Source: Klebsiella oxytoca (lineage in GTDB: Bacteria; Pseudomonadota; Gammaproteobacteria; Enterobacterales; Enterobacteriaceae). From it: DNA of 64,000 bases. The position numbers and the translations under genes are program-made. The notes under the pieces are model-generated. The model ran no database searches and was not told the origin of the DNA. It saw only the letters and a program-made list of their open reading frames with translations. Location of the stretch: positions 2,046,001 through 2,110,000 of the forward strand of contig NZ_CP046115.1 of NCBI RefSeq assembly GCF_009707385.1, written 5' to 3'. Positions 1 through 64,000 of the stretch are shown in pieces. The stretch's first letter is position 1, and each line of letters opens with the position of its first letter.

Positions 1-126
<126 letters not shown>

Positions 127-1329
127 TTACATAATGCGGCAAGCAAACCCTTTCAGATACAGCCCTTCCGGGTAGGTTGCTATCACCGGGTGATCGGCAG
201 CCTGACGGAACTGTTCTATAAATTGTACATCACGTCCGGCATCCAGGGCGGCATCGGCAATGATTTTCTGAAATAAATCGGTAGTCATCAGGCCAGAGCA
301 GGAGAAGGTCAGCAGTACGCCGCCGGGATTCAGAAGCTGAATCGCCAGCATATTGATGTCTTTATAACCGCGGCATGCGCCCATCAGCTGGCTTTTGTTT
401 TCAACAAACTTCGGTGGATCCATCACGATAACGTCAAACTTCTCGCCGGAGTCGCGATATTTACGCAGCAGCTTAAAAACGTCATCACGAATAAACTCCG
501 CTTTGGATAAGTCCAGCTTGTTCAGTTCAACGTTCTGTCTGGCAACGTCCAGCGCTTCCTGCGAAGTATCGACGCTGACAACCTGGCTGCAACCGCCCAT
601 CAGCGCGGAAATGGCAAAACCGCCGGTGTAGGAGAAGCAGTTCAGCACGCGCTTATCCGTCACATAGCGACGCGTCGCCAGACGGCTGTCGCGCTGGTCA
701 AGGTAATAGCCGGTTTTATGGCCGCCCTGAATATCCACCAGTAGCTGCATACCGTGCTCGGTAATCGGCAGCAGGGCAGGCGGCAGCTTGCCGACGACCG
801 GCCCCTGCGCCAGCTCCAGTCCCTCTTTTTTACGCACCGCCACGTCGCTACGATCGTAGATTGAGCACTCCGGGAATAGCGTTTGCAGCGCGCTGATAAT
901 CGACGCGCGCTGGTATTCGGCACCGGCGCTCAGCAGCTGCAGCACAAAAAAGTCGCCAAAACGGTCGATGGTAACGCCCGGCAATCCGTCGGACTCACCG
1001 GCAATCAGGCGATAGCTATCCAGCCCGTCGCGGGCCGCCAGCCACTCACGCCAGCTCTGAGCCTGCTGCAGGCGACGCTCGAAAAAGGCGTTATCGATAG
1101 CTTCATCGCGATCGAAGCTCCAGACGCGGGCGCGGATCTGCGAAGCGGGCGAATACGCCCCGCGGGCCAGCCATTTTCCCTGTGAATCAACGATATCGAT
1201 GGTCTCACCTGAACGGGCTTTACCTTCCATCCGGGCGACGGCCCCGGAGAAAATCCACGGATGGCGACGCAGCAGAGATTTCTCGCGTCCTTTGGTTAAC
1301 ACTAAGCGGGGGAAAATGGAGTCTGTCAT
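127..1329 (-). CDS. rlmI: 23S rRNA m5C1962 methyltransferase RlmI
   Basis: RlmI (YccW) methylates C1962 of 23S rRNA using S-adenosylmethionine in the cytoplasm. The protein begins with a PUA-type RNA-binding domain (roughly residues 5-75), followed by a linker and a Rossmann-fold methyltransferase domain in the second half. The latter contains the SAM-binding stretch CFSYTGGF and the motif DPPKF that positions the target base. The 400-residue length agrees with the E. coli enzyme. The open frame runs 49 codons further upstream, to 1476, but the family start ([11 protein letters not shown]) is the ATG at 1329, so the shorter form is chosen. It sits between hspQ and, after an insertion of two accessory genes, yccX. 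This is backbone order. Confidence 0.95.
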
Positions 1330-1520
1330 GGGGCTACCTTTAAGCAACGGGAATGTCGGCACCGAAAAAATGGCGCGTAGGTTAGCACAAGTGGCTGAGG
1401 CAAGCACCATTCCACCGGTATTGACAGGTGAGCGTTTCGGCACAAAACGCAGGCGCTTTGGCACAATAAAAATCACGCCAGGATCTTACAGTATTTCCTC
1501 ACTCAATGGAGGAAAATACA

Positions 1521-2075
1521 ATGAAAACAGGATTGAAATTCGCCGCGGCGGTGATGGTAATGATGAGCGGAACGGCGATTGCCGCGCCGTTTAGCGTGAG
1601 CAGTTCGGATATCCACGAAGGCCAGCCTATGGCGCAGACGCACTGGTTTGGCGGCTTTGGCTGTACCGGCGGGAATATCTCACCGCAGATCGCGTGGAAA
1701 AATGCTCCTGAGGGCACCCGCAGCTTCGCGGTGACCGCTTATGATCCGGATGCGCCTACCGGCAGCGGCTGGTGGCACTGGACGGTGGTGAATATTGCCA
1801 GTCAGGTGACCAGCTTAGCCGCTGGCGCCGGAGACAAAAATAACCCTAAATTGCCTGCCGGAGCGGTACAGGGGCGTAATGATTACGGGTATGCTGGTTT
1901 TGGCGGCGCGTGTCCGCCAGCCGGGGATAAGCCTCATCGCTATCACTTTACGGTGTGGGCGCTGGATACCCCGACGCTGCCTGTCGACGCTCAGGCCAGC
2001 GGGGCGTTAGTCGGATATATGTTACATAGCCATGCTATTGCCAGCGCGCAGATAACGGCGCTGGCTGGACGCTAA
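1521..2075 (+). CDS. Secreted YbhB/YbcL-family (PEBP, Raf kinase inhibitor-like) protein
   Basis: A 184-residue protein with a clear signal peptide (MKTGLKFAAAVMVMMSGTAIA, cleavage after about residue 21-22), so it is probably periplasmic. The mature part is a phosphatidylethanolamine-binding-protein fold. It has the conserved AYDPDAPTGSGWWHW segment (the anion pocket Asp-Pro-Asp-Ala-Pro) and the downstream GYAGFGGACPP and HRYHFTVWALD motifs typical of bacterial YbhB/YbcL proteins. A GGAGG ribosome binding site supports the ATG at 1521 over the upstream in-frame ATG at 1506. The molecular role of bacterial PEBP proteins is poorly known. The gene is absent from this spot in E. coli, so it and the following regulator are an accessory insertion between rlmI and yccX. 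They are probably a functional pair, with the regulator now broken. Confidence 0.85.
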   Translation: MKTGLKFAAAVMVMMSGTAIAAPFSVSSSDIHEGQPMAQTHWFGGFGCTGGNISPQIAWKNAPEGTRSFAVTAYDPDAPTGSGWWHWTVVNIASQVTSLAAGAGDKNNPKLPAGAVQGRNDYGYAGFGGACPPAGDKPHRYHFTVWALDTPTLPVDAQASGALVGYMLHSHAIASAQITALAGR

Positions 2076-2091
2076 AAATAGGGACAGTCTG

Positions 2092-2880
2092 ATGCGGAAC
2101 ATTCATTTTCATCATAATGCTTTAACGGCGGCGGAAATCACCACCCGGCGTTTATGCAAACTGCACCGCGTCACGCTGTTCTCGCCCGCGCTCTGCCGGG
2201 TCAATCGCGGCAGTAAGGTCATCGTGCAGGGGGCCAGCCAAATGCTGGCGACCCCGCAGCAGCTGATTATTTTGCCTGCCGATGTTGAGCTTGAAGTGAT
2301 TAATCAGCCGTAGAACGGGCTGTTTTGCTCCGATCTGCTTTCATTAACACCTGAACTGCTGGCGGATTTTAAGGCTCTCTATATGAAAGAGCCGCAGACC
2401 GGGCGTCTGACGTCACTCTGCGCGCCGCTGGCCCCGGAACTGACGTTTATGTGGCAGAACGTCCTGCAGGCGGTACGCGGAGGGCTTTCCGCCCAGTTAC
2501 AGCAGCATCAGGCGATGGGGCTGCTGCTGGCATTGTACCAGGCCGGATACGCCGGGCCGCTGCTTCACGAACGGCGGGAGGACTTAACCGGCCAGGTCCG
2601 GCAAATTATCATGCTGTCGCCTTCAGAGTCCTGGAGCGTGGCGAAAGTTGCTAAGATGCTGTTTCTTGGCGAATCAACCCTGCGCCGTCGTTTACAGCAG
2701 GAGTCGCGCAGCTTTCGCCAGATAGTGGAAGAGGTTCGGATGGCCTACGCTCTGGGGCAATTACAGTCGACGTCACGACCCATTGGTGAGATTGCGCATG
2801 ACAGCGGCTATCAGTCCGGATCGCGTTTTACCGCGCGTTTTCGTCAGCACTATGGATTATTACCAAAACATGTACGCTAG
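2092..2880 (+). pseudogene. AraC-family transcriptional regulator interrupted by an in-frame TAG
   Basis: One reading frame spans 2092-2880 but contains a TAG at 2311-2313, after codon 73. The frame then continues without a shift as NGLFCSDLLSLTPELL and runs into a typical C-terminal AraC/XylS DNA-binding domain (two helix-turn-helix units, about residues 165-262). That domain has SVAKVAKMLFLGESTLRRRL and the signature IGEIAHDSGYQSGSRFTARFRQHYG. The N-terminal half would be the ligand-sensing or dimerisation part. The simplest origin is a single C-to-T change of a CAG glutamine codon. The downstream piece has an ATG at 2383, but it would lack the N-terminal domain. It lies 16 bp after the PEBP gene and may once have controlled it. 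A sequencing error or amber suppression cannot be excluded. Confidence 0.85.
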
Positions 2881-2931
2881 AAGAATTTGCTATCCTCTGT
2901 GTTAAGTGGCTATCCAGAAAGGAGAGAGAAC

Positions 2932-3213
2932 ATGGCAACGGTTTGCACGATGGCGTGGGTATACGGTTCGGTTCAGGGCGTCGGGTTTCGCTATTCGACC
3001 CAGCGCGAGGCGCTGCAGCTTGGATTAACGGGATATGCGCGCAATCTTGACGACGGCGGCGTGGAGGTTCTGGCCTGCGGAGAAGCGGAACAGGTGGAAA
3101 AGCTGATAGCCTGGTTGAAAGCCGGTGGGCCACGCAGCGCGCGGGTTGACAGGGTGCTGACCGAGCCCCACCAACCCACCAGAGAGTGGCAGAAATTCGC
3201 TATTCTGTATTAG
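2932..3213 (+). CDS. yccX: Acylphosphatase YccX
   Basis: A 93-residue acylphosphatase that hydrolyses carboxyl-phosphate bonds of acyl phosphates in the cytoplasm. The diagnostic motif [15 protein letters not shown] carries the phosphate-binding loop and catalytic Arg, and [13 protein letters not shown] contains the catalytic Asn. Length and motifs fit E. coli YccX (AcyP). The ATG at 2932 follows an AGGAGAGAGAA ribosome binding site. The frame opens at 2887 but the extension is not conserved. The gene ends 4 nt into the tail of the convergent tusE, as in the E. coli chromosome. Confidence 0.95.
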
Positions 3214-3539
3214 ATGCATTTGACCGGTTTAGGCAGACCGGCGATTTTTGTCGCCTGCTTAGCCGGGCCTTTCGGAAACAGGCGGTAAAGATAACGGCTG
3301 TTGCCTTTTTCTTCACCGAACTTATTCGCCATGGCTTTCACCAGCATGCGGATCGCCGGAGAGGTGTTGAATTCCAGATAAAAGTCGCGCACAAAGCGCA
3401 CTACTTCCCAGTGCTCAACGGACAGGCTGATGCCCTCCTGCTCAGCGATAACGGCCGCCATCGCCTCGTTCCACTGCGTGGTATCCTTCAGATAGCCTTC
3501 GCTATCGGTCTCTATTTCATTGCCTTCAAAGATAAACAT
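3210..3539 (-). CDS. tusE: Sulfurtransferase TusE
   Basis: TusE (YccK, DsrC family) accepts a persulfide sulfur from the TusBCD complex and passes it to MnmA for 2-thiolation of the wobble uridine in tRNA-Lys, -Glu and -Gln. The 109-residue protein has the family core [17 protein letters not shown] and ends KPVKCI, where the penultimate Cys is the conserved sulfur-carrying residue. It is transcribed leftward behind yccA, from which it is separated by a strong terminator, so it probably has its own promoter. The overlap with yccX is only in the stop codons. Confidence 0.96.
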
Positions 3540-3577
3540 AATTCTTCATATACCGCTGAAAATGGCGGCAGTGTAGC

Positions 3578-3608
3578 AAAAAATAAGGCCCCGCATAAGC
3601 GGGGCCTT
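3578..3608 (-). terminator. Rho-independent terminator of yccA
   Basis: A perfect 10-bp GC-rich stem (3585-3594 with 3599-3608, loop ATAA). On the minus strand it is followed by a TTATTTTTT run. It sits directly behind yccA and before tusE. Confidence 0.9.
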
Positions 3609-3627
3609 AGTTCAAGCCTGGAGAGGG

Positions 3628-4287
3628 TTAGTCTTTGCTGGCGAAGCCAAGAATGCTCAGCAGGCTGACGAAGATGTTGTACAGCGAGACGTACAGGCTG
3701 ACGGTCGCGCGGATGTAGTTGGTTTCACCGCCGCGAATGATGTTGCTGGTCTCAAACAGGATAGCGCCGGAAGAAATCAGGATAAACACCGCGCTGATGG
3801 CCAGATGCAGGGCCGGCAGCTGGAGGAAAATGTTCGCGACCATGCCGATAAGCACGACGACAATGCCCGCCATCAGCATACCGCCGAGGAAGGACATATC
3901 CTTACGCGTAGTCAGGACGTAGGCCGAGCAGCAGAAGAACACCAGCGCGGTACCGCCCAGCGCCAGCCCAATGAGATCGCCCATGCCGGCAGACAGATAT
4001 GCGTTTAGTATTGGCCCCAGGATATAGCCAAGGAAGCCGGTAAAGGCGAATGCTGACAGAATGCCGGTTGGCTTATTCGCTGTTTTATAGGTCAGGAACA
4101 TCAGCCCGTACATACCGACCAGCGTCAGAATCAGACCCGGAGAAGGCAGCATCAGCACCGTGCTGGCCGTTGCCGTAATGGCAGAAAATGCCAGCGTCAG
4201 GCTAAGCAGGAAATAGGTGTTCCGCAGAACTTTGTGCGTGCTGAGCAGCGATGAACGGTCACGCGACGATGTAATTATACGATCCAT
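3628..4287 (-). CDS. yccA: Inner membrane protein YccA (FtsH modulator, Bax inhibitor-1 family)
   Basis: A 219-residue integral membrane protein with about seven hydrophobic segments and the BI-1/YccA family layout. In E. coli YccA is a substrate and modulator of the FtsH protease that protects SecY from degradation when translocation is jammed. The N-terminal cytoplasmic tail ([20 protein letters not shown]) is the part by which FtsH starts degradation. The C-terminal end [15 protein letters not shown] is the family's conserved last helix and tail. It is followed by its own terminator. Position and orientation before serT match E. coli. Confidence 0.95.
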
Positions 4288-4554
4288 GAGTCACTCTCTT
4301 ATGACAGATGTAATTAATAACGAAGCATAAAAAAACCAGAGCCGAAGCCATAGTGCTTTTACCCATCTTTACTCAAAGTCATTCGGCTTAATTCAGCATA
4401 TCATTCCAGAAAACGGCAAATAAATAGCATGTTTATGTGTTCACTTTCCGAAGCCAGATCGAAATCTGATAACTAACTGAAAAATATTGCGTTATAGCCA
4501 TTCTGTGACTAAGTCTGGAGAGGGTACAAACGAAGCGTAACAAAGGCAAGGGAT

Positions 4555-6183
4555 ATGAAATCACAAAAATATAATCACATCACACGCATGCTGCTGGCCG
4601 TCGGCCTGTTCTCGATAGTCACGCCCGCTCTGGCCGCTCAGGTGCCGCCGGGAACGGTACTGGCAGATAAACAGGAGTTAGTCAGAAATAACGGTAACGA
4701 ACCCTCATCGTTGGATCCGCATAAAGTGGAAAGCGATGTTGAATTCAATATTATCAGCGACCTTTTCGAAGGGCTAATCAGCGTTTCGCCGTCAGGAGAG
4801 ATTCAGCCCCGGCTGGCGGAGACGTGGCTGAATAAAGACAACACCGTTTGGACCTTCCATTTGCGTCCCGGGGTGACCTGGTCCGACGGTACGGCGATTA
4901 CCGCGCAGGATATCGTGTGGAGCTGGCAGCGGCTGGTGTCACCCGGTACGGCGTCTCCTTATGCGAGCTATCCCGGCAATATGCATATCGTCAATGGTGC
5001 AGAAATAGCGCAGGGGAACAAAGCGCCCGAGACGCTGGGAGTCAAAGCGCTTGATGATATGACTCTCGAGGTGACCTTAAATCAGCCAAATGCAGCATTT
5101 CTGGCAATGCTGGCACACCCGTCCCTGGTGCCGCTCGATAAAGTGCTGATATCGCGCTATGGCGACAAATGGACCAAACCGGAACATATGGTAGCCAGCG
5201 GGCCTTATAAGATTTCACAATGGGTAGTCAACGAGCGGATTGTGGCCGAGCGTAATCCCCGTTACTGGGACGATGCGCATACCGTTATTAATAAGGTGAC
5301 CTATTTGCCGATAAGCTCGGAAGCTGCCGATGTGAACCGTTATAAAGCCGGCGAGATCGATATCGTTTATACCGTACCGATTAACCAGTTTTCTCAGCTC
5401 AAAAAAACCATGGGCGAGCAGCTGGATGTTTCGCCGCAGCTGGCAACGTACTATTACGAATTCAATACCACCCGGCCACCGTTTAACGACCCGCGGGTGC
5501 GGCGCGCGCTGAATATGGCTCTTGATAAGGATATTATCGCGGAGAAGGTCATGGGGCAGGGACAGCGTCCGGCCTGGCTAATCAGCCAGCCTGATGTTGG
5601 CGGTGTAAAACTGCAAAATCCCGAGTACGCCAGCTGGCCGCGCGAAAAGCGTATCGCCGAGGCGCAAAAGCTACTAAATGAGGCCGGATTTAACGAGGCT
5701 CATCCGCTGGTATTTAATTTGCTCTACAACACTTCCGAATCGCACCAGCGAATTGCCATCGCCGCCAGCTCAATGTGGAAAAAGAATCTTGGCGTTGAGG
5801 CTAAGCTGCAAAACCAGGAGTGGAAGACCATGCTCGATACCATGCATACGCATAATTTTGACGTCGTGCGCTACGCGTGGATTGCCGACTATGACGACGC
5901 CGCGACGTTTCTCAACACCTTCCGCACCGGAGATAGTGAAAACACCAGCCAGTACAGTAATCCAGCCTACGATGAGGCGCTGCGCAACGCGGCAAAAGCG
6001 CCTGATACCGCAACACGGGGTAAGTTCTACCAGCAGGCGGAAGATTTGCTTGGCCAGGACGTTCCGGCTATTCCGGTCTATCACTATGTTCGCACCCATC
6101 TGGTTAAGCCATGGGTAGGCGGATTTACGCCGGATAAGCTGGGGTACTACTACACCAAAGATATGTATATTAAAAAACATTAA
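4555..6183 (+). CDS. Peptide ABC transporter periplasmic binding protein (OppA/MppA-like)
   Basis: A 542-residue solute-binding protein of family 5 (SBP_bac_5). A signal peptide ends near ALAA at residue 28. The mature protein starts with the OppA/MppA-like sequence GNEPSSLDPHKVESDVEFNI and keeps the family motifs TWSDGTAITAQDIVWSWQRLV, NPRYWDDAHTVINKVTY and PFNDPRVRRALNMALDK. It should bind oligopeptides or murein peptides and deliver them to a membrane complex. No permease or ATPase gene lies next to it, so it probably works with the chromosomal OppBCDF, as MppA does. It is divergent from yccA and stands just before serT. An E. coli homologue is not found at this position, so it is an accessory gene. 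Substrate is unknown. Confidence 0.85.
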   Translation: MKSQKYNHITRMLLAVGLFSIVTPALAAQVPPGTVLADKQELVRNNGNEPSSLDPHKVESDVEFNIISDLFEGLISVSPSGEIQPRLAETWLNKDNTVWTFHLRPGVTWSDGTAITAQDIVWSWQRLVSPGTASPYASYPGNMHIVNGAEIAQGNKAPETLGVKALDDMTLEVTLNQPNAAFLAMLAHPSLVPLDKVLISRYGDKWTKPEHMVASGPYKISQWVVNERIVAERNPRYWDDAHTVINKVTYLPISSEAADVNRYKAGEIDIVYTVPINQFSQLKKTMGEQLDVSPQLATYYYEFNTTRPPFNDPRVRRALNMALDKDIIAEKVMGQGQRPAWLISQPDVGGVKLQNPEYASWPREKRIAEAQKLLNEAGFNEAHPLVFNLLYNTSESHQRIAIAASSMWKKNLGVEAKLQNQEWKTMLDTMHTHNFDVVRYAWIADYDDAATFLNTFRTGDSENTSQYSNPAYDEALRNAAKAPDTATRGKFYQQAEDLLGQDVPAIPVYHYVRTHLVKPWVGGFTPDKLGYYYTKDMYIKKH

Positions 6184-6285
6184 CGCGGAGAGGGTAGTTT
6201 GCGCTGAAAAACTGCGCAAGCTGCCTGATTTTCAGACGAATAACGCGTTTTTGTTTATTTTTAAGGCGGTTGAACAAATTGGTGC

Positions 6286-6314
6286 TTTACAGCCTCAACG
6301 GAGGTGTTTATAGT
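6286..6314 (+). promoter_or_regulatory. Sigma-70 promoter of the tRNA-Ser gene
   Basis: TTTACA at 6286-6291 and TATAGT at 6309-6314 are exactly 17 bp apart. They are followed by a GC-rich discriminator GCGCCCC, the pattern of stringently controlled stable-RNA promoters. Initiation would fall about 5-8 nt before the mature tRNA start. Confidence 0.75.
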
Positions 6315-6326
6315 GCGCCCCATACC

Positions 6327-6414
6327 GGAAGCGTGGCCGAGCGGTTGAAGGCACCGGTCTTGAAAACCGGCGACCCGAAAGGGTTCTAGAGTTCGAATCT
6401 CTACGCTTCCGCCA
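6327..6414 (+). tRNA. serT: tRNA-Ser (anticodon UGA)
   Basis: An 88-nt class II tRNA with encoded CCA. The acceptor arms GGAAGCG/CGCTTCC pair fully. The anticodon loop CTTGAAA gives anticodon TGA at 6361-6363, and there is a long variable arm (CGACCCGAAAGGGTT) as in serine tRNAs. Sequence and position after yccA match E. coli serT. The 3' end of this gene is a common integration site, and degraded mobile DNA begins right behind it. Confidence 0.97.
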
Positions 6415-6420
6415 AATAAA

Positions 6421-6450
6421 ACAAGGGGTTACCGAAAGGTAACCCCTTGT
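6421..6450 (+). terminator. Terminator-like hairpin behind serT
   Basis: A perfect 13-bp stem (6421-6433 with 6438-6450) closed by a GAAA tetraloop, 6 nt after the tRNA CCA end. The T-run that follows is short (TTGCTTTG). It probably ends the serT transcript. Confidence 0.75.
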
Positions 6451-6462
6451 TGCTTTGGGGTG

Positions 6463-6494
6463 TTGGTATACTCTTGGTATATTCACTTGGTATA
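6463..6494 (+). repeat. Three direct repeats of TTGGTATA
   Basis: The octamer TTGGTATA occurs at 6463-6470, 6474-6481 and 6487-6494, with steps of 11 and 13 bp, about one helical turn. Evenly phased short repeats next to a tRNA 3' end resemble arm-type integrase sites left by an excised or decayed element. No integrase gene is present in the window, so this reading is inference. Confidence 0.5.
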
Positions 6495-6511
6495 TTTTGA
6501 GGTTCAAGCCC

Positions 6512-6540
6512 AAAAAAAGCCCGCCTGAGCGGGTTTTTTT
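6512..6540. terminator. Bidirectional terminator
   Basis: CCCGC/GCGGG stem with CTGA loop, flanked by seven A on the left and seven T on the right. It can stop transcription in both directions. It separates the serT side from the relic segment. Confidence 0.8.
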
Positions 6541-6585
6541 ATGCCTGTTTTTCAAGAAGTGAGGGATCAAGAGAGGGTACAGATG

Positions 6586-6874
6586 CATCTTGTGAGCCAC
6601 AATGGCTTCTGTGGCCTCCATCGGTTTGACAAATAGAGCATTAGGTTCGTAGTTTCCGGACTTTATCCCTCCTTCAAGCGCAACGAAAAACGCGTTCTTC
6701 ATGTCGCTGGAGTTATTGATTTTCCCGATCCCATTCTGGATAGATTCAGCGACCTCCGCATCTTTGTTACCCGAACCACCATTGAGAACCAGAGGAATGC
6801 TCAACCGCTGTTTAATAGATTTCAGCCTTTCGATATCCAGCTTTGGCTGCTTTCCGGCAGGATATAAGCCAGGC
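6586..6874 (-). pseudogene. Class II ketose-bisphosphate aldolase, C-terminal fragment
   Basis: The minus strand reads PGLYPAGKQPKLDIERLKSI, then IPLVLNGGSGNKDAEVAESI, then GIGKINNSSDMKNAFF. This is the C-terminal third of class II fructose/tagatose-bisphosphate aldolases (GatY/KbaY/FbaA type): the GGSG phosphate-binding loop and the IGKIN strand. Nothing of the first two thirds (zinc ligands, active-site Asp) is present. Upstream it is cut by the insertion sequence at 6875. When the insertion and one copy of the 4-bp duplication are removed, this frame joins the regulator fragment at 8082 without a shift, including the aldolase motif VVIGTSPGLYP. The coding similarity fades after HKMHL near 6586. 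Confidence 0.8.
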
Positions 6875-6953
6875 TGTAAGTATCCCGGGAAACCGGACCA
6901 TTCACTTTTAGAGATCTTCCGACATACTGAATATGTCCCCTGAGGAGATCGCT

Positions 6954-7220
6954 ATGCGTAAGATCCGTTTCACCGAGCACCAGATCATCGCCGTCCTGAA
7001 GTCCGTCGAAGCTGGCAGGACCGTCAAAGATGTGTGTCGCGAGGCCGCTATTTCGGAAGCCAGCTACTACAACTGGAAGGCGAAATATGGTGGGATTGAA
7101 GCCGCTGATATCAAAAAAATAAAAGATCTTGAGGACGAAAATCGTCGTCTGAAGCAGATGTTTGCCGATCTCAGCCTTGAATGTCGGGCACTGAAAGACG
7201 TTATCGAAAAAAAGCTTTAA
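6954..7220 (+). CDS. IS3-family transposase OrfA (HTH / leucine zipper)
   Basis: An 88-residue OrfA with an N-terminal helix-turn-helix (RFTEHQIIAVLKSVEAGRTV, SEASYYNWKAKYGG) and a leucine-zipper-like coiled coil (LEDENRRLKQMFADLSLE) used for multimerisation. The ATG at 6954 follows GAGGAG at suitable spacing. The upstream in-frame ATG at 6933 is less likely. Near the 3' end a run of seven A (7207-7213) followed by G provides the A-AAA-AAG slippery site for -1 frameshifting into orfB, the normal way IS3 elements make OrfAB transposase. Confidence 0.92.
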   Translation: MRKIRFTEHQIIAVLKSVEAGRTVKDVCREAAISEASYYNWKAKYGGIEAADIKKIKDLEDENRRLKQMFADLSLECRALKDVIEKKL

Positions 7221-8065
7221 AACCAGCGGTAAAGCGGGAGCTCGTCAGCTATCTGACGGCACAGTTTGCCATGAGCGTCCGCCAGGCGTGCAGGACATTA
7301 TCGCTGAGCAGGACGGTGTATTTTTATCAGCCCGATACCCGGCGCGATGAACCGGTGATCCTGGCGTTGACTGAACTGGCAGAACGCTATCCGCGATAAG
7401 GTTTTAAGAAACTGTTTCAGGTGCTGCGCAGGCAGGGTAACGCCTGGAATCATAAGCGTGTTCACCGGATTTACTGCCTGCTGAAACTGAATTTTCGCCG
7501 CAAAGGCAAGCAGCGTCTGTCGGTACGAAACCCTACGCCACTGGCAACACCTGAGGCACTTAATCAGAGCTGGTCCATCGATTTTATGCACGACGCGCTG
7601 GTGTGTGGCAGACGCTTCCGGACCTTCAATGTGGTGGATGACTTTAACCACGAGGCTCTCGCAATAGAAATCGACCTGAATATCCCGGCGCAGCGAGTCG
7701 TGAGAGTGCTCGAGAGGATAGTGGCGAATCGCGGATACCCACTGAAGATGCGAATGGATAACGGGCCAGAACTGGTATCGCTGGCTCTGGCGCAGTGGGC
7801 GGAGGAACACGGGGTGATGCTGGAATTTATCAGGCCGGGTAAACCTACGCAGAATGCGTTTATTGAGCGCTTCAACCGGACGTACCGGACAGAAATCCTG
7901 GATTTTTATCTGTTCAGGACCCTGAATGAAGCGCGGGAAATCACAGAGCGCTGGCTGGCTGAATATAACAGTGAGCGGCCTCATGAATCCCTGAATAATC
8001 TAACGCCGGAAGAGTACCGGCTGATGGCCGAAAACCCGGAAATCTCAAAAAGTGCGTGGAACTAA
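7208..8065 (+). pseudogene. IS3-family transposase OrfB (DDE integrase) with premature stop
   Basis: Read in the -1 frame after the A7 slip, the product begins KKALKPAVKRELVSYL and carries the HTH_21 segment and an rve integrase core. That core has the Asp of QSWSIDFMHDAL, the Asp of MRMDNGPE and the Glu of NAFIERFNRTYR, which form the DDE triad. A TAA at 7397-7399 interrupts it between LAERYPR and GFKKLFQVLRRQG; related elements have Tyr here, so one base change made the stop. Downstream codons remain open to the natural end at 8065, showing recent inactivation. The downstream piece alone would keep the catalytic residues but lack the N-terminal DNA-binding part. Confidence 0.9.
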
Positions 8066-8081
8066 AGCGGGTGTGCTTACA

Positions 8082-8452
8082 AGGCGATGTGCCAATCACC
8101 ACCAGAGAAAAACAATCTAACCATCTTTCAACCTTGTTTAAATCTTCCACAATAGAAGAGCGGCTAAGGAAATACTTCTCAGATAAAAAGCTGATAGATA
8201 ACGGTGTCGGCGAGTGTGTTAACAAATCGATCGCAATATCCACCCGCCTTTTGCTTTTCAGTATGTTCACTATCTGCTTATCTCCAGAGGAGACAGGCAG
8301 TGAGACGACGCTGTTAGCATCAAGTTTCAAACCCAATCCTGGTTTACTAAGTATCGAGTTACCTTTATCAGTAAAAAAAGTTTATGGCTTCAACATCTCG
8401 TCTGCGCTAAATGATTGATTAATGATATTTGTCTTTTACTTAGCACTTTCAT
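8082..8452 (-). pseudogene. PRD-type (BglG/MtlR-like) sugar regulator, N-terminal fragment
   Basis: On the minus strand an ATG at 8452 starts MKVLSKRQISLINHLAQT and then runs into a stop. In the neighbouring frame the homology goes on with RDVEAINFFTDKGNSILSKP and a second helix-turn-helix, RRVDIAIDLLTHSPTPLSIS to SIVEDLNKVERWL. This is the tandem HTH/Mga start of PTS-regulation-domain activators. A piece of the first HTH is missing and a frameshift is present. The PRD and EIIB-like domains are absent. After ERW the frame passes directly into aldolase-like sequence (DCFSLVVIGTS), which is interrupted by the IS at 8081. It is a decayed remnant of a sugar-PTS locus. Confidence 0.7.
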
Positions 8453-8883
8453 TATCCGCTCCTTAGAAGATAAGTGGGCGCCTTAATGACGTTAGTTTTA
8501 GTGGTTCGGATGACAGAGGGAAATACCCGGTGATGAGCTTATGTGAACCATCATAATGAACAGCAGGTAACAGAGTGGATGGATCATTATTCCCGGGAGT
8601 ATGTAATAAATTGTCCCTGAGAGAAAAGAAGAGAATCCACAAATAGTAAAGTTGGTAGGCTATATTATTATAATGTTTTATTTGTTAATTCTTGATGCAA
8701 TTCCTTCACAAATAGTAGATAAGCTTAACTGAAGCTAAGGCTAAATTGTTGGTGCTGTGCAAACCGATGGATGTAGAGTTATTATCTTATAGACAGTGAA
8801 AAAAGGCAGGAGAGATAAATATATTCACTACCACCAAAAGTGACTATCAGTAAAATCTAAATCCTCAAGACAAGGAGGGAAAA
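8453..8883. other. AT-rich intergenic stretch
   Basis: About 430 bp with no convincing coding frame on either strand. It separates the relic segment from the LacI-type regulator and should hold that gene's promoter. An AAGGAGGGAAAA ribosome binding site stands at its right end. No terminator or repeat was recognised. Confidence 0.5.
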
Positions 8884-9894
8884 ATGTCGACCATAAAGGA
8901 TGTGGCATTATTAGCGGGAGTTTCAACTGCCACCGTTTCACGAGTGATCAATCAAACAGCATGGGTTGAGCCGGTGACGCGTGAGCGAGTAGAAAAAGCG
9001 ATGCGTGAACTGAATTATCATCGTAATGCTGCCGCCATTGCGCTGGCGAAACGCAGCGGTGACATGCTCGGATTATTAACCGGTAATCTTGCCGATCCTT
9101 TTTTTGCTCGCCTTGCTCGCGGCGTCGAGGAAGTCTCACGCCAGGAACAGTTCCGCTTAATGGTGTGCAGCGGCGGTCATGATGAAGGCATGGAGAAAGC
9201 CGGGCTCGATTTTCTGATAAACCAGGGCTGCGAGGCGATTGTGGTTCATGCGAGCAGATTGTCTGAAAAGGAGCTCCTGCGCTATGCGGCGCATTTTCCG
9301 GCGATGATCGTGGTAAATCGCTATATTGCCGGGATGGCTAATCGTTGCGTATGGCTGGAAAACTGTGATGCGGCAAAAAAGGCAACGCTTCATTTGCTGG
9401 AACAAGGGCATCGCTGTATTGCCTGCGTGACGAGCGATTTACCTATTATCGATCGCCGCGAGCGGCTGGATGGCTATCGTCAGGCGCTGGCGGAATACGG
9501 CATAACGCCTGATAAGAACTGGGTAATTAGCGTCCCCTTTAATGAGGAAGGGGGCGAGCGCGCAGCGCATCAGCTTCTTAACTGTGGTATTCCTTTTACT
9601 GCGGCGGTAACGTTCAATGACGTTATGGCCGCCGGTATCATGCGCATCCTGCATCAAAAAGGCATTACGCTACCGCAGCAGCTTTCAATCGTCGGCTTTG
9701 ATGATGTGGTGATGGCGCGCTATCTCTATCCGGCACTGACAACGATGCACTATCCGGTTGAGCGCATGGCGCGTTGCGCTTCACAGTTGGCGATTCAACT
9801 GTTTAAAGGCGCAACCCAGCAGCCCTGCATGAATAATTTCACTGCGGAACTGGTGATCCGTGATTCCGTTTTTCCTCCAGAACTCACTAATTAA
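8884..9894 (+). CDS. LacI/GalR-family transcriptional regulator
   Basis: A 336-residue repressor with an N-terminal LacI HTH (TIKDVALLAGVSTATVSRVINQ), hinge helix and a periplasmic-binding-protein-like effector domain (TFNDVMAAGIMR, VGFDDVVMARYLYPALTTM near the C-terminus). AAGGAGG precedes the ATG. It is followed co-directionally by an NhaC-type antiporter and a MalY/PatB-type lyase. A 20-bp palindrome with the central CG usual for LacI operators lies between this gene and the antiporter. The set recalls E. coli malI-malX-malY, where the LacI-type MalI controls a transporter and a C-S lyase, but the transporter here is of a different family. The effector is unknown. Confidence 0.88.
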   Translation: MSTIKDVALLAGVSTATVSRVINQTAWVEPVTRERVEKAMRELNYHRNAAAIALAKRSGDMLGLLTGNLADPFFARLARGVEEVSRQEQFRLMVCSGGHDEGMEKAGLDFLINQGCEAIVVHASRLSEKELLRYAAHFPAMIVVNRYIAGMANRCVWLENCDAAKKATLHLLEQGHRCIACVTSDLPIIDRRERLDGYRQALAEYGITPDKNWVISVPFNEEGGERAAHQLLNCGIPFTAAVTFNDVMAAGIMRILHQKGITLPQQLSIVGFDDVVMARYLYPALTTMHYPVERMARCASQLAIQLFKGATQQPCMNNFTAELVIRDSVFPPELTN

Positions 9895-9912
9895 GTCGTC
9901 AAGGCGCAGTAA

Positions 9913-9928
9913 TGTGATCTATTTCAAT
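9913..9928 (+). promoter_or_regulatory. Possible CRP site before the antiporter gene
   Basis: TGTGA-N6-TCAAT: the left half is a full CRP half-site inside AATGTGATCTA, the right half matches 3 of 5. It lies 11 bp upstream of the LacI-type palindrome. Confidence 0.4.
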
Positions 9929-9938
9929 TTTAACGCGC

Positions 9939-9958
9939 TCATGTAATCGCTTACATGA
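9939..9958. promoter_or_regulatory. LacI-type operator palindrome
   Basis: TCATGTAATCGCTTACATGA: two 8-bp arms in perfect inverted symmetry around TCGC, 18 of 20 positions symmetric with a central CG, as in LacI/GalR-family operators. Lying between the LacI-type gene and the antiporter gene, it is the likely binding site of that regulator. Confidence 0.7.
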
Positions 9959-10034
9959 AGGCAAATTGACGATCACAGTCAGGCAAAAGGGGGTTCTCTA
10001 CTCTGGAACCACCTCACAGACTGGAGTTCTATCT

Positions 10035-11486
10035 ATGAATGCCTCTCAAAATCAGAAAAAAACACTCTCATTTGCTCTGGCTACCATCCCTATTCTGGCG
10101 ATGCTGCTGCTGTTAATTATTGGCTACGGCATCATGGGGTTGCGTATTGAACCGTTGTTACTCTGTTCGGCAGCCATTGCCGCTGGACTAGCCTGGTGGC
10201 AGGGTTTTACGTGGGAAGACATCATTAGCTCGGTAGTGGATAAACTTGCTAAAGCGATGCCGGTTATTATGATTCTTATCTGCGTCGGGGCATTAATAGG
10301 GACGTGGATGTTCAGCGGCACTATTCCTTATATGGTGTACTGGGGGCTAAAATTAATCAGCCCTGAGTACATTCTTATCGCCGCCTTCTTTTTAACCAGC
10401 GTGGTTTCGGTATGTACCGGTACTTCGTGGGGATCGGCGGGAACCGTTGGCGTTGCGCTGATGGGGGTGGCCGCCGGGCTGGACGTATCCCTGGCGGCGG
10501 CGGCCGGAGCGGTGGTTTCCGGCGCTTACTTCGGCGATAAAATTTCGCCGCTGTCAGACTCGACCAACTTCGCTGCCATTGTCGCAGATACCACGCTCTT
10601 CGAGCATATTCAGCACTTATTATGGACGACGATCCCCAGCTTTCTGCTTGCCGCAGTGGTTTATCTTATTGCCGGTCACAGTACTATGCTGGGCGAGGTG
10701 GCTACGCCGCAGCGGGTCACCGATATTGTGAACGCGCTGGAGTCGCTGTACCACTTTAATATCGTACTGATTTTGCCGCCCGTTATCGTTCTGTGGGGCG
10801 CGATTCGCAAAAAACCGGTGATTCCTTTAATGCTCAGCGCTTGCGTATTAGCGCTGGTTCTCGGCGTGGTTATGCAGGGGCTCAGCGTCAAGCAGGGTCT
10901 GGATGCTTTTATTGATGGTTTTAACATCAGTATGTTCCCACAAGGAGGGGAAGGCATTATTGCTGATGTTCCACGCCTGCTTAACCGTGGCGGCATGTTT
11001 TCCATGATGGGCACCATTCTTCTGGTATTTTGCGCGTTCTCTTTTGCCGGGGCATTAACGTTAACCGGGGCGCTCAGCATTATTATCAACCGCCTGCTGA
11101 CGGTCATTCACAGCGTCGGCCAGTTAATTGCCGCGACAATTGGCACCACCATCCTTGTTACCGGCGCAACCAGCGACGGTAAACTGGCTCTGCTGGTACC
11201 GGCTGAATTGTTTAAAGATGCCTATCGTCGCATGGGGCTGGATACTAAAAATCTATCACGAACTATTGAAGACGCGGGCACCGTTATTGAGCCCTTATTA
11301 CCCTGGACCTCTGCCGGGGTATATATGGCAACGACGCTGGGAGTGAGTACGCTGGATTTACTGCCGTGGGCGGTTCAATGTTATGCGGCTATCTTCTTTG
11401 CCTTATTTTTTGGTTTTACCGGAATTGGCATTGCGAAAACATCCCCGGCGGCAGGAAAAGAAAACAATTTAACGGCCACAGAATAG
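10035..11486 (+). CDS. NhaC-family Na+/H+ antiporter-like transporter
   Basis: A 483-residue membrane protein with about 11-12 hydrophobic segments and NhaC motifs: TSVVSVCTGTSWGSAGTVGVAL, SGAYFGDKISPLSDSTNFAA and TSDGKLALLVPAELFKDAYRR. NhaC proteins exchange Na+ for protons, and some relatives exchange organic acids (malate/lactate). In an operon with a C-S lyase the substrate could be an organic compound such as an amino acid or its product. The ATG at 10035 is preceded by TGGAG. The frame is open to a TTG at 9966, but that would overlap the operator region and is not preferred. It is followed 12 bp later by the lyase gene, so the two are co-transcribed. Confidence 0.85.
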   Translation: MNASQNQKKTLSFALATIPILAMLLLLIIGYGIMGLRIEPLLLCSAAIAAGLAWWQGFTWEDIISSVVDKLAKAMPVIMILICVGALIGTWMFSGTIPYMVYWGLKLISPEYILIAAFFLTSVVSVCTGTSWGSAGTVGVALMGVAAGLDVSLAAAAGAVVSGAYFGDKISPLSDSTNFAAIVADTTLFEHIQHLLWTTIPSFLLAAVVYLIAGHSTMLGEVATPQRVTDIVNALESLYHFNIVLILPPVIVLWGAIRKKPVIPLMLSACVLALVLGVVMQGLSVKQGLDAFIDGFNISMFPQGGEGIIADVPRLLNRGGMFSMMGTILLVFCAFSFAGALTLTGALSIIINRLLTVIHSVGQLIAATIGTTILVTGATSDGKLALLVPAELFKDAYRRMGLDTKNLSRTIEDAGTVIEPLLPWTSAGVYMATTLGVSTLDLLPWAVQCYAAIFFALFFGFTGIGIAKTSPAAGKENNLTATE

Positions 11487-11498
11487 GAAAGGAACTCG

Positions 11499-12677
11499 AT
11501 GGACTTTAATAGAATTATTGATCGCCACCATACAGGTTCGCTGAAATGGGACTTTATGACGCGCTATTTTGGCGAAGGGGCGAATGAACTGTTGCCGATG
11601 TGGGTTTCTGACTTTGACTTTACCTGCCCGCCAGCGGTCCAGACGGCCTTAATTCAGCGCATTGAGCACGGTATTTTTGGTTACAGCGAACGGCCGCAAA
11701 TTTACTTTGACTCCCTGATTTCATGGTTTTCAACCCGTCATCAGTTGGCGATCAAACAACAGTGGATATGCAGTATAGAAGGGGTAGTTCCGGGATTATC
11801 TCTGCTGGTGCAGATGCTCAGCCGCGCAGGTGAAGGCGTGGTGGTTCAGGGGCCATATTATGGCTCCTTTGCAAAAATCATCTCGCTCAACGACAGACGA
11901 TTGCTGGAAAATCCATTATCTGAGGAGCCCGAAATCGGTTACCGCATGGATCTCGCCCATCTGGAAACGCTATTTCGTACCGAACGCCCGCCGCTAATGA
12001 TTTTATGTAATCCGCATAATCCAACCGGCCGCTGTTGGTCTGCTCAGGAGCTCAGCGAGCTGCTTGCATTGTGCGAAAAGTATGATGTTATTTTAATTTC
12101 CGATGAAATCTGGGCCGATTTATTGCTGCCGGGAGAAAATTTCACCTCGGTTTTACATCTGGGAGAGCGCTGGCACTCACGCGTCATATCGGCCACCTCT
12201 GCCAGTAAAACCTTCGGTTTATCTACTTTACGTATTGCGAATTTTCTTATTCCGGCATCCGCGCTGCGCGACCAATTTTTACGCCGCCTCGATGCTCATG
12301 GGCTGGATGTTTTTAATGCTCTGTCAATCGAGTCGAGCATTGCGGCGTGGCAAAATGGCGCTCCCTGGCTGGATGAACTGCTTGATTACCTGGCGGAGAA
12401 TCGACGTTGGTTTATTCAACAGGCTGCTGAATACCTCCCGTGGGCCAGGATTATCCCTGCCCAGGGAACGTATCTGTTATGGATAGATTGCAAACGGCTG
12501 GCGCTGAGTGATGAGCAGCTCAAATGGGTTATGGTTGACGTTGCTGGTATTGCGCCTTCAATGGGGAATAGCTTTGGTTCGGCCGGCAGCGGATTTATCC
12601 GCCTGAATCTGGGATGTCCCCGTGTATACCTTGAAAAAGCGCTGGAGGGATTGAAACGGATAGCTTTTACCGCTTAA
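11499..12677 (+). CDS. MalY/PatB-family PLP-dependent C-S lyase / aminotransferase
   Basis: A 392-residue fold-type I PLP enzyme. The N-terminus (DRHHTGSLKWDFMTRYFG, LPMWVSDFDF) is characteristic of the MalY/PatB subgroup, cystathionine beta-lyases that release thiols, ammonia and pyruvate from cysteine conjugates. NPHNPTGRCWS and ISDEIWADL are the cofactor-binding motifs. Lys237 in SATSASKTFGLSTLRIAN forms the Schiff base. The GAAAGGAA ribosome binding site lies 12 bp after the antiporter stop. With the LacI-type regulator it resembles a MalI-MalY unit, suggesting an inducible function on a transported sulfur amino acid, which is inference. Confidence 0.88.
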   Translation: MDFNRIIDRHHTGSLKWDFMTRYFGEGANELLPMWVSDFDFTCPPAVQTALIQRIEHGIFGYSERPQIYFDSLISWFSTRHQLAIKQQWICSIEGVVPGLSLLVQMLSRAGEGVVVQGPYYGSFAKIISLNDRRLLENPLSEEPEIGYRMDLAHLETLFRTERPPLMILCNPHNPTGRCWSAQELSELLALCEKYDVILISDEIWADLLLPGENFTSVLHLGERWHSRVISATSASKTFGLSTLRIANFLIPASALRDQFLRRLDAHGLDVFNALSIESSIAAWQNGAPWLDELLDYLAENRRWFIQQAAEYLPWARIIPAQGTYLLWIDCKRLALSDEQLKWVMVDVAGIAPSMGNSFGSAGSGFIRLNLGCPRVYLEKALEGLKRIAFTA

Positions 12678-12707
12678 AGGCTATTTACTCCCGCGATGGC
12701 GTGTGCG

Positions 12708-12747
12708 AAAAAAGCCGCCAGTGACAAGAGGCAAGCTGTCGCTGGCG
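12708..12747 (-). terminator. Terminator of the LysR-type regulator gene
   Basis: On the minus strand an 11-bp stem (one G-T pair, 12716-12726 with 12737-12747) is followed by TTTTTT (complement of 12708-12713). It lies between the convergent lyase and LysR genes. Confidence 0.75.
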
Positions 12748-12761
12748 CCCCTGGCAACTAT

Positions 12762-13688
12762 CTAACGGGTAAATTTGCCAATCCACGGGCTGTTTGTGTC
12801 CTGGGACCACAGCTGCAGCAGCATCTCTCTGAACTTTTCCGCCGCAGGGCTCAGGGTCGTTTCTCTGCGTAGTACGAGTCCCAGCGTGCGACGAATAACG
12901 GGCTCAACCAGCGGGCGACTGACAAGAATGTGATGCTCATCGGTCGGCATTGCCAGGCTTGGGACCACCGCAACGCCAAGGCCAGCCTCAACCATACCGA
13001 GCGATGTCGAGAGATGTCTGACTTCATAAAACCAATTTGGCTTCCAGTTTACCGTCTCCAGCGCTTGATCTATCAAGGAGCGGTTGCCGCTTGAACGCCT
13101 TACGCCAATCAGCCTGAAGTTGGCCAAATCTTCCCACAAGATCAGTGATTTCTGCGCCAGTTCGTGGTCTCGTCGGCAGGCTAATACGAATGGCTCGTTG
13201 ACCAGCGGTGAAAAATCAATATTAGGATGTGTGATGTTTATCATATTTATGCCGAAATCTGCGTCGCCGTTTAGTACCGCCTCAAGGCAGTCGCTGGCGC
13301 TGTGTTCGAGGATTCGGATACGGATATTTGGATAGTGATTGTTATAGTCCCTGATGACCGAGGGGAGAAAATAGAATGCGGCGGTGGGCAGACAGGACAA
13401 GGTGACAACGCCGCTCTGATGGGTTGCCATTTCTTTAATACTCAGAATCGAACTTTCATAAAAATCTATTAAATTCTTGGCCTTAGGTAAAAATTCCCTG
13501 CCTACGGCCGTCAGCTTAATGTTTCGGGTCGTTCGTTCAAACAGCGTGGCTCCCAGCTGCTCTTCCAGTTTTTTTATGCGACGAGTTAAGGCCGGCTGGG
13601 ATGTGTGAAGAAAATGTGAAGCTCTTGTGAAGCATCCGATTTCTGCAATTTTAACAAAAGCTTGTATACCCTGAAGGTCCTGCAGCAT
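12762..13688 (-). CDS. LysR-family regulator of the tricarboxylate cluster
   Basis: A 308-residue LTTR with N-terminal winged HTH (FTRASHFLHTSQPALTRRIK, LFERTTRNIKLTAVGREFL) and a C-terminal substrate-binding domain with the usual GLGVAVVPS loop. It is divergent from the PrpF-family gene, and the 159-bp space between them contains a perfect ATAC-N7-GTAT palindrome, the classical LTTR box. It should sense the imported acid or a pathway intermediate and activate the rightward operon. The layout LysR / PrpF-like / transporter / aconitase is also found in E. coli as ybhD-ybhH-ybhI-ybhJ, without the citrate lyase genes. Confidence 0.88.
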   Translation of the reverse strand: MLQDLQGIQAFVKIAEIGCFTRASHFLHTSQPALTRRIKKLEEQLGATLFERTTRNIKLTAVGREFLPKAKNLIDFYESSILSIKEMATHQSGVVTLSCLPTAAFYFLPSVIRDYNNHYPNIRIRILEHSASDCLEAVLNGDADFGINMINITHPNIDFSPLVNEPFVLACRRDHELAQKSLILWEDLANFRLIGVRRSSGNRSLIDQALETVNWKPNWFYEVRHLSTSLGMVEAGLGVAVVPSLAMPTDEHHILVSRPLVEPVIRRTLGLVLRRETTLSPAAEKFREMLLQLWSQDTNSPWIGKFTR

Positions 13689-13740
13689 AAGATTTCACTC
13701 CGGTCATAGTACGCAATGTATGCACACTAACTGAACCGCT

Positions 13741-13763
13741 ATTAATACGCAAAACGTATTAAT
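13741..13763. promoter_or_regulatory. LysR-type regulator binding box
   Basis: Two 9-bp arms, ATTAATACG and CGTATTAAT, in perfect inverted symmetry around CAAAA. The core is ATAC-N7-GTAT, which fits the T-N11-A rule for LTTR sites. It lies 85 bp upstream of the PrpF-family ATG and 53 bp from the divergent regulator start. Confidence 0.8.
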
Positions 13764-13847
13764 GGTTGGTTTTTTTGGCATTAGCATTATTTATCCTGCT
13801 GTGGAATCCTGACTTCGCTCTTATCAATGCGTGAAACGAGAAAGAAA

Positions 13848-14936
13848 ATGTTAAAGATTCCTTGTGTACTGATGCGTGGTGGTACTTCGAAAGGCCCGGT
13901 GATACTAGCCAGTGATTTACCGACGAAAATTGAGGAACGCGATGCCGTACTGCTGGGCCTGATGGGCGCGGGCCATGAACTTGAAATTGATGGTATTGGC
14001 GGCGGTAGTCCTCAAACCAGTAAGGTTGCTATCGTTAGCCCATCAGATAGTCCTGATGCTGATGTCGACTATTTGTTTGTGCAGGTAATGGTTAACGAGC
14101 GCCGTGTCGATACCACTCCTAACTGCGGTAATATGCTCTGCGCGGTAGGGCCCTTTGCGATTGAAAAAGGCCTTGTTAAGGCACAAAGCCCGGTGACGAC
14201 CGTGCGTATCCGTAACCTGAATACCGGTACGCTGGTTGATGCCGAAGTACAAACGCCGAACTTTTATGTCAATTATGAAGGCGATACGCACATTGACGGT
14301 GTTCCCGGTTATGCCGCGCCGATTGGCCTGACCTTTCTCAACTCGGCGGGTTGTAAAACGGGGAAACTGCTGCCAACCGGTAACGTGACAGATGTGATTG
14401 ATGACGTGGAAGTTACCTGCATCGATATGGCTATGCCGATGGTGCTGATTAAGGCGGAGCTGATGGGTAAAACAGGGGATGAATCACCGGCGGAGCTGGA
14501 TGCGGACAGAGTATTCATGGATAAACTGGAAGCCATCCGGCGTAAGGCCGGGGCGAAAATGGGGCTGGGAGACGTTGCCGATAAAGTTATTCCTAAACCG
14601 GTGCTGCTGAGCAAACCCGGCGCAGGAGGAACCATCAGAGTCCGCTATTTTATGCCTCATACCTGTCATAAATCGCTGGCGATTACCGGCTCTATCGGTA
14701 TATCAACCGCAACGATAATTGAAGGATCGGTTGCTTATAAAATTGTGGCCGATCGGCCTAAGGCTCCTTATACCAATATTATTAATATTGAACATCCAAG
14801 CGGAAAAATTTCGGTATCTTTGCTCAAAGAGGGGAATGATATTGAGAAAACACGCGCCGCGGTAATTAGAACTTCCCGAAAACTATTCGAAGGTACCGTA
14901 TGTGTCCCGGATTATGCTTTTGCGGAGGAATTATAA
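13848..14936 (+). CDS. PrpF-family isomerase (YbhH-like; aconitate/oxalomesaconate isomerase candidate)
   Basis: A 362-residue member of the PrpF family, which moves double bonds in unsaturated tricarboxylates. Known members are 2-methylaconitate isomerase PrpF, 4-oxalomesaconate tautomerase GalD and the fungal aconitate isomerase Adi1. Motifs are LMRGGTSKGP at the N-terminus, EIDGIGGGSPQTSKVAI with Lys59, and TTPNCGNMLCAVGPFA with Cys93, where the family's proposed catalytic Lys and Cys lie. The N-terminus is close to E. coli YbhH. The ATG at 13848 follows GAGAAAG; the frame also opens at 13827. As first gene of the operon containing a second aconitase B and citrate lyase, a cis/trans-aconitate isomerase role is attractive, but the exact substrate is inferred. 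Confidence 0.85.
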   Translation: MLKIPCVLMRGGTSKGPVILASDLPTKIEERDAVLLGLMGAGHELEIDGIGGGSPQTSKVAIVSPSDSPDADVDYLFVQVMVNERRVDTTPNCGNMLCAVGPFAIEKGLVKAQSPVTTVRIRNLNTGTLVDAEVQTPNFYVNYEGDTHIDGVPGYAAPIGLTFLNSAGCKTGKLLPTGNVTDVIDDVEVTCIDMAMPMVLIKAELMGKTGDESPAELDADRVFMDKLEAIRRKAGAKMGLGDVADKVIPKPVLLSKPGAGGTIRVRYFMPHTCHKSLAITGSIGISTATIIEGSVAYKIVADRPKAPYTNIINIEHPSGKISVSLLKEGNDIEKTRAAVIRTSRKLFEGTVCVPDYAFAEEL

Positions 14937-15030
14937 ATATTTTATATCATTAAAGCTGTGAAAAATTGATGTCCTCTAGCTTGTAATCGCTATACAACTC
15001 TGTACCTAAAAAAATAATGTCGAGGATTTT

Positions 15031-16269
15031 ATGGCTATAACCCATACTAAAGATAATCAGCTAAACTCTGCTCCCGTCAAAGTCGGTAATTATATTCGGA
15101 TTATCCTGGCTCTGGCTTTATCCGGCCTTGCCGAGTTAGCCTCTCTGTTTTTTATTCAACCTCTGTTACCCGTTCTTGCAGTCGAATATGATGTACCGGT
15201 CAGCCAGGTTAGTATCATTCTCTCCGCAGAAACGGCGCTGCTGGCAGTCGGCTTATTATTCACCGGGACGCTATCCGATCATTACGGAAGAAAAAAATTA
15301 ATTATTGTTTCGCTGTTATTAGGCGGACTGCTGACAATGCTCTGTCCACTAGTCGAATCCTGGGCAATGCTGGTGGCTTTACGTGCGGTTATTGGCCTTG
15401 CTCTCAGCGGGATTGCCGCTGCTGCAACCGCCTATATCAGTGAAGAAGTCGCTCCGGTTGTCGCTGGGGTAGTCACCGGATACTTTGTCTTTGGTAATTC
15501 TATGGGCGGGATGTCCGGGCGTATTATTGCCAGCCAGCTGATCGACCATATCTCGATAAACACCATATTCTATGGTTTTGCCGCCAGCCTGATTTTAGTC
15601 GCTGTGCTGGTTAACTTTTTACTCCCGGCATCCCGGAACTTTAAACCAACGCAAAATCTTAACGTTCTTCGTGTGGTAAAAGGTGCAGCATCCCATTTTA
15701 AAAACAAAAAGCTGGCGCTGGCGTTTGTAATTAGCTTCATCATCTTTGGTGTGTTTACTTCTCTCTATAATTACCTGGCTTTCTTCCTCAAAGGAGAACC
15801 CTTCCATATTTCACCAGCGAACGCAGGCCTGCTGTCCTTTAGCTTTGCCTTAAGCTTCTTCACTGCGCCTCAGGCGGGTCGCCTTTCGGCAAAATACGGC
15901 AGTATGAACGTTCTGCGTATACTGTTCGTGTTAATGGCGGTGGGGATGTTGCTGACTTTAACTTCTAACGTAGTCACATTTATTATCGGTGCGGTCATTT
16001 TTACGGGTTGTTTCTTTGGTTGCCACTCAATTGGATTAAGTTGGGTGAGTAAAAATGCCGCACATGCACGTGGTCAGGCCGTCGCGCTGTATCTGTTCTT
16101 CTACTACATGGGTGGTTCAGTTATCGGTTTCGTTAACGGATTTGTTTTCCACTCGATGGGCTGGCAGGGTATGACGGGATTCATTATCGCGCTACTGGCT
16201 GTAGGTGCGGGTGTCGCAACGTATTTATCTTCCAGCGAAAGAAAAGCAATGGTACCGGTAGAGTCTTAA
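15031..16269 (+). CDS. MFS transporter (YnfM-like, 12 TM)
   Basis: A 412-residue major facilitator with about 12 membrane segments. The cytoplasmic loop 2-3 signature is GTLSDHYGRKKLIIVS, and a second-half counterpart is QAGRLSAKYGSMNVLRI. Overall it resembles the YnfM-type MFS branch. It lies 94 bp after the PrpF-family gene and 80 bp before the FAH-family gene, in the same direction. It may import the growth substrate or export a product such as acetate or a surplus acid; the operon has a second transporter of the DASS family. Substrate is not determinable from sequence. Confidence 0.85.
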   Translation: MAITHTKDNQLNSAPVKVGNYIRIILALALSGLAELASLFFIQPLLPVLAVEYDVPVSQVSIILSAETALLAVGLLFTGTLSDHYGRKKLIIVSLLLGGLLTMLCPLVESWAMLVALRAVIGLALSGIAAAATAYISEEVAPVVAGVVTGYFVFGNSMGGMSGRIIASQLIDHISINTIFYGFAASLILVAVLVNFLLPASRNFKPTQNLNVLRVVKGAASHFKNKKLALAFVISFIIFGVFTSLYNYLAFFLKGEPFHISPANAGLLSFSFALSFFTAPQAGRLSAKYGSMNVLRILFVLMAVGMLLTLTSNVVTFIIGAVIFTGCFFGCHSIGLSWVSKNAAHARGQAVALYLFFYYMGGSVIGFVNGFVFHSMGWQGMTGFIIALLAVGAGVATYLSSSERKAMVPVES

Positions 16270-16293
16270 GCCAATTAGTGTCTAAGAAAATAA

Positions 16294-16318
16294 CTCACGT
16301 CATTCCCAATGGCGTGAG
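16294..16318 (+). terminator. Intra-operon hairpin without T-run
   Basis: An 11-bp stem (CTCACGTCATT with AATGGCGTGAG, one G-T pair) with a CCC loop between the MFS and FAH genes. No U-run follows, so it is more likely an mRNA-stabilising or partial attenuation hairpin than a full terminator. Confidence 0.45.
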
Positions 16319-16349
16319 GAAAGAAATTAAATGTTAGTAAGGTGTCATC

Positions 16350-17213
16350 ATGAAATTAGCAAGCTATGTTCATCATGGTCGTAAAAGTTATGGGATTTTG
16401 ACTGATGCAGGCATTATCGACCTGGGTGGGAAAATTGGTCATCAATATAGTACGCTGAAAGATCTACTGCAGTGGGGCGCCATCGATATTGCCGCACAAT
16501 ATATTAATTATCCGGTCGATATCATGTTAGCCGATATTACTTTTTTACCGGTTATTGAAAACCCAGGAAAGATTTTCTGCGTCGGTATGAATTATGCGGA
16601 AAAAAGAAAAGAATTTTCAGAAACCAACGATGCACCGACCCTGTTCGTACGTTTTCCTGACTCGCAAACGGGCCACGCAACGCCGATATTAAAACCTGCC
16701 TTATCCGATGAGTTTGATTACGAAGGCGAACTGGCCGTTATTATTGGCAAACCGGGTATGAATATCGACGCCAGCGCTGCTCTGAGCCATGTTGCCGGCT
16801 ATAGCTGCTACATGGATGGCTCGGTGCGCGACTGGCAGCATGCGTGGTTTACCGCGGGTAAAAACTGGCGTCAGACGGGGGCATTTGGTCCCTGCCTGAC
16901 TACCGTTGACGAAATACCCGATCCACACCGCTTGTCTATTCAAACTTATTTGAACGGCATTATGGTTCAGAACGATTCGACGGCCAGCATGATCCATAAA
17001 GTCGCCGATCTGATTAGCTATATCAGTACTTTCACTTCGCTGAGCGCTGGCGATGTCATTATTACCGGCTCCCCAGGCGGTGTCGGTAAAAAAAGAACAC
17101 CGCCTCTCTTTATGCACGAAGGCGATCGGGTCGAGGTGGTTATCGAAAAGATTGGGCATCTCATGAATACGATTGTGGAATCAAAACCTCAGCACGAATT
17201 GCAGATGTCATAG
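16350..17213 (+). CDS. FAH-family protein (acylpyruvase / oxaloacetate tautomerase-decarboxylase candidate)
   Basis: A 287-residue protein of the fumarylacetoacetate hydrolase family. The C-terminal catalytic domain starts at KIFCVGMNYAEKRKEF. It holds the metal ligands of FDYEGELAVIIG (Glu, Glu) and the Asp of YSCYMDGSVRDWQ, and ends with DVIITGSPGGVG. Family members hydrolyse acylpyruvates, and the FAHD1/FAHD2-type relatives decarboxylate or tautomerise oxaloacetate. Citrate lyase, encoded directly downstream, makes oxaloacetate, so an oxaloacetate tautomerase or decarboxylase role fits best here, but this is inference. An acylpyruvase acting on a related keto acid is the alternative. Confidence 0.82.
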   Translation: MKLASYVHHGRKSYGILTDAGIIDLGGKIGHQYSTLKDLLQWGAIDIAAQYINYPVDIMLADITFLPVIENPGKIFCVGMNYAEKRKEFSETNDAPTLFVRFPDSQTGHATPILKPALSDEFDYEGELAVIIGKPGMNIDASAALSHVAGYSCYMDGSVRDWQHAWFTAGKNWRQTGAFGPCLTTVDEIPDPHRLSIQTYLNGIMVQNDSTASMIHKVADLISYISTFTSLSAGDVIITGSPGGVGKKRTPPLFMHEGDRVEVVIEKIGHLMNTIVESKPQHELQMS

Positions 17214-17273
17214 TCTCCGCGGACCCGGACAAGATTATTTGACGCCCATTCAGGTATGGGCAGGAGAAACAAG

Positions 17274-18347
17274 ATGTACACCGACCAAACGCTAGAGTTC
17301 GAGAAGGTTGAAACTAGCAACGGTACCTGCAGAAACGAAATAGCTCTCTTTCTGCAGAATAATGGATTAGGCATTGACGATGACATTGAACAGTTCGTTG
17401 TCGCACGTTGCAATCGGCAGCTGGTAGCCTGCGCCGGGCTTGCGGGTAATACGTTAAAATGCATTGCGGTTGCGAGAGAATGGCGCGGGACAGCCTTAGG
17501 CCTGAAAATAATTCATGAAGCGGAGCTACAGGCTATTCAGAACGGTGAACATCAGCTATTTCTCCTGACTTGTCCGGATAATGTTCGATCATTCCAGGGA
17601 TGCGGATTTTATCCTTTGGTCACCCTCGATAATCAGGCAACCCTGATGGAGAATTCGCCCGTCGGCATCCATCGTTACTGCCGGCAGCTGCGGAGCCAGC
17701 ATTTGGTAACGGCCGAGAATGTTGGCGGGATTGTGATGAATGCAAATCCTTTTACATTGGGGCATCAGTATCTCATTGAGCAGGCCGCAAAAGCATGCGA
17801 CTGGCTGCATGTCTTTGTCGTCGAAGAGGATCTGTCCACGTTTTCTTTTCGGCAGCGGTTTGCCATGGTTCAGGATGGGTCGCGGCATATACCTAATATC
17901 ACGGTTCATCCCGGCTCAAAATATATTATTTCCCGCGGAACGTTTCCCGGTTACTTTCTCAAAGAAAAACAGATCATTAATGAGGTGTATGCTGCAATAG
18001 ATTTGATTATGTTCCGGCGTTACATCGCACCGGCCTTAAATATTAATCAGCGTTTTGTAGGTACGGAGCCATTCTGTAAAGTGACCGCGCAATATAATTG
18101 CGCAATGCATCACTGGCTGGAGGATGAGATGACAATACCGGCGGCCAGTATCAAGGTTAACGAGATTCAGAGGATGACCGATAGTAATAATTTACCGATA
18201 TCCGCCTCGGCGGTCAGGCGCTTATTAAGTAAAGAAGATCTTCCGGCGGTTAAATGTATGGTGCCAGCCAGTACCATGCCTTACTTATATACATGGTTAT
18301 CAGCGAATCAATCTAAGCAGCCAGATTTAGATATGGCCGATGCTTAA
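17274..18347 (+). CDS. citC: Citrate lyase ligase (acetate:CoA-like SH-ligase) CitC
   Basis: A 357-residue [citrate (pro-3S)-lyase] ligase. It activates citrate lyase by ATP-dependent acetylation of the thiol on the acyl carrier subunit. The N-terminal third is a GNAT-like domain and the remainder a nucleotidyltransferase domain with NANPFTLGHQYLIEQA (HxGH-type ATP site) and the ISASAVRRLL signature near the C-terminus. The ATG at 17274 has AGGAG at good distance; an in-frame ATG at 17256 would contain that site. It opens the cit block in the order C-D-E-F-X-G, the order of the E. coli anaerobic citrate cluster. It is followed 24 bp later by citD. Confidence 0.93.
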   Translation: MYTDQTLEFEKVETSNGTCRNEIALFLQNNGLGIDDDIEQFVVARCNRQLVACAGLAGNTLKCIAVAREWRGTALGLKIIHEAELQAIQNGEHQLFLLTCPDNVRSFQGCGFYPLVTLDNQATLMENSPVGIHRYCRQLRSQHLVTAENVGGIVMNANPFTLGHQYLIEQAAKACDWLHVFVVEEDLSTFSFRQRFAMVQDGSRHIPNITVHPGSKYIISRGTFPGYFLKEKQIINEVYAAIDLIMFRRYIAPALNINQRFVGTEPFCKVTAQYNCAMHHWLEDEMTIPAASIKVNEIQRMTDSNNLPISASAVRRLLSKEDLPAVKCMVPASTMPYLYTWLSANQSKQPDLDMADA

Positions 18348-18371
18348 TAAATAATTGTTCAGGAAGTTTAT

Positions 18372-18662
18372 ATGAAAATATTAAAAGCGGCAATTGCCGG
18401 GACGCTGGAATCCAGCGACCTGGTGGTCAAAGTCAGCCCATATGATGATGGACTCGATATCACTATCAACAGCGAAGTGTACAAACAATTTGGTGAACAG
18501 ATTACTGCGGTGGTGAATGAAACTCTTGCCGCATTAAATATCACACAGGGCCAGATTATTGTTGAGGATAAGGGTGCGCTGGATTGTGTTATCCGCGCCA
18601 GAATTCAGGCTGCGATTCTCCGGGGAACGGACAGCAACGAAATTGCGTGGGAAAAATTATGA
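18372..18662 (+). CDS. citD: Citrate lyase acyl carrier (gamma) subunit CitD
   Basis: A 96-residue acyl carrier protein of citrate lyase. The conserved [11 protein letters not shown] segment carries Ser14, the attachment site of the phosphoribosyl-dephospho-CoA prosthetic group, and [18 protein letters not shown] is the family's C-terminal signature. It carries the acetyl or citryl thioester between the alpha and beta subunits. Its stop overlaps the start of citE by 4 nt, pointing to coupled translation. Confidence 0.95.
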
Positions 18663-19537
18663 TGAAGAAATTACGTCGCAGTATGCTTTTTTTGCCGGGT
18701 TCAAGCGCCGCCATGCTGTCCACGGCGTTTATTTATAAACCCGACTCAATTATGTTTGACCTGGAAGATGCGGTCTCCTTAAAAGAGAAAGATAGTGCAC
18801 GGCTGCTGGTTTTTCATGCTCTACAGCATCCTATGTATAAAGATATCGAAACTGTTGTCAGGATTAATCCGCTGAGTACACCGTTTGGCTTAAAAGATCT
18901 CGAAGCGGCAGTGCGCGCCGGCGTGGATGTTATCCGTTTACCCAAAACCGATACCCCGGAAGATATTTATCAGCTTGAGCGTGAAATTGTCCGTATTGAA
19001 GAGAGCTGCGGTCGGCCGGTTGGATCTACACAGCTAATGGCGGCAATTGAGTCGGCGGTGGGCGTCATTAACGCCGTCGCTATCGCCAGGTCATCTGAAC
19101 GCCTGATGGGTATTGCGCTGGCGGCTTTCGATTACGTAATGGATATGCAAACGGAACGCGGAGACGGTACCGAACTATTTTATGCGCGCTGTGCGGTATT
19201 ACACGCGGCCCGCGGGGCTGGTATTGATGCGTTCGATGTGGTGTATGCCGACATTAATGATGAAGCAGGCTTTTTAAAAGAAGTGGATTTGATTAAACGT
19301 ATGGGCTTTAACGGCAAATCGCTTATTAATCCACGGCAGATAGAGATTTTACATAATGCCTATGCGCCCACCCAGGAAGAAGTTGATTACGCAGAGCGTG
19401 TTATTGCCGCGGCTGAAGAAGGAGAGCGCAGCGGACTTGGGGTGATTTCACTGAACGGCAAAATGATCGACGCGCCGATCATCAACCATGCCCGGGTGGT
19501 TATTGAACGTAAAAATGCCTCCGGCATTCGTCAGTAA
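18659..19537 (+). CDS. citE: Citrate (citryl-ACP) lyase beta subunit CitE
   Basis: A 292-residue HpcH/HpaI-type TIM-barrel lyase that splits citryl-ACP into acetyl-ACP and oxaloacetate. Motifs are [15 protein letters not shown] at the start, [20 protein letters not shown] with a metal-binding Asp/Glu, [12 protein letters not shown], and [22 protein letters not shown]. The start ATG overlaps citD by 4 nt, with a second ATG directly after it. Neither this sequence nor its neighbours allow citrate to be told from citramalate or methylcitrate as substrate; citramalate lyase subunits are homologous. Confidence 0.93.
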
Positions 19538-19570
19538 TCTCTATTCAGCCTTTAGCAACAGGATTTAACG

Positions 19571-21091
19571 ATGAGTCTATTAACTGAAGCACTGCATAAT
19601 ATATCCGGCGTCCAGCATAAATATGAGGTATTTTCCGGCGCAAATATCCATACGCCTTATCTTGCGGATACCCGGCAAAAATACCAGCGCAAGCTTTTCG
19701 ACACCCTGGATGATGTCTTATCGCGCTGCGATTTACGTGATGGTATGACCGTCTCATTTCATCACGCCTTCCGCGAGGGAGATAAAGTTATTAACTACGT
19801 TATGGCTAAGCTGGCGGAAAAAGGCTTACGAGGGCTGACGCTGGCTTCAAGCTCTCTGATGACCTGCAATGCTCCGCTGATTGAGCATATTAAACAAGGC
19901 GTTATTAGCAAAATTTATACCTCCGGGATGCGCGGTGAATTAGCAGATGCTATTTCACACGGCCTGATGGAGGAGCCGGTGCAGATTCATTCGCACGGCG
20001 GTAGAGTTAATTTGATTGAAAAGGGTGAGATTAATATCGATGTCGCTTTTTTAGCCGTCTCCTGCTGCGATGAATATGGCAATGCCAGCGGCAGCGGCGG
20101 TAAATCCCGGTGCGGCTCGCTCGGCTACGCCATGGTTGATGCAAAATATGCCAAAAAGGTTGTTTTGCTAACGGAAAGCATTGAGCCGTTTCCCTATATG
20201 CCTGCCAGCATTATTCAGGATCAGGTCGATTATATTGTCAAAATCGACAGCGTTGGCGACCCGGCTAAAATCAGCGTCGGCGCCGCACGGGTAACCAGTA
20301 ACCCGCGCGAATTGATGATCGCGCGCTCCGCGGCGGACGTCATTGAGCACTCCGGCTATTTTCGCGACGGCTTTTCGTTGCAAACGGGTTCAGGAGCCGC
20401 CTCTACCGCCTGCACGCGATTTCTGGAATCGCGCATGAGGAAGCACAATATTGTCGCCAGATTTGCCTTAGGCGGCATTACCGGCAGCATCGTGGATCTG
20501 CATGAAAAAGGGCTCATTACTAAGCTGCTGGATACCCAAAGTTTTGATGGCGCGGCGGGAGATTCGCTGGCGAAAAACCCGAACCACGTTGAAATCTCGA
20601 CCAGCGTTTACGCGAATCCTGCCGCTAAAGCTGCCTGCTGCGATCGGGTTGATGTCGTCATCTTAAGCGCGCTGGAAATTGATACGGATTTTAACGTCAA
20701 CGTACTAACCGGTTCCGACGGCGTGATGCGCGGCGCATCCGGCGGGCATTGCGATGTCGCCGCGGCCGCAAATTTAACTATCGTAGTCGCTCCGCTGATC
20801 CGCAGCCGTATTCCTACCGTCGTCAGGCACGTCACCACGCGCGTGACTCCGGGAGAGAGCATCGATGTGCTGGTTACCGACCACGGTATTGCCGTGAATC
20901 CCGCTCGCCCGGAAGTCAAAGAGAGACTGACTGCGGCTGGTTTACCGGTCGTTGATATCGAGGCGCTTTATCAGAAATCGCTGGTGATTTCTGGCGAACC
21001 CAAACCGATTGAGTTTACTTCGCGCATTGTTGGCGTAGTGCGCTACCGCGATGGCAGCGTCATTGATGTGGTAAGGCAGGTAAAAGAATGA
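19571..21091 (+). CDS. citF: Citrate lyase alpha subunit (acetyl-ACP:citrate ACP-transferase) CitF
   Basis: A 506-residue CoA-transferase-like subunit that exchanges acetate for citrate on the acyl carrier protein. Recognisable parts are TVSFHHAFREGDKVINYVM near residue 60, GKSRCGSLGYAMVDAKYAKKVV, SLQTGSGAASTACTRFLESRM and DFNVNVLTGSDGVMRGASGGH, and the length fits other CitF proteins. It lies 33 bp after citE and overlaps citX by 4 nt, so D-E-F-X-G form one translational block. Confidence 0.95.
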   Translation: MSLLTEALHNISGVQHKYEVFSGANIHTPYLADTRQKYQRKLFDTLDDVLSRCDLRDGMTVSFHHAFREGDKVINYVMAKLAEKGLRGLTLASSSLMTCNAPLIEHIKQGVISKIYTSGMRGELADAISHGLMEEPVQIHSHGGRVNLIEKGEINIDVAFLAVSCCDEYGNASGSGGKSRCGSLGYAMVDAKYAKKVVLLTESIEPFPYMPASIIQDQVDYIVKIDSVGDPAKISVGAARVTSNPRELMIARSAADVIEHSGYFRDGFSLQTGSGAASTACTRFLESRMRKHNIVARFALGGITGSIVDLHEKGLITKLLDTQSFDGAAGDSLAKNPNHVEISTSVYANPAAKAACCDRVDVVILSALEIDTDFNVNVLTGSDGVMRGASGGHCDVAAAANLTIVVAPLIRSRIPTVVRHVTTRVTPGESIDVLVTDHGIAVNPARPEVKERLTAAGLPVVDIEALYQKSLVISGEPKPIEFTSRIVGVVRYRDGSVIDVVRQVKE

Positions 21092-21636
21092 TCGACGAAA
21101 CGACAACAGCCTCATGCGTACACCTCACCCTTGAGGAAGTGCTGAAAGCCAGAGAAGCGCGGGCGAGCGTGCAGCAAGCCTGGCTGCTCCGGTACGGACA
21201 GCCGATGGTATCAACAACGCTCGTTTGGCCCGGTGAGGTAAAAGATACGCCGCTCGCCCGGCAGGTGATGGCAGAGGCGACGGAAGCGCTTAGCCAGCTG
21301 CTGCGCAAGCACCGATGGGCTGTCTCCAGGCACGAAGTCCGTTTTCAGCCCACCGGACCTGAAGCGTTCTGGTCCATCCCGGCGCCAGCCTGGATGATAA
21401 AGCACGTTACGGCGCATCTTGAAGACAACCATCCGCTCGGGCGTCTGTGGGATATCGATGTTTTTTGCCCAAAATCCGGATTAATAACGCGCAGCGCGAT
21501 CCGTCAGCCGATGCGCAGATGCTTCATTTGCAGTGAACCAGCCCACGTCTGCTCCCGGATACGCCGCCATTCGCAGAATGAACTTGCGCAAGTGATTGAG
21601 GATTTAACCTATGACTACTTTAGCGGTCAGCGTTGA
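21088..21636 (+). CDS. citX: Apo-citrate lyase phosphoribosyl-dephospho-CoA transferase CitX
   Basis: A 182-residue holo-ACP synthase for citrate lyase. It transfers 2'-(5''-triphosphoribosyl)-3'-dephospho-CoA to the serine of CitD. The ending RRCFICSEPAHVCSRIRRHS, with its Cys and His residues, is the family hallmark, and DIDVFCP is conserved in the middle. It starts within the citF stop (ATGA) and overlaps citG by 26 nt. CitX and CitG are separate proteins here, as in E. coli and Klebsiella, not fused. Confidence 0.93.
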   Translation: MIDETTTASCVHLTLEEVLKAREARASVQQAWLLRYGQPMVSTTLVWPGEVKDTPLARQVMAEATEALSQLLRKHRWAVSRHEVRFQPTGPEAFWSIPAPAWMIKHVTAHLEDNHPLGRLWDIDVFCPKSGLITRSAIRQPMRRCFICSEPAHVCSRIRRHSQNELAQVIEDLTYDYFSGQR

Positions 21637-22483
21637 ACAGGTTGAGCAGAGACAAAGCATTGCCTGGCTGGCCGCCGAGGCGATGTATCGGGAAGTTAAA
21701 TTAACGCCTAAGCCCGGTCTGGTCGATGGTGAGAATAATGGCGCGCATCGGGATATGAACATCGCGCTATTTATGGCCAGTATTAGCGCCGTCTCGCCCT
21801 GGTTTCCTCGCTTTTTTGAACAGGGAAAAGCCACGGCGGGTTTGCCTGCTCCCCAGACGTTATTAGCGATAAGGCCTATTGGGCTGGCGTGCGAACAGGC
21901 GATGTTCAAAGCCACGGGCGGTATAAACACCCACAAAGGAGGCATTTTTTCCCTCGGAATTCTGTGCGCTGCCGCAGGACGCCTTGTTAAAGCAAACCAG
22001 ATGCTCAGCCAGCGTAATCTGTGCCGGGAAACCAAAGCGATGTGTGCGGGGCTGGTTCACCAGGAACTGACCAAAAATAGCTCCGCCAAAACGAAAGGCG
22101 AGCATATTTTTCAGAACCATGGGCTTAGCGGAGCGCGGGGCGAGGCTGAGAACGGCTTTTATACCGTCAGGCAGTTCGGGCTGCCGCAGTGGCAAAAATC
22201 GCTGCGGGAAGGGGGATCGGAGCAGGATGCGCTACTCAGGATGCTGCTGGCACTGATGGCATTTAATCCCGATACCAATGTGGTTTCCCGGGGCGGGCTA
22301 CGCGGCCTGAAATATGTGCAGCGCTATGCAAAAAGAGTGCTGAAGATAAAAAACTTATCGGGTGAGAGGCTCAGAAAAGCGCTGGTAAACATGGATAAGG
22401 CTCTTATTGAAAAAAATATTAGTCCTGGCGGCAGTGCGGATCTCCTTGCCGTTGGCTGGGTACTTTCCCATTACCCGGTCTGA
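21611..22483 (+). CDS. citG: Triphosphoribosyl-dephospho-CoA synthase CitG
   Basis: A 290-residue enzyme that condenses ATP with dephospho-CoA to form the prosthetic group precursor for citrate lyase. Motifs are AMYREVKLTPKPGLVDGENNGAHRDM, the metal-binding TGGINTHKGGIFSLGILCAAAGRL and PDTNVVSRGGLRGL, and the ending NISPGGSADLLAVGW. It overlaps citX and is followed 32 bp later by a small hydrolase gene. With CitX and CitC present, the cluster contains everything needed to mature its own citrate lyase. Confidence 0.94.
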   Translation: MTTLAVSVEQVEQRQSIAWLAAEAMYREVKLTPKPGLVDGENNGAHRDMNIALFMASISAVSPWFPRFFEQGKATAGLPAPQTLLAIRPIGLACEQAMFKATGGINTHKGGIFSLGILCAAAGRLVKANQMLSQRNLCRETKAMCAGLVHQELTKNSSAKTKGEHIFQNHGLSGARGEAENGFYTVRQFGLPQWQKSLREGGSEQDALLRMLLALMAFNPDTNVVSRGGLRGLKYVQRYAKRVLKIKNLSGERLRKALVNMDKALIEKNISPGGSADLLAVGWVLSHYPV

Positions 22484-22515
22484 CAGACGGTACTGAACGA
22501 GGAGAGGAAGACTTT

Positions 22516-23082
22516 ATGACTACGCAACGTCTGGAACAGCTAAGTGAGATGTTCACGATTATTCTGGTGCCGGGCCTGAGAGACAGTGATGAGCATCACT
22601 GGCAAAGTTGCTGGAGTCGTCGTTTTCCTTTTTGGAAACGGATAAGCCAGCGAAACTGGCTGGAACCTGACATTGATGCCTGGATATCCGCTATTCGTCG
22701 GGAGCTGGCTACCTGTCAACTCCCGGCCGTGCTGGTCGGCCACAGCTTTGGGGCGCTTGCATCGTGTCGTCTGATTCAGACGCAAAAGATGAATATAGCG
22801 GGCGTCGTCATGGTGGCTCCCGCAGAGCCATCGCTCTTCGAACTGGAAGAAGCGGTACTTCCGGAGAAATTGCCAACGCCCAGCCTTATGTTTGTGAGCC
22901 GCAACGATCCGTTAATGTCTTTTAAACGTGCCCGGTTCTGGGCTGAATGCTGGGGAGGTCATTTAATTGATCTTGGCGACGCCGGTCATATTAATGCTGA
23001 GTCTGGATTCGGCGACTGGAATTATGGTCTGGAACAGCTGGCTGAATTTTGTGAAGGCTTGCCGCAATATATTAATAAATGA
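22516..23082 (+). CDS. RBBP9/YdeN-family alpha/beta serine hydrolase
   Basis: A 188-residue small alpha/beta hydrolase. The oxyanion strand is IILVPGLRDSDEHHWQSCW, the nucleophile elbow VLVGHSFGALASC has Ser at GHSFG, and NDPLMSF and GDAGHIN supply the acid and His of the triad. This is the RBBP9/YdeN layout. A GGAGAGGAAG ribosome binding site precedes the ATG at 22516. Members have no firm physiological role. Its place between citG and the aconitase gene suggests a task in the pathway, such as thioester hydrolysis (a deacetylase that switches citrate lyase off) or cleanup of a lactone. That is speculation. Confidence 0.78.
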   Translation: MTTQRLEQLSEMFTIILVPGLRDSDEHHWQSCWSRRFPFWKRISQRNWLEPDIDAWISAIRRELATCQLPAVLVGHSFGALASCRLIQTQKMNIAGVVMVAPAEPSLFELEEAVLPEKLPTPSLMFVSRNDPLMSFKRARFWAECWGGHLIDLGDAGHINAESGFGDWNYGLEQLAEFCEGLPQYINK

Positions 23083-23151
23083 TTTTTAGCAACCGATTAT
23101 CTCTATTACATGAACAACTTTCAGATAAATAATATCTGAGCCGGAGAGCAT

Positions 23152-25752
23152 ATGTTAGAAGCTTATAATAAGCATGTGGCAGAACGTGCTGCGAAAAATA
23201 TTCCGCCGAAGCCGTTAAGCGCTGAACAAACGCAAGAGTTAATTTCATTATTAATCAGCAACGAGTGCGATGATAAAAACACTCTTGTACAGCTGTTGAC
23301 GCATCGCGTACCGCCGGGGGTGGATCCAGCGGCGAAGATTAAAGCGGATTTCCTCTATCAGCAGGTTAAAGAAGAACACCCGGCGCCGGTTATTGCCCCT
23401 CAACGGGCAATTGAACTGCTGGGCACGATGCAGGGCGGTTATAATGTTCAACCGCTGATTGACTTACTGGACGATCCCCGTTGGGCGAACAGCGCCGCGG
23501 AGCAATTAAGCACCACGCTGCTTATTTTTGAAAAATTTAAGGATGTTGAAGAAAAAGCAAAGCAAGGAAATGTCCAGGCGCAGAAAGTTATCCAGTCATG
23601 GGCCAACGCCGAGTGGTTTTTACGACGTCCGGAGCTGCCTGAGAAAATCACGCTGAAAGTATTTAAAGTGACAGGGGAAACCAATACCGATGATTTATCG
23701 CCGGCGCCCGAAGCGTGGTCACGCCCGGATATTCCTCTGCATGCGCTTTCCATGCTGTGTAATCCGCGCGACGGCGTAAGCCCGGATGAACCCGGAAGCC
23801 GAGGGCCAATCCAGCAGCTAGAGCAGCTGAAGGAAGAGGGCTATCCGCTGGTTTACGTCGGGGATGTCGTCGGCACCGGCAGTTCACGAAAATCGGCAAC
23901 TAACTCTATTTTATGGCATCTTGGCAACGATATCCCCTGGGTGCCGAATAAGCGAAGCGGCGGCTTCGTTGTTGGCGGAAATATTGCCCCCATCTTTTTC
24001 AATACTCTGGAGGATTCCGGCGCGCTGCCGCTAGAAATGGATGTCTCCGGGCTATCAACGGGAATGCTGATTGACCTCTATCCTTATCAGGGCGAAATTC
24101 GCGAAAACCACAGCCAGCGGCATATCACCTCGTTTTCCTTGAAAACGGACGTGCTGCTTGATGAAGTTCGCGCCGGAGGACGTATTCCGCTCATCATTGG
24201 CAGGAGTCTGACGGCGAGAGCGCGCGAATCGCTGGATCTGGCGCCCTCCGAGGTCTTCCGCCAGCCAAAAGCGCCGTCACCTTCGGTGGCAGGTTTTACG
24301 CTGGCGCAGAAAATAGTGGGCAGAGCCTGCGGCGTAGCCGGGATCCGTCCCGGACAGTACTGCGAGCCGCGGGTGACCACCGTTGGCTCTCAGGACACTA
24401 CCGGAGGAATGACGCGCGATGAGCTGACCGATCTGGCCTGCCTGAGCTTTTCAGCGGATCTGGTTATGCAATCTTTTTGTCACACCTCGGCCTATCCGAA
24501 ACCGGTTGATGTGAAGCTACATGAAACGTTGCCTGAGTTCATCAGCCGCCGGAACGGCGTGGCGCTGAAGCCGGGTGATGGCATCATCCACTCCTGGCTA
24601 AACCGTATGCTTATTCCTGATACCGTGGGGACCGGAGCGGATTCTCATACCCGTTTTCCGCTCGGCATCTCTTTCCCCGGCGGCTCCGGGCTGGTGGCTT
24701 TTGCGGCGGCGACGGGCATTATGCCGCTGGATATGCCGGAGTCGGTGCTGGTTCGTTTTAAGGGCGAAATGCAAAAAGGGATCACCCTGCGCGATCTGGT
24801 CCACGCCATCCCGCTCTACGCTATCAAGCAGGGTTTGCTGACGGTGGAGAAAAAAAATAAGGTCAATATTTTCTCCGGCCGCATCCTCGAAATCGAAGGG
24901 CTCGGAATGCTGAAAGTAGAGCAGGCTTTTGAGCTGGCCGACGCCTCCGCCGAACGCTCTGCCGCGGCATGCGTGCTACGTCTTGAAGAAGAGAACGTTG
25001 CCGAATACCTGCGCTCCAACGTTACTCTGTTACGCTGGATGATAAATCAGGGTTATGAGAATGCGGCGACGCTGGAGCGGCGGATTGCTGAAATTGAGGC
25101 GTGGCTGGAAAATCCGTCTCTGCTGGCTGCCGATGAGAACGCCGAATATGCCGCGGTCATTGAGATCGATCTGGCGGAAATAGGCGAACCAATCGTATGC
25201 GCGCCGAACGATCCGGATGATGCCCGCCTGCTGTCGGAAGTCGCCCGTTCGCCGATAGATGAAGTGTTTATTGGCTCCTGTATGACCAATATTGGCCATT
25301 TCCGGGCAGCCGGTAAAATTATTGCCGAGGCCACTGAGATACCCGTACGGCTGTGGCTGGCTCCGCCGACCAAAATGGATGCGCGTCAGCTTTCCAGCGA
25401 AGGCTATTACAATAAGTTTATTAAGGCGGGAGCCAGAATCGAACCAGCCGGCTGCTCTTTATGTATGGGAAATCAGGCCCGGGTCCGCCAGGGAAGTTCG
25501 GTTGTTTCAACCTCCACGCGTAACTTCCCGAATCGTCTGGGCACCGATGCGAAAGTCTTTCTGGCATCGGCGGAGCTCAGCGCGGTGGCGGCTATGATAG
25601 GCAAGATGCCGACCGTTGAACAATATTTCTGGCATATGGATAAAATTAATGAAACGCGTGACGATACTTATCGTTACCTTAACTTTGATCGGCTGCCTGA
25701 ATATCAGTCAACAAACGAGCATGAAAATATTATTCAAAAATTCTCTGGCTAA
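23152..25752 (+). CDS. Second aconitase B (AcnB paralogue)
   Basis: An 866-residue bifunctional-type aconitate hydratase collinear over its whole length with E. coli AcnB (865 residues). It has the N-terminal HEAT-like domain ([28 protein letters not shown]), the swivel domain ([20 protein letters not shown]) and the catalytic domains. The [4Fe-4S] ligands are in place: Cys710 (GSCMTNIGH), Cys768 and Cys771 (GCSLCMGN). Serine and Arg active-site loops ([20 protein letters not shown]) are kept. It converts citrate, cis-aconitate and isocitrate into each other. It is visibly diverged from the housekeeping AcnB, chiefly at the C-terminal end, and sits in a catabolic operon. It should feed citrate to the adjoining lyase. 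Confidence 0.93.
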
Positions 25753-25796
25753 TTCCTTAATACATTAATTATTAACAGTGAATAGCTCACTGGTTT

Positions 25797-25828
25797 AGCA
25801 GAAGCTTCGGAAGAAAGAGGCTTCTGCT
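25797..25828 (+). terminator. Hairpin between acnB paralogue and DASS transporter
   Basis: A 9-bp perfect stem (AGCAGAAGC with GCTTCTGCT) and 14-nt loop, no long T-run. It is probably an attenuator that lowers transporter expression relative to the enzymes, or an mRNA-protecting hairpin. Confidence 0.5.
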
Positions 25829-25860
25829 TATAACGACACGGATCGTAGCTGAGGTGAAGC

Positions 25861-27294
25861 ATGTTTAAATCAAAACAAATAAAAATAGCGGTGCTTATTT
25901 TTATTATTGTATTAGCGATAATAATTCCTCCCCCTGAAGGATTAACGAAAGAAGCATGGATACTGGCTGGTATCTATCTGGCCTCAATTATAGGACTGGT
26001 AAGTAAACCTTTTCCTGAGCCCGTTATTATGCTGTCGGCGGTAGGCTTGTCATGCTTAACGGTAGCAAGGTTTGCTGACTCCCCCGTCAAGTCCATGGAT
26101 GTCCTGAGCGGCTATGCCTCAGGAACGACATGGCTGGTATTTAGCGCGTTTACTTTAAGCGCCGCTTTTGTCACCACCGGCTTAGGCAAGCGCCTGGCCT
26201 ACTGGTTTATTTTAAAGTTTGGCGGCACGACCCTGCGGCTGGGGTATGTTACGGCGCTGCTGGATTTATTGCTTTCACCGGCTACGCCTTCTAATACGGC
26301 ACGCGCCGGAGGCGTGGTATTCCCGATTATTAACAGCATTGCCCTGGTATTAGGTTCAACGCCAAAAGAGAGTCCGTGTAAAGCCGGGCGCTATCTTATG
26401 GTTAATATATATATGGTGACGAAAACAACCAGCTATATGTTTTTAACCGCATTTGCCGGCAATGCCTTAGCATTGCAGTTAATTTCCGATATTTTTCATA
26501 TTCATATAAGCTGGGTGGGCTGGGCGCTGGCGGGAGTGCCGCTCGGGCTGCTGATGTTAGCCATTATTCCTTATGTCACATATAAAATAGTCCGCCCGCA
26601 ATTAAAAGAAATAGACAATGCAACCATTGCGAATGCGGGTCTTAATGAACTTGGCCCTATCAGTTCCAAAGAGAAAGGGTTAATAGTCGTATTCATCGCT
26701 GCGCTATTAGGTTGGATATTCTCTCGTCAGCTGGGGCTTAATGAATCCTCGGTTGCGGTAATCGCGATGGTAGGCGCGCTGCTGGCAAATATCATTTGCT
26801 GGAATGATGTTCTGCAAAATAAGGGCGGCTGGAATACATTAATCTGGTACGGCGGTATTATTGGATTGAGTGCGACCTTAAGCAAAGAAGGCTTCTTCAA
26901 ATGGCTTGCGGCCTTTATGTCTGAGCGTCTGGATTTCCTCGGCGCCGGTAACAGTACCATCGTGATTATTGTTTTTATAAGCATTATCGTACGCTACTTG
27001 TTCGCCTCAGGCGGTGCTTACGTGGCAGCCATGGTTCCGGTCTTTGCCACCGTAGGCCTTGTTACCGGAACTGCGCCTGTGCTGCTAGCGCTCGCTATCC
27101 TGTTTTCTAACTCCTACGGAGGCTGTATCACGCACTACGGCGGTGCCGCCGGGCCGATTATCTTTGCCGCCGGTTATAACGATATTAAATCATGGTGGTT
27201 AACCGGAACCCTTGTGGCCTTATTAACTTTTATTGTGCACATGGTCATTGGCATTCCGTGGTGGGGCTTTTTGATACAACACGGTATGCTCTGA
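25861..27294 (+). CDS. DASS-family di/tricarboxylate transporter (YbhI/CitT-like)
   Basis: A 477-residue membrane protein of the divalent anion:sodium symporter family. There are about 11-13 hydrophobic segments. The first SNT motif is in SPATPSNTARAGGVVFPI; the second-half counterpart is LFSNSYGGCITHYGGAAGP. The family includes CitT (citrate/succinate antiporter), TtdT and E. coli YbhI. GAGGTG precedes the ATG. As last gene of the cluster it is the best candidate for the tricarboxylate importer, perhaps an antiporter exchanging substrate for succinate or acetate. The order PrpF-like, DASS, aconitase also occurs in E. coli ybhH-I-J. Confidence 0.88.
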   Translation: MFKSKQIKIAVLIFIIVLAIIIPPPEGLTKEAWILAGIYLASIIGLVSKPFPEPVIMLSAVGLSCLTVARFADSPVKSMDVLSGYASGTTWLVFSAFTLSAAFVTTGLGKRLAYWFILKFGGTTLRLGYVTALLDLLLSPATPSNTARAGGVVFPIINSIALVLGSTPKESPCKAGRYLMVNIYMVTKTTSYMFLTAFAGNALALQLISDIFHIHISWVGWALAGVPLGLLMLAIIPYVTYKIVRPQLKEIDNATIANAGLNELGPISSKEKGLIVVFIAALLGWIFSRQLGLNESSVAVIAMVGALLANIICWNDVLQNKGGWNTLIWYGGIIGLSATLSKEGFFKWLAAFMSERLDFLGAGNSTIVIIVFISIIVRYLFASGGAYVAAMVPVFATVGLVTGTAPVLLALAILFSNSYGGCITHYGGAAGPIIFAAGYNDIKSWWLTGTLVALLTFIVHMVIGIPWWGFLIQHGML

Positions 27295-27431
27295 GCGAGG
27301 CCCGCTTTTATATCATTTTTATTGAAACATGGTGGCGTGTTTATATTCCGGGAGCATTCTGATTTGGATAGGGATATCCAGAAGAAGGGTGCAGTTAATT
27401 AACCAACGGAACCGGCCGCCTTGCGGCATAA

Positions 27432-27460
27432 CGAAATAACCCCGACATGATGTCAGGGTT
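27432..27460 (-). terminator. Terminator of the leftward cold-shock gene
   Basis: On the minus strand a 10-bp stem with one mismatch (27438-27447 with 27451-27460) is followed by TTATTTCGTT. It lies 68 bp behind the stop codon of the cold-shock gene. Confidence 0.6.
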
Positions 27461-27527
27461 ATTGAGCTGGAGTGAGATAAACTTCAGCGATGAAGCTGAA
27501 ATCTCCCGCCAGTGAATGAGTTGCCGC

Positions 27528-27740
27528 TTAAATGGCGAAGACGTTACCCGCTGAAGGGCCTTTTTGCCCATCTTCAATGGTGAATTCGACTTTCTGACCT
27601 TCATTCAGGGTTTTAAAACCACCGCCCTGGATAGCCGAAAAATGTACAAACACATCTTTGCTACCGTTGTCCGGGGTGATGAAACCGAAGCCTTTCGACT
27701 CATTAAACCATTTTACTAAACCAGTCATTTTATTAGACAT
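27528..27740 (-). CDS. CspA-family cold shock protein (CspG-like)
   Basis: A 70-residue cold-shock domain protein that binds single-stranded RNA/DNA and acts as an RNA chaperone. Both RNA-binding motifs are intact: RNP1 is KGFGFITP and RNP2 is VFVHFSAI. The sequence [20 protein letters not shown] is very close to CspA/CspG. E. coli has cspG/cspH to the right of the serT-hya region, so this may be the backbone cspG position with the material between replaced. A long leader upstream is expected for cold-inducible control. Confidence 0.92.
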
Positions 27741-28186
27741 TGATAATACCTCAACATATCTGAGCCTTACGGCGAAAGGGGTTTTCGCACAGAATCTAAT
27801 TAATAACGATAAGGAGACTCAAAAGGAAGAATTATCAACGGATAACACTTAAGATGAGGACTGCTTTACTAAACCGCTTTATTATGTCTGTATGCTAAAC
27901 CGACTCCTCATTAGTCACACACATCACTACAGATAGCAAGACTTATTTCCAGGTAAATATCCTGACAAAGCTTTTTGCTGCGCCAGGGTGTCTGGTTGGC
28001 TAAAAATTGATTTGCTTATTATCGCTATCCGTGCATTAATGGCTTAATCTGTGCGCGATAAACGAACATCAAACTCTACTGAGCAGTTCTCATAGCCAGG
28101 CGCTATCGCTGATATCCCCTCCTTTTGAGTCCAAAATTTGATCCTGCACGTTTCTCTCAATTTCATGCTGTGTAACTGGAGGGAGT
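27741..28186. other. Divergent cold-shock promoter region
   Basis: 446 bp between two divergent cold-shock genes. No coding frame is convincing. CspA-type genes have 5' leaders of about 150 nt that control mRNA stability and translation at low temperature, and this space is long enough for two. An AAGGAGACTC stretch near 27810 and GGAGGGAG before 28187 are the purine-rich parts seen; no cold-box match was established. Confidence 0.45.
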
Positions 28187-28414
28187 ATGTCCTCAAGAAT
28201 TAAAGGTCTGGTGAAGTGGTATAATGAATCGAAGGGGTTTGGTTTCATCTCTCCTCTTGATGGCAGCAAAGATATCGCTGTTAATTTCTCAGCGCTTCAC
28301 GGCGATAACTTTAATACCCTCTTTGAAGGGCAAAAAGTTGAATTCGCTATACATCGCGGTGATAAAGGTCCAGCGGCGACGAAAGTTATTCTGTGCGATA
28401 AGGAGATATTTTAG
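28187..28414 (+). CDS. Divergent cold-shock-like protein with altered RNP2
   Basis: A 75-residue CSD protein. RNP1 is intact (KGFGFISP), but RNP2 reads IAVNFSAL in place of VFVHFSAI, so the stacking Phe and His of CspA are Ala and Asn. A GGAGGGAG ribosome binding site precedes the ATG. It probably binds nucleic acid more weakly or with different preference, like the non-cold-inducible members (CspF/CspH) of E. coli. It may have arisen by duplication of the divergent neighbour, with which it shares most residues of the first 30. The C-terminal tail LCDKEIF is longer than usual. Confidence 0.85.
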
Positions 28415-28658
28415 AACGATGACCATGAGAGGAGAGGGCGTCGATTGTGCCATCTCGACGGCTGCGGTTCGCCGAGGCAGAAGCCATCCCACACTGACAG
28501 AAAAATTATCTCTCCCGGCTACTAAAGTGGCCTGCGATGCTGCCAGGCAGAATGCCCTGATAAACGTTCACATGGCTGAGAGTGAATTACCGACCAGCAG
28601 ACCGGCCGGTAATTAACGAAGTATGGTGAGTGAACTGACGGAAGCTTAGCGAAATAAC

Positions 28659-29111
28659 TTACTGCTTCGCCGGGATAATCAGCACCTGACCCGGATAGAT
28701 CTTATCGGGATGCGTCAGCATCGGTTTATTAGCTTCAAAAATACGCTGATAGTCATTAGCCGAGCCGTACATCGCTTTTGAGATGGCGCTCAGGGTATCG
28801 CCGGATTTCACCGTGTAATAACGGCTTTCCGCTCCGCTCTGCGTCACATTAACGCTATCATTGACCTGGCCAACTCCGGTGACGTTACCCACCGCCACCA
28901 GAATTTTTTCTTTATCTTCCTGCGAGCCGACGTCGCCCGTTATCGTTGCGGTGCCATCGTCCGCGACATCAATATTCACTTTTTCAGCGCCGGGCAGGTT
29001 AAGGTTATCAATGTGTTTTTTCAGCTTTTCGGCCCGATCCTCCTTGCTGCCGCCAGATACCGCATCCCAGATTTTCTCGCCCGCGTCTTTCACAAAACTT
29101 AATAATCCCAT
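28659..29111 (-). CDS. BON-LysM domain protein, Kbp (YgaU)-like
   Basis: A 150-residue soluble protein with a BON domain (about residues 25-90, [21 protein letters not shown]) and a C-terminal LysM domain ([19 protein letters not shown] to [10 protein letters not shown]). The layout and length are those of E. coli Kbp (YgaU), a cytoplasmic potassium-binding protein induced by osmotic stress. There is no signal peptide, which fits Kbp. Kbp is normally encoded elsewhere, so this is probably a second copy, and its K+ binding is inferred. Confidence 0.85.
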
Positions 29112-29371
29112 CGTTCCATACCTCCATTACTGCTTCATGATTAATATTTTCATCAGACCCAATAATCCAATATCCAATATAGATAAGTGCAGGATGCCTC
29201 CACCGTAGCGGCAAAGTCTTAAAGAAGCGCAACCTGCCATTGAAGTATATGCAATGAGCGTCAAAGTGCAGGATATTTGCCTTAAATTCTCCGCGATGGC
29301 ACGGCATCAACGCTTGTTATCACGGCCATTATGCGATCCGCTTTGCAACATAGCGGTACCGTAGCAACGCC

Positions 29372-29578
29372 TTGCCAGGCTGCGAAGCAGAAGGAGTTGA
29401 TTTTTCATCCCTGATTAAAGTCACTATTTTTATCACCTCATTTGCTGAGATCGACACATTGCGCCGGGTTCTCTATCAAAACTACGGCGAACATCTGCCT
29501 GCCAGCTCTCTCGTTGAAGTCAGCCGCCTCTTTTCACCCGATCTTAAAATTGAAATTGAAGCGATTTTCGGCCTCTGA
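29372..29578 (+). pseudogene. RidA/YjgF-family C-terminal fragment
   Basis: The reading frame encodes EGVDFSSLIKVTIFITSFAE and GEHLPASSLVEVSRLFSPDL followed by KIEIEAIFGL. This is the second half of RidA (enamine/imine deaminase) proteins, with the trimer-interface motif and the IEIEAI ending. The N-terminal half, including the active-site Arg/Tyr region's partners, is missing and no matching sequence is seen upstream. The fragment has no clear ribosome binding site. It is a decayed gene. Confidence 0.7.
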
Positions 29579-29756
29579 AGGACGGGCCGTAACCGGGCGG
29601 CTGGCAAAAAGCTTTATCAATTTATTTGAAGCATTCGGTTAAACAAACGATATTTATTCTCACCTGGTTACGCGTAGAGTAGTGGGATACGCGGCAGATA
29701 CGCTTGTCATAAGGCGCGCTCTACCGACGACTCCCTGCAAACCAGGAAACTTCGTT

Positions 29757-30785
29757 ATGAAAAAGATTGGCTTTTTATCATTTGGTCACTGGACGCCGTC
29801 GCCGCAGTCCGGGACGCGTTCGGCCGCTGACGCGCTGCTGCAATCTATCGATCTGGCCGTTGCCGCCGAAGAGCTGGGCGCGGACGGCGCTTATTTCAGG
29901 GTGCACCACTTTGCTCGCCAGCTCAGCTCACCGTTTCCCCTGCTGGCCGCGGTAGGCGCGAAAACCAAAAAGATTGAAATCGGCACCGGCGTTATCGATA
30001 TGCGCTATGAAAATCCGCTGTATATGGCCGAAGATGCGGGAGCCGCTGATTTAATCTCCGGCGGCCGTTTACAGCTGGGGATTAGCCGTGGTTCCCCGGA
30101 ACAGGTGATTGATGGCTGGCGCTATTTTGGCTACGTGCCTGGCGAAGGCGAAAATGAGTCTGATATGGCGCGTCGTCATACCGAAGTGCTGCTGGACGCG
30201 CTGCGCGGAGAAGGCTTTGCGAAACCTAATCCGCAGCCAATGTTCCCCAACCCGCCGGGGCTGCTGCGCCTGGAGCCGCATTCTGAAGGGCTACGCGAGC
30301 GCATCTGGTGGGGGGCGGGCTCAAATGCGACGGCGATGTGGGCGGCTAAGCTCGGGATGAACCTGCAAAGTTCGACGCTGAAAGACGATGAGACCGGTGA
30401 ACCGTTCCATATTCAACAGGCGAAACAGATTCGCGCCTATCGCGAGGCCTGGGCGCAGGCGGGTCATACGCGTACGCCGCGCGTGTCGGTTAGCCGCAGT
30501 ATTTTCGCCCTGATGGACGATCGTGACCGGATGTATTTCGGTTCTGGCCGTGACGATAGTGATTCGATAGGCTTCCTTGATGAGAAGACCCGGGCCATTT
30601 TCGGCCGCAGCTACGCCGCGGAGCCGGACAAGCTGATCGAACAGCTGAAACAGGATGAAGCGATTGCTGAAGCGGATACGTTATTGCTGACGGTACCGAA
30701 CCAGCTGGGCGTGGAGTATAACGCCCATGTCATTGAGTCTATTCTGCGGCATGTCGCACCGGCACTGGGCTGGCGCGACGCATAA
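29757..30785 (+). CDS. LLM-class flavin-dependent oxidoreductase
   Basis: A 342-residue bacterial-luciferase-like monooxygenase (F420/FMN TIM barrel). Typical elements are GADGAYFRVHHFARQLSSPFPL, the flavin-binding strand KKIEIGTGVIDMRYENPLYMAEDA and the loop GGRLQLGISRGSPEQ. Family members oxidise various small substrates with reduced flavin supplied by a separate reductase; the substrate cannot be read from the sequence. The ATG at 29757 has AGGA at good distance, and the frame opens earlier at 29682 without support. It stands alone, with a hairpin behind it. Confidence 0.85.
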   Translation: MKKIGFLSFGHWTPSPQSGTRSAADALLQSIDLAVAAEELGADGAYFRVHHFARQLSSPFPLLAAVGAKTKKIEIGTGVIDMRYENPLYMAEDAGAADLISGGRLQLGISRGSPEQVIDGWRYFGYVPGEGENESDMARRHTEVLLDALRGEGFAKPNPQPMFPNPPGLLRLEPHSEGLRERIWWGAGSNATAMWAAKLGMNLQSSTLKDDETGEPFHIQQAKQIRAYREAWAQAGHTRTPRVSVSRSIFALMDDRDRMYFGSGRDDSDSIGFLDEKTRAIFGRSYAAEPDKLIEQLKQDEAIAEADTLLLTVPNQLGVEYNAHVIESILRHVAPALGWRDA

Positions 30786-30800
30786 ATCTTTGATGGGCAA

Positions 30801-30829
30801 CGCCCCGCTGATTGCTGTCAGGCGGGGCG
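30801..30829. terminator. Bidirectional hairpin between convergent genes
   Basis: A CGCCCCGCTGA / TCAGGCGGGGCG stem with a one-base bulge between the LLM oxidoreductase and the convergent cyclotransferase gene. U-runs are weak on both sides. Confidence 0.55.
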
Positions 30830-30836
30830 AATTGTC

Positions 30837-31172
30837 TTACTGGGCACTCTTTGGCTGTAGCTGATAGGTCCATGCGGGCACTCGCTGGCCATCCCCGGTC
30901 ATCACTTCAACGGCTACGCGGTCGTAGCCCTCTTCAAACTCATCCAGCATTGGCCAGTGGGCATTGAGATTATCGGACAGGAACAGGTAGCCGTGAACCT
31001 GAGGGCCATTTTTATCAAGAACGATCCCCGGAAAATCCGCCGCCGCTCCCCAGCCGCGTTCATAAAATATGCCGTTCACATAGCCTGGCTGCCATTCCCC
31101 GCCGATACGTTCCATTATATGGGCATTGGCGTGGCCCGGACGCAGCGTGCCGTAGACAAATAAGCGTTCCAT
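30837..31172 (-). CDS. Gamma-glutamylcyclotransferase-like protein (YtfP/AIG2 family)
   Basis: A 111-residue GGCT-fold protein. The substrate-binding loop VYGTLRPGHANAHIM at the N-terminus and the catalytic Glu in MLDEFEEGYDR are both present. Members with these residues may act on gamma-glutamyl amines or peptides; many small bacterial ones remain uncharacterised. Single gene, leftward, convergent with the LLM gene. Confidence 0.85.
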   Translation of the reverse strand: MERLFVYGTLRPGHANAHIMERIGGEWQPGYVNGIFYERGWGAAADFPGIVLDKNGPQVHGYLFLSDNLNAHWPMLDEFEEGYDRVAVEVMTGDGQRVPAWTYQLQPKSAQ

Positions 31173-31265
31173 TATTCCTCATTAACTTTAGCTTCAAGCG
31201 CTCAAACTTAACATACGAAGCTGGGGCTGGGTTAGCAAGGCGCCCCGCAGGACGCCTGCTGTCGG

Positions 31266-32027
31266 TCAGGGCTCAGGCCCGAACATTTCCACCAGCTGCT
31301 TCTTATCCGGCATGCCGATGACCTGCTGGAGCTCGTTTTTCTCATTCATGTAATAGATCGCTGGGGTGGCGCTGGCCCCCAAATCATCCATCAGCTTTTG
31401 ATGATGCTGAAGAAGATTAAAGGTTTCTCGCGGCGTAACCCCCTCAAAGCGCGGCAGTTTTTTGCCACCGGAAAGCTCATACTCTTGCCAGGCGGCAACC
31501 GGATCTTTGGCATTCAGAATGGCCGTTGCGTACCTGCCGCTTTGCGGATTGAGAAAAGCAACGAGCAGGGTATTTAACTGGACCTTACCTGCTTTTACCC
31601 ACGGCTGCGCAGTAGACCAGAACTCCTTGCACCAGGGGCAGAACGGATCGGCGAAAACAATGACTTTTCTGGCTGCCGAATCAGCGCCTTCCTTCAGGGG
31701 GCTGGCATTATTCAGCGTCTTCCACATTTCGCGCCCTAAAGGGATATAGATCGCTTCTTTGAAATAGGTTTCACTAAGATTTTTCCCTTTTTCATCATAA
31801 AGATAGCCTGATATCACGTGTTTGCCGTCCGGCGTCAAAAACATGGTCACCCCCATGTCCTGATACTGGCCAACCCAGCCTCTCACGCCCGCGGGGGAAT
31901 CAATCTCTTTAATGATTTTTATCCCTTGCTGTTCACCAAAGTCCTTAACTATCTGAGGGATGGCTCCCCCGGCAAAAGCCAGACCCGGTATCATCCATGC
32001 CGCCAGTAGTAGAATAGATTTCATCAT
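31266..32027 (-). CDS. Periplasmic disulfide isomerase/reductase DsbG-like
   Basis: A 253-residue DsbC/DsbG-type protein. A signal peptide ends after ALAFA at about residue 19. The N-terminal dimerisation domain spans roughly residues 20-85, and the thioredoxin domain has Cys130-Pro-Trp-Cys133 (E. coli DsbG has CPYC) and the cis-proline loop SATPAIYY. Such proteins repair or reduce cysteines in the periplasm and are kept reduced by a DsbD-type protein. It follows the scsB and scsC genes in the same direction and takes the place that ScsD has in Salmonella, so it is likely the redox partner of this ScsB. Confidence 0.88.
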   Translation of the reverse strand: MMKSILLLAAWMIPGLAFAGGAIPQIVKDFGEQQGIKIIKEIDSPAGVRGWVGQYQDMGVTMFLTPDGKHVISGYLYDEKGKNLSETYFKEAIYIPLGREMWKTLNNASPLKEGADSAARKVIVFADPFCPWCKEFWSTAQPWVKAGKVQLNTLLVAFLNPQSGRYATAILNAKDPVAAWQEYELSGGKKLPRFEGVTPRETFNLLQHHQKLMDDLGASATPAIYYMNEKNELQQVIGMPDKKQLVEMFGPEP

Positions 32028-32069
32028 ATCGCCTCTGAAATGCTGGGGGAGCGCTCCCCCAGACGTGGG

Positions 32070-32503
32070 TTATTGTTTTTTCAGCGCGTCGCTGACCATC
32101 TCATCAAATTGCGTCCAGGGGATCCAGCCTGACAGTAGCCGATCGCCAATCAGCGTGGCCGGCGTGCCCTGGATCCCGAGTTTCCCGGCGACGGAAAAGC
32201 TTTTCTCGATCGTCTGTTCAATGCTGGCGTTATCGTGATATCCCTTCTTAGCCATCAGGATATGGTTAAATTTCATAAACTGCTGTGGATGCGCGCGCCG
32301 CAGGGTTAATGCATCCCTTGCTGAGGTTATCGAACTCTCAGAACGCCAGGGGAGAAATTTAAAGATAACGGCTACGTCCGGATATTTTTCCACAATCTTC
32401 TCCAGATACGGGTCAAACTTTTTGCAGTACGGACAGTTATGTGAGGATGCCGATGCCGTGAGAATGCCGCAAGGAGAGCGGGAGCGAACAGCGTTTTTTT
32501 CAT
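32070..32503 (-). pseudogene. ScsC/DsbA-family thiol oxidoreductase, frameshifted and shortened
   Basis: An ATG at 32503, 6 nt after scsB, starts a signal peptide MKKTLFAPALLAAF. The active site NCPYCKKFDPYLEKIVEKYP and the rest of the DsbA-like domain (cis-Pro loop GTPATLIGDRLLSGW, ending MVSDALKKQ) are in another frame; the first frame stops soon after. Adding one base near 32465 would join them, giving about 144 residues, while ScsC of Salmonella is about 207. The missing part corresponds to the N-terminal trimerisation stalk and first thioredoxin strand. So both a deletion and a frameshift are indicated. Confidence 0.75.
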
Positions 32504-32509
32504 TGCTAA

Positions 32510-34534
32510 TTAACCTTTTGCGTGACTGAGGGCATTCAGAACGGTTTGCTGCTCAAGCAGCGGCGGGAGCGTTTCACCTTGCGGTTTACCCGGACCGTAG
32601 ACTTCATTAAAGGGAATGGCGTAGCGATTTCTGCTCTGCAGGAAGCGGGAGATGGCTTCGGAGGGTTTGCTCCAGTCGCCGCGTAGCGCGACCACATCGG
32701 GCTGAGCCAGCGCGCGGGTGATGTCGGGCTGATTTAACACGCGGTGTTCATTCACTTTGCAGGTTAAGCACCAGTCGGCTGAGATATCGACAAACACCCG
32801 CTTGCCCGCGGTCAGCGCATCATGGAGAGCCTCCTCGCTGAAGGGCTGCCAGCGAATTTGCTGAGCGTTAGCTGATGGCGAAGCCGCTGCGGGCGCCTCC
32901 GCGAGCAGGCCGCGAAGCTGGAAGCCGGCAAACGCCGCCAGGGTGATAACCACCAGCCAGAAGAGTCTCGCCGTTCGCTGATGGATCACTAACAGGGCGA
33001 GCAAAGCTGCCAGGGTGAGGGCCAGTGCGATGACCGCGCCGGCGGTGCGGCCAGGATGCAGGCCCAACAGCGTGGCCAGCCATAGGCTGGAGGCCAGCAT
33101 CATGACGCCGAGTATCATTTTTAACGACTTCATCCAGCGACCGGGGCGCGGAAGCAGAGCTGCCGTTTTAGGGACTACGGCGACCAATAGCCACGGCAGG
33201 GCCATACCCAGCCCGATGACCAGGAAAATCAGCCACAGCTGATGGAGCGGGGCGGCAAGCGCGAAAGCGACGGCCGTTGCCAGGAAGGGGGCGGAACAGG
33301 GGGTCGCCAGTAGGGTGGCGAAAACTCCCTCACAGAAACTGCCCGCCATCCCGGAGCCGCTGGCGGCTGCCATGCGTCCAACGACCGACGACGGGAGTAG
33401 CACTTCAAATAGGCCAAAAAGATTGAGCGAGAAGAGAAACGTGACGGCAACCATCACGCCGATAAACCAGGGATTCTGGAACTGAATCCCCCAGCCCAAC
33501 GAAGAGCCGGTAAGCTTCAGCGCCGTCACCATCAGCGCCAGCAGGGCAAACGAAGTCAGGATACCCGCGCTGGTAGCGAGAAAACGTAGCCTGATAGCGC
33601 TTTTGTTTGACCCGGACTGCAGCACCGAGCCGAGCTTCATGCCCATCACCGGCAATACGCAGGGCATAAGGTTGAGGATTAACCCACCGAGCAGCGCGAA
33701 AAGCAGAATTCGTCCGGGATTTACCGTTGCCGCTGGCGCAAGATCCGCGCCTATCGTCAGGCTGGCCTGCTGCGCCTTTTCGCCATTCGTCACCACCAGC
33801 GACAGCTTTTTCCCCGCCAGCGTAGTGGGCTGCTCTCCCCATTCATCGGTTACCGGTACCGTCACTTTGAGCCGGGTACCCTCGATGCGAATATCCGGGT
33901 CGCCGGCCACAATTCCCCCGTCAATAGGGTCAAAATAGATACCGGGCTGCATCCATTTACCGCTGGTGGTGGCGGTGATTTCCAGGTTCCTGCCGACCAG
34001 ATGCGCGGAGAGCTCGTCGGAGACGCCGCTATCCGCCGGGATGGTCCGCATGGCCTGTTCAAAGGCATTGTGGAATCCCGCCTCCACGGGCTGGCTGAAA
34101 TTGAGGCGCAGTTGGTAGTCGGTTAACAGACAAACATTGCTGCAGGTGGATAACGTGAGCGTACCTTCCAGCGCATCGCCAGGGGCGGCGGTGATAATCA
34201 TCGGGATAATGACCTGCTTTTGGTAGCCCTGGGTCGTCAAACCGGAAATCTCGAATCTTACCGGGGCTGGCCAGTACCATCGTGCCTGCTCACCGTTGCT
34301 CCAGGTGATTTGCGGGGCAATACCGCCTTCACCAGGCGAGCGCCAGTAGGTTTTCCAGCCGTCAGCAAGCTCAATGGAGAGCAGTCCGTAGACCTGCTCT
34401 TGCCCTTTTTCTGCCTGGAAGCGTATCCGGGCGTGGTCATTTTGTGGCGAGGTCAGCCATCCCGTGTCCGCCGCATGAGCTACGCCCATGCAGGCCAGCA
34501 ACAGGAGGACGATGCCCCTGAAGATCTTCAGCAT
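32510..34534 (-). CDS. scsB: ScsB, DsbD-like thiol:disulfide transporter of the copper-stress operon
   Basis: A 674-residue membrane protein. It has a signal peptide, a periplasmic alpha-like domain with the ScsB-specific opening GWLTSPQNDHARIRF and the Cys pair of STCSNVCLL, then eight or so membrane segments with MPCVLPVMGMK and LATPCSAPFLATAVAFA (the electron-carrying Cys pair), and finally a thioredoxin-like gamma domain with DISADWCLTCKVNE. It moves electrons from cytoplasmic thioredoxin to periplasmic partners such as ScsC. In Salmonella and Proteus scsABCD gives copper and peroxide tolerance. It is preceded by a ScsA-like gene and followed by broken scsC and dsbG-like genes. Confidence 0.88.
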   Translation of the reverse strand: MLKIFRGIVLLLLACMGVAHAADTGWLTSPQNDHARIRFQAEKGQEQVYGLLSIELADGWKTYWRSPGEGGIAPQITWSNGEQARWYWPAPVRFEISGLTTQGYQKQVIIPMIITAAPGDALEGTLTLSTCSNVCLLTDYQLRLNFSQPVEAGFHNAFEQAMRTIPADSGVSDELSAHLVGRNLEITATTSGKWMQPGIYFDPIDGGIVAGDPDIRIEGTRLKVTVPVTDEWGEQPTTLAGKKLSLVVTNGEKAQQASLTIGADLAPAATVNPGRILLFALLGGLILNLMPCVLPVMGMKLGSVLQSGSNKSAIRLRFLATSAGILTSFALLALMVTALKLTGSSLGWGIQFQNPWFIGVMVAVTFLFSLNLFGLFEVLLPSSVVGRMAAASGSGMAGSFCEGVFATLLATPCSAPFLATAVAFALAAPLHQLWLIFLVIGLGMALPWLLVAVVPKTAALLPRPGRWMKSLKMILGVMMLASSLWLATLLGLHPGRTAGAVIALALTLAALLALLVIHQRTARLFWLVVITLAAFAGFQLRGLLAEAPAAASPSANAQQIRWQPFSEEALHDALTAGKRVFVDISADWCLTCKVNEHRVLNQPDITRALAQPDVVALRGDWSKPSEAISRFLQSRNRYAIPFNEVYGPGKPQGETLPPLLEQQTVLNALSHAKG

Positions 34535-34580
34535 TTTTTTCTCCGTAAATTAAAAAAGTAATCGTCTAAAAAACGCTTTT

Positions 34581-34976
34581 TTATTCACGGAAAACGCAGT
34601 TTTGCAGGTGAATGCGCAGAGTGGGCGGCCTGACGGGCTCGTCCCGGAAAACAAAAGTACCCACCGCAGCGAATAGCTGAAGCAGGGCAAGGAACAGAAT
34701 AACGGCAGGTAAAGCGCCATCGAAGAACAGTGGCTGCGCGCAGAGCAGGGATTTGGCGCTCAGCTGACAGGGAGAGGGCCCTTGCTCAGCCTCCTCTGAC
34801 GATGGCTGCTGAGACTGTGCGTTGATGGTTGTCTCCTGAGCTACGTAGCCCGTCTTTTCCAGAAAATGGTGTAGATAGACCGCCCGCTGTACAAGACAGA
34901 AAGCCATGACAAGGCAGGTCAAGATCAAAAACCATTTACCGGGGAGCTGGCGGTTGCGCATAGGGTACCTGAACAT
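34581..34976 (-). CDS. ScsA-like small membrane protein
   Basis: A 131-residue protein with one hydrophobic segment near the N-terminus (FLILTCLVMAFCLVQRAVYL) and a second around residues 85-110 (LPAVILFLALLQLFAAVGTF). A short hydrophilic Gln/Glu/Ser-rich loop with PCQLSAKSLLCAQ lies between, and the tail ends RIHLQNCVFRE. Size, topology and position directly before scsB agree with ScsA, first gene of the scs copper-tolerance operons. No enzymatic motif is seen; the Cys residues might bind copper, which is a guess. Confidence 0.65.
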   Translation of the reverse strand: MFRYPMRNRQLPGKWFLILTCLVMAFCLVQRAVYLHHFLEKTGYVAQETTINAQSQQPSSEEAEQGPSPCQLSAKSLLCAQPLFFDGALPAVILFLALLQLFAAVGTFVFRDEPVRPPTLRIHLQNCVFRE

Positions 34977-35201
34977 TTCAGAACCCGTGGATCATAAACA
35001 ATCCTTATCAATCCACAAGAGGCTGGCGTGTAAGGTTTTGTCTGAACTCTGTAATGCAAACGCTTACCGACCGGCAGAGAAGGGGGAAATTCGGATATTT
35101 CATGCGTTGATATTATTTACATGGCTAATTAACCCGGTTACTATGCGCGCCGCTAATTGGTATCGGCACGCCACTGCTGAACTTTACTGATTAGCGCCTG
35201 A

Positions 35202-35276
35202 CCGCCATTAGCTCATCTGGAAGAGCGAACGACATAGGTTGTAGGGAACGAGGTTCGAGGCCTCGATGGCGGCCCA
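35202..35276 (+). tRNA. tRNA-like sequence of undetermined isotype (possible pseudo-tRNA)
   Basis: A 75-nt sequence folds as a tRNA in three of four arms: acceptor CCGCCAT/ATGGCGG (7 of 7), D-stem GCTC/GAGC, T-arm CGAGG-TTCGAGG-CCTCG. It ends in discriminator C plus CCA. The anticodon arm between 35227 and 35248 does not form a good 5-bp stem: one fold gives a loop with anticodon AGG (3 of 5 pairs), another a 3-bp stem with CAT. It is directly followed, 2 nt later, by tRNA-Thr and was probably transcribed with it. It may be a decayed or phage-derived tRNA. Confidence 0.6.
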
Positions 35277-35278
35277 AT

Positions 35279-35354
<76 letters not shown>

Positions 35355-35687
35355 ACTTTTCCTGTTTTCACTCGTTAATTAGCGAATTACAGCGTCTCTT
35401 CTCCTTCTGCCGATATTTATCTCTTTTTTCCTCTGTCTTATTACTATTTCTGCATAAGCGTCAGAGCGTGGGCAATTGATGGTAGTACCTGTTAAGGAAA
35501 GTTTTATTAGTTATTGTTCCGGTAAGTAAATATCTACATTTTTAAGGATTTGACGCTTTACCTAAGCATATCTGAATAATTTCAATGAGAATTTACTTAT
35601 TCGGAATGAGTCGCGTATTTTTCAGAAATTTCATCGCTTTTTATATGATACTCTCCCTCTTTCAAGGAGTGAACGAAGGAAAAAATA
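35355..35687. other. AT-rich intergenic region
   Basis: 333 bp behind tRNA-Thr with no supported gene. A T-rich, pyrimidine-rich stretch (CTCTTTTTTCCTCTG around 35420) may end tRNA transcription. The right part should hold the promoter for the small membrane protein and LeuO-like genes. Confidence 0.4.
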
Positions 35688-35894
35688 ATGCTTTACCGCT
35701 ATGCCGTTTTCTCCAGAAAACACAACACGTGTCATATTCTCCTGCTGTTTACGATTGTGCTAATAAGTTTCGTACATTTGAGCGTGCTGCTGGAAACCGA
35801 TAACACATGGCTGCTGGGGCCGATGGTGATTTATCTGCCTATTTTTTTCCTTTGGCGAAAGGTCTCTGCGATCCGAAGCAGAATCGCTGATTAA
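35688..35894 (+). CDS. Small two-helix membrane protein, unknown
   Basis: A 68-residue protein with two hydrophobic segments (ILLLFTIVLISFVHLSVLL and WLLGPMVIYLPIFFLW) and a basic C-terminal tail (RKVSAIRSRIAD). GAAGGA precedes the ATG. It is 21 bp upstream of the LeuO-like gene in the same direction, so the two are probably co-transcribed. No family was recognised. An overlapping frame starting at 35585 is less likely, because its start lacks a ribosome binding site. Confidence 0.55.
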   Translation: MLYRYAVFSRKHNTCHILLLFTIVLISFVHLSVLLETDNTWLLGPMVIYLPIFFLWRKVSAIRSRIAD

Positions 35895-35915
35895 TGTGCT
35901 GGTGGAGTTCCCTAC

Positions 35916-36869
35916 ATGAGTGAAAATACAACATCTAAACCATCCTCTGAACCGAAAGTCCTGCAGCCTGTATTGCGGAAAGTGGATCTCAACCTGCTGA
36001 CCATTTTTGATACCGTAATGCAGGAGCAAAGCTTAACGAAAGCGGCGCATACGCTAGGTATGTCTCAACCAGCGGTGAGCAGCGCGGTGGCTCGCCTGAA
36101 GGTGCTATTTAAGGACGAGCTGTTTGTTCGTAACGGTCGCGGGATTAAACCGACCGATCGCGCTTTTCAGCTATTTAGTTCGGTTCGACGCGCGCTGCAG
36201 CTGGTGCAAAATGAGCTGCCGGATACGCTCTTCGATCCGCTGGACTGCGAACGCGTCTATCATCTTTGCGTTTGTAGCCCGCTGGATAACTATCTGACCC
36301 CACTTATTTTCAATAAAATCAATGAAATTGCCCCAAGGGTTAGCCTCTCGTTTAAATCGTCGCTAAGTCAACAGGTAATTAATCAGCTCCGCTATCAGGA
36401 AGTTGAATTTGTTCTTGATTACAACAAGTTCAATCACCCGGAATTCACCAGCATTCCGCTGTTCAATGACAAAATGGTACTTGTCGCCAGACGAGATCAT
36501 CCGCGTATTGAATCGCAATCGCCGCTGAGCGAGCAGGAAATTTATCAGGAGCAGCATGCCACGGTAGCGCTGGATCGCTACGCGTCATTCAGCCATCCAT
36601 GGTATAGCTCGGAAGAGCAGCAGGCCTGCGTTGCGTTCCACGGTAACGCGATGGTTAGCGTGCTGAGCGTCGTGTCGCAAACGAATATGGTGGCAATCGC
36701 GCCCGAGTGGCTGGCCAAAGAGTTTGAAGATAAGTTCGCGCTTCAGCTGCTGCCATTGCCTTTAGAAATGAACAGCCGCACCTGTTATCTTTCGTGGCAT
36801 GAAACGGCAGGACAGGAGAGAAGCCACCGCTGGATGGCGGAATTGTTGATTAAAATTTGTCAGCGCTAA
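35916..36869 (+). CDS. LysR-family regulator, LeuO paralogue
   Basis: A 317-residue LTTR. The N-terminal region [42 protein letters not shown] is LeuO-like almost residue for residue, as are [20 protein letters not shown] and the ending [19 protein letters not shown]. LeuO is a global antagonist of H-NS that opens silenced genes. The central effector region differs, and it is not next to leuABCD, so it is a paralogue rather than LeuO itself. A good terminator follows. Targets are unknown; the neighbouring scs or kfu genes are possible. Confidence 0.85.
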
Positions 36870-36880
36870 TATCTCTCAAG

Positions 36881-36912
36881 AAATACCTGGTCCTGTGCCA
36901 GGTATTTTATTA
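36881..36912 (+). terminator. Terminator of the LeuO-like gene
   Basis: A 10-bp perfect stem AAATACCTGG / CCAGGTATTT with a 7-nt loop and a T-rich tail, 12 bp behind the stop codon. Confidence 0.88.
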
Positions 36913-37521
36913 TTGATTATTTAATACTGGCTTAATATTTAATTTAACGATTCCATTTTTTATTTCGTCAGGATCCGCCGATGAAAGACGTCATGCCTGG
37001 ACCTCACTAAAATATCTATTTCCATAATACCTTTCATTTCTCAGCGATACTGGCCTTGCAAAACCATCACATATAATCAACTTTGACGTTAGCCGCATTG
37101 CGCCTGGGGTACACCGCGATTGGGCATTGCCGGGTAACGGCTGGGTTTTATGACCACGCCGGCGAATTTTCCTTCTCTGCCTTCAGGCATCAGAGGGACC
37201 ATGAGCCTTGTAAGGCTTTAAAAGAGAGCAGCGCTATCGGCTTTTCGCCATATGCTTATTATGGTTTTCAGTATAATTTTACCGGCTGTTTCGCCGCTGA
37301 AAGCGGAATTATTCCTGCAGACGTCCTGGTGGTTAGCGTGCACCTGGGGTTTCGCTAATCCGCCATCGCGGCGCCGTGAACCCTATTCCTTATAATTAAT
37401 AGCGTTAAGAAACGGATGTGTCTTAAGGTTATTTTAATGTTGTTGATAGCCATTCTTTTTTTATAGCATTTTCCTGTTCCTGTACGCCTGCTTTCAGTAC
37501 ATTTCGCTCTTTTTATTAGAT
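36913..37521. other. Long intergenic region before the iron transporter
   Basis: About 610 bp with no gene that can be supported. A rightward open frame at 37083-37358 lacks an ATG start with ribosome binding site and resembles no known family. A T-rich stretch near 37440-37520 is AT-rich promoter-like DNA ahead of the Fur-box candidate. Confidence 0.4.
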
Positions 37522-37540
37522 GGTAATTGTTTGCATTATC
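37522..37540 (-). promoter_or_regulatory. Possible Fur box
   Basis: Read on the minus strand, GATAATGCAAACAATTACC matches 14 of 19 positions of the Fur consensus (GATAATGATAATCATTATC). It lies about 80 bp upstream of the ferric-iron binding protein gene, where iron repression is expected. Confidence 0.5.
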
Positions 37541-37618
37541 ATTCACATTTCTATGTGATTTAATCCTCTCCGGCCGGCTGCCAGTTTTAATTCGCCCACA
37601 TATATTAAGGATTAGCTC

Positions 37619-38635
37619 ATGCGTTTTCGCCTGGTGTCTTATTGTTCCGCTGCACTGATTGCTTCTTCCGCATTTATTGCCCCATCGGTTCTGGCTGCGA
37701 CCAGCGGTGACGGGATTGTCGTTTATAACGCCCAGCATGAAAATCTGGTCAAGTCCTGGGTTGACGGCTTTACCAAAGAGACGGGAATTAAAGTGACGCT
37801 GCGTAACGGCGGCGACAGCGAGCTGGGTAACCAGCTGGTGCAGGAGGGAGCCGCATCCCCGGCGGATGTCTTCCTGACGGAAAACTCACCGGCCATGGTG
37901 CTGGTGGATAACGCGAAGCTGTTTGCGCCGCTGGCTGCCGAGACCCTTCAGCAGGTCGCGCCGGAATACCGTCCTGAACACGGACGCTGGATTGGCATTG
38001 CCGCCCGCAGCACCGTATTCGTCTACAATCCGGCGAAAATCAGCGAAGCGCAGCTGCCGAAATCTTTGATGGATCTGGCGCAACCTGAGTGGAAAGCGCG
38101 CTGGGCCGCGTCGCCGTCCGGCGCGGACTTCCAGGCTATCGTCAGCGCGATGCTGGCGCTGAAAGGCGAGCAGGCTACGCTCCAATGGCTGAAAGCGATG
38201 AAAACCAATTTTGTCGCCTACAAGGGAAATAGCACGGTCATGAAGGCGGTTAATGCCGGGCAGATTGACGGCGGCGTTATCTATCATTACTACCGTTTCG
38301 TTGACCAGGCGAAAACCGGTGAGAACAGTAAAAATACCCGCCTCTATTATTTTAAAAACCAGGATCCGGGCGCTTTTGTCAGCATCTCCGGCGGCGGCGT
38401 TCTGGCATCCAGCAAACACCAGCAACAGGCACAGGCCTTTATCAAGTGGATCACCGGCAAACAGGGACAAGAGCAGCTGCGCACCAACAACGCCTTTGAA
38501 TATGCCGTTGGCGTCGATGCCGCGTCTAACCCGAAACTGACGCCGCTGAAAGCGTTAGACGCGCCGAAGGTCGAGCCGTCTACCCTGAACAGCAAAAAAG
38601 TGGTCGATTTAATGACCCAGGCTGGCCTGCTGTAA
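37619..38635 (+). CDS. kfuA: Ferric iron ABC transporter, periplasmic binding protein (KfuA/SfuA-like)
   Basis: A 338-residue FbpA-type ferric-ion-binding protein. A signal peptide ends at VLAA near residue 26. The mature part opens GDGIVVYNAQHENLVKSW and contains the paired tyrosine ligands in GVIYHYYRFVDQ. It binds free Fe3+ in the periplasm and hands it to the KfuB permease. It heads a tight three-gene operon and has a Fur-box candidate upstream. Klebsiella kfuABC and Serratia sfuABC share this organisation; kfu is a variable locus linked to invasive K. pneumoniae strains. Confidence 0.9.
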   Translation: MRFRLVSYCSAALIASSAFIAPSVLAATSGDGIVVYNAQHENLVKSWVDGFTKETGIKVTLRNGGDSELGNQLVQEGAASPADVFLTENSPAMVLVDNAKLFAPLAAETLQQVAPEYRPEHGRWIGIAARSTVFVYNPAKISEAQLPKSLMDLAQPEWKARWAASPSGADFQAIVSAMLALKGEQATLQWLKAMKTNFVAYKGNSTVMKAVNAGQIDGGVIYHYYRFVDQAKTGENSKNTRLYYFKNQDPGAFVSISGGGVLASSKHQQQAQAFIKWITGKQGQEQLRTNNAFEYAVGVDAASNPKLTPLKALDAPKVEPSTLNSKKVVDLMTQAGLL

Positions 38636-38658
38636 TCGCCCGGTAGAGTGAACACGCC

Positions 38659-40233
38659 ATGTCTTCTCTGAGTTTCGCGCTCGGGAAAAAAGCACAACGC
38701 CTGCCCGAGCGCCGGCGTCCTGCTTTTCCGATGATCGCTTTAGCCGTACTGTTTTCTCTGCTGGCGCTCCTGCCGCCGGGCTTTGTCATTGCCACAGGAA
38801 TTGATACTGGCTGGGAGACAATCCAGGCGCTGGTCTTTCGTCCGCGCGTCGCTGAGCTGCTGAGCAACACGCTGTGGCTTATCGCGCTGACGGTACCCCT
38901 TTGCATTGCGCTGGGCGTAGGCCTGGCCTGGCTAACGGAGCGCACTTTGCTGGCGGCACGGCGAGTCTGGTCGGCTCTGGCGGTTGCGCCGCTGGCGATC
39001 CCGGCCTTTGTGCAAAGCTACGCCTGGGTCAGCGCGGTACCGTCAATGCACGGCCTTTCAGCCGGAGTTTTTCTTTCGCTGCTGGCCTATTATCCCTTTA
39101 TCTATATGCCGGTTGCCGCCGTCCTGCGGCGTCTTGATCCGACGCTGGAAGATGTTGCCGCCTCATTAGGTACGCCACCGTGGCGGATCTTTTTTCGCGT
39201 GGTTTTGCCGCAGCTCCGGCTGGCGATATGCGGCGGCGCGCTGCTGGTGGCTCTGCATCTGCTGGCGGAGTTCGGCCTGTTCGCGATGGTGCGTTTTGAC
39301 ACCTTTACCACCGCTATCTATGACCAGTTCCAGTCAACCTTTAGCGGCCCGGCGGCGAACATGCTGGCCGGAGTGCTGGCGCTCTGCTGCCTGGCGATTT
39401 TACTGCTGGAGGGCGCGTCGCGGGGAAAAGCGCGCTATGCGCGTATTGGCTCAGGAGCCGCGCGCGAACAGCAGCGGCGGCCGCTGGGGCGCTGGGCTAC
39501 GCTGCCGTTACAGCTCGCGCTGCTGACCCTGGTAATGCTGGCGCTGGGGGTACCGCTGATTGTGCTCTGCCGCTGGCTATGGCTGGGTGGCGTGGCGAAC
39601 TGGCTGAACGCCGATCTCTGGCTCTCCCTGCGCCAGACGCTGCTGCTCGGCGCGGTTGGCGCGCTCCTCACCACCGTCTGCGCAATTCCTGTCGCCTGGC
39701 TGGGCGTTCGCTATCCGCAGCGCGTTTTTCGCCTGCTGGAGGCGTGTAACTACATCGCCAGCTCTCTGCCCGGCATCGTGACGGCACTGGCGCTGGTGAC
39801 GATCGCCATTCACTACGCGCGGCCAATTTATCAGACCGAGGTGACGCTGCTTCTTGCCTGGCTGCTGATGTTTATGCCCAGAGCGCTGGTCAACCTGCGC
39901 GCCGGGATCGCTCAGGCCCCGGTCGAGCTGGAAAACGTGGCCCGCAGCTTAGGCCGCAGCCCCGGTCGGGCGCTGTGGAGCGTGACCATGCGGCTGGCGG
40001 CGCCGGGCGCGGCGGCAGGGGCGGCGCTGGTATTCCTCGGCATAACTAATGAACTGACCGCCACGCTGCTGCTCTCTCCGCTCGGCACCCGCACGCTGTC
40101 GACCGGCTTCTGGGCGTTAACCAGCGAAATTGACTATGTCGCCGCCGCGCCTTACGCGATGCTGATGATTCTGCTATCGCTGCCGCTGACCGGTATTCTC
40201 TATATTCAGTCGAAAAAAATCGCAGGTTTGTAA
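38659..40233 (+). CDS. kfuB: Ferric iron ABC transporter permease (KfuB/SfuB-like)
   Basis: A 524-residue fused permease with two BPD_transp_1 halves and about 12 membrane segments. Each half has an EAA loop for contact with the ATPase: [22 protein letters not shown] and [21 protein letters not shown]. This is the FbpB/SfuB layout. It starts 23 bp after the binding protein gene and ends 1 nt before the ATPase gene. Confidence 0.92.
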
Positions 40234-40234
40234 C

Positions 40235-41263
40235 ATGCTCGAACTCTCCTCTATCTCCAAATCTTTCGCCGGTACGCGGGTGCTTGATGGCCTGAATCTG
40301 ACGGTGGCCGCGGGCAGCCGGACGGCGATTGTTGGCCCCTCCGGCTCCGGCAAAACCACGCTGCTGCGGATCCTCGCGGGGTTCGAAACGCCGGATGGCG
40401 GGCGCATTGTCATGCAGGGACGTACGCTGTTTACGCAGGGAACATTTATCCCCGCCCACCTGCGCGGGGTGGGCTTCGTGCCGCAGGAAGGCGCGCTGTT
40501 CCCGCATCTGAACGTCGCGGACAATATTGCCTGGGGGCTGGACGGCAGCCGTCAGGAGAAATACCGGCGGGTAGCGGCGTTGATGGAGATGGTCTCGCTG
40601 GACGGCCAGCTGGCGAGCCACTGGCCGCATGAAATCTCCGGCGGTCAGCAGCAGCGCGTGGCCCTGGCGCGAGCGCTGGCGCAGCGCCCGGCGCTGATGC
40701 TGCTTGATGAACCCTTTTCGGCGCTCGACACCGGGCTGCGCGCAACCACGCGCAAAGCGACCGCGGACCTGCTGGAACAGGCCGGGATAGCTTCGATCCT
40801 GGTGACGCACGACCAGAATGAAGCGCTCTCATTTGCCAGCCAGGTTGCGGTAATGCGTCAGGGGCGTTTTGCCCAGGTCGGCACGCCGTATGAGGTATAC
40901 AGCCGCCCCGTTGATGAAGAGACCGCGCTGTTTCTTGGCGATGCGCTGATGCTGCCGGCCGAGTTTCACGGAGGCCGCGCGCGCTGCGCGATTGGCGAGA
41001 TATCAACCGACAGTCCTGACGCCGCCGGCCCGGGTAGGGTGATGCTGCGCCCTGAACAATTGGTCATTTCAGCCTGTCCACCGGATGAATCAGCGCTGAC
41101 CATCCGCGACGTCGATTTTAGCGGCCATTTATCCACGTTAACGCTGACCATGCCCGGCCTGCGTGAGCCGCTGCTCGTCAAAACCGTCAGCCAGCAGGTG
41201 TGGCGGCCGGGAGCAACGGTGCGCATTGACGTCAAAGATAAAGCTCGCGTTTTTGCTGGCTAG
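40235..41263 (+). CDS. kfuC: Ferric iron ABC transporter ATPase (KfuC/SfuC-like)
   Basis: A 342-residue FbpC-type ATPase: Walker A GPSGSGKTT, Q-loop FVPQEG, signature SGGQQQR, Walker B LMLLDEPFSALD, H-loop LVTHDQNEAL, and a C-terminal TOBE-like regulatory region from about residue 235. It powers ferric import. Its stop lies only 10 bp from the stop of the convergent hpxE, and no terminator fits between them, so the two transcripts probably overlap at their ends. Confidence 0.93.
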   Translation: MLELSSISKSFAGTRVLDGLNLTVAAGSRTAIVGPSGSGKTTLLRILAGFETPDGGRIVMQGRTLFTQGTFIPAHLRGVGFVPQEGALFPHLNVADNIAWGLDGSRQEKYRRVAALMEMVSLDGQLASHWPHEISGGQQQRVALARALAQRPALMLLDEPFSALDTGLRATTRKATADLLEQAGIASILVTHDQNEALSFASQVAVMRQGRFAQVGTPYEVYSRPVDEETALFLGDALMLPAEFHGGRARCAIGEISTDSPDAAGPGRVMLRPEQLVISACPPDESALTIRDVDFSGHLSTLTLTMPGLREPLLVKTVSQQVWRPGATVRIDVKDKARVFAG

Positions 41264-41273
41264 CGCGATAAGA

Positions 41274-42242
41274 CTATAAATCAATACACAGGTTCGCCGA
41301 CCGGCTACGCGAGCAGCACAGGGCAATCTGCTGCGTGCTGGCGGATTTCTCCGCCTCCGACTGCACGGTGTCTCGGTGGTCGATAACCCCCTCAATGACC
41401 GGCGTCAGGCAGACGCCGCAAATTCCCATTTCACAGGAGAGCGGAACGGCGACGCCGTTCTCCTTGAGTACCTGAGCAATGGTTTTATCCGCAGGAACCG
41501 GCCAGCGTTCACCCGTGGAAGCAAGCGTCACGCTAAAAGTTTCTCCCTGCGGGGCTGCGGCTGGCGTGGCGACGGGCTGGAAGGCTTCGCTATGGATCAG
41601 CATTTCCGCCCAGCCCTGTTCCAGAGCGGTCCGACGCGCGGCGGCCATAAATCCCTCTGGCCCGCAGAGATAAATCGGATGTCCGGTATGCGTATTGTTC
41701 AGCGCGGCGGCTAAATGTTGCCGGGCGCTGTCTCCTTCGCTTGAGTAGTGAATCACCACGCTTTCGGTGCTGAACCGCCGCTGCAGTTCGCGCACAAACG
41801 CCCCCTGCGAGCGGCTTTTCAGATAGTAGTGCAGCGTAAACGGCACGCCTTCAGCGTCCAGCCTTAGCACCATCGCATACAGCGGCGTAATCCCGATGCC
41901 GGCGGCCAGCAGCGTTACCCGCTCAGCCGCCTGTAAAGCAAACAGGTTTCGTGGGCGAGAAATCAACAGCGTCTGACCGGGGCGCAGCTGCTGGTGGATG
42001 TAGCGCGAGCCGCCGCGGGAAGACTTTTCCAGCGCCACGCAGATCAGATACCCGTCGTCGGCGCTCTGCGGGCCGGTAAGCGAATACTGGCGAATCACGC
42101 CGCACGGCAGATGAAGGTCAATATGCGCGCCTGGCTGCCAGGCGGGGAGCGGCTGACCGTTTTGCGCGACCAGCCGTACGGCAAGGCTCTGGCTGCCCTG
42201 ACGCCACAGGCCGTCAACGATAACCTCTAAGATATCGCTCAT
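41274..42242 (-). CDS. hpxE: Hypoxanthine oxygenase reductase component HpxE
   Basis: A 322-residue phthalate-dioxygenase-reductase-type protein: FMN-binding domain (RQYSLTGPQS), NAD domain (LLAAGIGITPLYAM, YLCGPEGFMAAAR) and C-terminal plant-type [2Fe-2S] ferredoxin domain (CEMGICGVCLTPV plus a Cys in QIALCCSR). It passes electrons from NADH to the Rieske oxygenase HpxD, encoded 13 bp upstream. HpxDE is the two-component enzyme that replaces xanthine dehydrogenase for hypoxanthine-to-xanthine oxidation in Klebsiella. Confidence 0.92.
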   Translation of the reverse strand: MSDILEVIVDGLWRQGSQSLAVRLVAQNGQPLPAWQPGAHIDLHLPCGVIRQYSLTGPQSADDGYLICVALEKSSRGGSRYIHQQLRPGQTLLISRPRNLFALQAAERVTLLAAGIGITPLYAMVLRLDAEGVPFTLHYYLKSRSQGAFVRELQRRFSTESVVIHYSSEGDSARQHLAAALNNTHTGHPIYLCGPEGFMAAARRTALEQGWAEMLIHSEAFQPVATPAAAPQGETFSVTLASTGERWPVPADKTIAQVLKENGVAVPLSCEMGICGVCLTPVIEGVIDHRDTVQSEAEKSASTQQIALCCSRSRSANLCIDL

Positions 42243-42255
42243 GATAATTCTCCGC

Positions 42256-43293
42256 TTACACGAGGAAAAAATCGCCGAAGCCCATTTTCTTTAGCCCGCG
42301 TCGATAGGCGATAGAGCTGCGATCGGCGGGGATATGCGCTTCAAGGGTTAAATCCAGCGGTAATCTTTCCGGACGCTGGGTCTCCACCATCAGGCGATCT
42401 TCCTCAAAGACGCGCAGGTTAAAGGCGTAAACGTCCTCCACCGGCACGTGCAGATCGAAATTGCGCGCGATGGGCGCGAACATCCGGGTTATCCGCGAGG
42501 AAACCGGCGAGGCGGCGTTCATAATCACCAGCCTGGCGTCACCGGGAAAATGAATCGTCAGGGTGGCGGTAAACGGCAGATGCATCTCAAAATGACGCAG
42601 CCACTGGAAGCCCTCAGGTGCACGAAATTCAGAGCTGGCGGGATAATTGCCGACTGAACTCCAGTAATCGGCGATAAAACCAAACGCCGTCTCCTGCGGA
42701 GTGTAATTTGGCACCAGCTGGTTATCCGGATCGGCGAAGGTATCGGTATGGATCCAGGCAAAATGAGCGACATCCAGAAAGCCCTCAACCTGACGGCCCG
42801 CAAAGCCGTTGACTTCAAAGGCCGGGCAATTGATTTGCTGAAAGCCATCGTCGTGCCAGTGCGGCATCACCGGCAGCGGCAGCGGGTTTTCCGCATCGAA
42901 GGCCAGGCAGGTCCAGATCAGGCCATAGCGTTCCTCCACCGCAAAGCTGGTGAGGTTGAGCTTCGCCGGTACCGGCTGGTCGGGGCTGGAAGGGATGCGG
43001 TTGCAGCGGCCATCCTCACCGAAGCGCAGGCCGTGGTACGGGCAGACAATCCCTTCTTCATCGTGAAAACCGAGCGTCAGCGGTACGCCGCGATGGGGGC
43101 AGACGTCGCGTGCAACTACCACCTGGCCCTTAATACGATAGATAACCAGCTGTTCATCAAGCAGCGTGGCTTTTACCGGCGCGGGGCCGATATCGCAGGC
43201 GCGGGCGACCGGGTGCCAGCATTTTGCCAGCCGCAGCCAGTCTTCTGGCTCAAAGGTGCAATGGGCGGGTGGGCTGGGCTGTGGTTTGTTCAT
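42256..43293 (-). CDS. hpxD: Rieske-type hypoxanthine oxygenase HpxD
   Basis: A 345-residue Rieske non-haem iron oxygenase. CPHRGVPL and CPYHGLRFG bind the [2Fe-2S] cluster (about residues 65-90), and the mononuclear iron site lies in EGFLDVAHFAWIHTDTF. With HpxE it oxidises hypoxanthine. It starts the hpxDE operon, divergent from the LysR-type hpxR that activates it in Klebsiella (published for K. pneumoniae/oxytoca). Confidence 0.93.
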   Translation of the reverse strand: MNKPQPSPPAHCTFEPEDWLRLAKCWHPVARACDIGPAPVKATLLDEQLVIYRIKGQVVVARDVCPHRGVPLTLGFHDEEGIVCPYHGLRFGEDGRCNRIPSSPDQPVPAKLNLTSFAVEERYGLIWTCLAFDAENPLPLPVMPHWHDDGFQQINCPAFEVNGFAGRQVEGFLDVAHFAWIHTDTFADPDNQLVPNYTPQETAFGFIADYWSSVGNYPASSEFRAPEGFQWLRHFEMHLPFTATLTIHFPGDARLVIMNAASPVSSRITRMFAPIARNFDLHVPVEDVYAFNLRVFEEDRLMVETQRPERLPLDLTLEAHIPADRSSIAYRRGLKKMGFGDFFLV

Positions 43294-43417
43294 GGCTTCT
43301 CTTCCTGCTCACAAAAGCATTTGTTTAATTGTTGTGAGTTTATTGTTGCCATATTAGGGTGTTGACATCCATCAGCAATAATTCAGCTGGCTGTTGCAAA
43401 AAAGAGTACAGGTAAAG

Positions 43418-44356
43418 ATGAGCCCATTTTCGCGTTTTGCTCTCTATTTTGCCGAAGTGGCCCGTAGCGGGAGCCTGCGGCGGGCGGCGGAAAAGCTGCA
43501 TATTTCCGCTTCGGCGATTAATCGACAAATTTTGCAGGCGGAGGAGGATTTCGGTACGCCGCTGTTTGAACGCCTGCCGGAAGGGCTGCGCATGACCACC
43601 GCCGGAGAGCTGCTGTACGACAATCTGCTGCGCTGGCAAAAGGAGTTTCAGCTGACCCGGCAAAAGTTTGATGAGCTGCAGGGGCTGAAGCGCGGCACCG
43701 TGAGCCTCGGCATGGTGCAGGCGCTGGCGGAAGGGAGCTTTGCCGCCGCGCTGGCGGAAATCATCAGCAGCTGGCAGTGGCTGGAGCTGAATCTGCAGGT
43801 GGCGGATAGCCATACCGTCAGCCAGAAGGTGCGCCAGGCGGATCTCGATTTTGGCCTGATTCTGGATCCCGAAGGCCAGGCCGGGCTGAGCGTGCTGGCT
43901 TTTGCCGAGCTGGAGATGGGCGTGGTCATGCGCCCGGATCATCCGCAGGCAAATGCTGAAATGTTGTCGTTAGGCGAGCTCAGCGAGGAGCGGCATATTG
44001 TGCCCGGCGCGCCGCTGATCGTCCATGAGCGGGTCGCGATGCTCTATCGTCATTATGATTTTTCCCCGGCGAACACCATTGGCTGCAACGATATCCGCCT
44101 GATTAAGTCGCTGGTGCTGAAAGGCGGCGGCGTGACGATTCTCAGCCGCCTGGACGTTCTGGATGAGGTGAAGCTTGGTCAGCTGGCGTTTGTCCCGCTG
44201 CGCAACAGGCTGCTGCGGCCGCTTACCCTGGCCCTGTGCACCGCCCCTTCGCGCCAGCTTTCCCGTCCCGCGCAGATGGCGATCCAGAAACTGACCGCGG
44301 TGATGGAGGAGATACAGGGCGGGGCAGCGGGTTCGCCACCGTCTGCGTCCCGGTAG
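43418..44356 (+). CDS. hpxR: LysR-family regulator HpxR
   Basis: A 312-residue LTTR with N-terminal HTH (GSLRRAAEKLHISASAINRQI) and an effector domain. It is divergent from hpxDE, which it is known to activate in response to hypoxanthine in Klebsiella. The ATG at 43418 is preferred; the frame continues upstream to a TTG at 43394 without better support. The last codons run into the first REP-like unit: the stop at 44354-44356 lies inside its first bases. Confidence 0.9.
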   Translation: MSPFSRFALYFAEVARSGSLRRAAEKLHISASAINRQILQAEEDFGTPLFERLPEGLRMTTAGELLYDNLLRWQKEFQLTRQKFDELQGLKRGTVSLGMVQALAEGSFAAALAEIISSWQWLELNLQVADSHTVSQKVRQADLDFGLILDPEGQAGLSVLAFAELEMGVVMRPDHPQANAEMLSLGELSEERHIVPGAPLIVHERVAMLYRHYDFSPANTIGCNDIRLIKSLVLKGGGVTILSRLDVLDEVKLGQLAFVPLRNRLLRPLTLALCTAPSRQLSRPAQMAIQKLTAVMEEIQGGAAGSPPSASR

Positions 44357-44632
44357 CCCGGACAGGCGCGCAGCGCCGCCTCCGGGAACAGGCCCGGCCT
44401 GAAATATCCTGCGGTTTGCTTCCCCGGCGGCGCTGCGCTGACCGGGGCTACGGGGGCACCAGCGTCTGCGTTCCGGTAGCCCGGACAGGCGCATAGCGCC
44501 GCCTCCGGGAGCAGGCCCGGTCTGAAATATCCTGCGGTTTGCTTCTCCGGCTGCGCTGACCGGGGCTACGGGTTCACTGCCGTTTGCATTCCGGTAGCCC
44601 GGCTAAGGCGTTTACGCCGCGAGCCGGGAGGG
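44353..44632. repeat. Tandem REP-like palindromic units between convergent hpxR and hpxO
   Basis: Units starting GTAGCCCGG at 44353, 44476 and 44594, each closing with CCGGGGCTAC in the first two. The first two are about 123 and 118 bp long and nearly identical, including GAAATATCCTGCGGTTTGCTT; the third is a short partial copy ending GCCGGGAG. Each unit is an inverted pair of GC-rich palindromes, i.e. a BIME-like element. Such repeats often protect mRNA 3' ends or bind IHF or gyrase. Confidence 0.85.
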
Positions 44633-44650
44633 GCGCTGATACCAGGATCT

Positions 44651-45805
44651 TTACCCCAGCGGACCGCCCTGAATAGTTTCACACAGACCGTTGATGATCC
44701 GCTCCCCGGTCTCAGATTTCAGCTCCTGATACCAGGCTTGAGTCAGCGCCATATCTTTGCCGTGGGTCACGTCGCAACGTTTACGCGCCTTCAGCACCAG
44801 ATCGCGGACCCGGTCGCAGCGCAGCGATTCATACTGACGCAACACCCCGACAATATCGTGGCTCTGGCGGAACAGATCCCCCAGCACCACCGCATCCTCA
44901 AGCGCCGCGCAGCCGCCCTGGCCGATATCCGGGGTAGTACTGTGTCCGGCGTCGCCCAGCAGCGCTACCCTGCCGTGAACCAGATTATCAAACGGCTCGA
45001 TATCATGAATCTCAATGCGGTTGGTGGTCTGCGGATCGAGGGCGGCGATCAGCTTCTGCACCTGCGGCGCCCAGCCGCTGAAATAGCGGCTAAGATCCGC
45101 CCGCACGGTGCTGCGATCCTCGGCCAGTCCGGCCGGAAGCGGCACATCAAAGAAGAAGTAAAACCGCCCATCGGAGACCGGCATCAGCGACACGCGTTTT
45201 CCCTCGCCGACGAAGGTGGTCCACTGGTTGCCCGGCGCAATTGTCTCATCAATCTCTACCAGGCCGTTCCAGTTAACGTATCCCGCATAGCGGCGCTCCG
45301 GGGTATAGCCGAGCACGTACGGACGCAGCGCCGAATGGCTGCCGTCAGCGGCAATCAAAAAATCCCCCTCGGCCATCGACCCGTCGGCAAACCAGACGCG
45401 AACGCCGTCTGCGTGCTCTTCGCAGCGGGTGACCCGTTTAGCAAACTGCACCGCGTCGCGCCCCCAGAAGTCGAGCATCTCGCGCTGTAGCTCAGCGCGA
45501 GAAACCGGACAGGGACGGCCGCCGGTGCGCTCAATCAGCGGCGCCAGGCTGAACTGAGTCAGGTTCTCTCCCCGCAGATAATCCTTATAAGCGAGAAAAT
45601 GCATTGGCCCGCCGTAGCTCTCGATAATATCGCCCATGCCCAGATGCTTCATACACTTCACGCCGTTAGGCCAGATGGAGATCGCCGCACCCACCGGCTT
45701 AATTTCTTTCACCGCTTCAAAGACTTCGCAGTGGATTCCTGCGTTTTTCAGCGCCACTGCCGCGCTCAGACCGCCAATTCCGCCGCCGATAACTAATGCT
45801 TTCAT
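44651..45805 (-). CDS. hpxO: FAD-dependent urate hydroxylase HpxO
   Basis: A 384-residue flavoprotein monooxygenase that turns urate into 5-hydroxyisourate with NADH and O2. It has the N-terminal GGGIGGLSAAVAL dinucleotide motif, IAADGSHSALR, and ALLGDAGHSTTPDIGQG for FAD ribityl binding. Arg204 and Tyr216, reported as the key catalytic residues of K. pneumoniae HpxO, are at exactly those positions. The length is identical. It is a single leftward gene, divergent from hpxPQT; the shared 346-bp region has sigma-54/NtrC elements for hpxP. Confidence 0.96.
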   Translation of the reverse strand: MKALVIGGGIGGLSAAVALKNAGIHCEVFEAVKEIKPVGAAISIWPNGVKCMKHLGMGDIIESYGGPMHFLAYKDYLRGENLTQFSLAPLIERTGGRPCPVSRAELQREMLDFWGRDAVQFAKRVTRCEEHADGVRVWFADGSMAEGDFLIAADGSHSALRPYVLGYTPERRYAGYVNWNGLVEIDETIAPGNQWTTFVGEGKRVSLMPVSDGRFYFFFDVPLPAGLAEDRSTVRADLSRYFSGWAPQVQKLIAALDPQTTNRIEIHDIEPFDNLVHGRVALLGDAGHSTTPDIGQGGCAALEDAVVLGDLFRQSHDIVGVLRQYESLRCDRVRDLVLKARKRCDVTHGKDMALTQAWYQELKSETGERIINGLCETIQGGPLG

Positions 45806-45849
45806 TTACTTCTCCTTAACATAAGTCGTTACTGGCTTGAGCAATTTGC

Positions 45850-45923
45850 GTACCACTTTGGCGCAGGCGCTGATTTCGCCGTCTGTCCTCCTCTGATTGC
45901 GTGATTCTGCACAAATATGGTGC
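45850..45923 (+). promoter_or_regulatory. Two NtrC-like sites before hpxPQT
   Basis: GTACC-ACTTT-GGCGC (45850-45864) and GCACA-AATAT-GGTGC (45909-45923) match the NtrC consensus GCACC-N5-GGTGC with two and one differences. Relative to the expected start near 45954 they centre at about -97 and -38. Confidence 0.6.
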
Positions 45924-45927
45924 GCAG

Positions 45928-45943
45928 TGGCCTGCCTGTTGCC
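45928..45943 (+). promoter_or_regulatory. Sigma-54 promoter candidate of hpxPQT
   Basis: TGGCCT-GCCTG-TTGCC has the -24 GG and -12 GC at the required spacing and matches TGGCAC-N5-TTGCA at all core positions. It lies 208 bp before the hpxP start. Nitrogen control of hpxPQT is known in Klebsiella. Confidence 0.6.
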
Positions 45944-46151
45944 TTTTTATGAATCAATAATTTCTAAAATTGAAAGTAAGAACCTAATGTTTCATTAGGG
46001 TGGCGAGGGAAATCTCTTTGCTATTACGGAAGATAAGGGTTTAACTATTTGAAAATTAAAGAATCGATTAAATGTTGCGTAAATGTGAGCGAGTTTGGCC
46101 TGTTTTGTGCACCCCTATCCGCACGCTTATTCGCAACGGGATAAAACGATC

Positions 46152-47534
46152 ATGTCAGATGAAAACAACGGCGGTTTAATCTACGGCCTTGAGCAGCGGA
46201 TCCCGCCGCTTCCGGCTTTTTTTAGCGCCCTACAGCACGTACTCGCCGGGCTGGTGGGGATCATCACGCCGCCGCTGATTATTGGCGCGGCGCTGGGGCT
46301 GGGGGAGTGGCTGCCCTATTTAATCAGCATGTCCCTGCTGGCATCAGGCATCGGCACCTTTTTACAGTCCAACCGCGTTTGGGGGATCGGCGCGGGCATG
46401 ATCTGTATGCAGGGCACCAGCTTTGCGTTTCTCGACGTCGCCATTGCCGGCGGTATGTGGGTAAAAGGGCAGGGCGGCACGCCGCAGGATATTATGGCCA
46501 TGCTGTTTGGCGTCAACTTTGTCGCCGCGCTGGTGCCCTGCCTCGTCAGCCGCTTTATTGAACCGCTGAAGCGCATTTTTACCCCGGTGATTACCGGCAG
46601 CGTCATTGCGCTAATTGGTATTAGCCTGATTAAAGTCAGCGTCATTAACTGGTGCGGCGGCGAGCAGGCTAAAGCCTTTGCCAGCACGAGCAATATTGCC
46701 CTCGGCGCGGTTACCCTGGGGACTATCGTTCTGCTGAGCTGCGCGAAAAATCGCTGGCTGCGCCTCTCTTCGGTGGTGGTGGGGATGGCCGTCGGCTGCG
46801 CGGCAGCAGCGCTTAGCGGAGCCTTCCAGCTTAAAGGCGTCGGCGATGTCTGGTTTCGCCTGCCGCAGCTGTTCCCGTTTGGTTTCCATTTCAACAGCGC
46901 CATTTTCTTGCCGATTGCGCTGGTGTCGCTGGTGTGCATTCTTGAGGCAGTAGGCGATCTGACGGCTAACTGCCTGATCTCCCGGCAGTCGATTGACGAC
47001 GAGGCCTTCCGTTCACGGCTGAAAGGCGGCATCTTTGCCGATGGTATCAGCTGTATGGTGGCGGCGATGCTGTGCGCGTTTCCCAACACTACCTTTGCGC
47101 AAAACAACGGCGTGATTCAGATGACCGGCGTCGCCAGCCGCTACGTTGGCCGCTACATCGGAGGAATTTTGATTCTGCTCGGCCTGTTTCCGCCGTTCGG
47201 CGAGATACTGCGCCAGATCCCTGCGCCGGTGCTGGGCGGCGCGACGATGGTAATGTTTGGCTGCGTCGTGGCGGCGGGGATCCGCATCATTACCCAGAAG
47301 CCGCTGACCCGCCGCGATATGTTGATCGTTGGCCTGGCCTTTGGTTTTGGTCTCGGCATTGAAGCGGTCCCGGCGTTTCTGACCCACTTCCCGCCGATCG
47401 TCGGCAACCTGTTCGGTTCCGCGGCGACCAGCGGCGGGCTGGTGGCGATTATCCTCAATTTGCTGATTCCGGATGAGAAACAAGCCGTAGCGACGGTAAC
47501 AAGGAGCACCGATGATCGCGCTGAATCACTTTAA
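46152..47534 (+). CDS. hpxP: Purine permease HpxP (NCS2/NAT family)
   Basis: A 460-residue nucleobase:cation symporter-2 protein with about 12-14 membrane segments. The N-terminus is LEQRIPPLPAFFSALQHVLA, a conserved Glu lies in CILEAVGDLTANC, and the NAT signature region is QNNGVIQMTGVASRYVGRYIG. It imports urate/xanthine-type purines. The ATG at 46152 is chosen on similarity of the following residues to family starts; the frame opens at 46095. It overlaps hpxQ by 23 nt. Confidence 0.9.
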   Translation: MSDENNGGLIYGLEQRIPPLPAFFSALQHVLAGLVGIITPPLIIGAALGLGEWLPYLISMSLLASGIGTFLQSNRVWGIGAGMICMQGTSFAFLDVAIAGGMWVKGQGGTPQDIMAMLFGVNFVAALVPCLVSRFIEPLKRIFTPVITGSVIALIGISLIKVSVINWCGGEQAKAFASTSNIALGAVTLGTIVLLSCAKNRWLRLSSVVVGMAVGCAAAALSGAFQLKGVGDVWFRLPQLFPFGFHFNSAIFLPIALVSLVCILEAVGDLTANCLISRQSIDDEAFRSRLKGGIFADGISCMVAAMLCAFPNTTFAQNNGVIQMTGVASRYVGRYIGGILILLGLFPPFGEILRQIPAPVLGGATMVMFGCVVAAGIRIITQKPLTRRDMLIVGLAFGFGLGIEAVPAFLTHFPPIVGNLFGSAATSGGLVAIILNLLIPDEKQAVATVTRSTDDRAESL

Positions 47535-48012
47535 TCAGCTGACAGAAGAAGAGGCGACCTCTTTACTGAAGCCCTGCGTAGCCGTCTGCGGCTGGGCGGC
47601 GGCGCTTGCTGGCGGTCGGCCATGGCGAAGTCGCGCTGAATTGCTTGGCGCCGCGCAGCAGCTGATGGTGGGATGGGGTGAAGCGGAGCTCACCGAGGCG
47701 CTGAGCGCCCATCCGCGTATCGGCGAGAAGCCCGCCGGACAACAGGCCCACGCGGCGCTCTCGCGTCAGGAGCAGGGGGGCGTCAATGGCGACGACGCTG
47801 CGCTGGCGCAGGCGCTAAAAGAGGGCAACGCTCGCTACGAAGCGCGCTTTGGTAGAGTGTTTTTGATTCGCGCCAAAGGGCGCGGCGGAGAGGATATTCT
47901 GGCGGCGCTGTTGCGTCGGCTGCACAACAGCGATAGCGCAGAAGTGCAGGAGGCGTTAACGCAGCTGCGCGAAATCACCTTATTAAGACTGGAAGGAGCG
48001 ATTGGCGAATGA
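47512..48012 (+). CDS. hpxQ: OHCU decarboxylase HpxQ
   Basis: A 166-residue 2-oxo-4-hydroxy-4-carboxy-5-ureidoimidazoline decarboxylase, which makes S-(+)-allantoin from the HpxT product. His67 in SAHPRIGEKP is the catalytic His of the family; GWGEAELTEALSAHP precedes it. AGGAG stands before the ATG inside the hpxP end, and the stop overlaps the hpxT start (ATGA), so the three genes are translationally coupled. Confidence 0.95.
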   Translation: MIALNHFNQLTEEEATSLLKPCVAVCGWAAALAGGRPWRSRAELLGAAQQLMVGWGEAELTEALSAHPRIGEKPAGQQAHAALSRQEQGGVNGDDAALAQALKEGNARYEARFGRVFLIRAKGRGGEDILAALLRRLHNSDSAEVQEALTQLREITLLRLEGAIGE

Positions 48013-48335
48013 GTACCTTAAGCACCCATATCCTGGATATCTCTACCGGCCGACCGGCGCAGGGCGTTAAGGTTGTGCTGGAGCGCGAAGGCGCGCGGGT
48101 TGCCAGCGGCGTTACCGATAATAATGGTCGTATTGGCGAACTGAGCGCCGGGCCGCTGGCGCCGGGGAGTTACCGGCTGAGCGCAGATATTGGCGAGTGG
48201 TTTGCCGCCAGCGGGCGCGAGACGCTGTATCTGAGCGCGCAGATTGATTTTGCTATCCGTGAGGCGAGCGATGAGCACTATCATTTACCGTTTTTAATCG
48301 CGCCCGGCGGCTGGTCCACCTATCGCGGCAGCTAA
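48009..48335 (+). CDS. hpxT: 5-hydroxyisourate hydrolase HpxT (transthyretin-related)
   Basis: A 108-residue transthyretin-like protein that hydrolyses 5-hydroxyisourate to OHCU. It has the N-terminal LSTHILDISTGRPAQGV with the catalytic His, a conserved Arg region, and the C-terminal tetrapeptide YRGS that marks HIU hydrolases. No signal peptide, so cytoplasmic. Last gene of hpxPQT; REP-like repeats follow. Confidence 0.96.
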   Translation: MSTLSTHILDISTGRPAQGVKVVLEREGARVASGVTDNNGRIGELSAGPLAPGSYRLSADIGEWFAASGRETLYLSAQIDFAIREASDEHYHLPFLIAPGGWSTYRGS

Positions 48336-48378
48336 ATGCCTCCGGCGGCGCTGTACGTTCAACGTCATCCGTAGTCTT

Positions 48379-48664
48379 GTAGCCCAGGTCAGGCGCTTGT
48401 GCCGCGACCCGGGAGGATCTTTGAATGAAAATCCTCTGCGGCTGGTTTTCCCGGCGGCGCTACGCTTGGCCGGGCTACACGTCCGCAGTCGCTTGTGGTC
48501 CGGTAGCCTGGGTCAGGCGCTTGTGCCGCGACCCGGGAGGATCTTTGAATGAAAATCCTCTGCGGCTGGTTTTCCCGGCGGCGCTACGCTTGGCCGGGCT
48601 ACAGGTCCGCAGTCGCTTGTGATCCGGTAGCCCGGGTCAGGCGTTTGCGCCGCGACCCGGGAAA
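48379..48664. repeat. 124-bp tandem REP-like repeats between convergent hpxT and guaD
   Basis: Two nearly identical 124-bp units begin at 48379 and 48503 (GTAGCC.GGGTCAGGCGCTTG type), followed by a partial third unit at 48627-48664. Each has an inner palindrome pair, closing with GGCCGGGCTAC. The third copy ends 4 bp from the guaD stop codon. The architecture, two full units plus a partial third, is the same as in the hpxR-hpxO array, though the unit sequence differs. Confidence 0.88.
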
Positions 48665-48667
48665 AAG

Positions 48668-49987
48668 CTACTCCGCTATTGCATCTCCCCATACTCGCTC
48701 GCCGTTTACCCACGTCTCGCTGATATTACGCTCATCGCCCAGAGTCATCAGGACGAACAGCTGCTCATAGATATCTTTGCAGCGCCCGCTGCGTAAGCGC
48801 TGCAGCGGCGTCACCGCCGGGTCGATTACCACAAAATCGGCCTCTTTCCCGGGCTGGAAATTACCAATCTTCTCATCAAGACGCAGAGCGCGCGCGCCGC
48901 CGAGAGTCGCATGGTAGAAGGCTTCGCTGGCGCGCAGGCGGTAGCTTTGCAGCTGGCTCACTTTATACGCCTCGCCAAGAGTGCGCAGCATACTGAACGT
49001 AGTGCCTGCGCCAACATCGCTACCGATACCCATCCGCACCTTGTGCTGCCAGCAGGCAGGTAAACGAAACAGGCCACTACCGAGGAACAGGTTTGAGGTC
49101 GGGCAAAAGGCCAGCGCCGAGCCGGTATCGTGCAGGCACTGCCACTCCGCATCCGCCAGATGAATGCCATGGGCAAATACGCTGCGCTCGCCGGTCAGTC
49201 GATAGTGATGATAAACATCCAGATAGTGTTCATGCTCCGGCCACAGGTTTTTTACCCACGCTACTTCATTGAGGTTTTCGCTCAGGTGGGTATGCAGCCA
49301 GGTATCGGGAAACTCTTCCCGCAGCTGCTGCACCGCCGCCAGTAGCTCCGGCGTTGAGGTCGGCGCGAAGCGCGGCGTTATGGCGTATCCCAGACGGCCG
49401 CGCAGGTGCCAGCGCTGAATCAGTTCGCGGGTTTGCCGGTAGCTCTGCTCCGCGCTTTCGCTCAGATACTCGGGCGCGTGGCGGTCCATCATCACTTTCC
49501 CGGCAATCAGGCGCATATTCAGCCGCAGCGCCTCGTTAAACAGGGCATCCACCGATTCAGGGTGCAGCGTACAAAAGACCAGCGCGGTGGTGGTGCCGTG
49601 GCTCAGCAGCTGGTTAACAAAAAATTGCGCGATCTCTGCGGCGTAGTCGGCGTCGGCAAACTGGCTCTCCACCGGAAAGGTGTAGGTAGTGAGCCACTCC
49701 AGCAGCTGCTCGCCAAATGCGCCAATCATTTCCGTCTGCGGATAGTGCACGTGGGCATCGACAAAGCCCGGCAGCAGCAGCTTACCGCGCAGGTCGCGAT
49801 AGCCCTTCAGCGGATGCAGATAGCGTTCGCCCTCCTGCCAGGGCAGCAGTACCTGAACGCGTCCGTCCCGGAGAAACAAAATACCATCTTCCAGATAGCG
49901 CGCGTGGCGGGCGATTTCGTCAGCGCTATCGGCGACAGCGGCGATATCGAAAAATGCGCCGCGAACTGCGGCATGGTAGTCAAACAT
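48668..49987 (-). CDS. guaD: Guanine deaminase
   Basis: A 439-residue amidohydrolase that converts guanine to xanthine. Zinc-binding motifs are FVDAHVHYPQTEMIG (HxH), TWLHTHLSENLNEV, FAHGIHLADAEW and GIGSDVGAGTTFSML, the last also carrying the catalytic Asp. Length and layout fit E. coli GuaD. It lies 108 bp downstream of hpxC on the same strand and feeds guanine into the xanthine pathway. Confidence 0.93.
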   Translation of the reverse strand: MFDYHAAVRGAFFDIAAVADSADEIARHARYLEDGILFLRDGRVQVLLPWQEGERYLHPLKGYRDLRGKLLLPGFVDAHVHYPQTEMIGAFGEQLLEWLTTYTFPVESQFADADYAAEIAQFFVNQLLSHGTTTALVFCTLHPESVDALFNEALRLNMRLIAGKVMMDRHAPEYLSESAEQSYRQTRELIQRWHLRGRLGYAITPRFAPTSTPELLAAVQQLREEFPDTWLHTHLSENLNEVAWVKNLWPEHEHYLDVYHHYRLTGERSVFAHGIHLADAEWQCLHDTGSALAFCPTSNLFLGSGLFRLPACWQHKVRMGIGSDVGAGTTFSMLRTLGEAYKVSQLQSYRLRASEAFYHATLGGARALRLDEKIGNFQPGKEADFVVIDPAVTPLQRLRSGRCKDIYEQLFVLMTLGDERNISETWVNGERVWGDAIAE

Positions 49988-50095
49988 CAGATCTGCCTTT
50001 GGATTAGCGAAAGGATAGATGAATTGAGCAAGATTGATGCCAGTTTGCGCAGGAGAGACGCCGCCACGACGGGAAGCCGCGGCGGGGAAACCGGA

Positions 50096-51583
50096 TCACT
50101 CTTTCTGCGCGAGAGGGCTGAAACCGGCGGTGGCGCCGACGCGCTCGTCGCGGGCAATCCAGCGATAGGCCGCGCCGCTGAGGAATACGCCGATAAACCA
50201 GCTAAAGTTGGCCACTGCGTGCAGCGATGGAATGAAGCTTATAACCAGACCAATGGCGACGGAAGGCACCAGCGCGGCAATCGCTTTTGGATTAAAGCCG
50301 TTGCGGTACCAGTACTGGCCTTTTGGCGTGTCGTCGAACAGGTCGTTGACCGAAACCTGCCCGCGCTTAATGATGTAGAAATCGACAATCAGGATACCGA
50401 ACAGCGGGCCGATAAACGCCCCCAGCACGTCAAGGGTATAGTGGATAAGCTCCGGCGAGTTAAACAGATTCCACGGCGTCAGCAGAATAGAGCCCACGGC
50501 GGCAATCATCCCTCCGGTGCGAAAGCTGATTTTCTGCGGCGAACAGTTCGAGAAATCGAAGGCCGGAGAGACAAAGTTGGCCACGATATTGATCCCGATG
50601 GTGGCGGTGATCATGGTCAGCAGACCAATGGCGACCGCCAGGTCGTTGCCTACGCGGCTCACGGTCTCAATCGGGTCGGTGATCATGTGGCCAAACAGTG
50701 ACTGGGTGCCGGAGACAATCACCACGGTCACGATGGAGAACAGCAGGAAGTTAAACGGCAGGCCCCAGCGGTTGCCGCGGCGGATCTCGTCCATGCTTTT
50801 ACCATAGCGCGAGAAGTCGCCAAAGTTGAGCAGCGGGCCGGAGAAGTAGGAGACTACCAGCGCGGTGGCGGTGATCATCTGCCAGGTTTGCTCCCCGGCG
50901 CTCAGCGATTTGCTGGCGAGGGTAAAGGAGATCCCGTCAAAACCGGTTTTGTATACAATCCATCCCGCCAGCGCCAGCATCACCACATAGACCGCCGGAC
51001 CGGCAATATCGATAAAGCGCTTAATCGCGTTCATCCCATGCCAGAAGACCATCGCCTGCAGCAGCCACATGATGGCGAAGCACAGCCAGCCAAGATGCGA
51101 CAGGCCCAGGAAGCTGGATGCGGTGAGGATCGACAGCGACGGCCAGAATTTCAGCAGCACCAGCATCAGCGCGTTAGCGGCGAGATAAGTCTGAATGCCG
51201 TACCACGCGAAAGCGATCAGCCCGCGGATCACCGCTGGAATATTGGCGCCGAACACGCCGAAAGCCTGACGACAGATCACCGCGTAGGGTACGCCCGCCA
51301 TCTGGCTGGGCTTCGCCACCAGGTTGGCGCACAGCTGAACGATACAGATTCCCACCAGCAGGCACAGCAGCACTTGCCAGCTCGCCAGGCCAAGGGTAAA
51401 GAAGCTTGCGGCCACTACGTAGCCTCCCATGCTGTGTACGTCCGACATCCAGAAAGAAAAGATGTTGTACCAGCTCCAGTTCCGATCGCGCGTCGGCGCC
51501 AGATCCTCATTGCAAAGCCGTGGGCTGTATCCAGCGTGGGGATCGGCGGCCTTAACCTGATGCGTAGTTTGTATATCTGGCAT
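50096..51583 (-). CDS. hpxC: Allantoin permease HpxC (NCS1 family)
   Basis: A 495-residue nucleobase:cation symporter-1 with about 12 membrane segments. Recognisable elements are NWSWYNIFSFWMSDVHSMGGY at the N-terminus, GVPYAVICRQAFGVFGANIPA, and GPLFGILIVDFYIIKRGQVSVNDLF at the C-terminus. It is divergent from hpxSAB, which encodes the racemase and allantoinase, so allantoin is the expected substrate, as proposed for Klebsiella HpxC. An 11-bp motif shared with the hpxS promoter lies inside its coding sequence at 50948-50958. Confidence 0.9.
   Translation of the reverse strand: MPDIQTTHQVKAADPHAGYSPRLCNEDLAPTRDRNWSWYNIFSFWMSDVHSMGGYVVAASFFTLGLASWQVLLCLLVGICIVQLCANLVAKPSQMAGVPYAVICRQAFGVFGANIPAVIRGLIAFAWYGIQTYLAANALMLVLLKFWPSLSILTASSFLGLSHLGWLCFAIMWLLQAMVFWHGMNAIKRFIDIAGPAVYVVMLALAGWIVYKTGFDGISFTLASKSLSAGEQTWQMITATALVVSYFSGPLLNFGDFSRYGKSMDEIRRGNRWGLPFNFLLFSIVTVVIVSGTQSLFGHMITDPIETVSRVGNDLAVAIGLLTMITATIGINIVANFVSPAFDFSNCSPQKISFRTGGMIAAVGSILLTPWNLFNSPELIHYTLDVLGAFIGPLFGILIVDFYIIKRGQVSVNDLFDDTPKGQYWYRNGFNPKAIAALVPSVAIGLVISFIPSLHAVANFSWFIGVFLSGAAYRWIARDERVGATAGFSPLAQKE
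50948..50958. promoter_or_regulatory. Intragenic copy of the candidate HpxS operator in hpxC
   Basis: TTTGTATACAA, identical to the copies at 51661-51671 and 52453-52463. It lies within hpxC codons (WIVYKT), 713 bp from the promoter copy. Confidence 0.5.
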
Positions 51584-51660
51584 GAAACCTGCTCCTGTGA
51601 ATGAAAACCCTTTAAACGGATTGCTGAGGCTATTGCAGGATTCAGGCCAGAATGGTTAAT

Positions 51661-51693
51661 TTTGTATACAATAATTGAATTTTATGTATACGA
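51661..51693. promoter_or_regulatory. Candidate HpxS operator pair in the hpxC-hpxS intergenic region
   Basis: TTGTATACAA at 51662-51671 is a perfect 10-bp palindrome, and TATGTATACGA at 51683-51693 repeats its GTATAC core 22 bp (two helical turns) further on. The form fits FadR-group GntR operators (TNGT..ACNA). It lies 33-65 bp before hpxS and about 80-110 bp before hpxC, where a GntR protein could control both directions. Confidence 0.65.
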
Positions 51694-51726
51694 TTTGATG
51701 TCGAAAAGTAAAATTTGGAGTGGTTA

Positions 51727-52443
51727 ATGAGCAACCAACCTCGTCTGCAGGCCGCGCCAGAGCAGCAAGATAAAGACGAATCCATCTATCAGGCGCTGAT
51801 GACCGCAATCGTCGAGCATCAGCTACCGCCGGGAAGCAAACTGCCGGAAGAGGCGCTGGCGGAGGTGTTTGGCGTGAGCCGCACCGGGATCAGAAAGGTG
51901 CTGCAACGACTCGCCACTGTGCAAATGGTCACCTTAACGCCCAAACGTGGTGCACAGGTCGCCAGCCCGACGGTAGAGGAAGCGCAGGAGATCTTTCGTA
52001 CCCGCGCGCTGCTGGAAGTGGCGAACCTGCCGGATGTGCTGGCCCGCTGCCGGCCTCCGCATCTGGCGGCGCTGGAAGCGATTACTCATCAGGAGCAGCA
52101 GGCCCATGAAAGCTATAACGGCCCGGCGGCGATCCGCTACTCCGCCGAGTTTCATATCCAGCTGCAGGCAATTTCCGGCAATCAGGTGCTCACCGAAATG
52201 GTGACTCGCCTGAGCCAGCGCTCTTCATTAGTTATTGCAGCGTGGGGATCGCCGTGGCGTCAGGGCTGCCGCTGCGACGATCACGAACGGCTGATCCAGC
52301 GATTGCGCGATAAGGCGCTGCAGCCCCTGAGCGATGAGCTAACGCACCATTTTGAACATATTGTCGCCAGTCTCTGCTTTGAGCGTTCTGGCGTGACCCT
52401 GCCTGATTTTGCCCGGCTGTTTGCCGGCTATAAGGAGCCTTAA
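51727..52443 (+). CDS. hpxS: GntR-family regulator HpxS
   Basis: A 238-residue FadR/FCD-type GntR regulator. The winged HTH spans residues 25-85 (LPPGSKLPEEALAEVFGVSRTGIRKVLQRLA), followed by an all-helical FCD effector domain. GGAG stands before the ATG at 51727; the frame opens at a TTG at 51715. It heads hpxSAB and overlaps hpxA by 1 nt. It should respond to allantoin or a relative and control hpxC and hpxSAB. Confidence 0.9.
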   Translation: MSNQPRLQAAPEQQDKDESIYQALMTAIVEHQLPPGSKLPEEALAEVFGVSRTGIRKVLQRLATVQMVTLTPKRGAQVASPTVEEAQEIFRTRALLEVANLPDVLARCRPPHLAALEAITHQEQQAHESYNGPAAIRYSAEFHIQLQAISGNQVLTEMVTRLSQRSSLVIAAWGSPWRQGCRCDDHERLIQRLRDKALQPLSDELTHHFEHIVASLCFERSGVTLPDFARLFAGYKEP

Positions 52444-53186
52444 TGGCCGCTGTTTGTATACAAGTGATCAATCCCAACACCAGCCCCGGCATGACGGAAA
52501 CCATCGGCGCCGCCGCGCGGGCGGTGGCCGCGCCGGGAACCGAGATTCTGGCGGTCTGCCCCGCCGAGGGCGTATCGTCAATTGAGGGCCACTTCGATGA
52601 AGCTATCGCCGCCGTCGGCGTGCTCGAGCAAATTAAGGCCGGTCGACAGCAGGGCGTTGATGGTCACGTGATCGCCTGTTTTGGCGACCCCGGGCTGCTG
52701 GCGGCGCGCGAGCTGGCGCAGGGGCCGGTGGTGGGGATTGCCGAAGCGGCGATGCATATGGCGACGCTGGTAGCCACCCGTTTCTCCATCGTGACCACGC
52801 TGCCGCGCACCCTGATTATCGCCCGCCACCTGCTGCACCAGTACGGTTTTCATGACCACTGCGCGGCCCTGCACGCCATCGATTTACCGGTGCTGGCGCT
52901 GGAGGACGGTAGCGGTGTGGCGCAGGAGAAGGTGCGCGCGCGCTGTATTCAGGCGCTAAAAGAGGACGGCTGCGGGGCCATCGTGCTGGGCTGCGGTGGG
53001 ATGGCGACGCTGGCTCAGGAGCTGACTCGCGAGCTGCGCGTACCGGTGATCGACGGCGTCAGCGCGGCGGTCAAAATGGTTGAGTCGCTGGTGGCGTTAG
53101 GCCTGTCGACCAGCAAGCAGGGCGATTTGGCCTTTCCGGAAAGCAAGGCGTTAAGCGGCAAATTTCAGGCATTAAACCCGTTTTAA
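52443..53186 (+). CDS. hpxA: Allantoin racemase HpxA
   Basis: A 247-residue Asp/Glu/hydantoin racemase. INPNTSPGMTETIG at the N-terminus, the first catalytic Cys in VIACFGDPGL and the second in IVLGCGGMATLA are the family signature. It interconverts allantoin enantiomers so that the stereospecific enzymes can use both. The ATG overlaps the hpxS stop. An exact copy of the candidate HpxS operator lies in its codons 4-7. Confidence 0.93.
   Translation: MAAVCIQVINPNTSPGMTETIGAAARAVAAPGTEILAVCPAEGVSSIEGHFDEAIAAVGVLEQIKAGRQQGVDGHVIACFGDPGLLAARELAQGPVVGIAEAAMHMATLVATRFSIVTTLPRTLIIARHLLHQYGFHDHCAALHAIDLPVLALEDGSGVAQEKVRARCIQALKEDGCGAIVLGCGGMATLAQELTRELRVPVIDGVSAAVKMVESLVALGLSTSKQGDLAFPESKALSGKFQALNPF
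52453..52463. promoter_or_regulatory. Intragenic copy of the candidate HpxS operator in hpxA
   Basis: TTTGTATACAA, identical to the promoter copy 792 bp to the left, falls in the first codons of hpxA (VCIQ). Confidence 0.5.
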
Positions 53187-53202
53187 ATTGAAGAGGTGGC
53201 AG

Positions 53203-54135
53203 ATGGCATTTTTGGCAGACGATTATCCGCGCGACCTGCGCGGCTACGGCGGACAGCCGCCGCACGCGCAATGGCCGAACAACGCGCGCATCGCCGTGCA
53301 GTTTGTTTTGAACTATGAAGAGGGCTCGGAAAACCACGTGCTGCACGGTGACGCCGGTTCCGAACAATTTCTGTCCGATATTATCGGCGCCGCCAGCTAT
53401 CCTGACCGCCATATGTCGATGGACTCATTATATGAGTACGGCAGCCGCACCGGTTTCTGGCGTATTCATAATGAGTTCAGCAAGCGTGGACTGCCGCTGA
53501 CCGTGTTCGGGGTCGCCATGGCGCTGGCGCGGCATCCCGAGGTGGTCGAGGCGATTAAAGCGGCGAACTATGACGTGGTCAGTCACGGCTGGCGCTGGAT
53601 CCATTACCAGAATATGTCCATTGAGCAGGAGCGGGAGCATCTTCATACAGCCGTTCAGGTATTAACCGACCTGTTTGGCAAACCGCCCACCGGCTGGTAC
53701 ACCGGGCGCGACAGCCCCAATACTCGCCAGCTGGTGGTGGAGCACGGCGGTTTTGATTACGACAGCGACTACTATGGCGACGATCTGCCGTTCTGGAGCG
53801 AAGTGGCGTGCGGCGACGGGACGCGTAAGCCGCACCTGATCGTGCCGTATACCCTCGACGCCAACGATATGCGCTTCGCCACCGCCCAGGGATTTAATAC
53901 CGCCGAGCAGTTTTACACCTATCTGAAAGACAGCTTTGATGTGCTGTATGAAGAGGGTGCCAGCGCGCCGAAGATGATGTCTATTGGTATGCACTGCCGC
54001 CTGCTGGGCCGCCCGGGCCGCTTCCGCGCGCTGCAGCGTTTCCTCGATTATGTTCAGCAGCACGACCAGGTTTGGGTCTGTACCCGTCAGCAGATCGCCG
54101 ACCACTGGCGCGAATTTCATCCGTTTAGAGGGTAA
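53203..54135 (+). CDS. hpxB: Allantoinase HpxB (PuuE, polysaccharide deacetylase family)
   Basis: A 310-residue metal-independent-type allantoinase related to chitin deacetylases. It has FLADDYPRDLRGYGG at the start, RIAVQFVLNYEEGSE, YDVVSHGWRWIHYQNM and GWYTGRDSPNTRQL. It hydrolyses allantoin to allantoate. The ATG at 53203, with GAGGTG before it, agrees with family starts; an in-frame ATG at 53188 is less likely. It converges on hpxZ across a REP-like pair. Confidence 0.94.
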   Translation: MAFLADDYPRDLRGYGGQPPHAQWPNNARIAVQFVLNYEEGSENHVLHGDAGSEQFLSDIIGAASYPDRHMSMDSLYEYGSRTGFWRIHNEFSKRGLPLTVFGVAMALARHPEVVEAIKAANYDVVSHGWRWIHYQNMSIEQEREHLHTAVQVLTDLFGKPPTGWYTGRDSPNTRQLVVEHGGFDYDSDYYGDDLPFWSEVACGDGTRKPHLIVPYTLDANDMRFATAQGFNTAEQFYTYLKDSFDVLYEEGASAPKMMSIGMHCRLLGRPGRFRALQRFLDYVQQHDQVWVCTRQQIADHWREFHPFRG

Positions 54136-54142
54136 AGTCGTT

Positions 54143-54235
54143 CCCCGGGTCGCGCCGCAAGCAGCTTACCCGGGCTACTGGACTGCAGGCGCGAGTTAAC
54201 CCGTAGCCCGGGGAAGCGTAGCGCAACCCGGGGGG
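54143..54235. repeat. Inverted REP-like pair between hpxB and hpxZ
   Basis: Two GC-rich palindromic units face each other: 54143-54178 ends ACCCGGGCTAC and 54203-54235 begins GTAGCCCGGGG. It is the third convergent junction in the hpx cluster with this repeat family. Confidence 0.8.
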
Positions 54236-54241
54236 ATTCCC

Positions 54242-54628
54242 TTAACTCATCAAACTGACCTGAGCGGCAACGATGCGCCAGCCAAAGGGGAAGCGCACCC
54301 AGGTTTGCTGCTGGCGGCCGATGCGCTCGCTGCCTGCGCGGGTAAATTCGGTGCTGCACACCGCGTAATCCTCACCAAAGGTGGTAATGGTGGTATGCCG
54401 CAGCTCGCGCTGCAGGCCGGCAGCCGGACGGACGGCGCGAAAGGCGCGTATTGCATCGATACCGTAAAGATTTTCCCCGGCCCCCAGCCGCACCGTGCGC
54501 TTATCGTGCCAGAACAGCTCATCCAGCACCGCGATATCGTTGCTCACCAGCGCTTCCTCATAGCGGTAAAACGCCGCCGTCACCTCGGCGAGGACCGACG
54601 GGCGATTAATCTGCTCTGGTGTCATCAT
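54242..54628 (-). CDS. hpxZ: Oxalurate catabolism protein HpxZ (DUF3225, NTF2-like)
   Basis: A 128-residue protein of the DUF3225/AtzH group with an NTF2-like fold (VTAAFYRYEEALVSNDIAVLDELFWHD, then FRAVRPAAGLQRELR). The family accompanies amidases of the AtzE/HpxY type; HpxZ is needed for oxalurate use in K. pneumoniae, but its chemistry is not settled. The start overlaps hpxY by 4 nt; two consecutive ATG codons are possible starts. Confidence 0.9.
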   Translation of the reverse strand: MMTPEQINRPSVLAEVTAAFYRYEEALVSNDIAVLDELFWHDKRTVRLGAGENLYGIDAIRAFRAVRPAAGLQRELRHTTITTFGEDYAVCSTEFTRAGSERIGRQQQTWVRFPFGWRIVAAQVSLMS

Positions 54629-56022
54629 GCCGCGACCTCCGCTGGACGGGCGTCGGTGATGCCCATCTCTTCCAGCGCCCGCGCCGCGCGCAGGCAGGCT
54701 TGTTCGTTAAAGGGCGCGGCAATCAGCTGCAGACCAATCGGCTGCCCGCTCGTCGTGCGCAGCGGTACCGTGACGACCGGCAGGCCAAGGAAGGAAATCG
54801 GCTGGGTCAACATTCCCATACTGGCGCGAATCGGCAGCGGCTGGCCGTTGATCTCCATGGTTTGCGCGCCGATGAGCGTCGCGCTGCACGGTGTGGCCGG
54901 GGCGATCAGCACATCCGCATGACTGAACAGGGTTTTAAATGCCTGCTGCGCGTGGCGCCGGAAGCGCTGGGCCTGAAGGTACCAGGCCGACGGGATCATT
55001 GCGCCCGCCAGCAGGCGCTCGCGGGAGTTCGGCTCAAAACGTTCGGGCTGGCTCCGCAGCGCGGGCAGGTACTGGTTACCGCCCTCGGCGGCGCTGATAA
55101 TAAACGCCGCCGAGCGGGCCAGTTCGGCCTCCGGGAACATCAGCTCCTCATGCGCCTCTAGGGCGCGGGCAACGCTGGCAACCGCCGCACGGGCATCGTC
55201 ATCGCACCATGTCGTAAAATAGCCGCCGAGCGCGGCGCAGCGCAGGCCATCGAGACCACGCTGCAGCAGATTGATCGTGCGCTCGCTGGCCTTGTCGGCC
55301 TGAAAACCATCGGCGGGATCGCGACCCTGCAGCGCGTCGTAAACCGCCGCAAGATCGCCGACGCTGCGGGCAAACGGGCCAATATGGTCAAGGCTGGCGA
55401 CGAACGGATGGCTGCCGGAACGCGACAGACGGCTGAAGGTCGGCTTCAGACCAAAAATCCCGCACAGCGAGGCCGGGACGCGGATGGAGCCGTTGGTATC
55501 GCTGCCCAACGAAAAATGCACCAGCCCGGCAGCCACCGCGGCCGCCGATCCGCCAGAAGAGCCGCCGGCGATGCGCGAAAGATCGTGCGGGTTATGCGTC
55601 GCCCCGTAGTGGCTGTTTTCGGTGGTAAAACCGTAGGCGTAGGCATCCATATTCAGCATGCCGGAGAGCAGCGCGCCCGCGCTGTGCAGCTGGCGTACCG
55701 CCCAGCTATCGGCAGTTGCCGCAGGACGCTCGCTTAGCAGTCGTGCTCCGGCAAGCGTCGTGTGTCCGGCAACATCGAACAGATTTTTTACCGCGTAAGG
55801 AACGCCTGCCAGCGCGGGGAGGGGCTTTTTTTCCCGCCGCAGGGTGTCGATATTCTCCGCCTCAGCCAGCATGCGTTTTTCGCTGACGTGGGTCCAGGCG
55901 TTGATTTGCGGATTAACCCGCGCGATGTTCTCCAGCGTGTGGCGGGCAATCTCTTTGGCGCTGAGCTCACCGGTGCCCAGCGCATGCTGTATGTCATGAA
56001 TCGTCATTTCAGGCAGCTTCAT
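54625..56022 (-). CDS. hpxY: AtzE-family amidase HpxY
   Basis: A 465-residue amidase-signature enzyme. The Ser-cisSer-Lys triad is visible: Lys in VPYAVKNLFDVAG and the two Ser in IAGGSSGGSAAAVAAGL with SDTNGSIRVPASLCG. It is of the AtzE/GatA type and needs its small partner HpxX. In Klebsiella hpxWXYZ serves oxalurate degradation (oxalurate to oxamate and onward). It overlaps hpxX and hpxZ by 4 nt each. Confidence 0.92.
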   Translation of the reverse strand: MKLPEMTIHDIQHALGTGELSAKEIARHTLENIARVNPQINAWTHVSEKRMLAEAENIDTLRREKKPLPALAGVPYAVKNLFDVAGHTTLAGARLLSERPAATADSWAVRQLHSAGALLSGMLNMDAYAYGFTTENSHYGATHNPHDLSRIAGGSSGGSAAAVAAGLVHFSLGSDTNGSIRVPASLCGIFGLKPTFSRLSRSGSHPFVASLDHIGPFARSVGDLAAVYDALQGRDPADGFQADKASERTINLLQRGLDGLRCAALGGYFTTWCDDDARAAVASVARALEAHEELMFPEAELARSAAFIISAAEGGNQYLPALRSQPERFEPNSRERLLAGAMIPSAWYLQAQRFRRHAQQAFKTLFSHADVLIAPATPCSATLIGAQTMEINGQPLPIRASMGMLTQPISFLGLPVVTVPLRTTSGQPIGLQLIAAPFNEQACLRAARALEEMGITDARPAEVAA

Positions 56023-56210
56023 GCTTTATAGACTCCGGCGATTTCGACGCGCTCGTCGAGGGGATAGGCCAGCAGCGGCCCGGCCATGGCGGCAATGCGG
56101 CTAAACTGGATTCTGAGCTCTGCGCGGCGCGTATCGTCCAGCTCCAGCGCCAGCAGCTGTTCCATTTGTGTGAGGTAAGCGTCCCATTCGTTGTGCGGTA
56201 TGTTCATCAT
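56019..56210 (-). CDS. hpxX: HpxX, small amidase partner (AtzG/GatC-like)
   Basis: A 63-residue helical protein (WDAYLTQMEQLLALELDDTR, IAAMAGPLLAYPLDERVEIA). It belongs to the AtzG/DUF4089 group, which wraps around AtzE-type amidases as GatC does around GatA. It lies between hpxW (6 bp) and hpxY (4-nt overlap). Confidence 0.88.
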   Translation of the reverse strand: MMNIPHNEWDAYLTQMEQLLALELDDTRRAELRIQFSRIAAMAGPLLAYPLDERVEIAGVYKA

Positions 56211-56216
56211 CGGCTC

Positions 56217-57800
56217 CTAATATCCGGCGGCGGAGCCGTTGCTGCGCGGATCGCTGGCCCCCTCAAACAGGCCGTTGGGATGACGAACAATCGCTCCCGC
56301 ATGGCCCATGGCTTCGCTAAAATCGGCCAGTACTTCAACGTCATGCCCCAGCTCGCGCAGGCGGGCGATGCTGTCAGCGCTGAAGCGGCCTTCCAGCTTC
56401 AGCGAGTCGGAGGTCTGTCCCCAGGTACGCCCAAGCAGCCAGCGTGGTCGGGTGATGCTTTCCTGCAGCGGCGCGTTTTGCATGACGTAGCGGGTGAAGA
56501 TAGCGGCCTGGGTTTGCGGCTGACCGTCGCCGCCCATCGATCCGTACACCATCACCCGGCCATCGCTTAGCCGCGCGGCGGCGGGATTCAGAGTGTGAAA
56601 CGGCTGTTTGCCGGGCGCCAGCGCCAGCAGGTGGCTCGGGTCGAGGCTGAACGATGCCCCGCGGTTCTGCCAGACAATGCCGCTCTCCGGCAGCACTACG
56701 CCGCTGCCGAATTCGTGGTACAGGCTTTGGATAAAGGAGACCGCCAGCCCGCTTTTATCGATCACCCCCATCCAGACGGTATCGCCCGGGCCTTTGCCCG
56801 TGCCCCACGGAGCCGCCCGCTGGTCGTCGATGTTATCCGCCAGCGGCTGCAGCGCCGCCGGTGTCAGCAGGCTCTGGATATCGACATCAAGGTGGCGCGG
56901 ATCGGTGATATGCGCGTCGCGCAGGCCGAAGGCCAGCTTGGTCGCCTCCACAATACGGTGGACGGTCATCGCATCGTCGGCGTCGGCCATCGCCAGCCGG
57001 TCGGTGATGCCGAGGATCGCCAGCGAAACCAGCCCCTGGGTCGGCGGCGCGAGGTTCCACAGTTCGCCGTGCTGATGTTCGAGCCTGAGCGGTTGCGGGC
57101 GGCGGGCGCGGTGCTGCTGCAGGTCGCTGAGAGTCACCGGCAGTCCGTACTTTTCCATACCGCGGGCCAGCTGCGCCGCCAGCGGCCCGCGATAGAAGCT
57201 GTCTAAGCCTTCTTCGGTTAATCGGCGCAGGGTGTTCGCCAGCGCCGGCTGCAAAAAGCGGCTGCCGGCCTTCGGCGGCTGGCCGTCCACCAGAAAGGTT
57301 TCGGCGAATCCGGGCTGATCCCGCAGCTCGTTGAATTTACCGGCGGTGGCGCTGGCCTGCGAGGCGGTAACCGGGATACCGTTCGCGGCGTAGCCGATAG
57401 CATCCTCCAGCAGACGCCCCAGAGGCAGTTCGCGACCGGTCAACTCATACGATATCTTAAGCGCTTCGTCCCAGCCGCTGACGGTGCCCGCCACGGTCAG
57501 CGCTGCCTGCGGGCCACGATGGGGAATGTGCGCCAGCCCGGCGTAGGCCTGCGGCGTCGCCTGCGAACCCGCCGCGCCGCTGGCGTCAATGGCGATGGGG
57601 TCGCCCTCGGGCGGCACGATAAGCCAGAAACCATCGCCGCCGAGGCCGTTCATATGCGGATAAACCACCGCAATGGTCGCGGCGGCGGCAACCATGGCTT
57701 CGATGGCGCTTCCGCCTTCGCGCAGTACCGCCAGCGCGCTTTGGCTGGCCAGATGATGGGGGGCGACCGCCATCCCGTGGGCGGCAACATGACTTTGCAT
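56217..57800 (-). CDS. hpxW: Oxamate amidohydrolase HpxW (Ntn-hydrolase)
   Basis: A 527-residue protein of the gamma-glutamyltranspeptidase family. It matures by self-cleavage before a Thr, here Thr341 in KGPGDTVWMGVIDKSG, leaving a small subunit with the N-terminal catalytic Thr and the GSMGGDGQPQTQA oxyanion region. K. pneumoniae HpxW hydrolyses oxamate to oxalate and ammonia and is not a true GGT. No signal peptide is seen, unlike periplasmic GGT. First gene of leftward hpxWXYZ, with a sigma-54-like promoter upstream. Confidence 0.93.
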   Translation of the reverse strand: MQSHVAAHGMAVAPHHLASQSALAVLREGGSAIEAMVAAAATIAVVYPHMNGLGGDGFWLIVPPEGDPIAIDASGAAGSQATPQAYAGLAHIPHRGPQAALTVAGTVSGWDEALKISYELTGRELPLGRLLEDAIGYAANGIPVTASQASATAGKFNELRDQPGFAETFLVDGQPPKAGSRFLQPALANTLRRLTEEGLDSFYRGPLAAQLARGMEKYGLPVTLSDLQQHRARRPQPLRLEHQHGELWNLAPPTQGLVSLAILGITDRLAMADADDAMTVHRIVEATKLAFGLRDAHITDPRHLDVDIQSLLTPAALQPLADNIDDQRAAPWGTGKGPGDTVWMGVIDKSGLAVSFIQSLYHEFGSGVVLPESGIVWQNRGASFSLDPSHLLALAPGKQPFHTLNPAAARLSDGRVMVYGSMGGDGQPQTQAAIFTRYVMQNAPLQESITRPRWLLGRTWGQTSDSLKLEGRFSADSIARLRELGHDVEVLADFSEAMGHAGAIVRHPNGLFEGASDPRSNGSAAGY

Positions 57801-57837
57801 GACTTTTCCTCAATTAAGCGACTCGTCCGCTGAGGGT

Positions 57838-57853
57838 TGCAAAAGCTGTTCCA
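57838..57853 (-). promoter_or_regulatory. Sigma-54 promoter candidate of hpxWXYZ
   Basis: On the minus strand TGGAAC-AGCTT-TTGCA matches TGGCAC-N5-TTGCA with one difference, and GG/GC spacing is correct. It lies 38 bp before the hpxW start. Confidence 0.6.
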
Positions 57854-57857
57854 TATC

Positions 57858-57873
57858 TGAACGTAAAGTTTCA
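57858..57873. promoter_or_regulatory. TGAAAC inverted repeat at the hpxW promoter
   Basis: On the minus strand TGAAACTTTACGTTCA is a near-palindrome with TGAAC/GTTCA arms, 4 bp upstream of the sigma-54 -24 box. TGAAAC also starts the motif shared by the hpxU and hpxF leaders, so it may be an HpxU site. Confidence 0.35.
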
Positions 57874-57944
57874 GCCGCTGCCGACACCGCGCATTTTTTG
57901 CGGAACTGGCATGCATTATGAAAGCTGATACGGTTATGATGCGG

Positions 57945-57955
57945 TGAAACAAAAG
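57945..57955 (+). promoter_or_regulatory. Candidate HpxU site before hpxU
   Basis: TGAAACAAAAG, 13 bp before the hpxU ATG. The same 11 bases occur in reverse orientation at 58989-58999 in the hpxF leader. RpiR proteins commonly repress their own and neighbouring genes. Confidence 0.45.
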
Positions 57956-57968
57956 TTACAGAGGTCTT

Positions 57969-58808
57969 ATGCAACAGCTTGATGAACGACTCAAAGAGCA
58001 GTACCCGTCTTTATCACCGCAGGAACAGCGGGTGGCGGATTTTATTTTCGATCATTTTGATGACCTGATTAGCTATAACAGCGCAGAGCTGGCGCAGCTC
58101 AGCGGCGTGTCGAAAGCCACGGTCAGCCGGCTGTTCAAGCGCCTGGGCTATGAAAAGTATAAGGATATGCGCGATGAGCTGCGTACCCTGCGCCAGAGCG
58201 GTATGCCGCTGACCGATAATCGCGATGCGGTGCAGGGCAACACCCTGCTGGCGCGCCACTATAAACAGGAGATGGCTAACCTGACCCAGTGGGTTAACAC
58301 CCTGGATGCACAGCAGTTTGCCGAGTCGATTCAGGCAATGGTTGCCGCCCGGCGCATTGTGATTGTCGGCATGCGAAACGCTTATCCTGCGGCGCTGCAT
58401 CTGCGTCAGCAGCTGTTACAGGCGCGCGGGCAGGTGCAGGTGCTGCCGCAGCCGGGACAAAGCTTAAGCGAGGAGCTGGTGGATTTAACCGCCGAGGATC
58501 TGGTGGTGGTGATGGCATTCCGCCGCCGACCGCGGATTATCCGTCCGCTACTGCAGCAGCTGCAGAGCAGCGATATTCCGGCGCTGCTGATGTGCGAGCC
58601 GCAGGCCCACGGCCTGTTTCCGCTGGCGCGCTGGCGGCTTTGCGCGCCGCTGGATAGCGTGTCGGCCTACGACAGCTACGCCTCGGTCAACAGCCTGATC
58701 AATCTGCTGTCGAACGCCTTTTTGCATGAAATTCTCGATAAAGGCCGCCCGCGCATTCACGATATCGCCACCCTTTACCAGCAGCTGGACGAACTGGAAC
58801 AACGATAA
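57969..58808 (+). CDS. hpxU: RpiR-family repressor HpxU
   Basis: A 279-residue regulator: N-terminal RpiR HTH (LSPQEQRVADFIFDHFDDLIS, LAQLSGVSKATVSRLFKRLGYEKY) and a C-terminal SIS sugar-isomerase-type domain (RRIVIVGMRNAYPAALHLRQQLL, DLVVVMAFRRRP, YDSYASVNSLINLL). HpxU is described as the RpiR-type repressor of the allantoate genes in K. pneumoniae. It stands divergent from hpxWXYZ and upstream of hpxFGHIJK, so it can control both. Confidence 0.93.
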   Translation: MQQLDERLKEQYPSLSPQEQRVADFIFDHFDDLISYNSAELAQLSGVSKATVSRLFKRLGYEKYKDMRDELRTLRQSGMPLTDNRDAVQGNTLLARHYKQEMANLTQWVNTLDAQQFAESIQAMVAARRIVIVGMRNAYPAALHLRQQLLQARGQVQVLPQPGQSLSEELVDLTAEDLVVVMAFRRRPRIIRPLLQQLQSSDIPALLMCEPQAHGLFPLARWRLCAPLDSVSAYDSYASVNSLINLLSNAFLHEILDKGRPRIHDIATLYQQLDELEQR

Positions 58809-58812
58809 TGGG

Positions 58813-58845
58813 GCGCCAGCGTGGTGCCTTGCATTGTTCTGGTGC
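58813..58845 (+). promoter_or_regulatory. NtrC-like enhancer pair before hpxF
   Basis: GCGCC-AGCGT-GGTGC (58813-58827, one mismatch to GCACC-N5-GGTGC) and GCATT-GTTCT-GGTGC (58831-58845, two mismatches) lie 18 bp apart, about 140-160 bp upstream of the expected sigma-54 start. That is the classical enhancer distance. Confidence 0.65.
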
Positions 58846-58954
58846 GATAGAATAGTGGGAGAATGCGCTGCCATTTCCTCCCACACCTCTACTTTCCTTT
58901 GTATTACCTGCTGTTATTTGCCTTTTCAGCGACCGCATTACGCTGGAACTTTTC

Positions 58955-58970
58955 TGGCACATTAGTTGCA
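58955..58970 (+). promoter_or_regulatory. Sigma-54 promoter of hpxFGHIJK
   Basis: TGGCAC-ATTAG-TTGCA is an exact match to the sigma-54 -24/-12 consensus. It is 52 bp before the hpxF start, with transcription expected from about 58982. Confidence 0.88.
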
Positions 58971-58988
58971 AAAGTGGATTTAAAGAAT

Positions 58989-58999
58989 CTTTTGTTTCA
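58989..58999 (-). promoter_or_regulatory. Candidate HpxU site in the hpxF leader
   Basis: CTTTTGTTTCA on the plus strand, i.e. the exact reverse complement of the motif at 57945-57955. It sits just downstream of the expected sigma-54 start, a typical place for a repressor. Confidence 0.45.
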
Positions 59000-59022
59000 T
59001 GCTAACGTAACGGGTAAACATC

Positions 59023-59808
59023 ATGAAAAAACTATTGATCGCACTGGCCGGGGCCGCCTGTCTGTTAACCAATCTGTCAGCGGCGAAGGCTGACCAGCTC
59101 CAGGATATTGAAAAGCGCGGCGTGATCCGTATTGCGGTGCCGCAGGATTTCCCGCCGTTTGGCTCGGTGGGCACCGACCTTCAGCCGCAGGGTTACGACA
59201 TCGATATGGCGCGCTATCTTGCCAAAGAGATGAAGCTCAAGCTGCAGCTGGTGCCGGTGACCAGCGCCAACCGCGTGCCTTATCTGCAAACCGATAAGGT
59301 AGATCTGGTGATTTCCAGCCTCGGTAAAAACGCCGAACGCGAAAAGGTGATCGATTTTAGCCGCGCCTACGCGCCGTTCTTCCTCGGCGTATTTGGCGCG
59401 AAAGGCGCTGAGCTGAAAGACCCGGCGGCGCTGAGCGGTAAAAGCGTTGGCGTAACCCGCGGCGCGGTGGAGGACATGGTGCTGACCAGCGTGGCGCCGA
59501 AAGAGGCGCAGATTAAGCGCTACGAAGACAACAACACCACGCTGTCGGCGTACCTTTCCGGTCAGGTGCAGTATGTGGCTACCGGTAACCTGGTAGTGGC
59601 GGCCATCTCCCGGCAGAACGCCGATAAAGCGCCGGTGCCGAGCTTTATGCTGAAGGATTCGCCGTGCTTTATCGGCCTGAAAAAGAACCAACCAGCCCTG
59701 AAGGCGAAAGTGGATGCGCTGATTGAGCAGGGGGTAAAAGACGGTACCCTCAACGGGTTGTCTGAGAAGTGGCTGAAAGCGCCGCTGCCTGCCAGCCTCG
59801 GCGCGTAA
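59023..59808 (+). CDS. hpxF: ABC transporter periplasmic binding protein HpxF
   Basis: A 261-residue amino-acid-type (family 3) solute-binding protein. The signal peptide MKKLLIALAGAACLLTNL.. ends near AKA at residue 23. The mature chain starts with LQDIEKRGVIRIAVPQDFPPFGSVG and includes LVPVTSANRVPYLQTDKVDLVIS and GVTRGAVEDM. First gene of the hpxFGHIJK operon, directly behind an exact sigma-54 promoter. The substrate is presumably allantoate or a related ureide, on context. Confidence 0.88.
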   Translation: MKKLLIALAGAACLLTNLSAAKADQLQDIEKRGVIRIAVPQDFPPFGSVGTDLQPQGYDIDMARYLAKEMKLKLQLVPVTSANRVPYLQTDKVDLVISSLGKNAEREKVIDFSRAYAPFFLGVFGAKGAELKDPAALSGKSVGVTRGAVEDMVLTSVAPKEAQIKRYEDNNTTLSAYLSGQVQYVATGNLVVAAISRQNADKAPVPSFMLKDSPCFIGLKKNQPALKAKVDALIEQGVKDGTLNGLSEKWLKAPLPASLGA

Positions 59809-59817
59809 GGTCCGGGC

Positions 59818-60483
59818 ATGACGGAGCAACTTCATTTCTCTGCGCTCTGGCCGCACTGGCCGGAGCTGCTGGCGGGGCTGTGGGTGACCATCCAGCTAAC
59901 GGTGCTGGCGACGGTCGGTGGCCTGATGATTGGCATCTTCGGCGCCGCCATCCGCAGCGGGCGGCCCACGTGGTTCAGCCGGATGTGGGGCGGGTATGTC
60001 GAACTGATTCGCAACACGCCGTTTGTGGTCCAGCTGTTTTTTATCGTTTTTGGCTTACCGAACCTGGGGCTAAAGATGACGGCGGGCGAGGCCGCTCTGC
60101 TGGCGATGGTGGTCAATCTTGGGGCCTACAGTACCGAGATCGTGCGCGCCGGTATTCAGGTCACGCCGAAAGGGCAGTGGGAGGTGGGGCGCGTGCTGGG
60201 GCTGACCCGGACGCAGACCTTTATTCAGGTGATTCTGCCGCCCGCGCTGCAGCGCATTTATCCGGCGCTGGTGAGCCAGTGCATTATCGTCATGCTCGGT
60301 TCGTCGGTAGTGTCGCAGGTCTCTTATGAAGAGCTGACCTTCGCCGCCAACCTGATCCAGTCGCGCACCTTCCTCAGCTTTGAGGTCTATCTGGTGACGA
60401 CGGGAATTTATTTAGTGTTGTCGATAACGATGCGCCAGCTGCTGCTGGCGGCAGGACGTAAATGGCTGGGGGTGCAGGCATGA
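59818..60483 (+). CDS. hpxG: ABC transporter permease HpxG
   Basis: A 221-residue polar-amino-acid-type permease with about five membrane segments and the EAA loop RAGIQVTPKGQWEVGRVLGLTR. It pairs with the second permease HpxH, whose start overlaps its stop. It lies 9 bp after hpxF. Confidence 0.9.
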   Translation: MTEQLHFSALWPHWPELLAGLWVTIQLTVLATVGGLMIGIFGAAIRSGRPTWFSRMWGGYVELIRNTPFVVQLFFIVFGLPNLGLKMTAGEAALLAMVVNLGAYSTEIVRAGIQVTPKGQWEVGRVLGLTRTQTFIQVILPPALQRIYPALVSQCIIVMLGSSVVSQVSYEELTFAANLIQSRTFLSFEVYLVTTGIYLVLSITMRQLLLAAGRKWLGVQA

Positions 60484-61139
60484 TGACCACCTTTACCGAT
60501 TGGGACATTGTTCGCAATCTGCTGCTGGCCGGACGCTGGACGGTGCTGCTGTCGCTGGTGGCGTTTCTCGGCGGCGCGCTGGTCACGCTGCCGCTCCTGC
60601 TGCTGCGCATGACCGGCGGGCGCCAGATAAAGCGCCTGATCCGCGGCTATGTTGAGCTGTTTCAGGGGTCGCCGCTGCTGATGCAGCTGTTTCTTGCCTT
60701 TTTCGGCGTGGCGCTGTTCGGCATCGACGTTTCGGCGTGGACCGCGGCGTCGCTGGCGCTGACGCTGTATACCAGCGCGTTTTTGCTCGATATCTGGTTT
60801 GGCAGCATCCGCGCGCTGCCAAAAGGGCAGTGGGAAGCATCGCGCTGTCTGGGGCTGAGCTTTAGCCAGACGCTGTATCGCGTCGTTGCGCCACAGGCGC
60901 TGCGCATCGCTATCGCCCCGACGGTGGGGTTCGCCGTGCAGGTGATTAAGGGCACGGCGCTGGCGTCGATTATCGGCTTCGTTGAGCTGACCAAGGCGGG
61001 CACCATGCTGACCAACGTGACGTATCAGCCGTTTAAAGTCTTTGCGCTGGTGGCGCTGGGCTACTTCATTCTGTGTTATCCGCTGTCCCGCTACAGCCGT
61101 TATCTGGAGAACAAATTCAATGCCTCTCATCACCATTAA
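60480..61139 (+). CDS. hpxH: ABC transporter permease HpxH
   Basis: A 219-residue second permease of the HisMQ type with the EAA loop SIRALPKGQWEASRCLGLSFSQ. Two adjacent ATG codons at 60480 and 60483 overlap the hpxG stop. Its end overlaps the ATPase gene start by 20 nt. Confidence 0.9.
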   Translation: MMTTFTDWDIVRNLLLAGRWTVLLSLVAFLGGALVTLPLLLLRMTGGRQIKRLIRGYVELFQGSPLLMQLFLAFFGVALFGIDVSAWTAASLALTLYTSAFLLDIWFGSIRALPKGQWEASRCLGLSFSQTLYRVVAPQALRIAIAPTVGFAVQVIKGTALASIIGFVELTKAGTMLTNVTYQPFKVFALVALGYFILCYPLSRYSRYLENKFNASHHH

Positions 61140-61860
61140 TCAGATGCAGAAGTATTACGGTGATAATCACGTGCTCAAGGGCGTCGATCTGGATATCGAT
61201 ATGGGCGAAGTGATCTCGATTATCGGCCGCAGCGGGTCCGGCAAAAGTACGCTGCTGCGCTGCATCAACGGCCTGGAAGGCTATCAGGATGGCAGCATTA
61301 AGCTCGGCGGGATGACTATTACCGACCGCGACTCGCAGGCGCGGGAGATCAGCCGCTCTATCGGCATGGTGTTCCAGAACTTTAACCTGTTCCCGCATAT
61401 GACGGCGCTGGAAAACGTGATGCTGGCACCGCGTCGGGTGCTGAAGAAGAGCGCCGCCGAGTGTCGGGAGCTGGCCCAGCGGATGCTGGAAAAGGTCGGG
61501 CTTGGCGACCGGCTCGATTACTACCCGTCCAGCCTTTCCGGCGGCCAGCAACAGCGCGTGGCGATTGCCCGCGCGCTGGCGATGTCGCCAAAAGTTTTAC
61601 TCTGTGACGAGATCACCTCGGCGCTGGATCCGGAGCTGGTTGGCGAAGTGCTTAAAGTGCTGGAGCAGCTGGCGGCGGAGGGCATGACGCTGATTCTCGT
61701 GACCCATGAAATGAATTTTGCCCGCGAAGTGGGCGACCGCGTGGTGTTTATGCATCAGGGGCGCGTCTGGGAGCAGGGGGACAGCAAAACGCTGTTCGCT
61801 AACCCGCAGACCAGCGAGCTGAAGCAGTTTATTTCATCCGTGCGCGGCCTCAATCAATAA
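61120..61860 (+). CDS. hpxI: ABC transporter ATPase HpxI
   Basis: A 246-residue GlnQ/HisP-type ATPase: Walker A IGRSGSGKST, Q-loop GMVFQNFNLFPHMT, signature LSGGQQQR, Walker B VLLCDEITSALDPE, and H-loop LVTHEMNFAR. Start at the ATG 61120 (MPLITINQMQKYYGD), inside the hpxH end; the upstream frame extension has no support. It energises the HpxFGH uptake system. Confidence 0.92.
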   Translation: MPLITINQMQKYYGDNHVLKGVDLDIDMGEVISIIGRSGSGKSTLLRCINGLEGYQDGSIKLGGMTITDRDSQAREISRSIGMVFQNFNLFPHMTALENVMLAPRRVLKKSAAECRELAQRMLEKVGLGDRLDYYPSSLSGGQQQRVAIARALAMSPKVLLCDEITSALDPELVGEVLKVLEQLAAEGMTLILVTHEMNFAREVGDRVVFMHQGRVWEQGDSKTLFANPQTSELKQFISSVRGLNQ

Positions 61861-61870
61861 GGACTTAACG

Positions 61871-63112
61871 ATGGATATCACACAGTTTTCGCAACTCAAT
61901 CCGCCGGCGCGCCTGCTGATGGGGCCCGGCCCGATTAACGCCGACCCGCGCGTGCTGCGCGCCATGTCGAGCCAGCTGATCGGCCAGTACGACCCGGCGA
62001 TGACCCTCTATATGAACGAAGTGATGGCGCTGTACCGCGGCGTATTTCGTACTGAAAACCGCTGGACGATGCTGGTGGATGGGACCTCAAGGGCGGGGAT
62101 TGAGGCGATTCTGATTTCGGCTATTCGGCCGGGTGACAAGGTGCTGGTGCCGGTATTTGGCCGCTTCGGCCATCTGCTGTGCGAAATCGCCCGCCGCTGC
62201 CGGGCGGAAGTGCATACCACTGAAGTGCCGTGGGGCGAAGTGTTTACCCCGGACCAGGTGGAGGATGCCGTCAAACGTATTCGTCCGCGCCTGCTGCTGA
62301 CGGTGCAGGGCGACACGTCGACCACTATGCTGCAGCCGCTGGCGGAGCTGGGGGAGATCTGCCGCCGCTACGACGTGCTGTTTTACACCGACGCCACCGC
62401 TTCGCTGGGCGGCAACCCGCTGGAAACCGACGCCTGGCAGCTGGATGCGGTTTCGGCGGGGATGCAAAAATGCCTTGGCGGCCCGTCCGGCACCTCGCCG
62501 ATTACCCTCAGCGCGCGCATGGAGGAGGCGATTCGCCGCCGCAAATGCGTCGAAGAAGGGATTCGTACCGATGCCCACCGCGACGGCGACGAGGAGATGA
62601 TCTACTCCAACTATTTCGATCTCGGCATGGTAATGGACTACTGGGGGCCGGAGCGCCTTAACCATCATACCGAGGCCACTACCGCGCTGTTCGGCGCCCG
62701 CGAATGCGCGCGTCTGATCCTCCAGGAGGGGCTGGATAAAGGCATTGCTCGCCATAAGCTGCACGGCGATGCGCTGCTAAAAGGCATTCAGGCGATGGGG
62801 CTGGAAACCTTCGGCGATCTTAAACACAAGATGAACAACGTGCTTGGCGTCGTCATCCCGCAGGGGATTAACGGTGACCAGGCGCGGAAACTGATGCTGG
62901 AAGATTTCGGCATTGAAATCGGCACTTCGTTCGGCCCGCTGCACGGCAAGGTGTGGCGGATCGGCACCATGGGTTATAACGCGCGGAAAGATTGCGTGAT
63001 GACCACGCTCAGCGCGCTGGAGTCGGTACTCAACTATCTCAAATTCCCGACCACTCAGGGCGCCGCGATGCAGGCCGCATGGGATCACTATCACAGCGAG
63101 AGCGCGCAATGA
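61871..63112 (+). CDS. hpxJ: Class V aminotransferase HpxJ (ureidoglycine/glyoxylate-type)
   Basis: A 413-residue PLP enzyme close to serine/alanine-glyoxylate aminotransferases and PucG. RLLMGPGPINADPRVLRAM at the start, LLTVQGDTSTTMLQPLAE in the middle, and the Schiff-base Lys in AVSAGMQKCLGGPSGTSP around residue 200. In the allantoate pathway such enzymes transfer the amino group of ureidoglycine to glyoxylate, giving oxalurate and glycine. This links the branch to hpxWXYZ, which uses oxalurate. It overlaps hpxK by 4 nt. Confidence 0.9.
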   Translation: MDITQFSQLNPPARLLMGPGPINADPRVLRAMSSQLIGQYDPAMTLYMNEVMALYRGVFRTENRWTMLVDGTSRAGIEAILISAIRPGDKVLVPVFGRFGHLLCEIARRCRAEVHTTEVPWGEVFTPDQVEDAVKRIRPRLLLTVQGDTSTTMLQPLAELGEICRRYDVLFYTDATASLGGNPLETDAWQLDAVSAGMQKCLGGPSGTSPITLSARMEEAIRRRKCVEEGIRTDAHRDGDEEMIYSNYFDLGMVMDYWGPERLNHHTEATTALFGARECARLILQEGLDKGIARHKLHGDALLKGIQAMGLETFGDLKHKMNNVLGVVIPQGINGDQARKLMLEDFGIEIGTSFGPLHGKVWRIGTMGYNARKDCVMTTLSALESVLNYLKFPTTQGAAMQAAWDHYHSESAQ

Positions 63113-64000
63113 GTCAAACACAACGCCAGCAGGCGGATATGCAGCAGGCCGCGGCCCGGGTGATGGCCCGCGCCGATGAGCTGGCGGCGATCAGCGAAAC
63201 GCCGGACGCCCTGACCCGGGTTTATCTCTCCCCACAGCATCTTGCGGCTAACCAGCGGGCGGCGCTGTGGATGACCCAGGCCGGGATGACCGTGTGGCAG
63301 GACAGCGTCGGCAATATTTGCGGCCGCTATGAGGGGAAGCAGGAGGGCGCTCCGGCCATCCTGCTGGGGTCGCATCTTGATACCGTGCGCAACGCCGGAC
63401 GCTATGACGGCATGCTCGGCGTCCTGACGGCGATTGAGGTGGTACACAGCCTGCACCGACAGGGGCGACGGCTGAAAAAAGCCATTGAGATTGTCGGCTT
63501 TTGCGATGAAGAGGGGACGCGGTTCGGCATTACGCTGCTCGGCAGCCGCGGGCTGACCGGTACCTGGCCTGAGAGCTGGCTGGCGCAGACCGATGCCGAT
63601 GGCGTCAGCGTGGCGCAGGCGATGGTGCTGGCCGGGCTGGATCCGGCGCGTATCCATCTTGCCGCCCGCCGCCAGGAGGAGATTGTCGCCTACCTCGAAC
63701 TGCATATCGAACAGGGTCCGTGCCTCGAGCAGGAAGGTCTGGCGCTGGGCGTAGTGGAAGCAATCAACGGCGCGCGTCGCCTGAACTGCCGCTTTACCGG
63801 CGAGGCCGGTCACGCCGGAACGGTGCCGATGAGCCATCGTAAAGATGCGCTGGCCGCCGCCGCCGAGTGGATGGTGCTGATAGAGACCCTGACCCGCGAG
63901 CAGGGCGGAAACCTGGTCGCCACGGTGGGGACGCTGCGCTGCGCGCCCGGCGCGGTTAACGTTATCCCCGGCGACGTTACGCTGACTCTGGATATTCGCG
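63109..64000 (+). CDS. hpxK: Allantoate amidohydrolase HpxK (cut by window end)
   Basis: The first 297 codons of an M20-family amidohydrolase (AllC type). Metal-binding motifs are GSHLDTVRNAGRYDGMLGV (His, Asp), VGFCDEEGTRFG (Glu pair) and YLELHIEQGPCLEQE (His). The lid domain starts at about residue 215 with GEAGHAGTVPMSHRKDAL. It hydrolyses allantoate to ureidoglycine, ammonia and CO2. The ATG overlaps the hpxJ stop (ATGA). The C-terminal third is outside the window. Confidence 0.93.
   Translation, partial: MSQTQRQQADMQQAAARVMARADELAAISETPDALTRVYLSPQHLAANQRAALWMTQAGMTVWQDSVGNICGRYEGKQEGAPAILLGSHLDTVRNAGRYDGMLGVLTAIEVVHSLHRQGRRLKKAIEIVGFCDEEGTRFGITLLGSRGLTGTWPESWLAQTDADGVSVAQAMVLAGLDPARIHLAARRQEEIVAYLELHIEQGPCLEQEGLALGVVEAINGARRLNCRFTGEAGHAGTVPMSHRKDALAAAAEWMVLIETLTREQGGNLVATVGTLRCAPGAVNVIPGDVTLTLDIR

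Follow-up and report, generated by a model that had tools for sequence, protein, structure and literature searches.

A candidate trans-aconitate operon in Klebsiella oxytoca joins a PrpF-family isomerase and a second aconitase B to citrate lyase genes

Which growth substrate would call for an allylic isomerase, an aconitase and a citrate lyase together? This question is raised by a gene cluster in the Klebsiella oxytoca DNA analyzed here, a stretch of 64,000 nucleotides (the window). All named genes between 13827 and 27294 are open frames that run in one direction, on the plus strand, and the gene for a LysR-type regulator (12762..13688, minus strand; Pfam LysR_substrate and HTH_1; YbhD-like by position) is divergent from them. 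Comparison with related loci supports a tricarboxylate operon with a LysR regulator in front, as an earlier note on this sequence had claimed. Every gene that it named is present; an RBBP9/YdeN-type serine hydrolase (SerH; 22516..23082; Pfam PF06821, 169 bits) had been left out of its list.

The citrate lyase genes comprise citC for the ligase (17256..18347; TIGR00124, 378 bits, cut-off 262), citD for the acyl carrier protein (18372..18662; TIGR01608, 110.6 bits, cut-off 63.5), citE for the beta subunit (about 18659..19537; TIGR01588, 467 bits, cut-off 443), citF for the alpha subunit (19571..21091; TIGR01584, 742 bits, cut-off 501), citX for the holo-ACP synthase (21088..21636; TIGR03124, 179 bits, cut-off 105) and citG for the triphosphoribosyl-dephospho-CoA synthase (21611..22483; TIGR03125, 335 bits, cut-off 272). 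All six homologues lie above curated cut-offs, CitX by TIGR03124 only (it falls below PRK01392, 149 vs 158); the NCBIfam cut-offs are passed by citC, citD, citE, citF and citG, as well as by acnB and the DASS transporter gene. CitD retains Ser14, which we take to be the attachment serine.

Upstream of citC lies the gene for an FAH-family protein (16350..17213; Pfam FAA_hydrolase) with Lys for His in its lid. The lid motif NYxxKRxEF is present in 19/19 cluster copies and in 8/8 copies from stand-alone citrate operons. These eight stand-alone loci carry FAH-CitCDEFG(X) plus a carrier gene, which is 2HCT by Pfam in the single locus tested. They share with the window the FAH-CitCDEF(X)G block, and their CitF sequences are related to that of the window, but a citrate carrier gene replaces the MFS and DASS genes, and isomerase and aconitase are missing. 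They resemble the citrate fermentation operons of Enterobacterales, of which citW with a citYCDEFXG operon has been named in Pectobacterium (available part of PMC7843439); citY would correspond to the FAH gene, and the stand-alone loci would carry citW. Because the FAH gene sits in stand-alone citrate lyase operons, its product may well act on oxaloacetate, as previously suggested, and we propose that it is an oxaloacetate decarboxylase or tautomerase. SerH is encoded in 10 of 13 clusters, SerH and DASS both being absent from the other three, and a relative (47% identical) adjoins CitG in an isomerase-free citrate operon, L236. One may speculate that SerH is a citrate lyase deacetylase; in the pathway proposed below it is hard to place, and this, like the three clusters that lack SerH and DASS, counts against that proposal.

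The aconitase gene (AcnB2; 23152..25752) scores 1429 bits with TIGR00117, above the equivalog cut-off of 1287, so that the protein is of the AcnB type and not AcnD. It is 69% identical to the canonical AcnB of the same genome, which also holds another citrate lyase locus; lyase and aconitase B are therefore second copies here. The Fe-S cysteine motifs, including GSCMTN, are conserved in 11/11 AcnB2 and 13/13 AcnB sequences, and the window protein has them together with Ser446. When these 24 sequences were compared, Ala446 to Ser was the sole column fixed differently between AcnB2 and AcnB. A single defining residue was weakened as a criterion in a wider set, where 2/96 close relatives (P0014 and P0020) carry Ala446; columns 256, 286 and 289 are fixed differences in that set.

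We consider that the cluster is probably an operon under LysR control that serves growth on trans-aconitate, a common acid of grasses, and that it probably does so without oxygen as well. The MFS transporter (15031..16269; Pfam MFS_1), the DASS transporter (YbhI type; 25861..27294; TIGR00785, 458 bits, cut-off 199) or both would import the acid; the PrpF-family enzyme would, by the chemistry of its family, turn it into cis-aconitate; AcnB2, whose family is clear, would work in the direction of hydration to citrate; CitDEF, activated by CitC, CitX and CitG, would cleave citrate to acetate and oxaloacetate; and the FAH-family enzyme would decarboxylate or tautomerise the latter. The earlier note had considered trans-aconitate, cis-aconitate and isocitrate as substrates. 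Trans-aconitate is the most economical of these, because citrate, cis-aconitate and isocitrate require no isomerase.

Several published observations bear on this proposal, each taken from the accessible part of its source. A Shewanella PrpF converts cis- and trans-aconitate both ways (PMC5690661), and growth of Bacillus velezensis on trans-aconitate is served by the PrpF-superfamily aconitate isomerase TarA together with TarB, an importer of the MFS type, and a regulator of the LysR type (PMC11495376). Several enterobacteria are on record as trans-aconitate users (PMC4179279, PMC10783019, PMC13188880), the first of these reports giving phenotypes of named Cronobacter species. Other observations count against our proposal. 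No TarA homologue was present in isolates of P. agglomerans and S. marcescens that used the acid (PMC11495376), so this trait does not require the TarA family. AI-79, a TarA homologue from Providencia rettgeri, showed 0.7% and 0.4% of the activity of TarA (PMC11495376), and an E. coli ybhD deletion, in which ybhH was up, had a phenotype on L-malate and not on aconitate in the available text (PMC9068703). The genome's own AcnB and its other citrate lyase also count against it, as AcnB2 and the lyase of the window are then not strictly needed. P. rettgeri can carry the PrpF clade of the window, and AI-79 may or may not be that gene.

One alternative concerns the isomerase itself. Its open frame begins at 13827 and its aligned homologues at 13848 (13848..14936; Pfam PrpF, 409 bits), and the alignment shows the catalytic Lys and Cys motifs retained. 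Assignment to the PrpF family, and to the YbhH clade within it, held: E. coli YbhH is 62.4% identical and its structure, 6otv, is the top match in a PDB search. The protein falls below the cut-off of the prpF equivalog model, at 182 bits against 440.55, and a role as in the AcnD/PrpF branch of the 2-methylcitrate cycle was rejected on this ground; that branch likewise pairs an isomerase with an aconitase-family hydratase, but the window has the AcnB type and citrate lyase genes. The protein does pass NF033377, '4-oxalomesaconate tautomerase' (517 bits, cut-off 440), LigU structures rank just behind YbhH, and the MFS protein, which resembles named subfamilies only weakly, is somewhat like aromatic acid/H+ symporters. 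These points would fit a GalD/LigU enzyme in an operon for a ring-cleavage product of gallate or protocatechuate. However, NF033377 cannot separate the two types, as three YbhH-clade proteins score 509-523 bits with it and two GalD-type ones 534-536 bits; seven GalD-type proteins share one branch of the tree (96/97), and the five compared with the window protein have 45-50% identity to it. A GalD/LigU gene is expected beside genes whose products hydrate the ring-cleavage product and split it by aldol cleavage. In GalD-type neighbourhoods, inspected at two of the seven loci, PIG-L and RraA-like genes precede the GalD-type gene of L053 by domain scan, with L052 similar by eye, but family and domain searches of the window cluster found neither. 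Furthermore, the P. putida genome of L136 holds both types: this locus, the sole Pseudomonas locus read, has a LysR-PrpF pair, with the orthologue of the window isomerase, followed by SDF, CitMHS and OprD-family genes, and of two further PrpF-family genes elsewhere in the genome one is GalD-type by tree. The setting of the L136 pair also counts in favour of the trans-aconitate reading. With a non-discriminating model and the pathway neighbours absent, a GalD/LigU function was set aside as very improbable.

Another tricarboxylate or an ester as the substrate, such as tricarballylate, isocitrate, a methylated aconitate or a hydroxycitrate, with the isomerase fed by SerH or by a step not seen here, is an unlikely reading, yet a better one than GalD/LigU. 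It could draw on the frequency of SerH, whose role is not assigned, on an MFS specificity that sequence does not fix, and on the acceptance of more than one allylic acid by PrpF-family enzymes (PMC5690661, as far as available). Against it, no TcuA/TcuB-like dehydrogenase appears among the Pfam matches of the cluster, isocitrate would leave the isomerase superfluous, and SerH is absent from three clusters and has a relative beside CitG where there is no isomerase. Finally, the operon might mainly clear intracellular trans-aconitate or make it for export, and not feed on external acid. PMC13188880 cites work in which trans-aconitate inhibits aconitase and E. coli methylates the acid; the same source, in its available part, reports that Enterobacter, Citrobacter, Pantoea and Providencia isolates produce it, so that the presence of an isomerase does not fix the direction of the reaction. 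A complete lyase, the genes for its maturation and a pair of transporters nevertheless suggest bulk breakdown of carbon, and we give clearance or production very little weight.

How the cluster relates to known systems was examined in 392 genomes of the family, with 39 places that carry this PrpF clade. Citrate lyase is encoded at 14 of them; an AcnB-type hydratase accompanies it at all 14 and is found at 0/25 places without lyase, whereas YbhJ, of the ybhH-I-J-type set, is present at 17/25 places without lyase and at 0/14 with it. The gene order is conserved at 13/39 places, and one differently ordered version, L041, has PrpF, DASS, lyase and AcnB2; chance assembly was set aside in view of the conserved order among relatives. 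When 19 genomes were searched, 17 carried the cluster or a variant, five of them (G009, G373, G590, G035 and G460) without another CitF and the remaining 12 with at least one further copy. E. coli ybhD-ybhH-ybhI-ybhJ had been regarded as a relative without the lyase. In agreement with this, ybhDHIJ-type loci of relatives have the divergent LysR gene, isomerase and DASS in the same order, with identities to the window of 53-58% for LysR, 58-65% for PrpF and about 60% for DASS (59-62% over ybhHI-type loci, against 31% for the DASS of the E. coli-type cit locus L233). The E. coli set differs by lacking MFS, FAH and citrate lyase and by having the AcnA-type YbhJ in place of AcnB2. The tar-type gene set, a LysR regulator, a PrpF-superfamily protein and an MFS transporter, is also present in the cluster, a likeness at the level of families; the tar operon, as described in the accessible text, consists of tarA and tarB only and passes cis-aconitate to the TCA cycle (PMC11495376). 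No B. thuringiensis tbrA on plasmids was found among the best 60 and a spread of 60 of 332 records.

The best explanation of these likenesses is a composite operon, made of an aconitate module common to ybhD-H-I and a FAH-CitCDEFXG citrate fermentation module. The CitF tree is compatible with repeated recruitment of the lyase block, with conversion between its copies, and with its survival in stand-alone loci after loss of the rest. The combination had been thought undescribed, and the gene set does look new, no description having appeared among the literature matches listed, in which subscription journals were mostly outside coverage. The chemistry is not, as the route from trans-aconitate through citrate and oxaloacetate to pyruvate is described in Acidaminococcus fermentans; novelty therefore seems to lie in the gene set. 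That organism is a strict anaerobe, the genes in Table 6 of the report are scattered over several loci, and a PrpF-type isomerase is not named in its available part (PMC3035267).

Should the proposal hold, ybhDHIJ-type loci would gain a function, as would many proteins annotated YbhH or 4-oxalomesaconate tautomerase. It would also provide a genetic basis for trans-aconitate use, a trait recorded in enterobacteria, tie a plant acid to plant- and insect-associated enterics, and bring to enzymology an aconitase with a dedicated role and a subfamily of FAH proteins that has no assignment. A more ambitious combination, which we regard as unlikely when taken as a whole, is that facultative enterics have here a complete operon for trans-aconitate fermentation, in which AcnB2 with Ser446, beside the FCHT motif, would work despite high levels of an aconitase inhibitor, the Lys-lid FAH protein would stand in for the OadGAB pump as a soluble oxaloacetate decarboxylase of a new kind, and SerH as deacetylase would switch the lyase off in air.

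Proteins 53-98% identical to the regulator adjoin PrpF in relatives. The divergent LysR protein would sense trans-aconitate or a close derivative, acting at a putative operator at 13741..13763 (no strand assigned), ATTAATACG-CAAAA-CGTATTAAT, a perfect 9-bp inverted repeat with a 5-bp spacer. The palindrome recurs, with changes, in an alignment of intergenic regions (26 loci). A degenerate pattern, which we composed from the very sites it describes, has 0.02 chance occurrences expected in the window with up to three mismatches allowed, and the genome, of 5.39 Mb, contains a single exact copy of the site.

The cluster (13827-27294, all genes on the forward strand) lies in a host genome of one 5.39 Mb contig and, by gene calls and curated profile scores, consists of a PrpF-family isomerase, an MFS transporter, an FAH-family protein (16350-17213), CitC-D-E-F-X-G, an RBBP9/YdeN-type serine hydrolase (22516-23082), a second aconitase B (AcnB2; 23152-25752) and a YbhI-type DASS transporter, with a divergent LysR gene (12762-13688, reverse strand). 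Its G+C content is 0.50, against 0.52 upstream and 0.58 downstream. The earlier note had described a tricarboxylate gene cluster here, and the gene calls, curated scores and a family-wide comparison confirm it as real and conserved. On comparative evidence, it is probably a trans-aconitate catabolic operon. We consider reasonably likely a pathway in which imported trans-aconitate would be isomerized to cis-aconitate by PrpF, hydrated to citrate by AcnB2 and cleaved by citrate lyase to acetate and oxaloacetate, the latter being handled by the FAH protein. The chemistry and the individual parts are already known; no description of the operon's gene assembly was found in the literature searched.

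A search of 392 genomes of the same family (E up to 1e-115) found the PrpF clade in 37 genomes, at 39 places, of which 38 (among 44 loci in all) were read in stretches of about 17 kb, some shorter, the window being the 39th. The order PrpF-MFS-FAH-CitC/D/E/F/X/G-AcnB was present at 13 of the 39 places and a variant, PrpF-CitX-DASS-CitCDEF-CitG-AcnB, at one (L041), genomes of one genus not being independent in these counts. The other places carried LysR-PrpF-DASS-YbhJ (17; YbhJ is the AcnA-type hydratase of E. coli ybhD-H-I-J-type loci), DASS then PrpF (five), LysR-PrpF only (two) and LysR-PrpF-DASS (one). Lyase and AcnB-type hydratase thus co-occur, the hydratase being found at 14/14 places with the lyase versus 0/25 without it, while YbhJ was found at 17/25 places without the lyase versus 0/14 with it. 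The serine hydrolase and DASS were each present in 10 of the 13 clusters (one, L152, being cut by the stretch end). Beyond the family, two Celerinatantimonadaceae-type loci (L181 and L182) have the cluster, with no CitX, serine hydrolase or DASS matches in the neighbourhood reading.

Eleven genomes carrying the cluster or its variant were searched for AcnB, and each had a second, canonical copy; two genomes without the cluster (G041 and G001) had one AcnB each. In an unrooted tree, one branch (99/99) split the 11 cluster AcnB proteins from 13 canonical ones. The Fe-S, FCHT, DSHTRFP, NTDDLSP and SQDTTG motifs were intact in all 24; STRNFPNR was changed to STRNFPHR in five of the 11 cluster proteins, a ten-residue motif was altered in one of the 11, and PNKR in one cluster and one of the 13 canonical proteins. 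The sole column with a fixed difference among these 24 sequences was position 446, Ala in canonical and Ser in cluster proteins, adjoining FCHT, which we take to be the active site. Ser446 was found in 14/14 named loci covering the position (19 tried) and, among 120 matches listed, in 94 of the 96 AcnB matches at 74% identity or more and in none of the 24 below. It may be speculated that Ser446 is tied to trans-aconitate tolerance.

The closest PDB match of the window PrpF protein was E. coli YbhH (6otv). In a tree of 47 proteins, three of whose rows have a few extra residues, seven proteins of the GalD (4-oxalomesaconate tautomerase) type fell on a single branch (96/97). Four 396-aa proteins, provisionally of PrpF type, fell on another (100/100). 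Both lay apart from the window clade, although long branches meet at this point of the tree. The score of the curated model NF033377 failed to tell the GalD type from the YbhH-clade type. The cysteine motif was present in 47/47 and the TSK motif in 46/47 proteins; Lys73 is needed in Shewanella PrpF (PMC5690661). One P. putida locus (L136) has a PrpF orthologue followed by SDF, CitMHS and OprD-family genes, and its genome has two additional PrpF-family genes. On two Rhizobiaceae plasmids (L147 7992-11729 and L148 7992-11719), LysR-PrpF is paired with an ABC importer, whose binding protein is NMT1-type in the one tested (L147). Two Providencia plasmids (L145 14918-17501 and L146 18919-21500) carry a LysR-PrpF pair (PrpF identity 80-81%) with no adjoining transporter or lyase, an EexN-family lipoprotein gene coming next.

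In a 31-row CitF tree, 14 cluster CitF proteins shared one branch (100/100) with eight others, and L041 CitF grouped with the E. coli type (91/85). The seven loci read for those eight were all stand-alone carrier-FAH-CitCDEFG(X) operons. The second lyase of the host genome, of CitS/Oad type as judged from ORF sizes, is encoded at another locus and falls elsewhere in the tree. The earlier note had proposed looking for the gene set in other genomes; it recurs there, and among 19 genomes searched for CitF, 17 of them with the cluster or variant, five carriers (G009, G373, G590, G035 and G460) had the cluster CitF as the only CitF found. The FAH protein has Lys at the place of His in three solved relatives compared, a replacement present in 19/19 cluster copies, 2/2 other copies and 8/8 stand-alone citrate loci. 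Because this variant is common to the cluster and the stand-alone loci, the FAH protein is probably a citrate-lyase partner. FAHD enzymes are described as acting chiefly in oxaloacetate tautomerization, their decarboxylase activity being slight (PMC10825186). In eight stand-alone citrate operons (L236, L237 and L239-L244), a Lys-lid FAH gene and CitCDEFG(X) accompany the gene for a carrier 453-464 aa long, which Pfam assigned to 2HCT in the single case scanned; in L236, an operon without isomerase, a serine hydrolase 47% identical to that of the window directly follows CitG (5125). In another genome (L046 4453-12700), CitCDEFXG is followed by a distantly related PrpF (37%) and a DASS carrier (59%); isomerase and lyase may have been joined independently there.

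A. fermentans ferments trans-aconitate via citrate and oxaloacetate (PMC3035267), and Bacillus velezensis has PrpF-superfamily isomerases with an MFS importer (PMC11495376). Users of trans-aconitate include Franconibacter, C. malonaticus and C. dublinensis, with C. muytjensii variable, and non-users include C. sakazakii, C. turicensis, C. universalis, C. condimenti and Siccibacter (PMC4179279); E. pasteurii uses it (PMC10783019). A simple prediction from homology is disfavoured, because strains of Pantoea agglomerans and Serratia marcescens that use trans-aconitate are without homologues of TarA, the B. velezensis isomerase, and P. rettgeri AI-79 has very low activity (PMC11495376).

A scan of named genomes, overlapping in part with the comparison set, matched at least 80 loci; among the 27 read, the cluster extended up to AcnB in 14: Enterobacillus tribolii, Mixta tenebrionis, Enterobacter genomosp. 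O, Citrobacter werkmanii, Phytobacter diazotrophicus, Enterobacter asburiae, Kosakonia sacchari, Kosakonia arachidis, Pantoea anthophila, Phytobacter ursingii, Kosakonia sp. S29, Raoultella terrigena, Prodigiosinella confusarubida and Celerinatantimonas diazotrophica. Three others end at contig ends (K. michiganensis, Enterobacter sichuanensis and Dickeya oryzae). Plants or insects are the habitat of many carriers. The cluster island probably sits at different genomic places, since none of the window's flanking proteins, save one 42% match, was beside the cluster in six other loci (five genomes), some with short flanks.

Upstream of PrpF, a 9-bp inverted repeat (13741-13763) is a putative LysR operator. 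When intergenic regions of 26 loci were aligned, it recurred with changes at the equivalent site of the enterobacterial clusters and one Providencia plasmid, and in a weaker version in Pseudomonas. The exact site occurs once in its own genome, with two more sites at three mismatches; a control pattern gave one match. Adjoining the cluster (8884-12677) are genes for a LacI-type regulator, an NhaC-type antiporter and a PatB-type C-S lyase, the PatB gene being present in two of 20 genomes of the genus, its own genome counted.
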